Shown here: positions 1-39,023 of the stretch, piece by piece
Position numbering within the stretch: position 1 is the first letter of the stretch
Layout: each line of letters begins with the position of its first letter
Virus record (IMG/VR): IMGVR_UViG_3300042554_001993
Location: 1 to 39,023 of that record
DNA length: 39,023 nucleotides
From: a virus
Direction: 5' to 3' (one strand)
Translations under genes and position numbers: made by a program
Notes under the pieces: generated by a model
The model's input: only the letters and a program-made list of their open reading frames with translations
Databases searched by the model: none
What the model was told of the DNA's origin: nothing

Positions 1-23
1 GGAATCCCTAGTACCTTACCAAC

Positions 24-482
24 ATGACAACTAAGCAGCAGGAACACGTTGCAAAGAGCGCAGGCCCTCCTAAGAACGAGGATCGTTTTACATTGGTTCT
101 TACCACCCATTTCTTGGAATGGGATACCGGCGCAACCACGGATGTCCGGTGGGCGTATGATCGTCTTAGCCCGACTGGTACCGGTACTTGTTTTCAGACT
201 CAGCTACGGTCCAATCCCGGTAAAAAGCAGAAAGTCACGTTACCCGAAGACGACTGCTCCAAGTTCGAGATCATATTAGGCCATAAGCTGCCTCAGCTAA
301 GCGGAGACGATCCGCTGATGCAAGAGCAGCAAAAGCTGAACGTCATAGAAATCTGGGACGAGGAAAAGCAGATAGGATCTATCGCTCCTGATAGAATGAT
401 GTTCGGCCAATTCAAAGGGCCATTGTATTTTGTATCTACCCGAACAACAGCAATTCTTTCTGTAACGGCATTCCCAGTCTAA
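24..482 (+). CDS. hypothetical protein, probable virion-region gene
   Basis: A 152-residue protein that I do not recognise. It has no predicted membrane segment or signal peptide and has a mixed beta-rich look. It ends in TAA directly before the ATG of the large Thr/Cys-rich protein (no spacer), so the two are co-transcribed and probably translationally coupled. Its position at the head of the + strand block with surface and glycan genes suggests a structural or structure-associated role (inference only). The ATG at 24 is the first in frame; a longer upstream extension outside the window cannot be excluded. Confidence 0.75.
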   Translation: MTTKQQEHVAKSAGPPKNEDRFTLVLTTHFLEWDTGATTDVRWAYDRLSPTGTGTCFQTQLRSNPGKKQKVTLPEDDCSKFEIILGHKLPQLSGDDPLMQEQQKLNVIEIWDEEKQIGSIAPDRMMFGQFKGPLYFVSTRTTAILSVTAFPV

Positions 483-3400
483 ATGGATAATAAGCACTAC
501 GTTCTAACCAAGTCGGATGTACAGAAGCTCGGCAACCTATTACGGGACGACCGAAACGCTCCTCCTCCGGCTATGATTCCTCGTAGTGAGCCGCAATATA
601 ACAAGGCCCCAGATGCTTACTGGGCGTTGCCTCCGTGCGAAACCGGGCTTCCCGCTGCCGTGCGAAACGCTGATGGCAGCATCTCCCCTGGTGTGGCTAA
701 TTGCTGTTTGTACAAATACGACGAAGATGCTAACCGTCTAGTTCCCCTGCTAGATGCGGTCGGAATCCCGTTTCGCGCGGTTATCCGAAATAGCTATCTA
801 CGAAGCACCAACGACTTTGTTCAAGTTTACCGGCACAAAGACGGTACATGGACAAACGAACGACCCGATCTTGTAGTCCAAACCTCTACGACTACGACTA
901 CCACAACCGCAAATCCAAGTGCAGGCATTGTAAACCCTATTTGCAGGGGTAGTTGTTTGTGGGTGGCTGCTCCTGTTACCGGTGGAGTGGGTTGGAAAGA
1001 TCCCATTGGCGGTTGTTCCAATACAACTACTACCACAACCACGGCTGCACCAACTACGACGACATCGACTACAGCAGCACCCGCAACGACTACAACCACG
1101 ACTACACAGGCCCCGTGTGAAAAACAACCTCCTTGCCGCCTTCGCTGCGTTGCCGGTGTAACAACCACCGTAGGCCCAGGTACAACCACTTCGTGGCCGC
1201 CACCGCCAAGCACAGGCTATGTCTACCAAGTAATTAGCGGTGCATGTAATTCGCCTTGTAATTGTTACGGCGCAGGCGATCCTTGCTTCCTGCTAAACGG
1301 TGAAATTGATTCCCGCTGCGTCTATGTTACGCCTACCACCACAGCATCGCCGACAACGACCACGACTTCTGGGCCATTGACTAGCCTTCAAGCATGTACG
1401 CTAGCAAACACTGCTTTGAGTACCCCTGCGCCGGGAACATACCGAGCAGCCACTATTAAGAGCTTTTCTAACGCTTGGACTGTTTGCCAAGACTGCCCAG
1501 CAGGTCAAATGCCTTTATTTCCGTTAGGATCAAAAGAAGCATCCGACCCTGCACCGGATAAGCAGTTTGTAGTGCATGATTCGCCTTGTGCTTTAGATCC
1601 TTGCAGCTTGAATACGCAGTTGTACCCAGAGGGTAGGGCCGTCTATCGTGCGCTTACACTTGCGGACCAACAATGGTACTGGAATAGCTTGCCAGGATCG
1701 AGCGATGTCATCTATTCGGATGCCGACAAATACTTAGCTAATTGGCGAATCTGTCAACAGTGTCCAAGCGGCCTGCGGCCTGCTTTGCCTCCTAGTGCCT
1801 GGATCAACAAAAACGGGTCTGGCAACCCAGAGCTTCGCGGCGATGGAATGTTTTATTATGAAACTACTTGTGTTGCTGGACCGGATTGCAATTCTTGCAA
1901 ACTAGCTGCATCAGGCGCATTTCTTCCAGAGTCCACAACAACCACCGTAAACCCATCGCAGACCACCCCAGCGCCGACAACGACAATAGCTCCTTGCGGG
2001 TGCGTTCCTCCGTCATATTGCCCAACAGTATCCGGTGAGTGCGTTCGTACCGAATGTGTTCCTGGGGGCGCAGGTGCGGCAGGCAAGCCTGCTTGCCCGA
2101 CAACAACTACCGGACCAAATCAATGTTTTGACGGTAGAAAAGTTTGCATCTGCGGATCAACTACAACCACTACGACCACAACTACTACGCGATTCCCAGT
2201 CACCACTACACCGATTGGTGGTTGCGGAAATTGTAGCTGGCTGGCAGCTAGAAATGCCCTGTCTGAGACGATTCAATGGGTGCAGACAGCGGGGTGTATT
2301 TGCGGAGGCTGTAGCTACCCAGGAACCAGCCCCACCTCTTGCGGACAGACTACTACTACGGCTTGCACTACGGCTGCTCCGACGACAACGACAACCGCAG
2401 CGCCAGGGTCCGGTGTTGGTTGTACATGCGCCGGTACTTGTATTTATGTTGCCACGGCTTCGTGGTCAGGGATAACTGGGCAACCGGTAACATACTCTTG
2501 GCGTCTGTCATTGACTAGCACCTGCGCTTGCGGTGGATGGGGTTGCGGTTGTCCATGCCCGTCAGATCCACCTACATCGGCTTGCGATATTGTTGAGACT
2601 TTTTGTGGTGGGATTATAGGGCCTATTGGAATCAATGGGCCTTATAATATGTGTAATGGTGGAAATCCGCCCTATGTCGAATGTGCATGCTGCACAACCC
2701 AGGCTTGTGACAAATACTGTACATTCAAAGGCAATGGAACAGGCGGCTGGACAAAGATCGACGATCCTTGTCCAACCACCTGCCCGTGCCCAGCATACCC
2801 GCCATCTAACAGTCAGTCAGATTGCGACATGCGGCGTTATAAGTGCGGCTCGGTCACTCCGACCACGACATCGACATCGCCACCAAGTACTACCACCACT
2901 ACGCCAGCACCAGGAGCATGCTGTCTATCCGGTGCTTGCAATACCCTATCCTATACCGCCTGCATCAACGCTGGCGGGGCATGGCAGGGTGCCGGTGTTT
3001 CTTGTGTCAGCGTCACCTGCACTACGACTACAACAACTACAGAAGGCCCAGGGGCTTGTTGTGTCGGCAGTGCCAATGGCATACCTCCTGGCCCAGGAAC
3101 TATATGTATTTCGGCATATAGATCCTATTGCCAACAGGTGTCCGGCATATTCTTTGCCAATACAAGCTGCGCCTCGAATCCTTGTGCAGTTGCCACCACA
3201 ACCGCCTCGCCTGTAGGAAGATGCTGCTGGTCGTACAATAATGGGGCGGATTACTTCTGTGCTGATAACCAAAATTCTAATTTTTGTAACGCTGCTGCTT
3301 TGGGGACTTCTGATTTTAGTTGGGCTGTTGGTAGCACTTGTGCCAATAATCCATGCCCAGGCACAACCACGACAACCACGACAACCACGACAACCACGAC

Positions 3401-3545
3401 AACCACGACAACGGCCACGCCTACTGGCGCATGCTGCGTGGCAGGGTCTTGCAGCATCCAGACGCAAGCCAATTGCCTAAGCGCTGGCGGTACATGGAAT
3501 GGCGCGGGCACAAACTGCGTAGGGGTGATGTGCCCGGAAGTGTAG
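483..3545 (+). CDS. large Thr-rich, Cys-rich modular surface protein
   Basis: A 1020-residue protein. A short N-terminal region (about residues 1-130) is followed by alternating cysteine-rich modules and linkers that are almost pure threonine with Pro/Ala/Ser. Four C-terminal modules begin near residues 810, 856, 911 and 981, each opening with a G-x-C-C motif and carrying about six cysteines; the first and fourth share a C-x(n)-GG-x-W-x-G-x-G pattern. Mucin-like linkers plus disulfide-type modules suggest an exposed fibre, decoration or adhesin protein. No signal peptide is seen, which fits a virion protein. The last linker is encoded by a pure 9-bp tandem repeat. Function is inferred from architecture only. 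Antisense reading frames across the Thr linkers are poly-Val artefacts. Confidence 0.85.
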   Translation: MDNKHYVLTKSDVQKLGNLLRDDRNAPPPAMIPRSEPQYNKAPDAYWALPPCETGLPAAVRNADGSISPGVANCCLYKYDEDANRLVPLLDAVGIPFRAVIRNSYLRSTNDFVQVYRHKDGTWTNERPDLVVQTSTTTTTTTANPSAGIVNPICRGSCLWVAAPVTGGVGWKDPIGGCSNTTTTTTTAAPTTTTSTTAAPATTTTTTTQAPCEKQPPCRLRCVAGVTTTVGPGTTTSWPPPPSTGYVYQVISGACNSPCNCYGAGDPCFLLNGEIDSRCVYVTPTTTASPTTTTTSGPLTSLQACTLANTALSTPAPGTYRAATIKSFSNAWTVCQDCPAGQMPLFPLGSKEASDPAPDKQFVVHDSPCALDPCSLNTQLYPEGRAVYRALTLADQQWYWNSLPGSSDVIYSDADKYLANWRICQQCPSGLRPALPPSAWINKNGSGNPELRGDGMFYYETTCVAGPDCNSCKLAASGAFLPESTTTTVNPSQTTPAPTTTIAPCGCVPPSYCPTVSGECVRTECVPGGAGAAGKPACPTTTTGPNQCFDGRKVCICGSTTTTTTTTTTRFPVTTTPIGGCGNCSWLAARNALSETIQWVQTAGCICGGCSYPGTSPTSCGQTTTTACTTAAPTTTTTAAPGSGVGCTCAGTCIYVATASWSGITGQPVTYSWRLSLTSTCACGGWGCGCPCPSDPPTSACDIVETFCGGIIGPIGINGPYNMCNGGNPPYVECACCTTQACDKYCTFKGNGTGGWTKIDDPCPTTCPCPAYPPSNSQSDCDMRRYKCGSVTPTTTSTSPPSTTTTTPAPGACCLSGACNTLSYTACINAGGAWQGAGVSCVSVTCTTTTTTTEGPGACCVGSANGIPPGPGTICISAYRSYCQQVSGIFFANTSCASNPCAVATTTASPVGRCCWSYNNGADYFCADNQNSNFCNAAALGTSDFSWAVGSTCANNPCPGTTTTTTTTTTTTTTTTTATPTGACCVAGSCSIQTQANCLSAGGTWNGAGTNCVGVMCPEV
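3363..3407 (+). repeat. 9-bp tandem repeat inside a Thr-rich linker
   Basis: Five exact copies of ACAACCACG in frame encode a poly-Thr stretch of the large surface protein. Perfect short-unit repeats of this type are prone to slippage in multiples of 9 bp, which would change linker length without shifting the frame (inference). Confidence 0.9.
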
Positions 3546-3611
3546 TTGTGGACTGATGGGTCAGTAAATGTACAATAAAAGTAGGTTTGCGGCGCAGCGC
3601 CGCCCTACTAA
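3546..3611 (+). promoter_or_regulatory. candidate promoter and leader hairpin before the glycosyltransferase gene
   Basis: The spacer contains TACAAT at 3571-3576 within GTACAATAAAAGTA, a 14-base string also found before the PhoH gene (37405-37418). No good -35 is seen here (TTGTGG lies 19 bases upstream). Downstream, GTAGG and GCGGCG pair with CGCCGC and CCTAC (about 3581-3608) to form a leader hairpin with a three-base bulge. The shared string in front of two + strand transcription units suggests a phage-specific promoter class (inference). Confidence 0.45.
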
Positions 3612-3634
3612 GCAGCGGGAACAGGAATCTATAA

Positions 3635-5653
3635 ATGAGCAAGTACGAACTGACGGTTGCGATGGCAGCCTACGACGATTTCAACGGCGTTTTCTTTTCG
3701 AGCCAAGCATTGCGCATGTACCAAGACATGCGAAATGTCGAAATTGTCATTCTTGACAACAATCCCGACTCAGCAGAAGGCCAAGCCACCAAGTCGTATG
3801 TCGAATCCGTCCAGCACAACGAAGCGATTCGGTACGTCCCGTTCAAAGGCAGCATCGGAACTACCCAGACTCGGGAACATCTTTTCCAGCTAGCCGAAGG
3901 CGATGCAGTCTTAGTTATGGACTGCCATGTTTTGTTACAGGCTAATGCGATTCACAACCTAAAGAAGTTCTACCGCGAAGCCTCGGAACAACAGCGAAAA
4001 GACCTGTACACCGGTCCATTGCTTATGGACGGCTTGAACTTTGTGATGACCCACTTTGAATGCGAATGGCGCGATCAAATGTGGGGTGTGTGGGCCACGG
4101 CTTGGAAGCACCCTGATGGCACAGCCGTCCTATGCCGCCCAACCGAGAACAACAAAGTCAAAATGCGACCACTGATGACAGATGGCCCCTGGGTTGACAT
4201 TGATGTTCCTTGGCCCGGACACGAACAGCAACTATTGTCCAAGGGCTATAAAGTCATGGGCATGGACAGCACTGATGCCCCATTCGAGATCCCGGCACAG
4301 GGACTCGGCCTGTTCAGCAGTACCAAAGAACATTGGCTCGGGTTCAATCCGAACTTCAAAGCATTCGGCGGTGAGGAGTGCTACATCCATGAAAAGTATC
4401 GTCAGCACGGTCGAAAGGCTATGTGCTTGCCGTTCCTGAAATGGAATCACCGATTCGGGCGGCCCGGCGGGCCTAAGTATCCGCTGACGCTCGAAGGCAA
4501 GATTCGTAATTATATCCTTGGATTCGACGAGCTTGGCTTTGACCGTGAACCGGTACGAAAGCATTTTGTCGATGAAGTAGGCGTTGCTCAGCTTAAATAC
4601 GATGCCATCGCGGCAAACCCCATTGGATTCGATCCGATGCCAATGCCAAATCTGCCGGTAAACGTGCCGGACGTACAGGCAAAGAGCAATCTAGGTTTGC
4701 CACTGCCTGTTGTGGCAGATAGTTTCTCGGACGTCATTGAATTTATCGTAAAGACTCCGAGAGACTTGGATCAGCATGTCAATGCCTTCATGCAGTGGAC
4801 GCTAGGCTGCGATAGCGCGGTTGAAGTCACCAAGCGGCGAGAATCTACAGCCTTTTTGCTGGGCGCTATGGGGCGTAAAGTTTGCGGCGGGAAATGCCAG
4901 AAAGAGTCGTGTGACAAACAAAGCTGTAACAAAGTGGCGTATGTTACAAGCTACCAAGAGGAAGGCGACTCTCTTATCGGGTTGCTGCAAGACTTGGTTA
5001 AGTCGCACACTGGCCGACCGCTTGAGTTTACCGTATCGCAGATGAATCACGATACGATGCTGGAAACTATCCCAGCTTCCGATCTGCTGTTCATCGACAC
5101 CCGGCATCACGGTGAACGCTTGTATGCGGAACTGACCGCATACGCCCCAAACATCGCAAAACGTATCCTGATTCACGATACGGCTACATTCGGAGTCAAG
5201 GGCGAAAATGATGGGAAGGGCATGTTTTGGGCGATCCGAAAGTTTATAGACGAGAATCCAGAGTGGCTCATCGCGGAACACAAGGATCACCAATATGGGA
5301 TGACTGTACTTTCCAAACTATCTGAGGATAAGCCAGAAGAATTGGTCAAACCTTGGCCCAAGTCGGACAAAGACGGTAAGCCTTGTGGCTGTGGTCAGAA
5401 CGTCAAGAAGTTCCTAAAGATGATCGGTATCGAAGCCAGCGAAGGATGCACTTGCAATCGCCGGGCAGCCGCTATGGATCAGATGGGGCCGGAATGGTGC
5501 CGTGAGAATGTCAACGAAATTTTGAACTGGCTCAAAGAGGAGGCCGATGCTAGAAACATGGGCCACCTATTTATTCGCCCGGCGGTAAAGCTAATGGTTA
5601 TGCGAGCTATTCGGCAGGCCGAAAAAGATGAAAAATCCGGTGCCTGTAGCTAA
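3635..5653 (+). CDS. glycosyltransferase (GT2/GT27-like) fused to a methyltransferase-like domain
   Basis: A 672-residue protein. Residues about 5-300 look like an inverting GT-A glycosyltransferase: an ILDNNPDS-type nucleotide-binding strand, a D-x-H metal motif (VMDCH, about residue 92) as in polypeptide GalNAc-transferase relatives, and an FGGEE acceptor/catalytic motif near residue 247. Residues about 430-560 resemble a Rossmann methyltransferase of the cephalosporin-hydroxylase/Methyltransf_24 type, with LLFID-x-RH and ILIHDTA motifs. A Cys-rich tail (CGCG, CTC) with a helical end follows. It probably sugar-modifies virion or host surface components. The gene ends convergently with the next, overlapping four bases. 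Confidence 0.8.
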   Translation: MSKYELTVAMAAYDDFNGVFFSSQALRMYQDMRNVEIVILDNNPDSAEGQATKSYVESVQHNEAIRYVPFKGSIGTTQTREHLFQLAEGDAVLVMDCHVLLQANAIHNLKKFYREASEQQRKDLYTGPLLMDGLNFVMTHFECEWRDQMWGVWATAWKHPDGTAVLCRPTENNKVKMRPLMTDGPWVDIDVPWPGHEQQLLSKGYKVMGMDSTDAPFEIPAQGLGLFSSTKEHWLGFNPNFKAFGGEECYIHEKYRQHGRKAMCLPFLKWNHRFGRPGGPKYPLTLEGKIRNYILGFDELGFDREPVRKHFVDEVGVAQLKYDAIAANPIGFDPMPMPNLPVNVPDVQAKSNLGLPLPVVADSFSDVIEFIVKTPRDLDQHVNAFMQWTLGCDSAVEVTKRRESTAFLLGAMGRKVCGGKCQKESCDKQSCNKVAYVTSYQEEGDSLIGLLQDLVKSHTGRPLEFTVSQMNHDTMLETIPASDLLFIDTRHHGERLYAELTAYAPNIAKRILIHDTATFGVKGENDGKGMFWAIRKFIDENPEWLIAEHKDHQYGMTVLSKLSEDKPEELVKPWPKSDKDGKPCGCGQNVKKFLKMIGIEASEGCTCNRRAAAMDQMGPEWCRENVNEILNWLKEEADARNMGHLFIRPAVKLMVMRAIRQAEKDEKSGACS

Positions 5654-6306
5654 AGTTTAAGCAGCTTTAGCCAGTGTTCGACCTTCATCATAAAAGTAGG
5701 CAGATCGTAAAAAACGTCTGCCTGCTTTAGTTTATGGGTCGTATAAGTCGCCAGCGTCCCTTCGTACATAAACACCGGGCAGCCGATACTGTGGGCGATA
5801 TGGCTAAAGCCAGAGTCGCACCCAACGAACAAAGCGCAAGTAGACAATGCCTGCGCCGCTGCCGGTAGGCTCAGGTGTGCCCCTAAACGGATACCTTTGT
5901 ATCCGTTTAGTTTCAGTACCGCTTTGATCTCGGCGACAAGCGAGGTAGGCGGATTCTTTTCCTCGGCTGAGGATATACCGTCAAACTGGTAGCAGAATGT
6001 CCGTTCAACCCGATCATGCCGCCAGCGATACTTTGCATCTGCCGCCAACGGTGGATAGCACCAGTTCAGCCAAGGGTCTACCTTGGTCTTTCCTGGATCT
6101 CGCACAAGCACCGGGCGGTACGGCTGCTCGGTAAACAGAGAATCGATCTGCTCGAATCTCCCGTAATAGTCCATATGGAACCACTGTGTACCCAGCTTGT
6201 AAGCCACTTTGTGCCTTTGACCAAGGATGGTCATTAGGCAATAGCTGGTGAAATGGTCCCCTAAATTCGTATTATGCGGTTCGTAGATGATGGACGAGTC
6301 TAACAT
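5650..6306 (-). CDS. GT9/heptosyltransferase-like glycosyltransferase
   Basis: A 218-residue protein. The N-terminus has an NLGDH motif, and the C-terminal half has the hallmark of GT9 (ADP-heptose:LPS heptosyltransferase) proteins, a LFVGCDSGFSHIAHSIGCP stretch around residues 158-176 that contacts the nucleotide sugar. At 218 residues it is shorter than typical GT9 enzymes (about 320-350), so it may be a minimal version. It is the last gene of the leftward block, four bases downstream of a GT2 gene. A glycan-modifying role is likely; the actual sugar is unknown. Confidence 0.7.
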   Translation of the reverse strand: MLDSSIIYEPHNTNLGDHFTSYCLMTILGQRHKVAYKLGTQWFHMDYYGRFEQIDSLFTEQPYRPVLVRDPGKTKVDPWLNWCYPPLAADAKYRWRHDRVERTFCYQFDGISSAEEKNPPTSLVAEIKAVLKLNGYKGIRLGAHLSLPAAAQALSTCALFVGCDSGFSHIAHSIGCPVFMYEGTLATYTTHKLKQADVFYDLPTFMMKVEHWLKLLKL

Positions 6307-6310
6307 CGGA

Positions 6311-7051
6311 TTACCTCGACAATGCTTTTGGAAAGCGGATTCGGATGTCTAGCAAGGTCTTTAAGTACCAGGGATCATACGACGGTACGATCAGGCTGCC
6401 AGTACAGGAATGCGGGGTCTTGTCCCACCATGTTTCGTCAGCCGCGCCGCTAGAATAGCCGCTGCAATGATTCTCAGCATTCTCGCCCCAGCGATAAACA
6501 TAGCTCGGGATTTCCGGGCGTCCGGGAGGAACAGCATCCAAAGCTCGTCGCATGAACATCTGGTCGTGCGCGCATGCTTTCGTGTCCTGGAATCCACCGA
6601 TCTGCTCCAGCAATTCCCGGCTAACTGTAATGGACGACCAAAACCGTCCTTCGGTCGGGATCTTGTTTAATCCAAGGTAGTCCGCAAAAATGACATCTGG
6701 GTATGTCCATTTCACAGACGGATCGGCGTACATTTCCGCTGCTAATTCCAGATGTAAAGGCAAGAATCCATCATCATCGTCCCAAATAGCCACGGCATCC
6801 CAATCAATGCCATCGGCGGCTTCCAGCATCTTTGTGTACTTTAGTGGCAAGGACGGTATTCGCTCTGCCGTCTTCACTAGCAGCACGTTCTTTGGGTCGT
6901 TGTGAACCCTTACGATCTGGCATTCGGATGGCCGGTCATCGCAGATGACTAGCACCGCATCCTTGTGTGTCTGATCCAGAAAGCATTGAATAGCGTTTGC
7001 TATGGTATCCGTGCGATGATTCCACACCGGCATCAAGCATAAGAATTTCAT
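6311..7051 (-). CDS. family 2 glycosyltransferase
   Basis: A 246-residue GT-A type glycosyltransferase. It begins with a PVWNHRTDTIANAIQ segment typical of GT2 N-termini, has VICDDRPS for nucleotide binding, and carries an acidic metal motif WDDDDGF near residue 92 (DxD equivalent). A later ACAHDQMFMRRAL stretch resembles the acceptor-side ED motif. The start overlaps the stop of the upstream 76-aa gene by ATGA, so translation is coupled. It forms a sugar-modification cluster with its two neighbours. Confidence 0.85.
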   Translation of the reverse strand: MKFLCLMPVWNHRTDTIANAIQCFLDQTHKDAVLVICDDRPSECQIVRVHNDPKNVLLVKTAERIPSLPLKYTKMLEAADGIDWDAVAIWDDDDGFLPLHLELAAEMYADPSVKWTYPDVIFADYLGLNKIPTEGRFWSSITVSRELLEQIGGFQDTKACAHDQMFMRRALDAVPPGRPEIPSYVYRWGENAENHCSGYSSGAADETWWDKTPHSCTGSLIVPSYDPWYLKTLLDIRIRFPKALSR

Positions 7052-7278
7052 TCGTAGTCCTCGTTCTCTCTGTTTTTAAGGAATAGCCCTAAACCGCCGT
7101 AGTCGCTTCGGTCATTTTCATGGAAGATCGGATGGCCTAGCTCCAGCCTACGTCGCATAATCTCAATCTTTTCTGGACTTCCGGGGGCGGCATCGGTAGC
7201 CACAAACATATTCATGTCCTCCTCGTTGTACGGGTGATTGCCGTACCGAAGAATGTATTCGTACTTGTTGCTAGCCAT
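7048..7278 (-). CDS. small hypothetical protein
   Basis: A 76-residue acidic/polar protein with no recognised domain. It starts eight bases inside the end of the Rad50-like C-terminal gene and ends in an ATGA overlap with the glycosyltransferase gene, so it is a genuine member of the operon. Function unknown. Confidence 0.7.
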   Translation of the reverse strand: MASNKYEYILRYGNHPYNEEDMNMFVATDAAPGSPEKIEIMRRRLELGHPIFHENDRSDYGGLGLFLKNRENEDYE

Positions 7279-7864
7279 CTATTTGCACCTTGTGTTCAAA
7301 GTCCATGAACTCTTGAATATGCGTGATTAGGACGATCTGAATGCCGAACTCGTCCGCAAGCTCGGCCAATAGCGACCGCATGGGATCTCGGTAATTTGCC
7401 GATAAAAACCGAAACGGCTCGTCTAGCACTAACACTTTTGCTGGCCTGGGGCGGCTCAGCATCAAGCAAGCCAGCCGCAAACCGAACGATGCGACATCCA
7501 GCACCCCGCCTCCGCAACTGTTCACCGGGTCCAGTTCGTGGCCCTCAGCGTCTTTGTAGACGCCACGGACTTCCGTTTGACCTCGCTTCTGCTCGAATAC
7601 AAGCACAAACTCCATCGCCTTGTCGCCAAAAACGGCCTTTAGGCAGCGTGTGACGACATAGCCGATCTGACGTTGACATTGTTCCTGGCAGTCAGTGCCA
7701 ATGACTTGCAGCGTTTGCTTGGCCTGCGAAATAGCCTCTTGTAACAATTTGTTTTGCTCCAAGAGGCTAGTTGTGCTTTCCAATGCTATAACACCGGCGT
7801 CCCGCTTAGCGACCATTATTGATAGCCGCGAGCGTGTCTCCGTAATCGTTAAGAAATTGCTCAT
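7271..7864 (-). CDS. Rad50/SbcC-like ATPase, C-terminal half (split gene)
   Basis: A 197-residue protein equivalent to the C-terminal lobe of an SMC/Rad50/SbcC ATPase. Residues about 5-65 form a short coiled coil. An ABC signature region lies near 115-135 (SCGGG...SFGLRLA), and Walker B is VLVLDEP (D148, E149), followed by a LITH switch histidine. No Walker A is present; it is in the separate gene at 9080-10234. The two halves should assemble with the Mre11-like nuclease to process DNA ends. The ATG at 7864 overlaps the upstream gene by 59 bases; an ATG at 7816 would reduce the overlap to 11 but removes part of the helix. Confidence 0.8.
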   Translation of the reverse strand: MSNFLTITETRSRLSIMVAKRDAGVIALESTTSLLEQNKLLQEAISQAKQTLQVIGTDCQEQCQRQIGYVVTRCLKAVFGDKAMEFVLVFEQKRGQTEVRGVYKDAEGHELDPVNSCGGGVLDVASFGLRLACLMLSRPRPAKVLVLDEPFRFLSANYRDPMRSLLAELADEFGIQIVLITHIQEFMDFEHKVQIDG

Positions 7865-8054
7865 ATTGTTCCGTATAGGTGGGTTCGGTTGTTCTAATAT
7901 ACTCGTCCAGTTCGTCTAGCTCTTTTCGAGCCGACTCCACCGTGTCATGGCCCAACGCTTTCAGCGCCGCCATCAACTGGTCCTTCTGGCCTTCTAGTCG
8001 TGCCTTGTGTTCCTTGGCTTGTTCTAATTTCTTTAGAATGTCCGCAACTTCCAC
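7806..8054 (-). CDS. small coiled-coil protein of the Rad50/Mre11 locus
   Basis: An 82-residue, heptad-rich, highly charged protein. The GTG start at 8054 is chosen because an AGGAG Shine-Dalgarno lies eight bases upstream and a TAG stop lies six codons upstream in frame. It sits between the Mre11-like nuclease and the Rad50 C-terminal half, so it could supply coiled coil missing from the split ATPase or act as an accessory subunit (inference). Confidence 0.7.
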   Translation of the reverse strand: MEVADILKKLEQAKEHKARLEGQKDQLMAALKALGHDTVESARKELDELDEYIRTTEPTYTEQYEQFLNDYGDTLAAINNGR

Positions 8055-8193
8055 AATCTGTTCTCCTGGCTACTATGTCGCACGGCTGTCCGGGGTAAAC
8101 TCTACCCCGAAAAGGACAGTCGATCTGCTGTGTAACGTCCTCGCCTGCTGACCGCGATATTACTTCACCGCATGTTCGGCAGACGATAATCAT
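7945..8193 (-). CDS. small Cys-rich (zinc-type) protein overlapping the coiled-coil gene
   Basis: An 82-residue frame. Its ATG forms an ATGA overlap with the stop of the Mre11-like gene, a strong coupling signal in this operon. The first 50 residues contain CRTC near the start, two further isolated cysteines and CGSC, consistent with metal binding. The last 36 residues overlap the coiled-coil gene in another frame and look low in quality, so the useful protein may be mainly the N-terminal 50 residues. Confidence 0.5.
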   Translation of the reverse strand: MIIVCRTCGEVISRSAGEDVTQQIDCPFRGRVYPGQPCDIVARRTDCGSCGHSKEIRTSQGTQGTTRRPEGPVDGGAESVGP

Positions 8194-9113
8194 GCAAGCA
8201 CCTTTTGCAATACGGCTGCAAGCTCTTTTCGGACAGCTTCTCTGGCTTCGACTTGAATAGCAGCCTTTAGCCGATCTGTAAACGAGTCGGCGGTATTCTC
8301 CAAGTCGTTAAGCTGCTCAATGACTTCCCCGGCAATCTTGGTTGCCGGTAATTCATTCACAGCCCATTGTGGTTCTGGAATGTTCGGCAATGCTTTGCGT
8401 TCGATTGCGCCGTTACTGTACAGAACGCCGACCGCTGGCTTTAGGTGTTTCTGATCGGAGTTGTGCGGAATAAATCCGCCGTGGTTGTAAATAGTTCCGA
8501 CTTGCCAAGGAATATGGTTATCGCCGATTAGCGCCGCATGGAACTCTTTGAATAGGTAATTGGATTGGCCTAATTCTGCTGTATCGGGTGCGTGGGCATG
8601 GCAAGCAGATCCAGCATAAATGTATTTGTGAACCACCAACAAATTTAACACTTCTGGATCTGTAATTTCCGGCTTCGGTGTTTGGTACTGGTTCCAGGGC
8701 ATTGCCCAAATACGAAATCTAGTAGGTTCGCACGTTATTGTATACCATCGATCTATAGGCAGATCGACGATTATCCTAGACCGCACTAATGCGCCATAAG
8801 CCCCTCGCATTCGTCGATTATAGTCATGCCCTTCTAAGTCGTGGTTTCCTGGAATGGCGTACATAGGAGGCAGATGGTGCATAGCCCATGAAACAACCTC
8901 GGCGGGCGGATTCCATTTATCAAATATGTCACCGGCGCAGATAATTGGGAGACTCAAATCATTTCTATTCGCCATGTTTTCCAATTCACCGTATACCTGT
9001 TCCATTACGGTGTACCAGCACTTTTCGGTTCTGGCCGATGGCGTAGTGTGTCGGATATGCAAATCCGATACTAATAGGGCTATTGGTTTAGGGGCTTTTG
9101 GCACAATGGGCAT
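8190..9113 (-). CDS. Mre11/SbcD-like DNA nuclease
   Basis: A 307-residue calcineurin-like metallophosphoesterase with the Mre11/SbcD motifs in order: SDLH near residue 16, GDIFDKW near 61, GNHD near 87 and a later GDNH motif around 200. These supply the two-metal Asp/His/Asn ligands. In the family (phage T4 gp47, SbcD, Mre11) the nuclease pairs with a Rad50-like ATPase to resect or open DNA ends. Here it lies between genes for the two halves of that ATPase. Its start overlaps the upstream gene by 34 bases. Confidence 0.88.
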   Translation of the reverse strand: MPIVPKAPKPIALLVSDLHIRHTTPSARTEKCWYTVMEQVYGELENMANRNDLSLPIICAGDIFDKWNPPAEVVSWAMHHLPPMYAIPGNHDLEGHDYNRRMRGAYGALVRSRIIVDLPIDRWYTITCEPTRFRIWAMPWNQYQTPKPEITDPEVLNLLVVHKYIYAGSACHAHAPDTAELGQSNYLFKEFHAALIGDNHIPWQVGTIYNHGGFIPHNSDQKHLKPAVGVLYSNGAIERKALPNIPEPQWAVNELPATKIAGEVIEQLNDLENTADSFTDRLKAAIQVEAREAVRKELAAVLQKVLA

Positions 9114-10234
9114 AGCTTTTGGGTTTCCTTTTCCTGCTGCAACTCGATTTCTAATTTTTGTACTTTATCCCAAGCGAATAGGTACTTGCCCTGCCAATCG
9201 GCAATAGCACTAAGCGTCTGGTATATTTTGTCCCTGTATTGCTTTTTGCGGTTCAATGCCTCGCCAGCAGCCAACAATTTTTGCAGTTGGTCCGAAAACT
9301 TGGTCGTAACCAGATTCAGTCGTTGCAATTGTTCAACGGCATTTACCAGCGTCCGCAATCGCTGCTTCGCAGTATCTAACTTTTTAGCTGGTTTTGCAAG
9401 CGCAGATAGTTGTTTTCCGAGTGCATTTGTTTTGGCTAGACCTCCGCAAACACCATCAACCGAAAGCAAGCATTCAGCCAGCTTGATCTTTTTGGCCTTC
9501 GCTTTGGTTAGCCGTTGTGCCAGATCCCGTATCCCAGCAGCCGCCACCAGCATTTCCCCAACGGTGCCGATCTGGTCAGATACCGATTCCAGTCGGGATA
9601 TAGCTTGCTCTAGCTTGTCTTTGCGTTCGTGTGCCGATTCTAAGTCGTAGTACATTTTTTCTAATACTGTCAGCCTTTCATCAGCTACGCTAATCCAAGC
9701 CATGTTCTCGCATGTCTTGGCTTGCTGCTCAGCCAGCGTTTCCAGGGATTGCACAGTGGCCTTAATAGCATTGTGCCTAGAGTTGATTTCTGAGTTTGCC
9801 TGATCGATCACCGATAGGTCTACAATACGGTTTAGTTCGCGGGCCATCTGCCCCGGCGTCAGCGTCAGCAGAAACGGGGGATCGTGTTGCCCCTGTAAAC
9901 AAATTTCGGAGAGTCCCAAGACTTGCCGCACCGGTGCTGGCTGGGCGTTGGCGCAAGCAACATATACGCCGCCGTCTACGGAGTAGCCGTAACCATCCTC
10001 ATTCTTAAACCGAATGACCGAGCCGTTGTCTGTTCTCAGCTTAACGAAAGTATTATCCTCGCCATGCTTCTGCAAACCGCTGATAGGCTTATGCTCAACC
10101 ACCCAGCGAATGGCCCTAAACACCGAAGATTTACCGGCGTTGCTGGGGCCGACAATTACGGTGATTCCTGGCGATATGGGGACATCAAGCTCGCTATGAG
10201 CCTGGAAGTTCTTTAGCTCGACGGATTTAAGCAT
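9080..10234 (-). CDS. Rad50/SbcC-like ATPase, N-terminal half ending at the zinc hook
   Basis: A 384-residue protein. It has a Walker A motif GPSNAGKSS near residues 29-37 in a typical SMC/SbcC N-terminal ATPase fold, a Q-loop-like LQGQHDPP segment near 114, then about 230 residues of helical coiled coil. It ends immediately after a CPLC motif (C375, C378), the Rad50 zinc-hook signature. Walker B and the ABC signature are absent and are found in the gene at 7271-7864. The break therefore falls at the hook apex. Partner of the Mre11-like nuclease. Confidence 0.85.
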   Translation of the reverse strand: MLKSVELKNFQAHSELDVPISPGITVIVGPSNAGKSSVFRAIRWVVEHKPISGLQKHGEDNTFVKLRTDNGSVIRFKNEDGYGYSVDGGVYVACANAQPAPVRQVLGLSEICLQGQHDPPFLLTLTPGQMARELNRIVDLSVIDQANSEINSRHNAIKATVQSLETLAEQQAKTCENMAWISVADERLTVLEKMYYDLESAHERKDKLEQAISRLESVSDQIGTVGEMLVAAAGIRDLAQRLTKAKAKKIKLAECLLSVDGVCGGLAKTNALGKQLSALAKPAKKLDTAKQRLRTLVNAVEQLQRLNLVTTKFSDQLQKLLAAGEALNRKKQYRDKIYQTLSAIADWQGKYLFAWDKVQKLEIELQQEKETQKLCPLCQKPLNQ

Positions 10235-11430
10235 GTCGGGAGATATTTATCTGGAACGAAGTGCTGGCTAATGATCTCATTTTCCACCATTTGTACAGAT
10301 GCTAGCAATAGCTCGGAAATGGCGTCTATGCCATTGTAGGTCAGGAGCGCGGGCATTGCTACTTGGTGGATCTTGTTTCGTTCAGCGTTGGACGGGGCAT
10401 CAAAGTATTGCTCGACATCCTCGGCAAAGTATGGGATTCCCAGCCGGGCAAAGGCTTGGAATTTCAAACCGGTGACCCCTTCCATCGGGTTTTCCCAGTG
10501 GGCGGCTTGCATGGTATCCCAGTACCAGTTCCTCACGCGAACACCCAGCTTTTTATACGACCATCGCTCCTCGAATTTCATGTTCGCGGCGATTTTCTTT
10601 CCTGGAGATTGCAGGTAGGCTTTCAGCGCCGCCACGCAATCCGAGAACAGCGGAAATGCAATACATTTGATTTCCCCGCTTTCCACCCAAGCAATCGAAA
10701 CACTGACGATTTCATGGGCGTCCCATTCCGGTTTCAAGCCGGTAGTTTCGTAGTCAAATGCCGAATACTCAGCCGTATCTGCGATATGGGCTAATAGATT
10801 GTTGATCTCGGACGAGTTGTAGATAGATTTGACCAAAGACTTCGGCTCAATGATCGGCTTTTCCCACGGTCTTTTGGTGATCCTGATAGCGTCACGCAGC
10901 CATCGAAAAGCAAACATGGTGCTGATGTCACCCTGGCCCTTGTGTGTGGCAGGTAGACCCACAGGACATATCCACGCATTCAAATCCCTAGACGGGATCT
11001 TTTGGCCGTACCACCGGTCGTATAGCTCGGCTGGGTGCTGCCAATACCTTCCAACCACGGATTGAGTAGCCTTTGGGCCGTATGGAATGACCACTACCGG
11101 GTCCAGCCGGGCTAGCTCTGCACCTACTAGGGGCTGGCAATGCCGCCAAGCCTCCGTAGAGGCCCCAGGACACGCTGTAACGGGGATTTTGGCGTAGGAG
11201 TCCAGGGTGATCCCGACTCGCGTACAGAGCGTCCTAAGCCGCTTAAAATCGGCATGGATCAGGGCGTTGTCGATGTCCTGATCTAGTTCCGGGACGACAA
11301 ATACCACCGGCGTCCTATTTCCCTTCCAATGCTGCTTAGGGAAGCGGCAGTCGCGGTCGGCTTTGCAGACGCCGCAGTTTGGGATGACCGGCAGTTTTTT
11401 CTTGGTTACTGTCCCAGTGAAGAACGGCAT
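10213..11430 (-). CDS. UDG-like domain fused to 3'-5' exonuclease: N-terminal half of a split family A DNA polymerase
   Basis: A 405-residue protein. Residues 1-185 resemble a family 4 uracil-DNA glycosylase-like domain, with iron-sulfur-type cysteines C19, C22 and C28. The usual GEAPG and HPS catalytic motifs are degenerate, so it may be non-catalytic. Residues about 215-400 are a DnaQ/KlenowExo domain: FDYETTG (D226, E228, Exo I), NMKFEERW (Exo II) and a YNGIDAISELL Exo III-like segment. The same UDG-exonuclease order occurs at the N-terminus of SPO1-like phage polymerases. The polymerase domain is absent here and is encoded 9.3 kb away at 20779-22146. Confidence 0.8.
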   Translation of the reverse strand: MPFFTGTVTKKKLPVIPNCGVCKADRDCRFPKQHWKGNRTPVVFVVPELDQDIDNALIHADFKRLRTLCTRVGITLDSYAKIPVTACPGASTEAWRHCQPLVGAELARLDPVVVIPYGPKATQSVVGRYWQHPAELYDRWYGQKIPSRDLNAWICPVGLPATHKGQGDISTMFAFRWLRDAIRITKRPWEKPIIEPKSLVKSIYNSSEINNLLAHIADTAEYSAFDYETTGLKPEWDAHEIVSVSIAWVESGEIKCIAFPLFSDCVAALKAYLQSPGKKIAANMKFEERWSYKKLGVRVRNWYWDTMQAAHWENPMEGVTGLKFQAFARLGIPYFAEDVEQYFDAPSNAERNKIHQVAMPALLTYNGIDAISELLLASVQMVENEIISQHFVPDKYLPTCLNPSS

Positions 11431-11645
11431 AGCTTCTCGGCATCTTGTACGGCTTTGATTACTTGGGCGAGGTCTTCGATGTCATCGAAACTAAAACCCT
11501 CTGTACTGATAACAAGAAACGGTTCTTCCCCAGGAAGTTGATACTCGCAGCGAACAGAAAGTATTTCTGTCTCGCCCGTAGTACCAAGTGTGTTGCCATC
11601 CTGTGAAATGTCAAACTGCGCAGAGATTAGATACCAATTCGCCAT
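11406..11645 (-). CDS. small hypothetical protein between clamp and polymerase/exonuclease
   Basis: A 79-residue acidic protein without a recognised domain. Its ATG shares a base with the TAA of the clamp gene (TAATG), and its end overlaps the next gene by 25 bases, so it is firmly embedded in the replication operon. A small factor working with the clamp or exonuclease is possible, but nothing in the sequence proves it. Confidence 0.7.
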   Translation of the reverse strand: MANWYLISAQFDISQDGNTLGTTGETEILSVRCEYQLPGEEPFLVISTEGFSFDDIEDLAQVIKAVQDAEKLCRSSLGQ

Positions 11646-12652
11646 TACAGCACGTTTTCCTTGGACGTAATATACGAGAATGACTCTCCCCGTATCCGCA
11701 AGGCACTATCCGTCAGATTGCAAGGATAGTCATGCTTTAACAGGGTTTGAACGTATTTAGGGTTGATTCCGAAGCTAATCGACGGGCCATCGTAGGCGAT
11801 GTCGCGGATTTCCTCGTAGAAACCGTTTTCGTTCTGCCCGCGAATCATCAGTTTGTTGGTCTTTAGACGCAGGACTGCCTGTTTCCCTGATCCCGTATCG
11901 GCTAAGAATGCCGCTGCTTTCTGTAGGGAGTCGATCAAGCTGTGCGGAAGTCGCAGAGTGCCGACTGAATCGGCGCGAAAGATTTCCCCAAGATCGGGAA
12001 ATTCTTCGGCGTACTTCCTCACGGAAACTTGCAAACCTGTGTAGGTTTTCCAGTGTACCCAGTTCGGCGTTTCGGACATGCAGGCAATCCCAAGCCCGTT
12101 TACAGCGGCACAGGCTGTTTTCTTGACCAAGATATTCTTGGTCACTGGGCATGGCAGTTTGTACCGGATAGCCTGAAAACTGTCTGTAGCTTGCATGCCA
12201 TTGGGGGAAATCTGGACGCAGCACAAAGAAAACTGGTCGGATTCCTTTGCGGCTGCCTCTGCCACCATAGCCAAAGCATCGGCAAATACGGGCGGAACGT
12301 CGATCCATTCCCCAGGCGGCTCTACCGCTTCGGCATGCGAAACTACGTCAGCATGGACGTTAATGCCTATCTTACGCACGTTGGCGCATTTGAGCAGTAG
12401 CCGATCTTCCTTGTACTCAATATCAACTTCATCCTCGGATAGCTTGCGAAGCGTTTCCAGCAACGGCTTTGCCGGAACAGCACAAGTGAGGGTCAAAGTT
12501 GTATCATGCGTGCAACAAATTTCGTCGTTGAACGTCACAATCCGGCCCGGCGTCAGCATAAAGCAGTTCGCCTGTTCGATATTGTCAGTGTTGGAAAGTC
12601 CTGGGGAACAGGCTTCTAGCTGTCGCAGGATTTCGGCTCGGTTTACTTTCAT
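11645..12652 (-). CDS. sliding clamp, DnaN-like
   Basis: A 335-residue protein with the DnaN beta-clamp pattern: an LTLTCAVPAKPLLETLRKL segment near residues 53-71 (bacterial beta equivalent: VPARKLLDICRSL), a central domain, and a C-terminal SFGINPKYVQTLLKHDY motif of the third domain. At 335 residues it is slightly shorter than bacterial DnaN (about 366). It should form a ring tethering the family A polymerase to DNA, loaded by the protein at 19302-20204. The ATG overlaps the stop of the upstream nuclease gene (ATGA). Confidence 0.8.
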   Translation of the reverse strand: MKVNRAEILRQLEACSPGLSNTDNIEQANCFMLTPGRIVTFNDEICCTHDTTLTLTCAVPAKPLLETLRKLSEDEVDIEYKEDRLLLKCANVRKIGINVHADVVSHAEAVEPPGEWIDVPPVFADALAMVAEAAAKESDQFSLCCVQISPNGMQATDSFQAIRYKLPCPVTKNILVKKTACAAVNGLGIACMSETPNWVHWKTYTGLQVSVRKYAEEFPDLGEIFRADSVGTLRLPHSLIDSLQKAAAFLADTGSGKQAVLRLKTNKLMIRGQNENGFYEEIRDIAYDGPSISFGINPKYVQTLLKHDYPCNLTDSALRIRGESFSYITSKENVL

Positions 12653-13170
12653 CGCATATCTCTTAGCTTGCTTCGTGTCAACGGGGTAAGGCAGAGATCC
12701 AACGGGGCGATAAGAATATCATCGTCCAGCATCAATCGCTGCGCACCCCAATCCGGTCCTGTAAATTCCAGGCAATTTGTAATTAGCAGCGTTTCCCTGC
12801 GATCCCTCTTATGGATGATAGCCCAGTGCGGCGTCCCTGCCAAGGAAGCGGCTTTCGTGGCCTGATCGATAAACTTCTGCATAGTCCCGCCGGATTTCAA
12901 ATCGAGCAAGTCGGATATGCTGACTATGTTATATCCTTTCTTGCATTCGATAGTGACTACATCCAGCAATTTCTGGGCTTCCCCGCACTGTGCCATGATG
13001 TCACCGTAGCCGTTTACGGTTTCCTTGCCAGACTTTGCCCGATTGGTAGCGCGGCCACCCGATCCTCCAGTCCGCCAAAACCAGTCGTCATGCTGGCCGC
13101 TAGACCACCATAACGACAGTTGCCGGGAAATGTCACGCTCGAATGCGCCGCCTTTGCTTGATCTCGGCAT
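12649..13170 (-). CDS. PD-(D/E)XK nuclease, possibly a Holliday-junction resolvase-type enzyme
   Basis: A 173-residue protein. It opens with a GGAFERDISRQLSLWW helix, then an RTGGSGGRATN loop, a GDI motif near residue 76 and a TIECKKG segment near 92, giving the D...ExK catalytic set of restriction-like nucleases. Phages often carry such proteins in replication blocks, where they act as resolvases or structure-specific nucleases. It is followed by an ATGA overlap with the clamp gene. Confidence 0.7.
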   Translation of the reverse strand: MPRSSKGGAFERDISRQLSLWWSSGQHDDWFWRTGGSGGRATNRAKSGKETVNGYGDIMAQCGEAQKLLDVVTIECKKGYNIVSISDLLDLKSGGTMQKFIDQATKAASLAGTPHWAIIHKRDRRETLLITNCLEFTGPDWGAQRLMLDDDILIAPLDLCLTPLTRSKLRDMR

Positions 13171-13174
13171 GGAC

Positions 13175-13603
13175 CTATTCCTTCGATTCGTCCGCTGCGA
13201 CTTCCCTAGCGGTGTTGTAGGCCGACAGCGCTGCGAGCATCCAGTATGCGGTAGCGGATTTCTGATCCTTCTCAGCGACTGCTAGGACAGTCTGCAAAAA
13301 GAAACTGTCGCTTTCCATGATCTGCCTTTTTGCACCGGCCAGCAAAGGGCATGGTGTCGAATCGTTCGCAAGTTCCTGTTTGCTCAGTTCTTCAATAAGT
13401 TGGCTAGTTACTTCCGAATAGGCAATTAGCCCGGCCTTGAAGATGGTTTCAGCAAACGTAGGGTACTGCTCAGCGTGCGAGGCCATTGTGGACAACGCCG
13501 GATCGCTCTTTGCAAGTTGTTCAAATTTTTGATCTACTTCATCCTTGCGGTTGAAATCGATGCTCACTACGTCTTTGTGGGAAGCAAATCTATCTCGCAT
13601 CAT
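13175..13603 (-). CDS. hypothetical helical protein
   Basis: A 142-residue, mostly alpha-helical, acidic protein with no recognised family. Two consecutive ATG codons (13603, 13600) lie inside the end of the upstream gene (14-base overlap), so it is a co-translated operon member. It ends just before the PD-(D/E)XK nuclease gene. Function unknown. Confidence 0.7.
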   Translation of the reverse strand: MMRDRFASHKDVVSIDFNRKDEVDQKFEQLAKSDPALSTMASHAEQYPTFAETIFKAGLIAYSEVTSQLIEELSKQELANDSTPCPLLAGAKRQIMESDSFFLQTVLAVAEKDQKSATAYWMLAALSAYNTAREVAADESKE

Positions 13604-13922
13604 CAGTTCCTTTTCGTCGTTCTACGGCCTTTTGTACGTCAGCGTCTTCCGAGAATTGTTTCAACAGTTGCGGGAACACTTCCTGCATAAATTGCCCGTT
13701 GCCGTATTTCTCGATCAACCTGAGCTTGGCTACAGGGGCATATACGGGATTGTCCTCGACCAACTGGACCTGATTTCGGAATCTTACCCGAAAACTTTTG
13801 TGGAGCTTCGCTGTCGGGTTAGACTCCGCAAACGCCTTTTTGTTAGCGTATTCCTTTGCTCGGGCCTTTTTACGGGCCTTTCGCAAACGCTCTTGTTCTC
13901 GGAAATACTTGGCGACTTTCAT
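13590..13922 (-). CDS. small basic hypothetical protein
   Basis: A 110-residue protein starting at ATG 13922, which forms ATGA with the stop of the exonuclease gene; an in-frame extension upstream reads over that gene and is rejected. The N-terminal 45 residues are strongly Lys/Arg-rich and helical (KARKKARAKEYANKK), suggesting nucleic-acid contact. Function unknown. Confidence 0.7.
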   Translation of the reverse strand: MKVAKYFREQERLRKARKKARAKEYANKKAFAESNPTAKLHKSFRVRFRNQVQLVEDNPVYAPVAKLRLIEKYGNGQFMQEVFPQLLKQFSEDADVQKAVERRKGTDDAR

Positions 13923-14761
13923 CGTTTGAGTCCTCTTGGGGTTTGGGTTGCGGATTTGAATGCGGTTTCCAGGATGTCCCAACCAATCGGTGTTTCCTGG
14001 GGCATAACCTTACACTCGTTTGTTCCTGGCGCTGGCAGTTTGGTCAGTTCGATGTTTCGCAGGTAGATGCTAACATTGTCAGTGAAGAATTGCCGAGACT
14101 TCGGCGTGCCTTTACCTAACATAAACTTCGCGGCTTTCTGCATTCCGATACCGGGCAATCCTTCGATATTGTCCGAATTGCAGCCAGCCCACGCTTTCGC
14201 ACTAGCATAAAGGCACGGGGGCATATCCTGGTGCGTTCGCCGAAAGTCTTCCTCGTTGAATACTTCCTTGGATTGCGGCTTGTACAGAACGACTCGGTTG
14301 CCCTCGATCAGTTGGTACAAATCCTCGTCGGACGAAACAACGTAGACTTTTTTAGCATTGGGCAAACTTCTAACACAGGCCGCTATTAGGTCGTCTGCTT
14401 CAAAGCCCTGCTGCCAAAATACGTTCTTTACGCCGATCATCGGCAAATGGTTTTCCCGAAATGCTCGGATCTGGTCGAAAAACATTTCGCGCAGTTGGCG
14501 GATAGCATGGTCGTCCCCGGCTGTCCGTTCCTTGCGAGGTTTCTTGTAATCCGGCCATTTCTCTTTGCGATAGTCGTAGCCACCGTCAAAGCAAAACGCC
14601 AACGTATCGACGCACAATTCATCCTGCAATCGCATGCAGGAATTACGCAGAAACGTAAAAAGCATAAACGGCTGGTCACGCCATAGCGTAGGAGCCGCTG
14701 CAAACCAGCATCGGTATGCTAAGCTGCTTACATCGATGATGGCGTATCGATGGTCACTCAT
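13919..14761 (-). CDS. 5'-3' exonuclease / flap endonuclease (T4 RNase H, T5 D15 type)
   Basis: A 280-residue protein of the FEN/5'-nuclease family. It starts with an IIDVSSLAYR metal-binding motif, has FCFDGGYDYRKEKWPDYK near residue 57, FEADDLIAA near 119 and VVSSDEDLYQL near 142, and a helix-hairpin-helix GCNSDNIEGLPGIG near 192. These carry the acidic metal ligands. It would remove RNA primers and flaps during lagging-strand synthesis, complementing the polymerase, whose split halves lack a 5' nuclease. ATGA-type overlaps link it to both neighbours. Confidence 0.88.
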   Translation of the reverse strand: MSDHRYAIIDVSSLAYRCWFAAAPTLWRDQPFMLFTFLRNSCMRLQDELCVDTLAFCFDGGYDYRKEKWPDYKKPRKERTAGDDHAIRQLREMFFDQIRAFRENHLPMIGVKNVFWQQGFEADDLIAACVRSLPNAKKVYVVSSDEDLYQLIEGNRVVLYKPQSKEVFNEEDFRRTHQDMPPCLYASAKAWAGCNSDNIEGLPGIGMQKAAKFMLGKGTPKSRQFFTDNVSIYLRNIELTKLPAPGTNECKVMPQETPIGWDILETAFKSATQTPRGLKR

Positions 14762-14973
14762 TTTTGGCGTTCTTTGATAATGGATTCTCGGACGGATTGG
14801 ATGTTGTCTAACGATGCGTTAATCGTCAGCAAGTTATCTGAAAGGGTCCGCAGATCCTTTCTGACCGCATCCGTAATAGCCACTTTCTCGGTGGCTGTTA
14901 GAGCATGGCATTGCGACATGCGCTGCATAAATTCGACTACACGCTCCTCGATACGACTTAGCATTTCCAACAT
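14758..14973 (-). CDS. small coiled-coil protein
   Basis: A 71-residue helical protein with repeating hydrophobic positions. Its ATG shares a base with the TAA of the recombinase gene (TAATG), and its end overlaps the exonuclease start (ATGA). No domain recognised. Confidence 0.7.
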   Translation of the reverse strand: MLEMLSRIEERVVEFMQRMSQCHALTATEKVAITDAVRKDLRTLSDNLLTINASLDNIQSVRESIIKERQK

Positions 14974-16052
14974 TATTGGTACCTATTCTTTCGAGTAATG
15001 GTTAGTTGTTCCTCGATGGTGTTCCAAGCATCCTGCATGACTTGGTACAGTTCATCTTCCCGATTGTCGTTCTCGATCATCCGAATCAGTTCTTCGCGGA
15101 AGTACGATTTCTCGTACATCGTAGACACTACCCTACTGCCTGATACCGTCCATTCCTTTTCATCGATCAGAAAATCTACGGCAGCGCCCACAGCATCCAT
15201 TCCTACGTCCGGGATGATCGGGATGCTGACCATGCGTTCTCTGCCATTCACCCGGTTCTTTTTGATATTGAACACAGGTTTCATGCCAATAACACGGGGT
15301 TTGCCGTTAATGTCCTTGGTCATCTTCTGGCCGGGCGTAGTCCAAATCTCGACGCTACCGCCAAATTTGATTGCGTGGCCGCCGGATCGGATCTTTTTCG
15401 GCTCGTAGAGTCCGCCGCCCACGTTGTCGCGGATTTGTGAGATCGAGGTCAAGATCGAGCCGCTGTCCCAGATCATCGAAATGATGCGTTTTAAGCGTTC
15501 GCTGTTGATCTTCGCCTTTCCATCGCCATACGATCCAGGCGAGTCCTTGCCCTGTTCTCGGGCCTTGGCGCATTCCTTGATATGCTTTTCTAGCTGCTCG
15601 GTAGACAAAGCATCCATCGAATCGATGACGGCGATGATCTTTATGCCCGCCGCAATCTTGGCTTCGATGAAGTCATAGACCGATTCCAGCAGCATCGCCT
15701 TTCCCGGAGGCGGGTTCATCACCTGAATGCGGCTGGCCGCTTTAGGGCCGAAGAATAGCTCGAAGTCGAAGAACGACCCGACCTCAGCATTGATATGCCA
15801 AAGTTCATAGTCGTCAAAGTCCGGGTTATTGGCCGCCTCTGCTAGTTGCGTCAAAGTCGCCAATGTCTTCCCCGACTGCGAATCGCCGACATAAAACATA
15901 TATGTCCCGGCAATCAAGCCCCTCTTGTAGTCACCGGATACTGCCAAATTAAGCAGTGGGCAGCCCAGCGATAGGTACTTTCGTGGCCGGTCGTCTACTT
16001 GCGTTGCCGTTACGGCGTCTTCTAGCACTTCAATGGTTTTCTTCCTAGCCAT
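14973..16052 (-). CDS. RecA/UvsX-like recombinase
   Basis: A 359-residue RecA-fold ATPase. Walker A is GDSQSGKT near residues 56-63; a hydrophobic beta-strand ending in IDSMDAL near 143-149 is Walker B; SISQIRDN near 209 is the RecA L2-adjacent glutamine switch, followed by a GGGLYEPKKIRSGGHAIKF loop like that of UvsX. It should catalyse homologous pairing and strand exchange, working with the SSB, the mediator-like protein at 18827-19255 and the Mre11/Rad50-like complex. It overlaps the upstream nucleotidase gene by eight bases. Confidence 0.88.
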   Translation of the reverse strand: MARKKTIEVLEDAVTATQVDDRPRKYLSLGCPLLNLAVSGDYKRGLIAGTYMFYVGDSQSGKTLATLTQLAEAANNPDFDDYELWHINAEVGSFFDFELFFGPKAASRIQVMNPPPGKAMLLESVYDFIEAKIAAGIKIIAVIDSMDALSTEQLEKHIKECAKAREQGKDSPGSYGDGKAKINSERLKRIISMIWDSGSILTSISQIRDNVGGGLYEPKKIRSGGHAIKFGGSVEIWTTPGQKMTKDINGKPRVIGMKPVFNIKKNRVNGRERMVSIPIIPDVGMDAVGAAVDFLIDEKEWTVSGSRVVSTMYEKSYFREELIRMIENDNREDELYQVMQDAWNTIEEQLTITRKNRYQ

Positions 16053-16593
16053 TTTTCATCCACCCTTGGAGTTTGAGAATGTTTCGTAAATTGGATTCAA
16101 TGTCAGCCAGCTTTTGTGCTGGTGTTGGAACCAATTTTACATTATAGGGCTGCGGATATAACATCGCATTCCCGCCAGATTTCGAGAAATTTTCAATGTT
16201 TGTTGGGTTGTCATCGATCAATACCGAATGCTCGTTTGCCAGTAGTTCCTTGTCATGGCAAAAGATTACGTCGCGGATATTGACACCCAGCTTTTCTTCC
16301 AACCAGACGGCGCGACCGTAGAGACAGTTCGGATGCGGGAAAGGTCGGGTGCAAATGTATGTCCTGGAGATGGATTTACACAGCGCCAGCAGTTCCTTGG
16401 CTTTGGGTAGTAGTTCGATGTTCGTCCAGAACGATACATTGCTCATGTATTCGTGCGTTTGTTCATCGGTGATCCCGATTCCCCGGTAGCCTAGATAATC
16501 GTGCCACGGCGTATTGACGGGCTTATCAGCCCAGTCATTGATAGCGCCGACCCAGTTTGCCAATACTCCGTCAACGTCCAGATAGATAACCAT
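16045..16593 (-). CDS. HAD-family 5'(3')-deoxyribonucleotidase-like phosphatase
   Basis: A 182-residue HAD protein. The N-terminal YLDVDGVLANW supplies the nucleophile D6 and acid D8; a later CTRPFPHPN loop and FCHDKELL...LIDDNP segment match motifs II to IV of 5'(3')-deoxynucleotidases. It would dephosphorylate deoxynucleotides, adjusting dNTP pools with the dNMP kinase. ATG 16593 is preferred over TTG 16599 because AGGAG lies eight bases before it. A terminator sits directly upstream, so this gene probably has its own promoter or relies on read-through. Confidence 0.82.
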   Translation of the reverse strand: MVIYLDVDGVLANWVGAINDWADKPVNTPWHDYLGYRGIGITDEQTHEYMSNVSFWTNIELLPKAKELLALCKSISRTYICTRPFPHPNCLYGRAVWLEEKLGVNIRDVIFCHDKELLANEHSVLIDDNPTNIENFSKSGGNAMLYPQPYNVKLVPTPAQKLADIESNLRNILKLQGWMKNG

Positions 16594-16622
16594 GTTCAAT
16601 GCTCCTAGTTATGAAAACAAAA

Positions 16623-16650
16623 AACCTCCAGGAAACAATTCCTGGAGGTT
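16623..16650 (-). terminator. strong rho-independent terminator for leftward transcription
   Basis: AACCTCCAGGAA and TTCCTGGAGGTT form a perfect 12-bp stem around a four-base loop. On the minus strand the stem is followed by TTTTTTGTTTT. It ends transcripts coming from the right (SSB, thermonuclease, 50-aa gene) 30 bases before the nucleotidase start. Confidence 0.85.
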
Positions 16651-16831
16651 AATTGTCGGTGCTTTCCCGACTGTCCGAGCAAGCCGCAAGGTGGAGATTA
16701 GGGGTTTTCTTGCGCTTGTTCTGTGGAAGTTTGGTTGTCAATCAACATCCGGCACTTTCCACTCGCCAATCTGTTTCAGTTCGGTAGTCTCACGGACCTA
16801 ACTATATGGTACAGATCAAACCAAGAAAAGA
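16651..16831 (-). other. intergenic stretch with only marginal mini-ORFs
   Basis: The 181 bases between the 50-aa gene and the terminator hold no convincing gene. A 16-codon frame (16698-16748, minus, starting MLIDNQTS) and fragments in the other frames look peptide-like, but none has both a good start and a good Shine-Dalgarno. It may be a 3' untranslated region. Confidence 0.4.
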
Positions 16832-16984
16832 TTACTTTTTGCCTTTCTTCGCGGGCTTGGACTTCCCGGCCTTGCTCAACGCAATTGCAACGGCTTGTTT
16901 TTGTGACATTCCAGGATTCTTTTTCATTTCATACGAAATGTTCTTGGAAATAGTTTTCTGGCTCGAACCTTTTTTGAGGGGCAT
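16832..16984 (-). CDS. 50-aa Lys-rich protein of the MPLKKG/DUF6496-like type
   Basis: An unlisted short gene: ATG at 16984, TAA at 16834-16832. The protein begins [17 protein letters not shown], contains [13 protein letters not shown] and ends in a Lys-rich tail. This combination is a familiar small phage/bacterial family with no known biochemical role. AAGGA lies about eight bases before the start, and a TATAAT box lies about 40 bases upstream. Confidence 0.8.
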
Positions 16985-17026
16985 TTTTCTGTCCTTGTGT
17001 AAACGAAACAAACTAAACAGATTTCA

Positions 17027-17032
17027 TTATAC
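17027..17032 (-). promoter_or_regulatory. candidate -10 box for the 50-aa gene
   Basis: TATAAT occurs on the minus strand immediately after the thermonuclease stop codon and about 40 bases before the 50-aa gene's ATG. No recognisable -35 hexamer is seen at 16-18 bases, so this is a candidate only. Confidence 0.35.
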
Positions 17033-17033
17033 C

Positions 17034-17417
17034 TTACTTTTCGTAGGGTTTCGCGTTACCGGATTCCAGCAAAAGTTCATGCACCGCAGCACCAAAAGCA
17101 TCGACAAAAATGCCAAGGTATCTTCCGTACTTTTCTTTCTTTTCCCGGTATTTCTTATCTTTAATGGAATATACCGTGCATTTGAAACCTACCGGCAGCA
17201 AGGTTTTTAGGTAGTCTCTAGCCTTTTCGCCTTCGGGTGTTCCGTTTTCGGGGGCGTTGATAAACGCCATGCGAAAGCGAACGCGCTGAAAGCTATCAAA
17301 TCCTTGGTCAACCAAGACGTCCACTGTGTCGCCATCCGTCTCCGAGAGAATCTCGCAATTCTGGTAACATCGCGTTCGCAGTTTTGGGTCTGGTATGTAT
17401 TGTTTTCGTGTTGGCAT
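17034..17417 (-). CDS. thermonuclease-like (staphylococcal nuclease, SNc) protein
   Basis: A 127-residue SNase-fold protein. DGDTVDV near residue 28 provides metal ligands, RVRFRMAFINAPE near 45 corresponds to the catalytic Arg35/Asp40/Glu43 region, and KEKYGRYLG near 95 corresponds to the Arg87 region. The PEGEKARDYL helix is typical. No signal peptide is visible, unlike many secreted SNases, so it probably acts inside the cell on host or phage nucleic acid. Confidence 0.8.
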   Translation of the reverse strand: MPTRKQYIPDPKLRTRCYQNCEILSETDGDTVDVLVDQGFDSFQRVRFRMAFINAPENGTPEGEKARDYLKTLLPVGFKCTVYSIKDKKYREKKEKYGRYLGIFVDAFGAAVHELLLESGNAKPYEK

Positions 17418-17468
17418 CGGTTTTCCCGGTTAGGAAATGTCGGGTTTTTGTGAAAAGTCCCTACAAAA

Positions 17469-17589
17469 TGGATCAGGCAGGATTTGAACCTGCTGGCAAG
17501 CTATGTACAACTCGCTTTCGTTTTATCACCGTGTGTGGCCCCTAGTCGCCCTCGCCACAGGTCGCGTTTTCCCACAACGCCGCTGATCC
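17469..17589 (-). tRNA. tRNA-like RNA with canonical T arm but oversized central region
   Basis: On the minus strand GGATCAG (17589-17583) pairs perfectly with CTGATCC (17476-17470), giving a seven-base acceptor stem with discriminator A and no encoded CCA. A T arm with loop TTCAAAT and stem GCAGG/CCTGC is at 17493-17477. A D-arm-like hairpin GCGT...ACGC with GGG in its loop is at 17580-17564. Between them the RNA is about 45 bases too long for a normal tRNA: TGTGGC/GCCACA encloses a 14-base loop instead of a seven-base anticodon loop, and GCGAG/CTTGC forms a further arm. It may be a tRNA with an insertion, a degenerate tRNA or a tRNA mimic. No anticodon can be assigned. Confidence 0.5.
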
Positions 17590-17690
17590 TTGGTGCGGTC
17601 TATCTGCCGTGATCGCGTATTGCTACGGCCCATTCTTACTGGTGTTTCACCGCATCCACCAGATCAGTCGGGAGCGACCCGACAGGCTTT
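17590..17690 (-). ncRNA. structured leader immediately upstream of the tRNA-like RNA
   Basis: Between the SSB stop and the tRNA-like element, four helices can be drawn on the minus strand: GTCGGG/CCCGAC with a five-base loop (17667-17683), GGTG/CACC (17641-17651), GCCGT/ACGGC enclosing 14 bases (17606-17629), and TGCGG (17654-17650) pairing with CCGCA (17598-17594). There is no open reading frame. It may be part of one longer non-coding RNA with the tRNA-like domain. Confidence 0.35.
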
Positions 17691-17693
17691 CTG

Positions 17694-18827
17694 CTAGTCT
17701 TTCCAGTCAGAATCCCAGGAATCGTCGCTAGCATCACTCGCGGCAACTGCTGCTGGAACATTGACCTGGGAGGCTTGATCCGAATTTGTTTTCCCAGGCC
17801 AAGGTTTCGCGGCTAAGTCACCAAGTTTGACCTTGTGCGGCTCGTCCGAAGAATCCATGACTGTTACCACCCCGTCTACATTCTTGTAAACGGTGCATTG
17901 TCCCATTTCCTTATGGAACACTGTGCATCCCTTCGCAGCCCAAGCAAGTGCCGAATCATTCGTTGCGGGCTGTTCCTGCTTCGGTGCAGGAATATCCTGT
18001 GTCTTTACCACCCGTGCTTCCGGTGCAGGAATATCCTGTGTCTTTACCACCGGTGCTTCCGGCGCTGCCGTTAGCGTAATGCTAGGGGCTGCCGCAGCTT
18101 CCGCTACTGCTGGAGTAGCGGGCATGTCGGTATCCCAGAAACGAGCGCTAAGCTCGTCGTAGGAATCGACGGCAAGCAGGCTATCCAGCGGCATCGCTTG
18201 TTGCAGCACTTCGGCAGGCACGCCGCCATGCTTATCAAATTCAAACGAAACAGCTTCGTAGAATTTGCCTGATGGCAAAGGCTTTTCGATAAACGTGACA
18301 TACATCACCGAACCCTCAGCGGGGTCAGCAAAGTAGTCAATCCATTCGCGTCCGGGGATTGCGGTCTTGGCCGCAACGGTCGTGTTCAAAATCCGAGTAA
18401 ATGTATGGAAGCTGGTGTCAAACAAAATGACTTTATTTGTCTCGGGCAGCCATACGTTGTACAAGGTGCGAGGAGCGCCGCCGAGTTTCTTGGCGGTGTC
18501 TTTGTCGATCTCGCCGTTTGCAAGTTGCGTCTTGATCGCCTCGCAGATCGGACATCGCTGCCCCAGCGTCAGCTTGGGACAGATTGCGAAGTCTTTGCCG
18601 CTTGCGCCGAAATTACGGTGAACGTAGTAATCTCGGCTGTAGTGCATATCGCCGGGCCGTGCCACGGGATGATGCGCGCCTTGCGGAACGACATAGGGCA
18701 GGATCACCATTTTAAGGGTTTGTGCCTTGTCGATGCGAACGAGGTCAACTCCCTTTGGTACGCGAATAACGCCTACCTGATTGCCTTCGTTTGCCTTGTC
18801 GCGGGTTGCTTTGGATGATAGCGCCAT
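17694..18827 (-). CDS. gp32-like single-stranded DNA-binding protein
   Basis: A 377-residue protein resembling T4 gp32-type SSBs. It has a basic N-terminus, an OB-fold core with a zinc cluster (H70, C83, C92, C95; CPKLTLGQRCPIC), a long Ala/Pro/Thr-rich linker containing two 13-residue repeats (TQDIPAP), and an acidic C-terminal tail (DASDDSWDSDWKD), the usual site for recruiting replication partners. At 377 residues it is longer than gp32 (301) mainly through the linker and an extra basic segment near 290-350. It probably coats single-stranded DNA for the helicase, polymerase and recombinase. Confidence 0.75.
   Translation of the reverse strand: MALSSKATRDKANEGNQVGVIRVPKGVDLVRIDKAQTLKMVILPYVVPQGAHHPVARPGDMHYSRDYYVHRNFGASGKDFAICPKLTLGQRCPICEAIKTQLANGEIDKDTAKKLGGAPRTLYNVWLPETNKVILFDTSFHTFTRILNTTVAAKTAIPGREWIDYFADPAEGSVMYVTFIEKPLPSGKFYEAVSFEFDKHGGVPAEVLQQAMPLDSLLAVDSYDELSARFWDTDMPATPAVAEAAAAPSITLTAAPEAPVVKTQDIPAPEARVVKTQDIPAPKQEQPATNDSALAWAAKGCTVFHKEMGQCTVYKNVDGVVTVMDSSDEPHKVKLGDLAAKPWPGKTNSDQASQVNVPAAVAASDASDDSWDSDWKD
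17983..18060 (-). repeat. 39-bp tandem duplication in the SSB linker
   Basis: Two adjacent 39-base copies (17983-18021 and 18022-18060) differ at one position and encode repeated Val-Lys-Thr-Gln-Asp-Ile-Pro-Ala-Pro units of the SSB linker. The near identity suggests a recent in-frame duplication. Confidence 0.85.
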
Positions 18828-19255
18828 TAGTTGCGTACTCCCTTTGGTTGGACGGTCATGGAACCAAGGTATCCGGCGACCGTCAACTCGGCCAGATACT
18901 TCAAACTGGATCGTTTCATTTCCAAAGCATCGACGACAGCGCGGGATGCAGCGGATTCTTTTTTAGCCTCAATGACAGCGTTCGTAGCGTCAATGTATTG
19001 TTGCTGTGTGATAATCAGCGACTTGACCAATTCTTCGGTCGTCTTTGGAAACCCGTAGTTTACTGGGTTTTGGCGAATGTCAATAGACAATCGAGCCTCC
19101 ACCAACTTCAACGCCGCTTCTGCTCGTTGTGTTGCTTCGATGTCATCGGCAGCCTTACGCGACCAAAGCAAAATGTCTGTCGGAATTTGCTCAAGCTGTT
19201 GATCGAGCTTGGATTTATCGATACTGAGATCGACGGTGAGTTCGTTGTCGGCCAT
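18827..19255 (-). CDS. putative recombination mediator (UvsY-like) helical protein
   Basis: A 142-residue all-helical protein. The middle has an RLSIDIRQNPVNYGFPKTTE segment (about residues 55-74) followed by long helices ending in a KYLAELTVAGYLGS motif. Short phage proteins with this pattern next to the SSB are commonly labelled UvsY-like mediators, which load RecA/UvsX on SSB-coated DNA. The assignment rests on pattern and neighbourhood (adjacent to the SSB, same operon as RecA), so it is tentative. Stop and next start are contiguous. Confidence 0.5.
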   Translation of the reverse strand: MADNELTVDLSIDKSKLDQQLEQIPTDILLWSRKAADDIEATQRAEAALKLVEARLSIDIRQNPVNYGFPKTTEELVKSLIITQQQYIDATNAVIEAKKESAASRAVVDALEMKRSSLKYLAELTVAGYLGSMTVQPKGVRN

Positions 19256-19301
19256 TTGTGATTCTCCGTTAGTGTAAGTATTGTTCTGACAACAAAAGAA
19301 T

Positions 19302-20204
19302 CTACGGTGACACTTTTGCCAACGCCAGGGTAAAACCAGATTTTTTGGAATAAAAAAATGGTTCTTTGAAGTTTTCCATGATTTCCACGGCTTTTCCGGG
19401 GCGTCCAGCGCGAATCATTGTGGCCCCGTAAGCCATAATCGCGCAGCGAAGTCGCTCGACTTCGGATTCCGGCAAGTCCTTAATGAGTGTTCCGTGCTTT
19501 GGAAACAGCTTTGCCCCACTGTAAAGATCCTTGACCAAAGCAAATGTATCTGCTGGTAGATCCGATTCGACATCCAGGACAGAACCCCATTCGGATTCGG
19601 CGGTGTGGCTGATCTGCTCCAGGAATACCAGGGCTTGTCGTGCGCTTCCTTGGGCCGCCTCGGCAATCTTTACGGCGCTAGGTATCTTGATACCCTCTGC
19701 TTCCGCTGTCCGTTCAACCAATGCCACAAGATCAGGAAAACTAATGTCCCCAAATTTAACATGACTGCATCTGTTGACTAGGGGCTTTTCTAGTTTTTCT
19801 GGGTTGGTTGTGCAGAGGATGAAATAAACATGCGCGGGCGTATCCTCCAGCATTTTCAGCATAGCCCGCTGCCCACTGGCAGATACAGCGTGGCTTTCGT
19901 CAATGATGTAAATACGCGCCTTTCCGCTGAGGCTTCGCAAATGCAGCTTGGCTTCGATGTCGCGGATCATATCGATCCCGTTGTCGGATGCTGCGTTCTT
20001 CTCGATGATGTCGATGCTGGAAGCACCAAGGGCCTTGGCGATGATCCTAGCTGCCGTGGTCTTTCCGCAACCCGACGATCCCGAAAACAGCATAGCATGC
20101 GGAACCTTTCCGGCATCCAGCATGCTTTGCAGCATCGAAACAGCAGCTTTTTGCCCGACAATCTGACCTAGCGATGTCGGGCGTACTTTTTGGTACAAGC
20201 TCAT
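19302..20204 (-). CDS. clamp loader ATPase (DnaX/RFC-small type)
   Basis: A 300-residue AAA+ protein. It starts with YQKVRPTSLGQIVGQ, has Walker A FSGSSGCGKTT near residue 40, Walker B IYIIDESHAV near 97, a sensor I TTNPEKLEKPLVNRC segment with an Arg-Cys near 141, and the C-terminal collar region. It loads the DnaN-like clamp. At 300 residues it lacks the long C-terminal domains of bacterial DnaX, as usual for phage loaders. No separate delta-like subunit is evident in the window. Confidence 0.88.
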   Translation of the reverse strand: MSLYQKVRPTSLGQIVGQKAAVSMLQSMLDAGKVPHAMLFSGSSGCGKTTAARIIAKALGASSIDIIEKNAASDNGIDMIRDIEAKLHLRSLSGKARIYIIDESHAVSASGQRAMLKMLEDTPAHVYFILCTTNPEKLEKPLVNRCSHVKFGDISFPDLVALVERTAEAEGIKIPSAVKIAEAAQGSARQALVFLEQISHTAESEWGSVLDVESDLPADTFALVKDLYSGAKLFPKHGTLIKDLPESEVERLRCAIMAYGATMIRAGRPGKAVEIMENFKEPFFYSKKSGFTLALAKVSP

Positions 20205-20786
20205 TTATTCTTCCTCAGGGAGATAGGTTTTCATCACTTCGTTGATTCGCCGGTGAAATTGGGGTAGCGAACCGTCGTTTAGGATTTTGCGGGAGATGGT
20301 GAATAGCTGCTGTTCGCTGCTGTGCTGAGGTAACAAAGCAACTTCATCCGATACTCGGCCCTCGATCTCCCAAATTTCCCCGCCGTTAGCGTAAATGTAC
20401 TCGGCTTCCTCGGGGAATCGAACATCCCGGAATACGACTCTTGGGGCATTCATTTCCTTTACTCGCTGCTTGGCGATGTTGACCCAGCAGTAAGGACCAA
20501 ATAGGTTTCTGCCGTTCTCGGTGCCGATGGTTCTCAGCATCGCCCGAATCTCAGGATACCGGCGTTTTGCAATATCCCAGCCATGCTTGTTGACCAGTGT
20601 TTGCAAGTACACGGCGCGATGATGCGCGATCACGATGGCAGGGTTAAGTCGGTACAGCGACTCATAAACCGGGTCTGAGAACCCAATCATGGAATAACCG
20701 AAGAAATGGCAAAGGTAGGTGGCGCAGGTATCCTTGCCGGAACCAATGGCCCCTTTAAGTCCAATAAAACTTGGTAATTTATTCAT
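20205..20786 (-). CDS. deoxynucleoside monophosphate kinase (T4 gp1-like)
   Basis: A 193-residue P-loop kinase. GLKGAIGSGKDT near residues 9-20 is the Walker A motif, with the K-D-T variant characteristic of gp1-type dNMP kinases; RTIGTENGRNLFG near 84 and RDVRFPEEAEYI near 115 match the NMP-binding and LID-side regions. It phosphorylates dNMPs to dNDPs for phage synthesis. ATG 20786 is preferred because it lies in the last codons of the polymerase gene (eight-base overlap); an in-frame start 14 codons further up would read deep into that gene. Confidence 0.82.
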   Translation of the reverse strand: MNKLPSFIGLKGAIGSGKDTCATYLCHFFGYSMIGFSDPVYESLYRLNPAIVIAHHRAVYLQTLVNKHGWDIAKRRYPEIRAMLRTIGTENGRNLFGPYCWVNIAKQRVKEMNAPRVVFRDVRFPEEAEYIYANGGEIWEIEGRVSDEVALLPQHSSEQQLFTISRKILNDGSLPQFHRRINEVMKTYLPEEE

Positions 20787-22146
20787 GTTCTTTCCCCATA
20801 TAAGGTTTCTTGCTGGCCCACGAATCACCCACTTCTACCTCGGTTTTTAGATCAACTATGATCCAAGGCCACTGTGTCCGTAGCCACCGGGTCATGGTGT
20901 CCGTAGCCAGTGCTATATAGTCATCCAGTTCTTCCCTTGGAACCTCGGCAAGCAACGAATCATGTATCTGGCAAAACAACCGGCTTTTCATCTTTTTAGC
21001 AGCCAGTTGTTTTGTAATCTGGATTATGCTTTTGAGCAAGCAATGAAACGCCGCCCCTTGGACCGGGCTGTTAATGACTTCGTTGCGTTTGAATACGCCC
21101 CAAACCCTAAATCCAGTGTGGGTACAAAAGTGGCCGTTTCGTAGGTAGTTCAGGTAGAAATCTTTTCGCCATCGACTATACACCGGGAATCTCTGTTCCC
21201 AGAACCGTTTTTCTACGTCATGGATATGCTGCATAAACGAATCTGGAGTCATGGCGTCCTCGTTGCCAAGGTGTATGATCCCTTTCGACCGCAGGTGAGA
21301 TTCCAGCAATGCGCCTGATTCCATTGTGTGCTTCTGGGCAAACTTCCAGAGGTTTCTAGCGATGCTGGCAAAGTAGTCCCCGTAGAAAGCTGCGAATACA
21401 AATAATCCCTTAACCTGCGTTCTAATCGGCTTTTCTGACTTGTCGAGCCTATAGCATTCGATTGCCATATCCCGGTGCAAATCGTGCCCTGTCTCAAGAT
21501 ACTCGATCATCACCGGGTCTTTGTGGTAGCAGGCTGCAATATGTACTTCCAGCGCCGAGTAATCAATTTCCACAATGACGTTATTCGGGTCGTTCGGCTT
21601 TATCACCGAACGAATAACCGAACCAATGTCGGGATCGCGGATAGGGATATTCTGTAGATTGGGTGAATCCGACGATGATCTATAAGTTACAACCCGGTGC
21701 AGATTGAAGAATCCATGCACTCGATTGCCGCAGACTTCCTTGCGGATTCCCTGCAAGTAGGTACTGCATAGCTTATGCAGCTTTTGTGTTCTCTGAAACA
21801 ACTTGGTGTAGTCGCTGCCGATGTCCCGTAGAATGCTGTCGTCCAGCATTATGTTGCCGTTTTCGGGATTGATTGTAGGGTTTTCGTAGCCCATGACATT
21901 GTAGAGAATGTCGGCTAGCTGCTCCCTGGAGCCGATTTTAGCTTTGATACCGTATTTCTTGCGCTGTTCCCGGTATTCTGGCATATCCCGCAGAGCAGAT
22001 TCGTTTTCTTTGATCTGATCCTGTATGCGAATGATGGCAGCATCAAGGCCGGGAACGTCGATTGGCATTCCAATCTGTTCCATCCTTGTAAGCGCTAACG
22101 CCCCTTCGTGCATTAGCGCGTATGCCTGTTTGCTTGCCGGTTTCAT
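20779..22146 (-). CDS. family A DNA polymerase, polymerase domain only (split gene)
   Basis: A 455-residue protein comprising thumb, palm and fingers of a Pol I family enzyme: TRMEQIGMPID near residue 20, YRSSSDSPNLQNIP near 155 (template contact), motif A EIDYSALE (D195), motif B with R242 and K246 followed by FVFAAFYGDY of the phage type, and motif C QIHDS (H395, D396). There is no 3'-5' exonuclease or UDG-like domain; these are encoded by 10213-11430. It should copy the phage genome with the clamp at 11645-12652. It starts three bases after the end of a tiny membrane protein gene. Confidence 0.9.
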   Translation of the reverse strand: MKPASKQAYALMHEGALALTRMEQIGMPIDVPGLDAAIIRIQDQIKENESALRDMPEYREQRKKYGIKAKIGSREQLADILYNVMGYENPTINPENGNIMLDDSILRDIGSDYTKLFQRTQKLHKLCSTYLQGIRKEVCGNRVHGFFNLHRVVTYRSSSDSPNLQNIPIRDPDIGSVIRSVIKPNDPNNVIVEIDYSALEVHIAACYHKDPVMIEYLETGHDLHRDMAIECYRLDKSEKPIRTQVKGLFVFAAFYGDYFASIARNLWKFAQKHTMESGALLESHLRSKGIIHLGNEDAMTPDSFMQHIHDVEKRFWEQRFPVYSRWRKDFYLNYLRNGHFCTHTGFRVWGVFKRNEVINSPVQGAAFHCLLKSIIQITKQLAAKKMKSRLFCQIHDSLLAEVPREELDDYIALATDTMTRWLRTQWPWIIVDLKTEVEVGDSWASKKPYMGKEHE

Positions 22147-22148
22147 AC

Positions 22149-22250
22149 TTACTCAATAGTCCGAACTAAGTGGACAATGAAAGTGGCGACCACCACACCG
22201 GCCAGGAACCCGACCGATGCGGCTGCGATACAGAAAATGGCGGTTGTCAT
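22149..22250 (-). CDS. 33-aa single-pass membrane protein
   Basis: An unlisted short gene. ATG at 22250 shares its A with the TAA of the upstream secreted-protein gene (TAATG); TAA is at 22151-22149, three bases before the polymerase ATG. The product is MTTAIFCIAAASVG followed by a hydrophobic helix and a short basic/acidic tail, a single membrane segment. Function unknown. Confidence 0.7.
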   Translation of the reverse strand: MTTAIFCIAAASVGFLAGVVVATFIVHLVRTIE

Positions 22251-22486
22251 TACTTAGGACGCCCTGCGCGGTCGTAGTAGCGGACGTTGTTGCCCGATAC
22301 TCGGAACGAGCCGGTAATGCGGCCAGCGGCGTCAGTGATGCGACCGCAGGTGCCGCCAACGCAAGTGGTTACTCGGCTGACGACTTGACCGCGACCGTTA
22401 CGAACGGTGTAGCGGTCAGCGGCTTCGCTGACGCTGGAAAGGCCAAACAAACAAACAACCGCGAAAACAAGCAAATTAGTTTTCAT
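22250..22486 (-). CDS. small secreted GR-rich protein with signal peptide
   Basis: A 78-residue protein. Residues 1-22 are a classic signal peptide (Lys-Thr-Asn, hydrophobic core, cleavage probably after SVSEA). The mature part is 55 residues with a repeating G-R/D-x-x-G-R pattern (RNGRGQVVSR, DAAGRITGS, DRAGRP) and two cysteines. ATG 22486 is chosen over the upstream TTG. It lies inside a three-gene cluster of tiny membrane/secreted proteins; a role in envelope interaction or lysis is possible but unproven. Confidence 0.75.
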   Translation of the reverse strand: MKTNLLVFAVVCLFGLSSVSEAADRYTVRNGRGQVVSRVTTCVGGTCGRITDAAGRITGSFRVSGNNVRYYDRAGRPK

Positions 22487-22637
22487 TATCAATATCCATT
22501 CCTACAAGAGAAACACAAATACCGAGAACCAACAAAAGCCCCGGCCAAATACGACCTAACTCGGCTGCCAGAATGATCCCACTGTACGCAGTAAGCATGC
22601 CAGCCGTAATCAACAACAGTGCGATGCCTCCTTTCAT
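22476..22637 (-). CDS. 53-aa protein with two predicted membrane segments
   Basis: An unlisted short gene. ATG 22637 has AAAGGA about nine bases upstream; TAA is at 22478-22476, overlapping the next gene by 11 bases. The product has hydrophobic helices at about residues 4-25 and 31-46 and an acidic tail (DIDNEN). Two short helices with a small loop would be compatible with a holin or a small membrane anchor; no further evidence. Confidence 0.7.
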   Translation of the reverse strand: MKGGIALLLITAGMLTAYSGIILAAELGRIWPGLLLVLGICVSLVGMDIDNEN

Positions 22638-22669
22638 ATTGTTGTATCCTTTCAAAAGAGTTGACTTGT

Positions 22670-23524
22670 CTACCCAGTGTACGGCTTTTGTCCGGTGCTA
22701 ATCGCGTAAAAAACCATATCGACGGGAAGAAAGTCAGAATTTTCGATTTGCTTTACCTCGGGTGTAATGAATTTGCTGGGGATAAACCCAATGCCAGCGC
22801 CGCCCGCAACAGCGTATTTAATCTCGCTCGGGGTTTCCATGTTAGCGATAAACATGGCGTTCTGGCCGTTTAGTGCGGTTTCCACAGCACGTTGGTTTGC
22901 CGTGTTGGTCATGTCAGAGTAGCCGATGACTCGCAAAGGTTTGTGCCTAAGCATGTCCTGATCCATGCTAGACTGGATAGGCACTAACGGCAGCCGAAAA
23001 ATCTCTACGCAGTCGTAGTTACTATAAGAATTTGTACTGAGCATGAATGTATCCTTGCCCAGAATAAATTTTTGTAATACTTCAATCTCTGTACCTTTGG
23101 TGGTAATCTTACGGACGAAGTAGTTCTGATCGATCTGCCGCAGCGCGGCGTTCAAGTCGCCCCAGAAAGCGCTGTGAATCCAGCTTTGGCATACGATGCT
23201 GATTCGGTTTTGCAGAAAATGATCCTGCTCGTACTTTGCCATCTGTTGACGCATGTACTTGTGCGTATTGACGACTCGCTTGGCGTACTTTACTAGGTCT
23301 AAGCCTGCTTTGGTAGGTCGGGAGCTATTAGGGTGGAATAGCTGCAAGCCAAGTTCTTTCTCCGTCTTTCGGTTGTTTGTGCTGACCACCGCCGGGCTGC
23401 GAAGCCCCAGAGCCTTTTGCGCCTTGGCTGCATCGCCGTGCTGTACTGTCGCCAAAAACATAACCAACTGATCCAGGGTAGGCAGCATTGTCCATTCTGG
23501 TTTTAGTTTGTCTCGTCGTGTCAT
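22670..23524 (-). CDS. LysR-type transcriptional regulator
   Basis: A 284-residue protein. Residues about 14-75 match the LysR winged helix-turn-helix: LPTLDQLVMFLATVQHGD, then AKAQKALGLRSPAVVS and KTEKELGLQLFHPN...PTKAGLDL. The rest looks like the two-lobed periplasmic-binding-protein-type effector domain, including a GAGIGFIPS segment near 252. The start at 23524 shares a base with the helicase stop (TAATG). LysR regulators are common in bacteria but unusual in the middle of a phage replication operon. Effector and targets unknown. Confidence 0.8.
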   Translation of the reverse strand: MTRRDKLKPEWTMLPTLDQLVMFLATVQHGDAAKAQKALGLRSPAVVSTNNRKTEKELGLQLFHPNSSRPTKAGLDLVKYAKRVVNTHKYMRQQMAKYEQDHFLQNRISIVCQSWIHSAFWGDLNAALRQIDQNYFVRKITTKGTEIEVLQKFILGKDTFMLSTNSYSNYDCVEIFRLPLVPIQSSMDQDMLRHKPLRVIGYSDMTNTANQRAVETALNGQNAMFIANMETPSEIKYAVAGGAGIGFIPSKFITPEVKQIENSDFLPVDMVFYAISTGQKPYTG

Positions 23525-24900
23525 TACTCCCCCCAAGCCGATAATAAGCTAGGCCGCCCAACCTTCGTGCAGCCCGCTACTGCAATCCAGTTGGGGCGGC
23601 CTTGCATGAACTCAGCTTCTCGCAAAGCGACATAGTTGTATCTGCACACGCCCATGCGGCGCTCCTGTTCGGTCATGTTTAATCCAACCATTGCGGTAAC
23701 GTGTGCGATTTTCTTTTTGCAGTCCGAAAAGTTTTTCTTGGATAGCAGCCATGCGCTGTACCCTTCTGTATCTGATTGGGTAGCAGTAACGACTAGGCTA
23801 CGAGTCCGTGTTGATAATGCTCGCAGTTCTTCCCAGTTCGCATTGATCTGGTCCCTTGGCTCTTTGTAGCCTCTAGGACCGGCCAAAATATCGGCATAGT
23901 CGATGACAAAGACATCTGGCATCCACCCCTCGTCTGCCCAACGCTGCGACATTGCCGATATATCTGCTGCTGTGATCGTGCCTGCTGGGTACGTCAGCAA
24001 TCGAAATCGAGTAGGATCGGCCTGTCCGCTTTGCTGGAAAGCGGCGATTGCTTCATCCTTTGTAATCGGCTGTGCAGTCCTAGCTTCCCATTTTACGGCA
24101 GGCTCTTTGTCTTTATACACGACTTCGGACGGAACGTGAAATGTTCCGCCTTTTAGCGGCTTGCGGCAAAGCCTGGGCGCAAGCCGCAGGATCATTTGAG
24201 CCTGCGACATATCGCCACAGGAGAACAACGCGACCCGCTTGTTCTGCGAAACGGCTCTCCATGCTAAGTCAAGCAGTACCGTGGTTTTCCCTGTCTTTTC
24301 CGGGGCCAGAAACGAAACAAACGAATCAGCGCTAAAGATGTCCCCAAAAAACTCTCCCAGCGCGCCTGGATACTTGATTAGCGGTTCTCGGTTAGCGTAA
24401 GAAAACGCATCCTCGATTACCTTAGCATCCTGTAGCGGGAACACTCCAGCCTCTTGCTCTCCGACTTTGGGGCGTTTCCATGCGACTTGCAGGTTTAGGG
24501 CGTCCTCTAGTTTGCCATTCTCAATCAGCGAGGTAATGCCTTGCCCTAGCCGCTTTAGGCTTTGCTTCTGGACGATGTTATTGATTGTGTCGATGGCGTA
24601 GTCATCGTTCAAACCTGATTCTTCCGGTAGATTCGTTAGCCAGTCCGAAACGGTCTGCGCAAACGACTCGTCTGCCGTTTCCTTCCAAAGATCGAATCGG
24701 CTAGTGATGCCCGCAGCGCCGGGGGCTTGTTGGTACTTCTGCCAGTGGTCAACGCACCAGTCGGCAATTAGGTTGCCCCAACGCGACCCGAAGCTATCTC
24801 GCTGCCATAACGGGGCTACCGAGCCTAGTACAGCGTCCGACAACACCATAGCCACTACGGCGTGGCGTTCCTCTGCTCCATCGTGCCTGATTACTCGCAT
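23524..24900 (-). CDS. DnaB-like replicative helicase
   Basis: A 458-residue protein. An N-terminal helical domain (about 1-165) is followed by a RecA-like motor: Walker A APEKTGKT near residue 199, Walker B FVIDYADIL near 330, a TATQSD segment near 368 matching the H3 glutamine, and a C-terminal arginine region. It is expected to unwind the fork as a hexamer together with the adjacent primase, which it overlaps by ten bases. Confidence 0.85.
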   Translation of the reverse strand: MRVIRHDGAEERHAVVAMVLSDAVLGSVAPLWQRDSFGSRWGNLIADWCVDHWQKYQQAPGAAGITSRFDLWKETADESFAQTVSDWLTNLPEESGLNDDYAIDTINNIVQKQSLKRLGQGITSLIENGKLEDALNLQVAWKRPKVGEQEAGVFPLQDAKVIEDAFSYANREPLIKYPGALGEFFGDIFSADSFVSFLAPEKTGKTTVLLDLAWRAVSQNKRVALFSCGDMSQAQMILRLAPRLCRKPLKGGTFHVPSEVVYKDKEPAVKWEARTAQPITKDEAIAAFQQSGQADPTRFRLLTYPAGTITAADISAMSQRWADEGWMPDVFVIDYADILAGPRGYKEPRDQINANWEELRALSTRTRSLVVTATQSDTEGYSAWLLSKKNFSDCKKKIAHVTAMVGLNMTEQERRMGVCRYNYVALREAEFMQGRPNWIAVAGCTKVGRPSLLSAWGE

Positions 24901-25763
24901 TCCAGCCCCGCAAATTTCCTAAGTTCCATAATCTCCCCTTGGCTAGCCGATCCAGGGTCATCTGCATCCAGACAAACCTGTAAAGTTTCACCAGGGAATA
25001 CCGCTAAATCAGCAGCCAGCCTAGCCGCTACGGCCTGTGCGTCAGGCGAATTGTCGAAGCAGACCACCCTACGAGCATACCGGCTCATTAGATATACCTG
25101 TTTCGCGGTATATTGCAAGCCAAAAGTACAAACCGCACCGGGGCCAATGTTTGCCATATCGAAAAACCCTTCGACGATGATAGCGGTATGGCCGCAAGAT
25201 TCTGCGCCGAACAACAGATCCTTCTCGGACATGGTTTTCTCTGCATCCTTGGCGGTGAAGTATCGCTGCTCTCCTTGCGCAGCCTCTCGAAACCGAATAG
25301 TCCAGGAAACAGGACGATGGTTGTAAGTGATCGGTATAAAGATCCCGCGACGAAGGCCGGAAAACGGCCCAACCGACTTCAAGCCGTACCTACTGATTAG
25401 CAAGTCGGGATCTAGCTTTCGCTCTGTTTTGAGGTAGTCGCGGTCCTTGGGGGTAAGGTCTACCAAGCCCTTTGGCGGCGTATAAATTCCGTACTGCTTC
25501 TCGACATGCTCTACCGGTGCATACGCTGCTAGCGACCGAAGCAATTCAAACGGCTGCGCGGTTAAGGCACGAAGCGCGCTAATTACGTTTTTCGGGCCGC
25601 ACTTGTAGCAGCTAGCCCTGGAAAAATCGTTTTTGATTCCTAGTAGGAATTTTGTGCTATGGCAATAAGGGCACTGTACATTCGACCAGTATGAACGAAA
25701 ATGCGGGTTGCTTTGGTCGGCAACCCGCACTTGGTTCTGTTCTAAAAATTCCTTGGCGTTCAT
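24891..25763 (-). CDS. DnaG-like primase
   Basis: A 290-residue protein. An N-terminal zinc ribbon (CPYC near residue 31 and CYKC near 52) precedes a TOPRIM domain: IIVEGFFDM near 195 with the catalytic glutamate and a CFDNSPDAQA segment near 239 with the DxD-like acids. At 290 residues it is compact compared with bacterial DnaG (about 580) and lacks the helicase-binding C-terminal domain, as often in phages. It would make RNA primers at the fork with the neighbouring helicase. Confidence 0.88.
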   Translation of the reverse strand: MNAKEFLEQNQVRVADQSNPHFRSYWSNVQCPYCHSTKFLLGIKNDFSRASCYKCGPKNVISALRALTAQPFELLRSLAAYAPVEHVEKQYGIYTPPKGLVDLTPKDRDYLKTERKLDPDLLISRYGLKSVGPFSGLRRGIFIPITYNHRPVSWTIRFREAAQGEQRYFTAKDAEKTMSEKDLLFGAESCGHTAIIVEGFFDMANIGPGAVCTFGLQYTAKQVYLMSRYARRVVCFDNSPDAQAVAARLAADLAVFPGETLQVCLDADDPGSASQGEIMELRKFAGLECE

Positions 25764-26350
25764 TGGTCGTTTTCATACGCAGTGGTCAACTTAATCCATG
25801 TCCGTGCCGTAGAACAATCTGCGGCAAGCCGCAGCATGTATTGCTGAAATTTCGGGTGGTAAATCTCGAATTTTTGGTAGCGCTTGCTGTATCCTGGGAC
25901 CATGTTGGTGAACCAATGGATCGCAAACGCTCTAGGAGGCAGCAACCTCTCCCAAAATACTAAAGCATCTGGAAGGCCGCATAGCTTTAGCCAAGATAGC
26001 AATGCGCTGTAGGTATCCATTGTGTGCTGGACGTATTCAGGCTGTGCGCCGGTTTCGATTGCTATAGCCTGTGCGTCCTCGGATACCGGATAGCCCGATA
26101 AATCGCTGGTAGCCTGTTCGCGCAGCCAATCGTACCTAAGCAAAAATACTGAGCTTGGTATATCTCGAATGCCGGGCGGCTGTGTTTTGCACCATTCAAT
26201 TACCTTTGCTACCTCGTCTGCTTTGCTCTTTTTAAGGAGCTTAGTAAAGTCGGATAGTCGGCATTGTTTCTTGGTGCATTTTGCAAAGTCCGCCATCAAT
26301 AAAGACGCTGGGCTTTTCTTCTGCTTTGGTGTTTCTGGTAGTAGTGACAT
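25760..26350 (-). CDS. hypothetical protein upstream of primase
   Basis: A 196-residue helical protein with no recognised motif; a small Cys/Lys-rich patch (KCTKKQC) lies near residue 24. Its end overlaps the primase start by ATGA. Proteins at this position in phage replication operons can be helicase loaders or primase accessory factors, but no loader ATPase motif is present here, so function stays open. Confidence 0.7.
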   Translation of the reverse strand: MSLLPETPKQKKSPASLLMADFAKCTKKQCRLSDFTKLLKKSKADEVAKVIEWCKTQPPGIRDIPSSVFLLRYDWLREQATSDLSGYPVSEDAQAIAIETGAQPEYVQHTMDTYSALLSWLKLCGLPDALVFWERLLPPRAFAIHWFTNMVPGYSKRYQKFEIYHPKFQQYMLRLAADCSTARTWIKLTTAYENDQ

Positions 26351-26352
26351 GG

Positions 26353-26553
26353 TTACTCCGGTACTTTATTGGCCTTAGCGTCGATTTCTCTAAATACGCA
26401 TTCACGCCATGCTAGCTCAAGACCATCATATATGCCCTGCTGATACGTCATGCGTTGGATCGATGCTTTTCTGTTGTGGTATAGATCGACCACTCGAAAA
26501 TACTCAGCTTTTGCTTTGTCCATTTTTTGCTTAATTGCTTCGGTTATACTCAC
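26353..26553 (-). CDS. small hypothetical protein
   Basis: A 66-residue helical protein. Its start overlaps the upstream stop by ATGA and its stop lies two bases from the next gene, so it is an operon member. The QGIYDGLELAWRE stretch resembles short phage accessory proteins; no function can be assigned. Confidence 0.65.
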   Translation of the reverse strand: MSITEAIKQKMDKAKAEYFRVVDLYHNRKASIQRMTYQQGIYDGLELAWRECVFREIDAKANKVPE

Positions 26554-26933
26554 TCCGTCACCTCCACGCCAAACGGCACACCGTCATCGCAGACGTAATT
26601 ATCAAAAACATACTCGTATGTTCGGGTGTAATTAGCGACTGTGATGAGTGAGTTGCTCATCTCAACAATACGAAATAAATGACGATCATTGTCCTTTGCT
26701 CGTAGCTTACGATCAAAAAATGGTTCTGCCTCCGTACCGTTTTCAAACGGCCTGTAACGCTTTTGCTTCTCGATCTTGCGAACGATTGGCCGAGCAACAA
26801 CCATTCCTATTTCGCCCTCCGTAATTCCAAATTGCCCATCAAGGTAGTAATCACCTTTGGACGGAACGCCAATCCGCACCACCTCCCAACCATCCGGCAC
26901 ACCTGGGATGCCTCGAAAACCTTGCTCGCTCAT
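26550..26933 (-). CDS. conserved-type small phage protein
   Basis: A 127-residue protein. The PDGWEVVRIGVPSKGDYYLDG opening is a pattern I have seen in short phage proteins of unknown role. It is beta-rich with no catalytic motif visible. ATGA overlap with the following gene. Confidence 0.7.
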   Translation of the reverse strand: MSEQGFRGIPGVPDGWEVVRIGVPSKGDYYLDGQFGITEGEIGMVVARPIVRKIEKQKRYRPFENGTEAEPFFDRKLRAKDNDRHLFRIVEMSNSLITVANYTRTYEYVFDNYVCDDGVPFGVEVTE

Positions 26934-26936
26934 TTC

Positions 26937-27161
26937 CTATTCCTTTCTAATTTTCAACATTGCGTCGGCTTGTTGATACGACCACACAGCAATCTTTGTT
27001 TCGCCGCAATCCAGATGCACTTGCTCAATTGACAGCATTGCTTGCATTGCTTTCGCCGCAAAGTAATCACGCAGCGACATCCCCGGATCAAACCGAGTGC
27101 CGCAAACTAAATCAGTCTCAACGAATGGAAACGCTGGTCCACCATCTTCTTGCTCGCTCAT
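26937..27161 (-). CDS. small phage protein with GGPAFP / GMSLRDYFAAKAMQA motif
   Basis: A 74-residue protein. It begins MSEQEDGGPAFP and contains GMSLRDYFAAKAMQAML and a C-terminal YQQADAMLKIRKE, a very common short phage protein of unknown function. ATG 27161 is used because it makes an ATGA overlap with the preceding 36-aa membrane gene; a longer upstream frame reads through that gene out of frame. It lies just outside the attC array. Confidence 0.8.
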   Translation of the reverse strand: MSEQEDGGPAFPFVETDLVCGTRFDPGMSLRDYFAAKAMQAMLSIEQVHLDCGETKIAVWSYQQADAMLKIRKE

Positions 27162-27268
27162 TTCTTCCTCCACATCGCATAAGAAATCAAACCACCACCA
27201 GCCACCGCAAACGGAAACCACCACGGAATCGCGGATTCCACTAGGTAGCGAAATTCAAATAGACTCAT
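27158..27268 (-). CDS. 36-aa membrane protein
   Basis: An unlisted short gene. ATG 27268 is preceded by AAAGGAAAG; its TGA at 27160-27158 overlaps the next ATG. The product has a short polar N-terminus, one hydrophobic helix containing PWWFPFAVAGGGLISY and a basic end (WRKK), so it is a single-pass membrane protein. Confidence 0.7.
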   Translation of the reverse strand: MSLFEFRYLVESAIPWWFPFAVAGGGLISYAMWRKK

Positions 27269-27301
27269 TGGCTTTCCTTTGCAATTCGGAATATCGTGAA
27301 T

Positions 27302-27326
27302 TCAACATATCACCGTGATATGTTGA
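27302..27326. promoter_or_regulatory. 25-bp near-perfect palindrome
   Basis: TCAACATATCAC and GTGATATGTTGA are perfect inverted repeats around one central C. There is no U-run on either side, so it is not a typical terminator. The dyad suits an operator for a dimeric DNA-binding protein. It lies between the last phage core gene and the lone core site that begins the cassette array. Confidence 0.6.
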
Positions 27327-27342
27327 TGTCCGCATACTATTT

Positions 27343-27349
27343 GTTAGGT
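27343..27349 (+). other. lone core site GTTAGGT at the left end of the array (attI-like or degenerate attC)
   Basis: GTTAGGT fits the GTTRRRY core consensus and equals the inverse of ACCTAAC, the R'' box of the first complete attC, as expected for a recombination boundary. No convincing attC arm lies to its left, so it could be an attI-like or secondary site, or the remains of an attC. The TAA stop of the 81-aa gene lies inside it. Confidence 0.6.
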
Positions 27350-27589
27350 GGATGCTGGTTGACGCCCAAGCCAATCAATCATCTGCAACGCTGCTTGCCT
27401 GCTACGGAAAAAAGCGTCTCTCCAATCGTTACCCGGAACTGCGTACAAATACTGTCGCAAATGCAACGGCACTTCATCCAGGGTCACAAAGCCTCGCCCC
27501 ATGTAGCCTGTTGCCACACGATAAACCGTTGCTCTCGATCCATCGGAATGTATCTGCACATCGCAGTCGTCAACTCGAAATCCAGCCAT
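27344..27589 (-). CDS. cassette 1 gene: small hypothetical protein
   Basis: An 81-residue protein. ATG 27589 shares a base with the TGA of the upstream gene in the same cassette. The sequence is mixed alpha/beta with no recognised motif. Its stop codon TAA is part of the GTTAGGT core site, a typical way in which cassettes end tightly around their genes (here at the other end than usual). Confidence 0.65.
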   Translation of the reverse strand: MAGFRVDDCDVQIHSDGSRATVYRVATGYMGRGFVTLDEVPLHLRQYLYAVPGNDWRDAFFRSRQAALQMIDWLGRQPAST

Positions 27590-27966
27590 CACAACACCTC
27601 ATCCCCAAAGTACTGCTTTTCGTACTTGCGGCTTTCGCCGCACAGCAAGCATTGGTCGTAATCCGAATCGTCCACCGCTTCCCAGTCGTGCTCACACACA
27701 TCAAACGTCTCGGCAAAGACGAACGACTTAATGGGCAACGCCCATCTGCCCTTAGCGTCTCTGACAATCCAATCACCTACCGAAACCCTTACTTCATGCT
27801 GGCTACGGTTCTTAACGTAAATATCTGTTCCGTCGTGGCGTGCTTTCTCGCCATGAGAAATTAACCAATTGACAATCGAATCCATTTGTCGATTGTCTGC
27901 CTCGTTGTTCGTCGTAAACTGAACCGCTTCGACTACTTCTGGTTTTCTGATGTATTTCTGAATCAT
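27589..27966 (-). CDS. cassette 1 gene: common small phage protein (MIQKYIRKPEVVEAVQF type)
   Basis: A 125-residue protein. The N-terminus MIQKYIRKPEVVEAVQFT and a later VSVGDWIVRDAKGRW segment mark a widespread phage family of unknown function. A C-terminal CEHDW...CLLCGESRKY part looks like a zinc ribbon (CxxC plus Cys/His). ATG 27966 lies seven bases after the R'' box of attC-1, with AGGTG upstream. It shows that a typical phage gene sits inside an attC-bounded cassette. Confidence 0.75.
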   Translation of the reverse strand: MIQKYIRKPEVVEAVQFTTNNEADNRQMDSIVNWLISHGEKARHDGTDIYVKNRSQHEVRVSVGDWIVRDAKGRWALPIKSFVFAETFDVCEHDWEAVDDSDYDQCLLCGESRKYEKQYFGDEVL

Positions 27967-27972
27967 GCACAC

Positions 27973-28062
27973 ACCTAACAAAATGTTGCATCCGAGTCGC
28001 GGGTCGGCTGCTTTGTAAAATCAACGTCATCCGCCGCGACCGGATGAACATTAGCGTTAGCC
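27973..28062 (+). repeat. attC-like site 1
   Basis: R'' ACCTAAC, R' GTTAGCC. Stem blocks AATGTT, CATCCG and GTCGCGG on the left arm pair perfectly with CCGCGAC, CGGATG and AACATT on the right arm, with an extra G and an extra A left unpaired on the left arm. Unpaired spacers AA and AGC sit next to the terminal AAC/GTT. The stop codon of the 112-aa gene lies in R'. Confidence 0.85.
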
Positions 28063-28395
28063 CGATCGTCGCGACGACTTGCGCAACTCTCGGAAAGCGA
28101 TGCCAGCCGCCATAGCTAGCCCTGAATAGACACCCCAATGGAAATCCGCCAATGTCGCATTGCCGTTTTGTATCGCGTCCAGCCTTGCGTCTTTGGCAAA
28201 CTTCATTCGTCGCATAATCTCGCGTCTTGCAGACTTGAGAATTGCACCGTCTCGAGTGGTCATTTCGTCAATCGTGTTGATCCAATTGCAGATGCACCGC
28301 TCGCCTTTACTCGAGCCGCACGCCTCGCACCCATCAAGCGACGGGCTAACAATTGGATGCATCGAAGCGGCATCCACGCTTTCTTTTTTGCTCAT
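28057..28395 (-). CDS. cassette 2 gene: small Cys-rich hypothetical protein
   Basis: A 112-residue protein starting MSKKESVDAAS, with CEACGSSKGERCIC near residue 23 (possible zinc site), a basic helical middle and a hydrophobic HWGVYSGLAMAAGIAF segment near the end. ATG 28395 has AAAGGA upstream and lies inside the loop of attC-2, so its first 16 or so codons are attC sequence. The TAA stop lies in the GTTAGCC core of attC-1. A longer upstream frame reads across attC-2 and is rejected. Confidence 0.65.
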   Translation of the reverse strand: MSKKESVDAASMHPIVSPSLDGCEACGSSKGERCICNWINTIDEMTTRDGAILKSARREIMRRMKFAKDARLDAIQNGNATLADFHWGVYSGLAMAAGIAFRELRKSSRRSG

Positions 28396-28434
28396 AGTTT
28401 TTCCTTTGCCGCTCGATGATCCATTGCGTTCGCC
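28344..28434 (+). repeat. attC-like site 2
   Basis: R'' GGCTAAC, R' GTTCGCC. Left-arm blocks TGGAT, CATCG and AGCGGC pair with GCCGCT, CGATG and ATCCA on the right; unpaired G and A lie between the blocks on the left arm. R'' is exactly complementary to the GTTAGCC that begins its own cassette at 28056-28062. The loop contains the start codon of the 112-aa gene. Confidence 0.88.
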
Positions 28435-28438
28435 GTAC

Positions 28439-28708
28439 CTAGCTTGCGGCTTGGTCCAGCACCTTCCGCAACCTGTCGCGACATCGGCGGAAAACACCTT
28501 CATCGCCCCAAACTTCCGCGAGGTGATCCAATTCGCCCAACACGCTTCGGACCTCAACCTCAAACATTTCAACCCGCGATTGCATTTCGCCGATTCGCCC
28601 TTGGACTGGACGACCTGTCTCTGACTCATCCGCTGTCGCCCCTGTCAATTCAAACGACAATCGCAATTCGTTACCGCATCCATCGCATTCGTAAAACTTG
28701 TATTCCAT
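28439..28708 (-). CDS. cassette 3 gene: small zinc-ribbon-like protein
   Basis: An 89-residue protein starting MEYKFYECDGCGNELRLSF, with a CDGC half-ribbon, followed by an acidic helical region with heptad-like spacing. ATG 28708 is 19 bases from the R'' box of attC-3; the upstream frame continues through that attC and is not coding. TAG lies four bases beyond the R' box of attC-2, so the gene fills the cassette almost completely. Confidence 0.65.
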   Translation of the reverse strand: MEYKFYECDGCGNELRLSFELTGATADESETGRPVQGRIGEMQSRVEMFEVEVRSVLGELDHLAEVWGDEGVFRRCRDRLRKVLDQAAS

Positions 28709-28727
28709 AATGAAAACCCAAAAGGAC

Positions 28728-28818
28728 GACGAACAAAGCGGTGAACCGAAGTCGCCGATAGTCCGCTTTCTAAAATCCGAGTCTCTTGGCGGCGACTCGG
28801 TTACCGCTGCCGTTCGTC
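28728..28818 (+). repeat. attC-like site 3
   Basis: R'' GACGAAC, R' GTTCGTC. Left-arm blocks AGCGGT, AACCG and AGTCGCCG pair with CGGCGACT, CGGTT and ACCGCT; the extra G and A are unpaired on the left arm as in the other sites. R'' matches its own cassette start (GTTCGCC) at six of seven positions. Confidence 0.88.
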
Positions 28819-28821
28819 GTA

Positions 28822-29001
28822 TCAACCTGCACGAGCAGAGAGGAACAACGGCAACATGATCGGCCAAAATAAGGCATAGACAAACGGACGCCACAAGTCT
28901 TCGCTACGTCCACCAAGAACACAAAAGAACCCAACGAAGAGAAACGTAGCAACCGCTCCGGTGACGTATACACCGGCAAGAAATCCATAAAACATCTTCA
29001 C
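28822..29001 (-). CDS. cassette 4 gene: 59-aa membrane protein
   Basis: GTG start at 29001 is chosen because a perfect AAGGAG lies six bases upstream; an earlier in-frame ATG reads through attC-4. The product starts MKMFYGFLAGVYV, has a first hydrophobic segment through FLFVGFFCVLGG, a short polar loop with EDLWRP, and a second hydrophobic segment near the C-terminus. Two membrane passes. TGA is three bases past the R' of attC-3. Confidence 0.7.
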   Translation of the reverse strand: MKMFYGFLAGVYVTGAVATFLFVGFFCVLGGRSEDLWRPFVYALFWPIMLPLFLSARAG

Positions 29002-29020
29002 GATTAACTCCTTAATAAAC

Positions 29021-29109
29021 GACGAACAAACCCATGCACCCAAGCGGCGATCAGGTGCTATATCTTGGAAACCATCACCCCGCCGCTGGGTGATGGGTAG
29101 GCGTTCGTC
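29021..29109 (+). repeat. attC-like site 4
   Basis: R'' GACGAAC, R' GTTCGTC. Left-arm blocks CCCAT, CACCC and AGCGGCG pair with CGCCGCT, GGGTG and ATGGG, with unpaired G and A. R'' is exactly complementary to its own cassette start. It is nearly identical in sequence to attC site 6. Confidence 0.88.
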
Positions 29110-29112
29110 TAC

Positions 29113-29424
29113 CTAATCCAATTGGATCTCAATGCAAGCCGCCAAGTTGGGTTTGCCGTAGCAATCAATCCACGACTTCGACGACATTCGCCGCTTCGAA
29201 AATCCAACGATGACTCCCTTGCGTCGATTCTGTTTTCCATATCCTTTACTGATCGTCACGCGACGACCAACCTTACACGTTCTCTCGTTCCATCGCGGCC
29301 CGTATAGCCGATATTCCACCGTCTTTGACCCGTCGCAAAATGCATCATAGTATTCCGTCTTGAGCGGGATAAAAAGCGACGAACAACGCGATGGACCCAA
29401 GCCCTCATCGTTGGTTTCTGACAT
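29113..29424 (-). CDS. cassette 5 gene: ASCH-domain-like protein
   Basis: A 103-residue protein. FIPLKTEYYDAFCDGSKTVEY near residue 18 and RRVTISKGYG near 54 match the ASCH (ASC-1 homology) fold: a hydrophobic strand, a helix with D-x-F, a G-x-KT-x-E-x-R motif and a beta-strand 'rvtiskGyg'. ASCH proteins bind or process RNA or modified nucleosides. ATG 29424 has an excellent AAAGGAGG and lies inside the loop of attC-5, so the first 16 or so residues are encoded by attC sequence. Confidence 0.7.
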   Translation of the reverse strand: MSETNDEGLGPSRCSSLFIPLKTEYYDAFCDGSKTVEYRLYGPRWNERTCKVGRRVTISKGYGKQNRRKGVIVGFSKRRMSSKSWIDCYGKPNLAACIEIQLD

Positions 29425-29466
29425 TTTTAACCCTCCTTTCGGGCTGGGTCATCGCCAGCGTTATAC
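29378..29466 (+). repeat. attC-like site 5
   Basis: R'' GACGAAC, R' GTTATAC. Left-arm blocks GCGAT, GACCC and AGCCC pair with GGGCT, GGGTC and ATCGC; extra G and A unpaired. R'' matches the GTTCGTC that starts its own cassette exactly, but does not match the adjacent R' GTTATAC, as expected if R' belongs to the next cassette. Confidence 0.86.
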
Positions 29467-29748
29467 GGACTTCTGTTGCAAGTCTCGCAACGTCTCACCA
29501 AACTGAATGAACTGCGTCGGGTCGCAATGGTGAATCTCTATTGGATCGCCTTCACCAAACGGAAATTCCCCGTCGTGCCATACGAAAACATCAATACACG
29601 AATCTGGCTCCTTGCCCATTACAGCAACGGCCTTTCCGACATATCCGCCCATTTGCGGATACCAAATTGCGTAGGCTATGTTGTGCTCTGTTTCGCCAAC
29701 CAAAGCGTTCTGGCTGCACTGTTCGCCCGTAGGTTCTTGTAGTTTCAT
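29461..29748 (-). CDS. cassette 6 gene: small hypothetical protein
   Basis: A 95-residue acidic protein. ATG 29748 has GAGGT just upstream and lies 17 bases from the R'' of attC-6; an upstream in-frame start would be inside the attC stem. No domain recognised; a DVFVWHDGEFPFGEGDPIE stretch suggests a beta-rich fold. The TAA stop lies inside the GTTATAC core. Confidence 0.65.
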   Translation of the reverse strand: MKLQEPTGEQCSQNALVGETEHNIAYAIWYPQMGGYVGKAVAVMGKEPDSCIDVFVWHDGEFPFGEGDPIEIHHCDPTQFIQFGETLRDLQQKSV

Positions 29749-29764
29749 GCTTACCTCAATCGCC

Positions 29765-29853
29765 GCATAACAAACCCATGCACCCAAGCGGCGATTGGGT
29801 GCTCTATCGTTGAAACCATCACCCCGCCGCTGGGTGATGGGTAGGTGTTCGTC
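29765..29853 (+). repeat. attC-like site 6
   Basis: R'' GCATAAC, R' GTTCGTC. Stem blocks are identical to site 4 (CCCAT, CACCC, AGCGGCG) with the same unpaired G and A. R'' corresponds to GTTATGC, one base from the GTTATAC of its own cassette start; the R'' therefore differs from site 4 although the stem and loop are nearly identical. Confidence 0.88.
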
Positions 29854-29857
29854 GTAC

Positions 29858-29971
29858 CTAGTGGATTATCTTTGCGACCGTCCACGCTGTTTTCAAATCC
29901 ATGTTTCCGCCAGCCGGTGACTCTCGCCACACGATCCGCACAAACAACCACAATCGTCTAATTATCTTCAT
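29858..29971 (-). CDS. cassette 7 gene: 37-aa basic peptide
   Basis: A 37-residue frame, MKIIRRLWLFVRIVWRESPAG followed by about 16 residues. The start forms ATGA with the preceding gene. It is amphipathic and Arg/Trp-rich. Short, so moderate confidence. Confidence 0.45.
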   Translation of the reverse strand: MKIIRRLWLFVRIVWRESPAGGNMDLKTAWTVAKIIH

Positions 29972-30246
29972 TCGCTTCGCACTCCAAACACAAAATCCAG
30001 CTTTGTGTATTCCAGCGGTGGCAACTTTGCTTTGTACGAATGAAACCATGCTGCCATTAACTGCACAAACCCGTCGCTGGCTTCGCCACCATCAACGAAA
30101 TCGACGGCTACACCGCGAAGCTGAGCAATCGCTACTGCCTGCGAAATCGCACTTGATGGAGATGCTCCCACTCCGACGCATGTTCCGCGATCGGTCGCAA
30201 CTCCAAACACGCTCCCGCGAATCGTATGAACTTTCCACGATTTCAT
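29968..30246 (-). CDS. cassette 7 gene: small hypothetical protein
   Basis: A 92-residue protein with no recognised family. It begins directly after the TAA of the upstream gene and ends in an ATGA overlap. The GVGASPSSAISQAVAIA segment is a likely helix. Function unknown. Confidence 0.65.
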   Translation of the reverse strand: MKSWKVHTIRGSVFGVATDRGTCVGVGASPSSAISQAVAIAQLRGVAVDFVDGGEASDGFVQLMAAWFHSYKAKLPPLEYTKLDFVFGVRSE

Positions 30247-30429
30247 TTACTTGACCCCAACAAAATGACTGTGTTCGCGGTGCCCGCACTTATGGCAAAC
30301 CTGCTCGATGCACCACCCTAAACCATACTTGATCCAATAACTGCCATCGTATTCGTGCCGACACTCGGTAGAGGCCGACGAACAATCGGATGAACCCAAG
30401 TGCTCGGTCTGTTGTTTTTCGTTGTCCAT
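30247..30429 (-). CDS. cassette 7 gene: zinc-ribbon-like protein starting in a truncated attC
   Basis: A 60-residue protein with CRHEYDGSYW and CHKCGHREHSH, a Cys/His set compatible with one zinc. The ATG at 30429 has ACGGAG upstream and lies beyond the surviving arm of attC-7, so residues 9-18 or so (HLGSSDCSS) are attC sequence. This mirrors GLGPSRCSS in the ASCH gene, where a homologous attC arm is translated in the same frame. Confidence 0.65.
   Translation of the reverse strand: MDNEKQQTEHLGSSDCSSASTECRHEYDGSYWIKYGLGWCIEQVCHKCGHREHSHFVGVK
30377..30408 (+). repeat. attC-like site 7, left arm only
   Basis: R'' GACGAAC followed by TCGGAT, G, AACCC, A and AGTGCTCGG has the same spacing as the left arms of sites 1-6. 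R'' is exactly complementary to the GTTCGTC that starts cassette 7. I find no matching right arm in the following 400 bases, so the array seems truncated here. Confidence 0.7.
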
Positions 30430-30465
30430 GTTTACTCCGTAGTAAATGTACCTAAATCAGTAAAG

Positions 30466-30738
30466 TCACTGTGCAATCCCAAGTTGTGGCACCAGCGTAT
30501 CCAGTTGCTTTTTAACGAGCCGCTGGGTTTCTCGCTCTTGTTTCTTCGCATTCCGAAGCCGGTGAACATCCATCAAATATCGATCTCCGTTCTTTATAGC
30601 CTCTTGCAGTACGATTGTCCCCAATTCCTCAACGGTGCATTCCAACTGGCACGCCAAGGTTTTGAAGTCGATCACCAAGTCCGCCGGAAGTCGGTTAATG
30701 GTTAAGTTTCTTGTTTGTGGTTTTAGTGGGTTTTGCAT
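30466..30738 (-). CDS. ribbon-helix-helix-like small protein
   Basis: A 90-residue basic protein. RNLTINRLPADLVIDFKTLA near residue 10 resembles the strand-helix start of Arc/MetJ (RHH) DNA-binding proteins, followed by a second helix and a Lys/Arg/Gln-rich tail. Likely a small DNA-binding regulator, but tentative. It overlaps the SNF2 gene end by 44 bases. Confidence 0.6.
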   Translation of the reverse strand: MQNPLKPQTRNLTINRLPADLVIDFKTLACQLECTVEELGTIVLQEAIKNGDRYLMDVHRLRNAKKQERETQRLVKKQLDTLVPQLGIAQ

Positions 30739-32083
30739 TTAGTAGTCCTCCCTTTTTAGATAACAATATGTCAAGCACGGGCAATTCCGTGTTTTGGTGC
30801 CCGTCGATGATGCTGTTTGATATGCGCTGCTTGTTTTGAATAGCATCGCATAGTCGTTCCTCAATCGATCCTGGCACCACTAAATAGTAAATTGTGCATT
30901 CTTTGTTTTGCGTCAGCCGGTGTACCCGGTCTGCCGCCTGTTCCATAGCCGATGGCGTCCACCACAATTCAGCCATCGCCACCGTGGACGAAGCTGTAAG
31001 CGTGATCCCAACGCCAGCCGCCTTGATATTCGCCACCATAAGCCGAGTCCCAGGATCATTCTGGAACTGGTCTACGATGGCTTGACGTTTCTTAGTGGAC
31101 ACTGAGCCATCGATGGCCACAGCGCCCTCTGGTAGTATTCTTCGGCGTAAAACGTCAATCATCGCCGTATGAATCCCGAAAAGAATCAATTTTTCTTGGG
31201 GGTTGTCTGCGAGGAATGCCCTAGCCCAGTTTACGATGGCGCGGCACTTCAAGCGGCTAGTCAGCCGAAGCAGCACTCCCAACCTTGTCACAGCCTCCGC
31301 TTTCTTAGCCGAGGCTACGTTCCCCATTTTGCTGTTCTCGCTGAGCCAGCCAATAAAGTCGGTTTCTGCCTTTTGTAATTCCTCTGGATTATCCAGAGAC
31401 ATCGGCAACACTACCAGCTTTTTGCTTGGTAAATCCAAAACCTTATCTTTGAGGCGACGAAGCGTAAACGGCTGAATCGCTGCGTGCAATTCCTCCAGAT
31501 TCTTAGCCCCTTTGTATTCCCAGCCCCACGGGGATTTCTTAGGATCACAAAATTTCCAAGCATAGGCTTGCCAGCTTGGGAATAGCTCTGGCCGAATGAT
31601 GTTCAATATCGGCCAAAAGTCAGCCGGTCGGTTCATCACCGGCGTACCGGATATGCCGATCACCTTTGTAGATAGCCTAGAAAGCCGCTTAGCGGCCTTT
31701 GTACGCTTCGCGGCGCGGTTAGCCAAATTGTGGCACTCGTCAAACGCGATGCACTTCCACGGCACGTTTAGAAGCGCTGGCTGTTGTTCGTACAGGATGT
31801 CATAGTTGACGATAACCGCCTTTGGCAGATCGTCCGGGAGTGCGGTCGGCTCTTTGCCGGACAGAATCAGCGAGTCAGCGCCCGCCCAGGTCCGCAGTTC
31901 TCGCTCCCAGTTGTGTTTAAGCGATGCGGGACACACAACGAGCATAGGCCATAGGTCTTGGCGCTTAGCGAGGGTAGATACCTGCGCAGTCTTTCCAAGT
32001 CCCATCTGGTCGGCTAATAAAATGCCGCCGTGGACCTTTTCCATGAAGGCTACGCCTTCCTCTTGGTACGGAAATAGTTGCAT
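30695..32083 (-). CDS. SNF2-family ATPase / helicase
   Basis: A 462-residue superfamily 2 motor of the Snf2/SMARCAL1-like type. Motif I ADQMGLGKTAQ near residue 24, Ia VVCPASLKHNWE, II DECHNL (D-E-C-H) near 114, III GISGTP near 144, a C-terminal RecA lobe with MVANIKAAGVGITLTAS (motif V) near 351 and ADRVHRLTQ (motif VI) near 383. Phages carry such ATPases for fork remodelling or recombination. The gene is short, without flanking domains. Confidence 0.88.
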   Translation of the reverse strand: MQLFPYQEEGVAFMEKVHGGILLADQMGLGKTAQVSTLAKRQDLWPMLVVCPASLKHNWERELRTWAGADSLILSGKEPTALPDDLPKAVIVNYDILYEQQPALLNVPWKCIAFDECHNLANRAAKRTKAAKRLSRLSTKVIGISGTPVMNRPADFWPILNIIRPELFPSWQAYAWKFCDPKKSPWGWEYKGAKNLEELHAAIQPFTLRRLKDKVLDLPSKKLVVLPMSLDNPEELQKAETDFIGWLSENSKMGNVASAKKAEAVTRLGVLLRLTSRLKCRAIVNWARAFLADNPQEKLILFGIHTAMIDVLRRRILPEGAVAIDGSVSTKKRQAIVDQFQNDPGTRLMVANIKAAGVGITLTASSTVAMAELWWTPSAMEQAADRVHRLTQNKECTIYYLVVPGSIEERLCDAIQNKQRISNSIIDGHQNTELPVLDILLSKKGGLLNAKPTKTTNKKLNH

Positions 32084-32086
32084 CGC

Positions 32087-32446
32087 TTACTCTTTACTCG
32101 CTGTTTCGCGGATCGTTTCTTCGACGATCCCTTTTTTCAAATCGCAGGCAAGGCATTGCCGAGATGCCAGTTTGTGGCCGCATTCGGGGCATCGCCCTAT
32201 TGGCCGGTTCTTGTGGATAAACTTTTGTAAAGTCGCTTCTACAAGCACCCTCAGCTTTCGCTGGGCTTCCTTGCGTTCTTCCGGGCTGTGTTTGTTTGGT
32301 TTCAGTTGCCACCTTAGCGGGTGAGCCTGCCAAAACATATAAGCAAGGTCGTCAAATGTTTTTGTGCTGTACCGCACCTCATGCTCCATCTGTTGCAACG
32401 TGTGCGGCGATAGCTCAATTTTGATTTCTTCGCTGTGTTTGGACAC
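32087..32446 (-). CDS. small zinc-ribbon protein
   Basis: A 119-residue basic, helical protein ending in RCPECGHKLASRQCLACDLKKG (two CxxC pairs, about residues 84-105), a clear zinc ribbon. It begins at the stop of the sigma factor gene (one-base overlap). Could be a transcription or DNA-binding accessory protein; function unknown. Confidence 0.7.
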   Translation of the reverse strand: MSKHSEEIKIELSPHTLQQMEHEVRYSTKTFDDLAYMFWQAHPLRWQLKPNKHSPEERKEAQRKLRVLVEATLQKFIHKNRPIGRCPECGHKLASRQCLACDLKKGIVEETIRETASKE

Positions 32447-32928
32447 TATTCATCCTCCTGTGCCTGTACTGCCCATACCTTGCTCGCCGAGATCGATTCG
32501 GTGATTGCGTCAAACGCATCATCGATCCGGCTGCCACTCCAACCCTTTTGGCGAAGCTCGGTGCGAATGGTTGTCTTGATCGTCCAGTGTTTCTTGCCAC
32601 TGGCTGCCAGTTCCAATGCTCGCTCCACCAAGGGCTGATAATCGGAATCCAGGTCGGTTGCGGTGACGCCAGCATCAGTCAGCGGTCCAAAACCCTGTCC
32701 CCGGCTCTTTCGAGCGTAAACGACTCGAAGCCGGTCAAGGATTTTGTTGCGGACTGCTCTGGTAATGTACGTTGAAAGTGCAGCCTTGTCAGGCTGATAC
32801 TGGTCAAAATGCCGAACAACTGCAAAATAAGCATCGGAAAGACAGGCATCGACGTCATCGTTGTATTTGCGGGCCAGCTTCCCGGCTACAATTTCAGCTA
32901 TTCGCAAAGCTCGGTCAAAATCAGACAT
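32446..32928 (-). CDS. phage-encoded sigma-70 family factor
   Basis: A 160-residue protein. Residues about 25-70 match sigma region 2, with an acidic DACLSDAYFAVVRHFDQYQ opening and STYITRAVRNKILDRLR as the region 2.2/2.3 helix that contacts core RNA polymerase. The C-terminal part is helical but not a clear region 4, so it is ECF-like and minimal. It may direct host RNA polymerase to phage promoters, for instance the two carrying GTACAATAAAAGTA (inference). Confidence 0.7.
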   Translation of the reverse strand: MSDFDRALRIAEIVAGKLARKYNDDVDACLSDAYFAVVRHFDQYQPDKAALSTYITRAVRNKILDRLRVVYARKSRGQGFGPLTDAGVTATDLDSDYQPLVERALELAASGKKHWTIKTTIRTELRQKGWSGSRIDDAFDAITESISASKVWAVQAQEDE

Positions 32929-32996
32929 GGCAAAAAACTCCTGTCAAACTAAAGTGTTGTGATGTGAACTGTCCTAGAAAGGTATCGACAAAACAG

Positions 32997-33016
32997 AATG
33001 TTGTAAAGACAACATT
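32997..33016 (-). terminator. weak hairpin terminator after the HNH gene
   Basis: AATGTTGT and ACAACATT pair perfectly (8 bp) around four bases. On the minus strand it follows the HNH gene stop and is followed by CTGTTTTGTC, a poor U-run. Possible weak terminator or RNA processing site before the sigma gene. Confidence 0.4.
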
Positions 33017-33038
33017 TCGCCATTTTTGCGAAAGTTGG

Positions 33039-33704
33039 TCAAGATTTTTTGCTAAGAGCCTTTTCCACAGACCAGCCTCTGTTCAGCCGCATTAGCAGAG
33101 TCCAGTAACCAATGCCAAGCTCGTCAGCCCATTCCGTAAGACTTTTGGTTTTCCCGTTATGCGTTATTAGCCTAGTCGTGGTTCTATTTCTAGTTTGTTC
33201 TAAAGGTGTTGCCCAGCGACAGTTTTCTGGACAGTAGTTGCCGTTTACATCGATTCGATCAATCGAATGCTTAGGTGTTGGTTTTCGTCCCATGTCGGCT
33301 AAGAAATTTTGAAATCCATTTTCGCCTGACCAGCGTTCGCAAACCTTTATGCCTCTGCCACCATAATGTTGGAAACCATATACATTTGGATTACCGCATC
33401 TTGCTTTTATGTTGGTCCAGCATGCATATTCCGGTGTTCTGCTTTCGCCGTGTTTTGTTCTGGTCTTTTTTGCCATTTCAGTTCGTAGGCATCCGCAGCT
33501 TTTTGTATCGCCATCGGCAAGACGGGTTGTTAGGATGACTCGGACATTACCACAGGCACAGCTACAAACCTGAAAAGCCTGTCGGTTTCCAGTTTTGCCG
33601 GTAGGCAATAAAAACTTGGGACCGATGGTCGTTAAACGACCAAAGGTTTCCGGCTCAAAAGACTTGGCAATGCGGATTCCGTGTACTAGAATGTACTCAG
33701 CCAT
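33039..33704 (-). CDS. HNH-type homing-endonuclease-like protein
   Basis: A 221-residue protein. An N-terminal part carries a Cys-rich SCACGN...SCGCLR pattern, the middle has YACWTNIKARCGNP, HYGGRGIKVCERW and FQNFLADMGRKP, and then SIDRIDVNGNYCPENCRWA near 155-175, the known signature of a phage HNH/AP2-associated family. A C-terminal helix-turn-helix-like region (SLTEWADELGIGYWTL) follows, a likely DNA-recognition part. ATG 33704 is preferred over an upstream start because AGAGGA lies before it. Probably a selfish mobile gene. Confidence 0.75.
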   Translation of the reverse strand: MAEYILVHGIRIAKSFEPETFGRLTTIGPKFLLPTGKTGNRQAFQVCSCACGNVRVILTTRLADGDTKSCGCLRTEMAKKTRTKHGESRTPEYACWTNIKARCGNPNVYGFQHYGGRGIKVCERWSGENGFQNFLADMGRKPTPKHSIDRIDVNGNYCPENCRWATPLEQTRNRTTTRLITHNGKTKSLTEWADELGIGYWTLLMRLNRGWSVEKALSKKS

Positions 33705-33733
33705 GATAGTTCCTCTATAACTAGATTGGTTAG

Positions 33734-33766
33734 AAAAGCCGATGCAGCTACAACTGCTCGGCTTTT
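33734..33766. terminator. strong hairpin between divergent genes
   Basis: AAAAGCCGA (then one bulged T) GCAG pairs with CTGC TCGGCTTTT around a six-base loop (33734-33766). On the + strand it is followed by CGCATTTT; on the minus strand the stem itself ends in UUUU. It can stop leftward transcripts that run antisense through 33838-34729, and it resembles the hairpin at 37044-37081. Confidence 0.65.
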
Positions 33767-33783
33767 CGCATTTTAGCCCAAAA

Positions 33784-33812
33784 GTTTTACGACGGCAACT
33801 CTTTGCTATAAT
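33784..33812 (+). promoter_or_regulatory. extended -10 promoter for the 33838 gene
   Basis: TGCTATAAT (extended -10; TATAAT at 33807-33812) lies 25 bases before the ATG; a weak -35 (TTTTAC) is 16 bases upstream. The leader contains AAAAGGGG, a good Shine-Dalgarno. This promoter drives the three-gene + strand island. Confidence 0.6.
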
Positions 33813-33837
33813 CAAAACAAACTAAAAGGGGCTACAG

Positions 33838-34194
33838 ATGGTCAGGGTAAACAAAACTTGTAATTTAGGTGACGTCGTGCAGGTCCGATTTTTGGACCAT
33901 GCGGAAGGAGACCGGCACGTTTTCTTCGAGATTTTTGGCCGAGTCCTGCGTAAAGATAGGCGAACCCTAGTAATAGCCTGCTGGAAGTACGCTGACAGCG
34001 ACGAAATCGATGACAATACAGTGTGCTACACAATTTTAAGGGCCGGTATTCGGTCGATTGACATTTTAGAGAGCAAACAATGGCAACCTCAGCAAAAGAC
34101 ACAAACAACCTCCCAGCCCGCGCCTGCAAATTCTGCCAGTGGTGTAGCGGCCAAGGAAAAGCCCGAGAATGTCGATACAATCCCCCCAAAGTAG
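33838..34194 (+). CDS. small hypothetical protein with Gln/Ser/Pro-rich tail
   Basis: A 118-residue protein. Residues 1-80 form a beta-rich domain with no recognised family, then a low-complexity tail (QQKTQTTSQPAPANSAS). The tail is the stretch overlapping the start of the next gene in another frame by 115 bases, so it may be under little constraint or be specific to the overlap. The ATG has AGGGG seven bases upstream. Confidence 0.7.
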   Translation: MVRVNKTCNLGDVVQVRFLDHAEGDRHVFFEIFGRVLRKDRRTLVIACWKYADSDEIDDNTVCYTILRAGIRSIDILESKQWQPQQKTQTTSQPAPANSASGVAAKEKPENVDTIPPK

Positions 34195-34337
34195 GGGGAT
34201 TTCCAAGAGTGCAGCCTAACGACTTCTGCTCGAAATACTCGGCAAACGACTTGCTGATCGACGCAGAGATCGAACGGCGTGCGCGGGAAGCTCAGAAAGC
34301 CCTAGAAATAGAAAAAGCGCTCAAGCGCGTGCCATGA
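34080..34337 (+). CDS. small Cys-rich zinc-type protein
   Basis: An 85-residue protein. CKFCQWCSG near residue 16, then ECRYNPP and a later FCSKYS, give a four-to-five Cys metal-binding set; the C-terminal 25 residues form a charged helix (EIERRAREAQKALEIEK). The protein-like sequence in both frames over 34080-34194 supports a genuine overlapping gene pair. It ends in an ATGA overlap with the next gene. Confidence 0.75.
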   Translation: MATSAKDTNNLPARACKFCQWCSGQGKARECRYNPPKVGGFPRVQPNDFCSKYSANDLLIDAEIERRAREAQKALEIEKALKRVP

Positions 34338-34729
34338 AACAATTTGAGATTCATCTAGCCGCTTCGTGTTCTTGTGCAGGCAAGGTCGGTCACTGGGTTG
34401 CCGACATTTACCCAGTCGGCCAAAAGTGGGATGTCCAGTTGCAAGGCAAGGCAAACTGCACCACCAACGCCAAACTCTTTTTTAAGGCCGCTACCGCAGC
34501 GTTAGACGACTTGCTAGAGAAGTCTGAGGTAGAACTGCACCTGCCAGCCGGTGAAGCCCTAGACCTCATTTTGGGGCTTGTAGAGGGTGGTGATTGCCGA
34601 GACAACAATTTGTGGGAATCCCTAGCCCAAGAATGCGACCGGCATATTGTGAAAATCTGCGCTGCGACCACCCATTGCAAGCGACACAAAGCCGCTATCA
34701 GCCGCCTAAATGCTCTAATCGCGGAGTAA
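34334..34729 (+). CDS. RNase HI-fold protein lacking catalytic acids (putative)
   Basis: A 131-residue protein. The order FEIHLAASCSCAGKVGHWV, a CTTNAKLFFKAATAALDDL segment near residue 41, a VELHLPAGEAL strand and DNNLWESLAQECDRHIVKI near 95 follows the RNase HI pattern (TDGSC..., TTNNRMEL-AAI-AL, DS, DLW-L---L--H-V-W). The catalytic Asp, Glu and Asp positions are replaced, so if the fold assignment is right it is a pseudoenzyme, perhaps a binding module. Assigned by eye; moderate confidence. Its end overlaps the convergent 34698 gene by 32 bases. Confidence 0.55.
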   Translation: MKQFEIHLAASCSCAGKVGHWVADIYPVGQKWDVQLQGKANCTTNAKLFFKAATAALDDLLEKSEVELHLPAGEALDLILGLVEGGDCRDNNLWESLAQECDRHIVKICAATTHCKRHKAAISRLNALIAE

Positions 34730-35480
34730 CGGCTTCTTCAATCAGCAGGCCATCCAAGTCGGTCATCCCAGCTTGCTTTACCGCTAACAGGATTTTTGCC
34801 TTGGTATCGGTGTCTAAATCCAGCTTGGCAACGTCGATCACGGCGTGAACGTGGTTGACAGTGCCCTCGACCCGGACAGTCTGACCGTAACCGCGATCCC
34901 GGTTCAAAGTCTGATTGGCGAATATGATCGACTTGGTATCGCCGTTGGCGACTTTGTTCATCAGAGCCGATTCCAGAAAATTCTGCTTGGCAAAATGAAC
35001 CTCAGCCCAAAGCTCGGAGAATCGTGGATCACTTCGCACCCAGGCATCTAGCTTTGCCTTGGGTATGTCGAGCATCTGGCAGCATTTGTTTAGGTCAAAC
35101 CGGGTGACGCTGAGCGCATGTACCAGCAGACGCTGCTTATCGTAATCGCCACGGGTAGCCATGTTAAACATTACCGCCTCTTTAGCGGTAATATCTTCAC
35201 CATTAAGTTCTTCCCAGAGTTTTTTCAGTTCCGGTGGTAAAGAATTGCTGATGTGCTGAGCCATCAGGTTGGCGTTGCCGGAATTGGCGTTATTGGCCCT
35301 AGCAGAAATGATGGCTCGGTAGAAGGGCGGATATTCCGCTTTCCATTCCTTTAGCTTGCTTTCGGAAATACCCAGCGCCACTGCTATTTCTTTATCCGAA
35401 GTACAAGTCAGCGCTGCTTGGTAGGCTTGCCAGATGCGATCCGGGGTCCATACGTTCGGGTTTGTTTCGGGTTCAGTCAT
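34698..35480 (-). CDS. HTH protein, putative small terminase subunit
   Basis: A 260-residue protein. Two helix-turn-helix-like segments, SDKEIAVALGISESKLKEWK near residue 28 and FDLNKCCQMLDIPKAKLDAW near 128, resemble terminase small subunits and phBC6A51-type phage proteins that recognise packaging sites. The C-terminal part (LEEAV...RLEHLGG) could be the large-subunit contact. No large terminase gene is in this window, so the assignment is tentative. Confidence 0.5.
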   Translation of the reverse strand: MTEPETNPNVWTPDRIWQAYQAALTCTSDKEIAVALGISESKLKEWKAEYPPFYRAIISARANNANSGNANLMAQHISNSLPPELKKLWEELNGEDITAKEAVMFNMATRGDYDKQRLLVHALSVTRFDLNKCCQMLDIPKAKLDAWVRSDPRFSELWAEVHFAKQNFLESALMNKVANGDTKSIIFANQTLNRDRGYGQTVRVEGTVNHVHAVIDVAKLDLDTDTKAKILLAVKQAGMTDLDGLLIEEAVTPRLEHLGG

Positions 35481-35899
35481 CGGATTTCCGTGTTTGCTTG
35501 TATCGGCGATTTTGGCATTTTATCGACGAACTCCTGGACATCGTGCAGCTTGCAATGGCACGTATAACAGACAACCATAATATCACGCCGTTGCTCATGG
35601 CCTAGCGTTCGATAGTGCTTATGATGGCATTGAAGATTGTTTTCGCTTCCGCAGACTTCGCAGGCCTTGGTTCGCTTTCTCCAATAGTGGGATTTTTTTC
35701 GCCATTTGAGAGATCGAATGTATTCGTGGTATTGTGGCTTTTGTTGTTTTTGCTTGCCTTTTTGTTTTTTATTTTTTGGCTTGTGCTTGGTCCTGGGGCG
35801 ATTCACTGGGGCTTCGGTTTCTAGCCATTCTTTATACGCCTCTTGTTTTTGCTTTAGGCCGTTCCTCTCATACCATTTTTCAAAGGCTTCTGGATACAT
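35477..35899 (-). CDS. HNH endonuclease
   Basis: A 140-residue protein. A very basic middle (KHKPKNKKQKGKQKQQK, about 40-56) is followed by an HNH finger: CEVCGSENNLQCHHKHYRTLG near 81-101 (His-His) and VVCYTCHCKLHD near 109-120, with two CxxC zinc pairs. HNH proteins in phages serve packaging, homing or DNA degradation. ATGA-type overlap with the neighbour on the left and one-base overlap on the right. Confidence 0.82.
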   Translation of the reverse strand: MYPEAFEKWYERNGLKQKQEAYKEWLETEAPVNRPRTKHKPKNKKQKGKQKQQKPQYHEYIRSLKWRKKSHYWRKRTKACEVCGSENNLQCHHKHYRTLGHEQRRDIMVVCYTCHCKLHDVQEFVDKMPKSPIQANTEIR

Positions 35900-36999
35900 T
35901 ACACCGGTCCCTTGATTTTGAATGTAGGTTTCATCCCGTGGCCCCGAAACTCGGCGGATATGGTGGATTTGACTTCTTCGGCGTGTCTTTCTTCTACGAT
36001 AAACTCGTCATGTACGGTGATTATAGGTATTTTAGCCAGCTTTGGAATGACTGTAGAAATCAGGATCGAAGATTCCATTCGTTGACATTTGTGTGCGACT
36101 GCCTGATGACCGTTTATTTTCTCATTTTTGAGAAATGCCGCCAAAGGCCCAAATTCGCGTTCTAACGCGATGTATTCAGGCATGGCTGTCATCATACCAG
36201 ATCGTTCAAAGACGCAGCGTATGAGGCCATTCTTGGCCTCTAAACGCGATTTACCAAGAATGGCCCCCAAGTAGTCGTAAATCTCACCTGATTTGCACAG
36301 GTCAAACCACTTTTGCAATGGTGGCGACATTCCGTAGGCATTGCGAACTACTGCTCCGAGGATGTACATCTGGCAGGAAGCAATATCGATTGCCACCAAC
36401 GCAGAATTGCCTTGCAGCAAATGGCGATGTTTAAACGCGGTGAAGTTGGAATGAAAGCGACCGAAGTCGCAGCGAGATCCGTAGAAATCCCCTGCCGATA
36501 TTCTGCCCCAACAGAATGCTTGCCACGGATTTGTAAACATCGGCGCCTCGTCTGGCAGCCAGAAGTGGCGGAAATGCGATACTAGCAGCTTTGCAGGGGC
36601 ATCTAGTCTAGCCCGGTCGATAGATAGTATCGGTCTGTAGTTCCTGGACAGTTCGTACATCTCGCAAGCGCCGGTGCGGAATGCGTCAGTAAGGCGAATG
36701 CTTTGGCAATAGCCACCGGGTCGATTGCTGTAGCGGTCGTTAAGCTCAAATATGTCCGGGTGATTACGGGCTGCTTTTTTAACCTTATCGCAGCCACTCC
36801 CAAACTTGCCGCGCCAACGGTCGTAAGGAAATGGGATGAAGAATCCGTAATCTCGTCGTTCTTTGGTGGCGGCGGTTGCCATGAGGAGTAAGAAAGATAG
36901 CCTAGCTAGGTTATCGGATTGGTCCCCAGAAAATTCTGCCCCTAATGGGATAGGAATGTACCGCATTCCATTGCTTTTTGTGTTTGCATCGGTTATCAT
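35899..36999 (-). CDS. divergent protein with family A polymerase-like palm motifs
   Basis: A 366-residue protein. Residues 1-120 look like a winged-helix-type region. Then DFGRFHSNFT near 178 parallels the R-x-SS-PNLQ template strip, VAIDIASCQMYILG (D205) parallels motif A, a K-bearing helix LEAKNGLIRCVFER near 253-266 fits a motif B-like helix, and ITVHDEFIVE near 328-337 (H330, D331) is a motif C. It belongs to a group of plasmid/phage proteins with Pol A-type palm but no exonuclease. Role unknown; it could be a second polymerase or initiator next to the origin-like region. It starts just left of that region. Confidence 0.6.
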   Translation of the reverse strand: MITDANTKSNGMRYIPIPLGAEFSGDQSDNLARLSFLLLMATAATKERRDYGFFIPFPYDRWRGKFGSGCDKVKKAARNHPDIFELNDRYSNRPGGYCQSIRLTDAFRTGACEMYELSRNYRPILSIDRARLDAPAKLLVSHFRHFWLPDEAPMFTNPWQAFCWGRISAGDFYGSRCDFGRFHSNFTAFKHRHLLQGNSALVAIDIASCQMYILGAVVRNAYGMSPPLQKWFDLCKSGEIYDYLGAILGKSRLEAKNGLIRCVFERSGMMTAMPEYIALEREFGPLAAFLKNEKINGHQAVAHKCQRMESSILISTVIPKLAKIPIITVHDEFIVEERHAEEVKSTISAEFRGHGMKPTFKIKGPV

Positions 37000-37043
37000 T
37001 TTGTTACTCGCTTGTTTGTGGATAATAGCTTGGACAGGCGACA

Positions 37044-37081
37044 GAGCAGCCAGGGTGTTACGACCCTGGCTGTTCGCTTTT
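37044..37081 (+). terminator. rho-independent terminator-like hairpin
   Basis: GAGCAGCCAGGGT pairs with ACCCTGGCTGTTC (13 bp, one G-U) around six bases, followed by GCTTTT. It terminates rightward transcripts and, on the minus strand, forms a leader hairpin in front of the polymerase-like gene. Confidence 0.65.
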
Positions 37082-37135
37082 ACGGCCTCAGTCGCATTCT
37101 AGCACGGCTAAAGTACAAATGCAAACACTCGGTAA

Positions 37136-37155
37136 CCGGTGCTTACCGGTGCTTA
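37136..37155. repeat. two tandem CCGGTGCTTA units
   Basis: A 10-base unit repeated exactly twice, flanked by CGGTAA on the left and CCGG on the right. Possible protein-binding repeats within the origin-like region. Confidence 0.7.
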
Positions 37156-37190
37156 CCGGCCTTCCACCCACCCACCCCGCCCAGAGGGGA

Positions 37191-37206
37191 ACCCGGCCCC
37201 GCCGGG
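37191..37206. other. GC-rich hairpin GGCCCC/GGGGCC
   Basis: A six-base all-GC stem with a four-base loop, followed by CCCCTTCCCC and preceded by a C-rich tract. Very stable structure in a non-coding region; no U-run, so not a simple terminator. Confidence 0.6.
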
Positions 37207-37312
37207 GGCCCCCCTTCCCCAATATGTCCCACAAATTCCGGTTTGACCAATGAAAACATTGGGTAAAACGAAGTCCGAGTGAGCTAATTTTTGGGGTATG
37301 ATTTTGAGGGTT

Positions 37313-37373
37313 TGTCTCAATTTGAGACACTCAAATTAGCTCAAAATTTAGCTCAAAATTACGTGCCTCAAAC
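37313..37373. repeat. palindrome plus CTCAAA iterons
   Basis: TGTCTCAA-T-TTGAGACA is a perfect palindrome (37313-37329). It is followed by CTCAAA copies at 37330, 37340, 37352 and 37367, extended in the first three to CTCAAAT/CTCAAAAT plus TTA. An inverse copy, ATTTTGAG, lies just to the left near 37301. Spacing of 10-15 bases fits protein binding on one face of the helix. Confidence 0.65.
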
Positions 37374-37382
37374 TTCACTCTT

Positions 37383-37411
37383 TTGCGTAAACCGGCGCCT
37401 GCCGGTACAAT
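37383..37411 (+). promoter_or_regulatory. promoter for the PhoH gene
   Basis: TTGCGT (37383-37388) and TACAAT (37406-37411) are 17 bases apart, a good sigma-70-type arrangement. The -10 lies in GTACAATAAAAGTA, repeated at 3570-3583. Transcription would start near 37418, leaving a short leader before ATG 37457. Confidence 0.6.
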
Positions 37412-37456
37412 AAAAGTACGATTGGGTTGACTACTCTTACGCTAGAAAGCGTACCT

Positions 37457-38110
37457 ATGGCAAAGCGCAAGCAACCAGCAACGCAGGCCGACCAGGAAGA
37501 ACATATCCCACCACCAAGGCGATCTAAACTAAACCAGAGCCAGCAGCGGGCCTGGGAACTGATGCAGGAACACCCGGTAGTGTGTCTTGTAGGGCCTGCC
37601 GGGACTGGTAAATCGCACTGTGCTATCGAGCATGCCGCGACTGCTGTACGTCAGCGAAAGTACGAGAAAATCGTATTTGTGCGATCCCCAGTAGAAATGG
37701 GACGATCCAGGCTCGGCTTTATTCCCGGTGAAGTTAAAGACAAGATGGCCCCTTATATGGCCCCCTTGCTAGCAATCGCCAAGAAATTCGGGGTTAAGCC
37801 GGATGCAGTCGAGTGCTACCCGACTGGCTTCGTCCAAGGCATGACATTTGAAAAGTCCATCGTCATCGTCGATGAAGTCCAAAACCTAGATATAGAGGAA
37901 TTTCGGGCTATCGTAACTCGGCTCGGCGTTGGTTCTCAAATGATCCTGGCAGGCGACCCGGCCCAAGACACTAGACGAATCGGGTCGTTCTCGTTATTCT
38001 TAGATCGGATGCAATCCTGTAAATCAGTCGGCATTCAGTATTTTAGTGAATCGGACAACATGCGAAACCCAGTCATTATAGAAGTGCTAAAGGCACTCGA
38101 AGGTGCCTAG
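37457..38110 (+). CDS. PhoH-like ATPase
   Basis: A 217-residue P-loop protein. GPAGTGKSHCAIEHA near residue 46 is Walker A and VIVDEVQNL near 135 is Walker B; VRSPVEMGRSRLGFIPGE near 77 and AGDPAQDTR near 165 are PhoH signatures. PhoH is an SF1-like ATPase/RNA helicase-related protein carried by many phages; its role is unsettled. ATG 37457 is preferred to a TTG at 37427 because the promoter's start site would leave almost no leader for the latter. Confidence 0.88.
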   Translation: MAKRKQPATQADQEEHIPPPRRSKLNQSQQRAWELMQEHPVVCLVGPAGTGKSHCAIEHAATAVRQRKYEKIVFVRSPVEMGRSRLGFIPGEVKDKMAPYMAPLLAIAKKFGVKPDAVECYPTGFVQGMTFEKSIVIVDEVQNLDIEEFRAIVTRLGVGSQMILAGDPAQDTRRIGSFSLFLDRMQSCKSVGIQYFSESDNMRNPVIIEVLKALEGA

Positions 38111-38785
38111 TTGGCTAGAGTCTTGGTGATTCCCGATACGCACTGCCCTGCGATGTTACCAAAGTTTCCGGGGTTTCTATCTAAACTCGAAAAGCAATAC
38201 AAATGCAATCGAGTCGTCCATCTCGGTGATCTGGTGGATAATGCCGCGATCAGCTACCACGAAAAGCACCCCGGACTTTCATCAGCGCCGGAAGAATATA
38301 AAAAAGCCAAGAAACAAGTAGCCGAGATTACCAAGCGATTCCCGAAAGCCGATCTGCTTATCGGCAACCACGATGCACTAACAACCAGACAAGCGGTAAG
38401 CATCGGACTTCTGCCTGAATGGCTTCGGGACTTCAACGACATATGGGCACTTCCTAAGGCTTGGAAAGTCCATTCTCGCTTTACCGAGATTGAAATAGAT
38501 GGTGTGATCTATATGCACGGTGACAGCGGAAAAGGCGGCCAATTCGGCGCTATTAAAACTGCGATGGCAAAATTCGGAAATGTCTGTATGGGCCATTTGC
38601 ACGCAGACTTCGGCGTGTTTTACTACGCCAACGCGAGGAATCGCGTTTTCGGTGTAGCGGCTGGATGCGGGGTCTGCCACAAAGCCCTGAGCCAGCAGTA
38701 CGGCCAAAAGTTTGTAAGAAAGCCAATTGTTGGGGCCGCCGTTATCCTTGACGGCCACCCTATCGTAATACCCATGAACCTGTAG
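38111..38785 (+). CDS. calcineurin-like metallophosphoesterase
   Basis: A 224-residue protein with the complete metallophosphoesterase motif set: IPDTHCP near residue 7, LGDLVDN near 38, IGNHDAL near 85, HGDSG near 138 and GHLHAD near 160. The TTG at 38111 follows the PhoH stop directly and has GAAGGT six bases upstream; no ATG is available. It may hydrolyse phosphodiesters or phosphomonoesters of nucleotides; the substrate is unknown. It is distinct from the Mre11-like enzyme, being shorter and with no ATPase partner nearby. Confidence 0.85.
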   Translation: MARVLVIPDTHCPAMLPKFPGFLSKLEKQYKCNRVVHLGDLVDNAAISYHEKHPGLSSAPEEYKKAKKQVAEITKRFPKADLLIGNHDALTTRQAVSIGLLPEWLRDFNDIWALPKAWKVHSRFTEIEIDGVIYMHGDSGKGGQFGAIKTAMAKFGNVCMGHLHADFGVFYYANARNRVFGVAAGCGVCHKALSQQYGQKFVRKPIVGAAVILDGHPIVIPMNL

Positions 38786-38798
38786 TTGAAAGCTCTGT

Positions 38799-39023
38799 AT
38801 GTCAATCGACGCATTCTTAACCGTCCACGGCCATCTCTACGACTGCGAGGGACGGTGCCTACAAAAACTAGCCGAGGGTAAAAAAGTCCTCGAAATAGGC
38901 ACGCACCACGGCAGAAGCGCGATTGCTATGGCCGCCACGGCTTGCCACGTTACCACGATTGACCACTACCAAGGGGACGGGCAGATCGGCGCTCCTTCGC
39001 TGCAAGAAGCCTCCTACAACATC
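38799..39023 (+). CDS. class I SAM-dependent methyltransferase, 5' part (truncated by window end)
   Basis: An open frame of 75 codons from ATG 38799 to the window end. GKKVLEIGTHHGRSAIAMA near residue 27 is the SAM-binding motif I with the E-x-G-x-x-x-G pattern, and VTTIDHYQGD near 51 is motif II with the acidic residue that binds the ribose. It resembles Methyltransf_24-type enzymes, as does the C-terminal domain of the fusion at 3635-5653. The substrate is unknown. Confidence 0.75.
   Translation, partial: MSIDAFLTVHGHLYDCEGRCLQKLAEGKKVLEIGTHHGRSAIAMAATACHVTTIDHYQGDGQIGAPSLQEASYNI

Follow-up and report, generated by a model that had tools for sequence, protein, structure and literature searches.

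A probable integron-type cassette array, with inverted genes and no integrase, in the replication region of a tailed phage

Sedentary chromosomal arrays, exemplified by the VCRs of Vibrio cholerae, contain many small genes of unknown function, with similar hairpins beside unrelated genes and R boxes that are specific to each cassette. The phage array described here has these traits too, but differs by its lack of intI, its reversed genes and its location in a phage replication region. The annotated reverse genes of Vibrio integrons such as parD/E3 have single inverted promoters, not all-inverted arrays (PMC11014356). Qi et al. (2023, PMC9892861) have reported clusters of attC sites lacking integrase (CALINs) from phages, both virulent and temperate. 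In that work IntI1 recombined five of the six tested phage attCs with attI1, two sites of Tetrasphaera phage TJE1 were tested with IntI1, and TJE1 and PH101 were called typical. The bare finding of a phage array is therefore not unprecedented, and the suggestion of an undescribed phenomenon, made in an earlier note on this DNA drawn from its letters, does not stand.

The locus resembles the published phage CALINs in that attC sites cluster without intI in a phage genome. It departs from them by attC-internal translation starts and by visible turnover and sharing of cassettes between phages. In TJE1 the attCs follow genes in the canonical direction, whereas here all genes are inverted. Phage CALINs are thus already known; the all-inverted genes, the attC-internal start signals and the sharing between unrelated phages appear to be new, as our searches of open-access papers turned up no description of any of them.

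The other system to be compared is that of the SAS and ESAS of cluster K mycobacteriophages, inverted-repeat elements located upstream of the translation starts of small non-structural genes, with a 13-bp SAS motif, GGGATAGGAGCCC (PMC3203893). Both here and there, repeated elements are found at the translation starts of small phage genes. However, ESAS stay with one gene family in all genomes, whereas the hairpins described below reassort with genes across phages and have attC boxes and one-sided extra bases.

attC sites in the phage replication region

The window, i.e., the whole stretch of DNA analyzed, is the complete IMG/VR record IMGVR_UViG_3300042554_001993 (39,023 nt). It encodes a split DNA polymerase, a DnaB-like helicase, a primase, a clamp loader, a UvsX-like recombinase and a small terminase, all of tailed-phage type. 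The array is flanked upstream by an SNF2-type helicase gene (30695-32083; phrog_62, E 6.6e-107) and downstream by the DnaB-like helicase and primase genes (23524-25763), all on the - strand, in agreement with the placing of the array in a replication region by the earlier note. Searches with the phage DNA polymerase and helicase yielded no close cultured relative, and an Rfam scan gave no matches.

Other features of the record are given here as observations. The DNA polymerase looks split into two ORFs about 9 kb apart (10213-11430 and 20779-22146), which align to consecutive parts of phrog_17 (664-825 and 833-1236). GAATTC, CGATCG and TTAA are strongly depleted over the whole window, with 1, 2 and 59 occurrences against 9.2, 9.6 and 145 expected from base composition. 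A stretch reminiscent of the 3′ half of a tRNA, AGCAGGTTCAAATCCTGCCTGATCCATT, is present at 17430-17494, where no tRNA was called; near-identical copies are found in phage contigs L183 (three) and L186, and one L186 copy abuts the last cassette box.

A structural scan of the window identified six complete attC-like sites with AAC and GTT ends, all on the + strand; in Markov-shuffled sequence the same scan gave 0 to 3 weak matches per 39 kb. The sites are attC 1 (27971-28064, AAC to GTT 27977-28058), attC 2 (28342-28436, 28348-28430), attC 3 (28726-28820, 28732-28814), attC 4 (29019-29111, 29025-29105), attC 5 (29376-29468, 29382-29462) and attC 6 (29763-29855, 29769-29849). A half attC consisting of the R″ and L″ arm only (30373-30404, +) closes the distal end of the array. 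The six full sites and the half site proposed in the earlier note were found again, and in addition a lone box, G^TTAGGTGG, marks the array edge at 27343-27351 (+). This box, which contains the first predicted junction (27343/44), occupies the side on which an integron would have its attI, and it matches the R″ box of cassette 1, ACACCTAAC, at 8 of 9 positions. Just beyond this edge, a perfect 12-bp palindrome, TCAACATATCAC-c-GTGATATGTTGA, is found at 27302-27326; sister phages have a different hairpin in its place.

Each full site has an AA-type left spacer and a GC-type right spacer, and its left arm contains an extra G followed by an extra A, the architecture that the earlier note had described. 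attC 4 and attC 6 are near copies of each other (92% identical). That structure is constant while stem sequences vary, as had also been claimed, was apparent in a set of nine sites, the six of the window plus three of a sister phage: 92.5% of stem cells pair, compared with 29 to 46% in partner-slid controls, and 13 of the 18 stem pairs show compensatory changes on both sides. In a larger alignment of phage sites, 84.3% of positions are paired against 29 to 37% when the partner is slid, and AAC and GTT, with the predicted cut at G^TT, are invariant across the 23 sites aligned.

We built a covariance model, R1, from nine phage sites and ran it over 80 bacterial loci picked because they encode IntI. 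All 12 matches were on the strand opposite intI, the side expected for cassette arrays, and the bacterial sites align to the phage sites with the same AACAA....TGCA....A layout. A second model, R2, was made from 60 bacterial sites only; these sites were first found with the phage-derived R1, and the independence of R2 thus rests on its detection of the aadA1 attC of R100, of two attCs in TJE1 (1014-1077 and 1460-1521) and of arrays at intI loci in other genomes. R2 detected attC 1 to attC 6 with 72.1, 66.4, 67.1, 64.5, 51.8 and 53.9 bits, respectively, i.e., 52 to 72 bits. All these matches were on the + strand, and R2 gave no further match anywhere in the window at E values up to 10. The sites of the window are attC by structure, and the covariance check proposed in the earlier note, carried out with a bacterial-attC model, detects all six.

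A search for an integron integrase (TIGR02249), which the earlier note had also called for, gave no match in the window or its relatives, all phage contigs being fragments; among these fragmentary records there is accordingly no complete integron with intI in cis. With six sites in 1.9 kb and no integron integrase in the record, the array is a CALIN, defined as two or more neighboring attCs without integrase.

In a blastn comparison (L132/L167), attC 3 shares 73% identity over 81 nt with an attC of one genome in our cyanobacterial sample. Phage-like attCs were detected in 23 of the 36 genomes of one cyanobacterial order versus 4 to 7% of other samples, but the larger samples were scored with stricter filters, and we therefore claim no host. 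Within the cyanobacterial sample, a full intI is present in genomes G031 and G009, whose attCs are the most phage-like of the bacterial ones; this represents a lead on the host, not proof. A scan of bacterial loci based on one extra base was too weak to be of use.

Cassette boundaries, inverted genes and start signals

Cutting at G^TT divides the array into seven cassettes on the + strand, whose facing end boxes match at seven to nine of nine positions: cassette 1, with two inverted genes (27344-28056; 8/9), cassette 2 (28057-28428; 9/9), cassette 3 (28429-28812; 8/9), cassette 4 (28813-29103; 9/9), cassette 5 (29104-29460; 7/9), cassette 6 (29461-29847; 8/9) and cassette 7, which ends in the half attC (29848-30404; 8/9). 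The box at the start of a cassette is thus complementary to its own R″, as in attC cassettes. The earlier note had pointed out this match and the disagreement of R″ with the neighboring R′ within sites 1, 2, 5 and 6, and both were seen. Altogether 57 of 63 positions agree, against a mean of 44.4 after permutation, and only 12 of the 5040 permutations are as good. When start and end boxes were compared over their six variable bases in a set of 25 cassettes, 122 of 150 positions agreed (permuted mean 73 ± 7; 122 reached in none of 200,000 permutations), while the two boxes within one site agree at only 2.8 of 6. Circular cassettes predict such matching within cassettes, and homologous recombination between repeats does not. 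End boxes match poorly in 4 of the 25 cassettes, which counts against a cassette array as the explanation.

The + strand of the window corresponds to the canonical attC top strand, and all the cassette genes are on the - strand. Cassette 1 encodes an 81-residue protein of no family, with its TAA stop in the array-edge box (27344-27589), and a 125-residue member of the phage family phrog_419, of unknown function (27589-27966; E 2.5e-17). Cassette 2 encodes 112 residues from within attC 2 (28057-28395), cassette 3 encodes 89 residues (28439-28708), cassette 4 a membrane-like protein of 59 residues (28822-29001), cassette 5 a phrog_625 protein of 103 residues (29113-29424), cassette 6 a protein of 95 residues (29461-29748), and cassette 7 proteins of 92 (29968-30246) and 60 residues (30247-30429). 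The usual gene orientation relative to the attC top strand, which is typical of cassettes but not defining, is thus not found here. A nearest-gene test found an inverted gene at all 10 phage sites that were scored, versus a canonical gene at 47 of 66 bacterial sites; in R100 and TJE1, gene and attC run in the same direction. As gene stops abut the AAC box, we considered that the attCs might have the opposite polarity, with canonical genes. This was rejected: R1 and R2 detect the sites on the + strand only, aligned with real attC top strands.

In three of the seven cassettes of the window, a ribosome-binding site (RBS) and start codon are located inside the attC or half attC, and the gene reads through the arm, which encodes the N terminus. 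The ATG is at 28395 in the loop of attC 2 and at 29424 in that of attC 5, and the half attC at 30373-30404 encodes the N-terminal leader of gene 30247-30429. The earlier note, whose attC assignment and cassette logic were borne out, had overlooked both the inversion of the genes and these internal starts. Over all the phages found, start signals are present inside about 15 of 24 sites (hand count).

The 29113-29424 gene is the clearest case. Its homologues in other phages begin with M..PLFIPLK; here these first residues are swapped for the attC-encoded MSETNDEGLGPSRCSS, joined at the R″ box GTTCGTCGC, and the same attC-encoded leader precedes a different gene body in L177/L178. Similarly, the leader and arm of 30247-30429 recur with 97% identity over 64 nt in the unrelated phage L179, there in front of another gene; relatives of gene 30247-30429 itself occupy a different position in two other phages.

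Such loops raise the possibility that the hairpins are phage translation-initiation or RNA elements, akin to SAS/ESAS, which spread as repeats while homologous recombination shuffles the genes, their attC likeness being convergent. The RBS and ATG in many of the loops are in line with this, as are the existence of chimeric and half sites and of 80 to 97% identical hairpins adjoining unrelated genes. However, initiation elements do not predict matching boxes at both ends of a gene body, extra bases confined to one arm or recognition of one strand by a bacterial-attC model, and about nine phage sites have no internal start codon. We consider this explanation unlikely, and favor an integron-type cassette array.

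Turnover and sharing of cassettes among phages

Related viral contigs were found with an RBS-loop pattern and with the cassette proteins; a degenerate attC-arm pattern gave only chance matches over viral contigs. The sister phage L001/L025 is 95% identical in DNA to the window over the aligned flanks, and the array between them is almost entirely different, with three other full sites and further partial or chimeric units. One gene body is common to both arrays, at another position and with 66% identity of the protein. No attC is present in the more remote helicase relatives (L002-L024), whose identity is mostly around 70% and falls to 29% in some. The same context within phage flanks in the independent record L001/L025, together with four or more other IMG/VR contigs that carry related arrays, contradicts an artificial fusion of bacterial integron DNA to phage DNA during assembly or binning, which a single metagenomic contig might have suggested and which we regard as extremely improbable. 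As a side observation, L025 carries at 4574-5234 an HNH-like endonuclease gene inserted in the gene matching window 26550-26933; the endonuclease is 39% identical to the product of window gene 33039-33815.

Related sites are also carried by contigs L171/L182, L172/L186, L177-L178 and L179/L183, whose backbones have no homology to the core genes of the window over the stretches compared; L182 has an ordinary phage integrase and a head protein, and L183 has a weak match to terminase as well as a ferredoxin-like gene. Between arrays, including those of phages with non-homologous sampled backbones, hairpin identity is 80 to 97%, and the same hairpin adjoins unrelated gene bodies in different phages. 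L001 and L171 have one cassette body in common, at 95% identity. For 17 of the 18 alignments that cover an attC in two arrays, similarity starts no more than 15 nt from the AAC box and stops no more than 13 nt from the GTT box. At the edge equivalent to that of the window at 27343, L025, L186 and L183 share a platform flank that starts precisely with the AAC of the last box, while the preceding cassettes differ; two of these backbones are non-homologous to the third, and the window's own edge is different. Within the array of L182 (reverse complement), a 247-nt repeat (8759-9005 and 9217-9463, 89%) represents a recent duplication of part of a cassette and the start of the next attC.

Comparison between phages thus shows exchange at the G^TT junction, with cassettes apparently swapped at breakpoints in attC boxes. 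The cassette-level turnover at predicted junctions anticipated in the earlier note is borne out, although its author had missed that unrelated phages share the system. Neither the invariant repeats nor the scores at the level of shuffled hairpins that would have spoken against that note's reading were observed. Some observations fit the cassette reading less well. Reassortment of hairpins and gene bodies is seen to either side of a hairpin, beyond what simple attC x attC exchange predicts, and some sites of the sister phage are chimeric or halved, with arms that have lost their pairing (L001 1786, 2353 and 3499), as expected from homologous recombination between repeats. The chimeric sites indicate that homologous recombination between hairpins also adds to the reshuffling.

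These comparisons also bear on whether the array might be a decayed bacterial CALIN, acquired once by a phage and no longer mobile. The lack of integrase in the record and the half site at the distal end would fit, and phage CALINs of bacterial origin are known (PMC9892861). Yet an array almost wholly replaced between 95% identical flanks, hairpins and a cassette body common to unrelated phages, compensatory changes kept in the stems and two cassette genes of phage protein families argue against decay, which we find a little less plausible still than convergent initiation elements. We regard the locus as very probably an integron-type cassette array that lacks an integrase of its own, lies among the replication genes of a tailed phage and is probably mobilized in trans by an integrase of the host.

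A possible exchange network of phages

Such an array could operate as follows. The - strand, on which the genes lie, would be the recombinogenic one. Exposed as single-stranded DNA while the phage replicates, it may fold, and an integron integrase provided by the host would recombine the folded strand at G^TT. Since every gene runs against its attC, transcription of the cassette genes would arrive from the helicase side. Where the loop provides the RBS and ATG and the 3′ arm encodes the N terminus, attC and gene would together form a complete translation unit. The occurrence of the same hairpins in phages with unrelated backbones suggests that phages exchange small early genes through a common cassette pool.

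More tentatively, and with somewhat less than even confidence, we propose that phages maintain a cassette-exchange network of their own, distinct from bacterial arrays. Its cassettes would be backward, its attCs would serve both as recombination sites and as translation starts, start-less genes would be fused to them, and host integrase would move the cassettes between unrelated phages. The locus bears on how cassettes arise: other phages carry homologues of gene 29113-29424 outside cassettes, and the point where the start-less body of this gene meets the attC can be read at the R″ box. If the proposal is true, integron recombination would be the viruses' own route of gene exchange, rather than an occasional carriage of bacterial cassettes.
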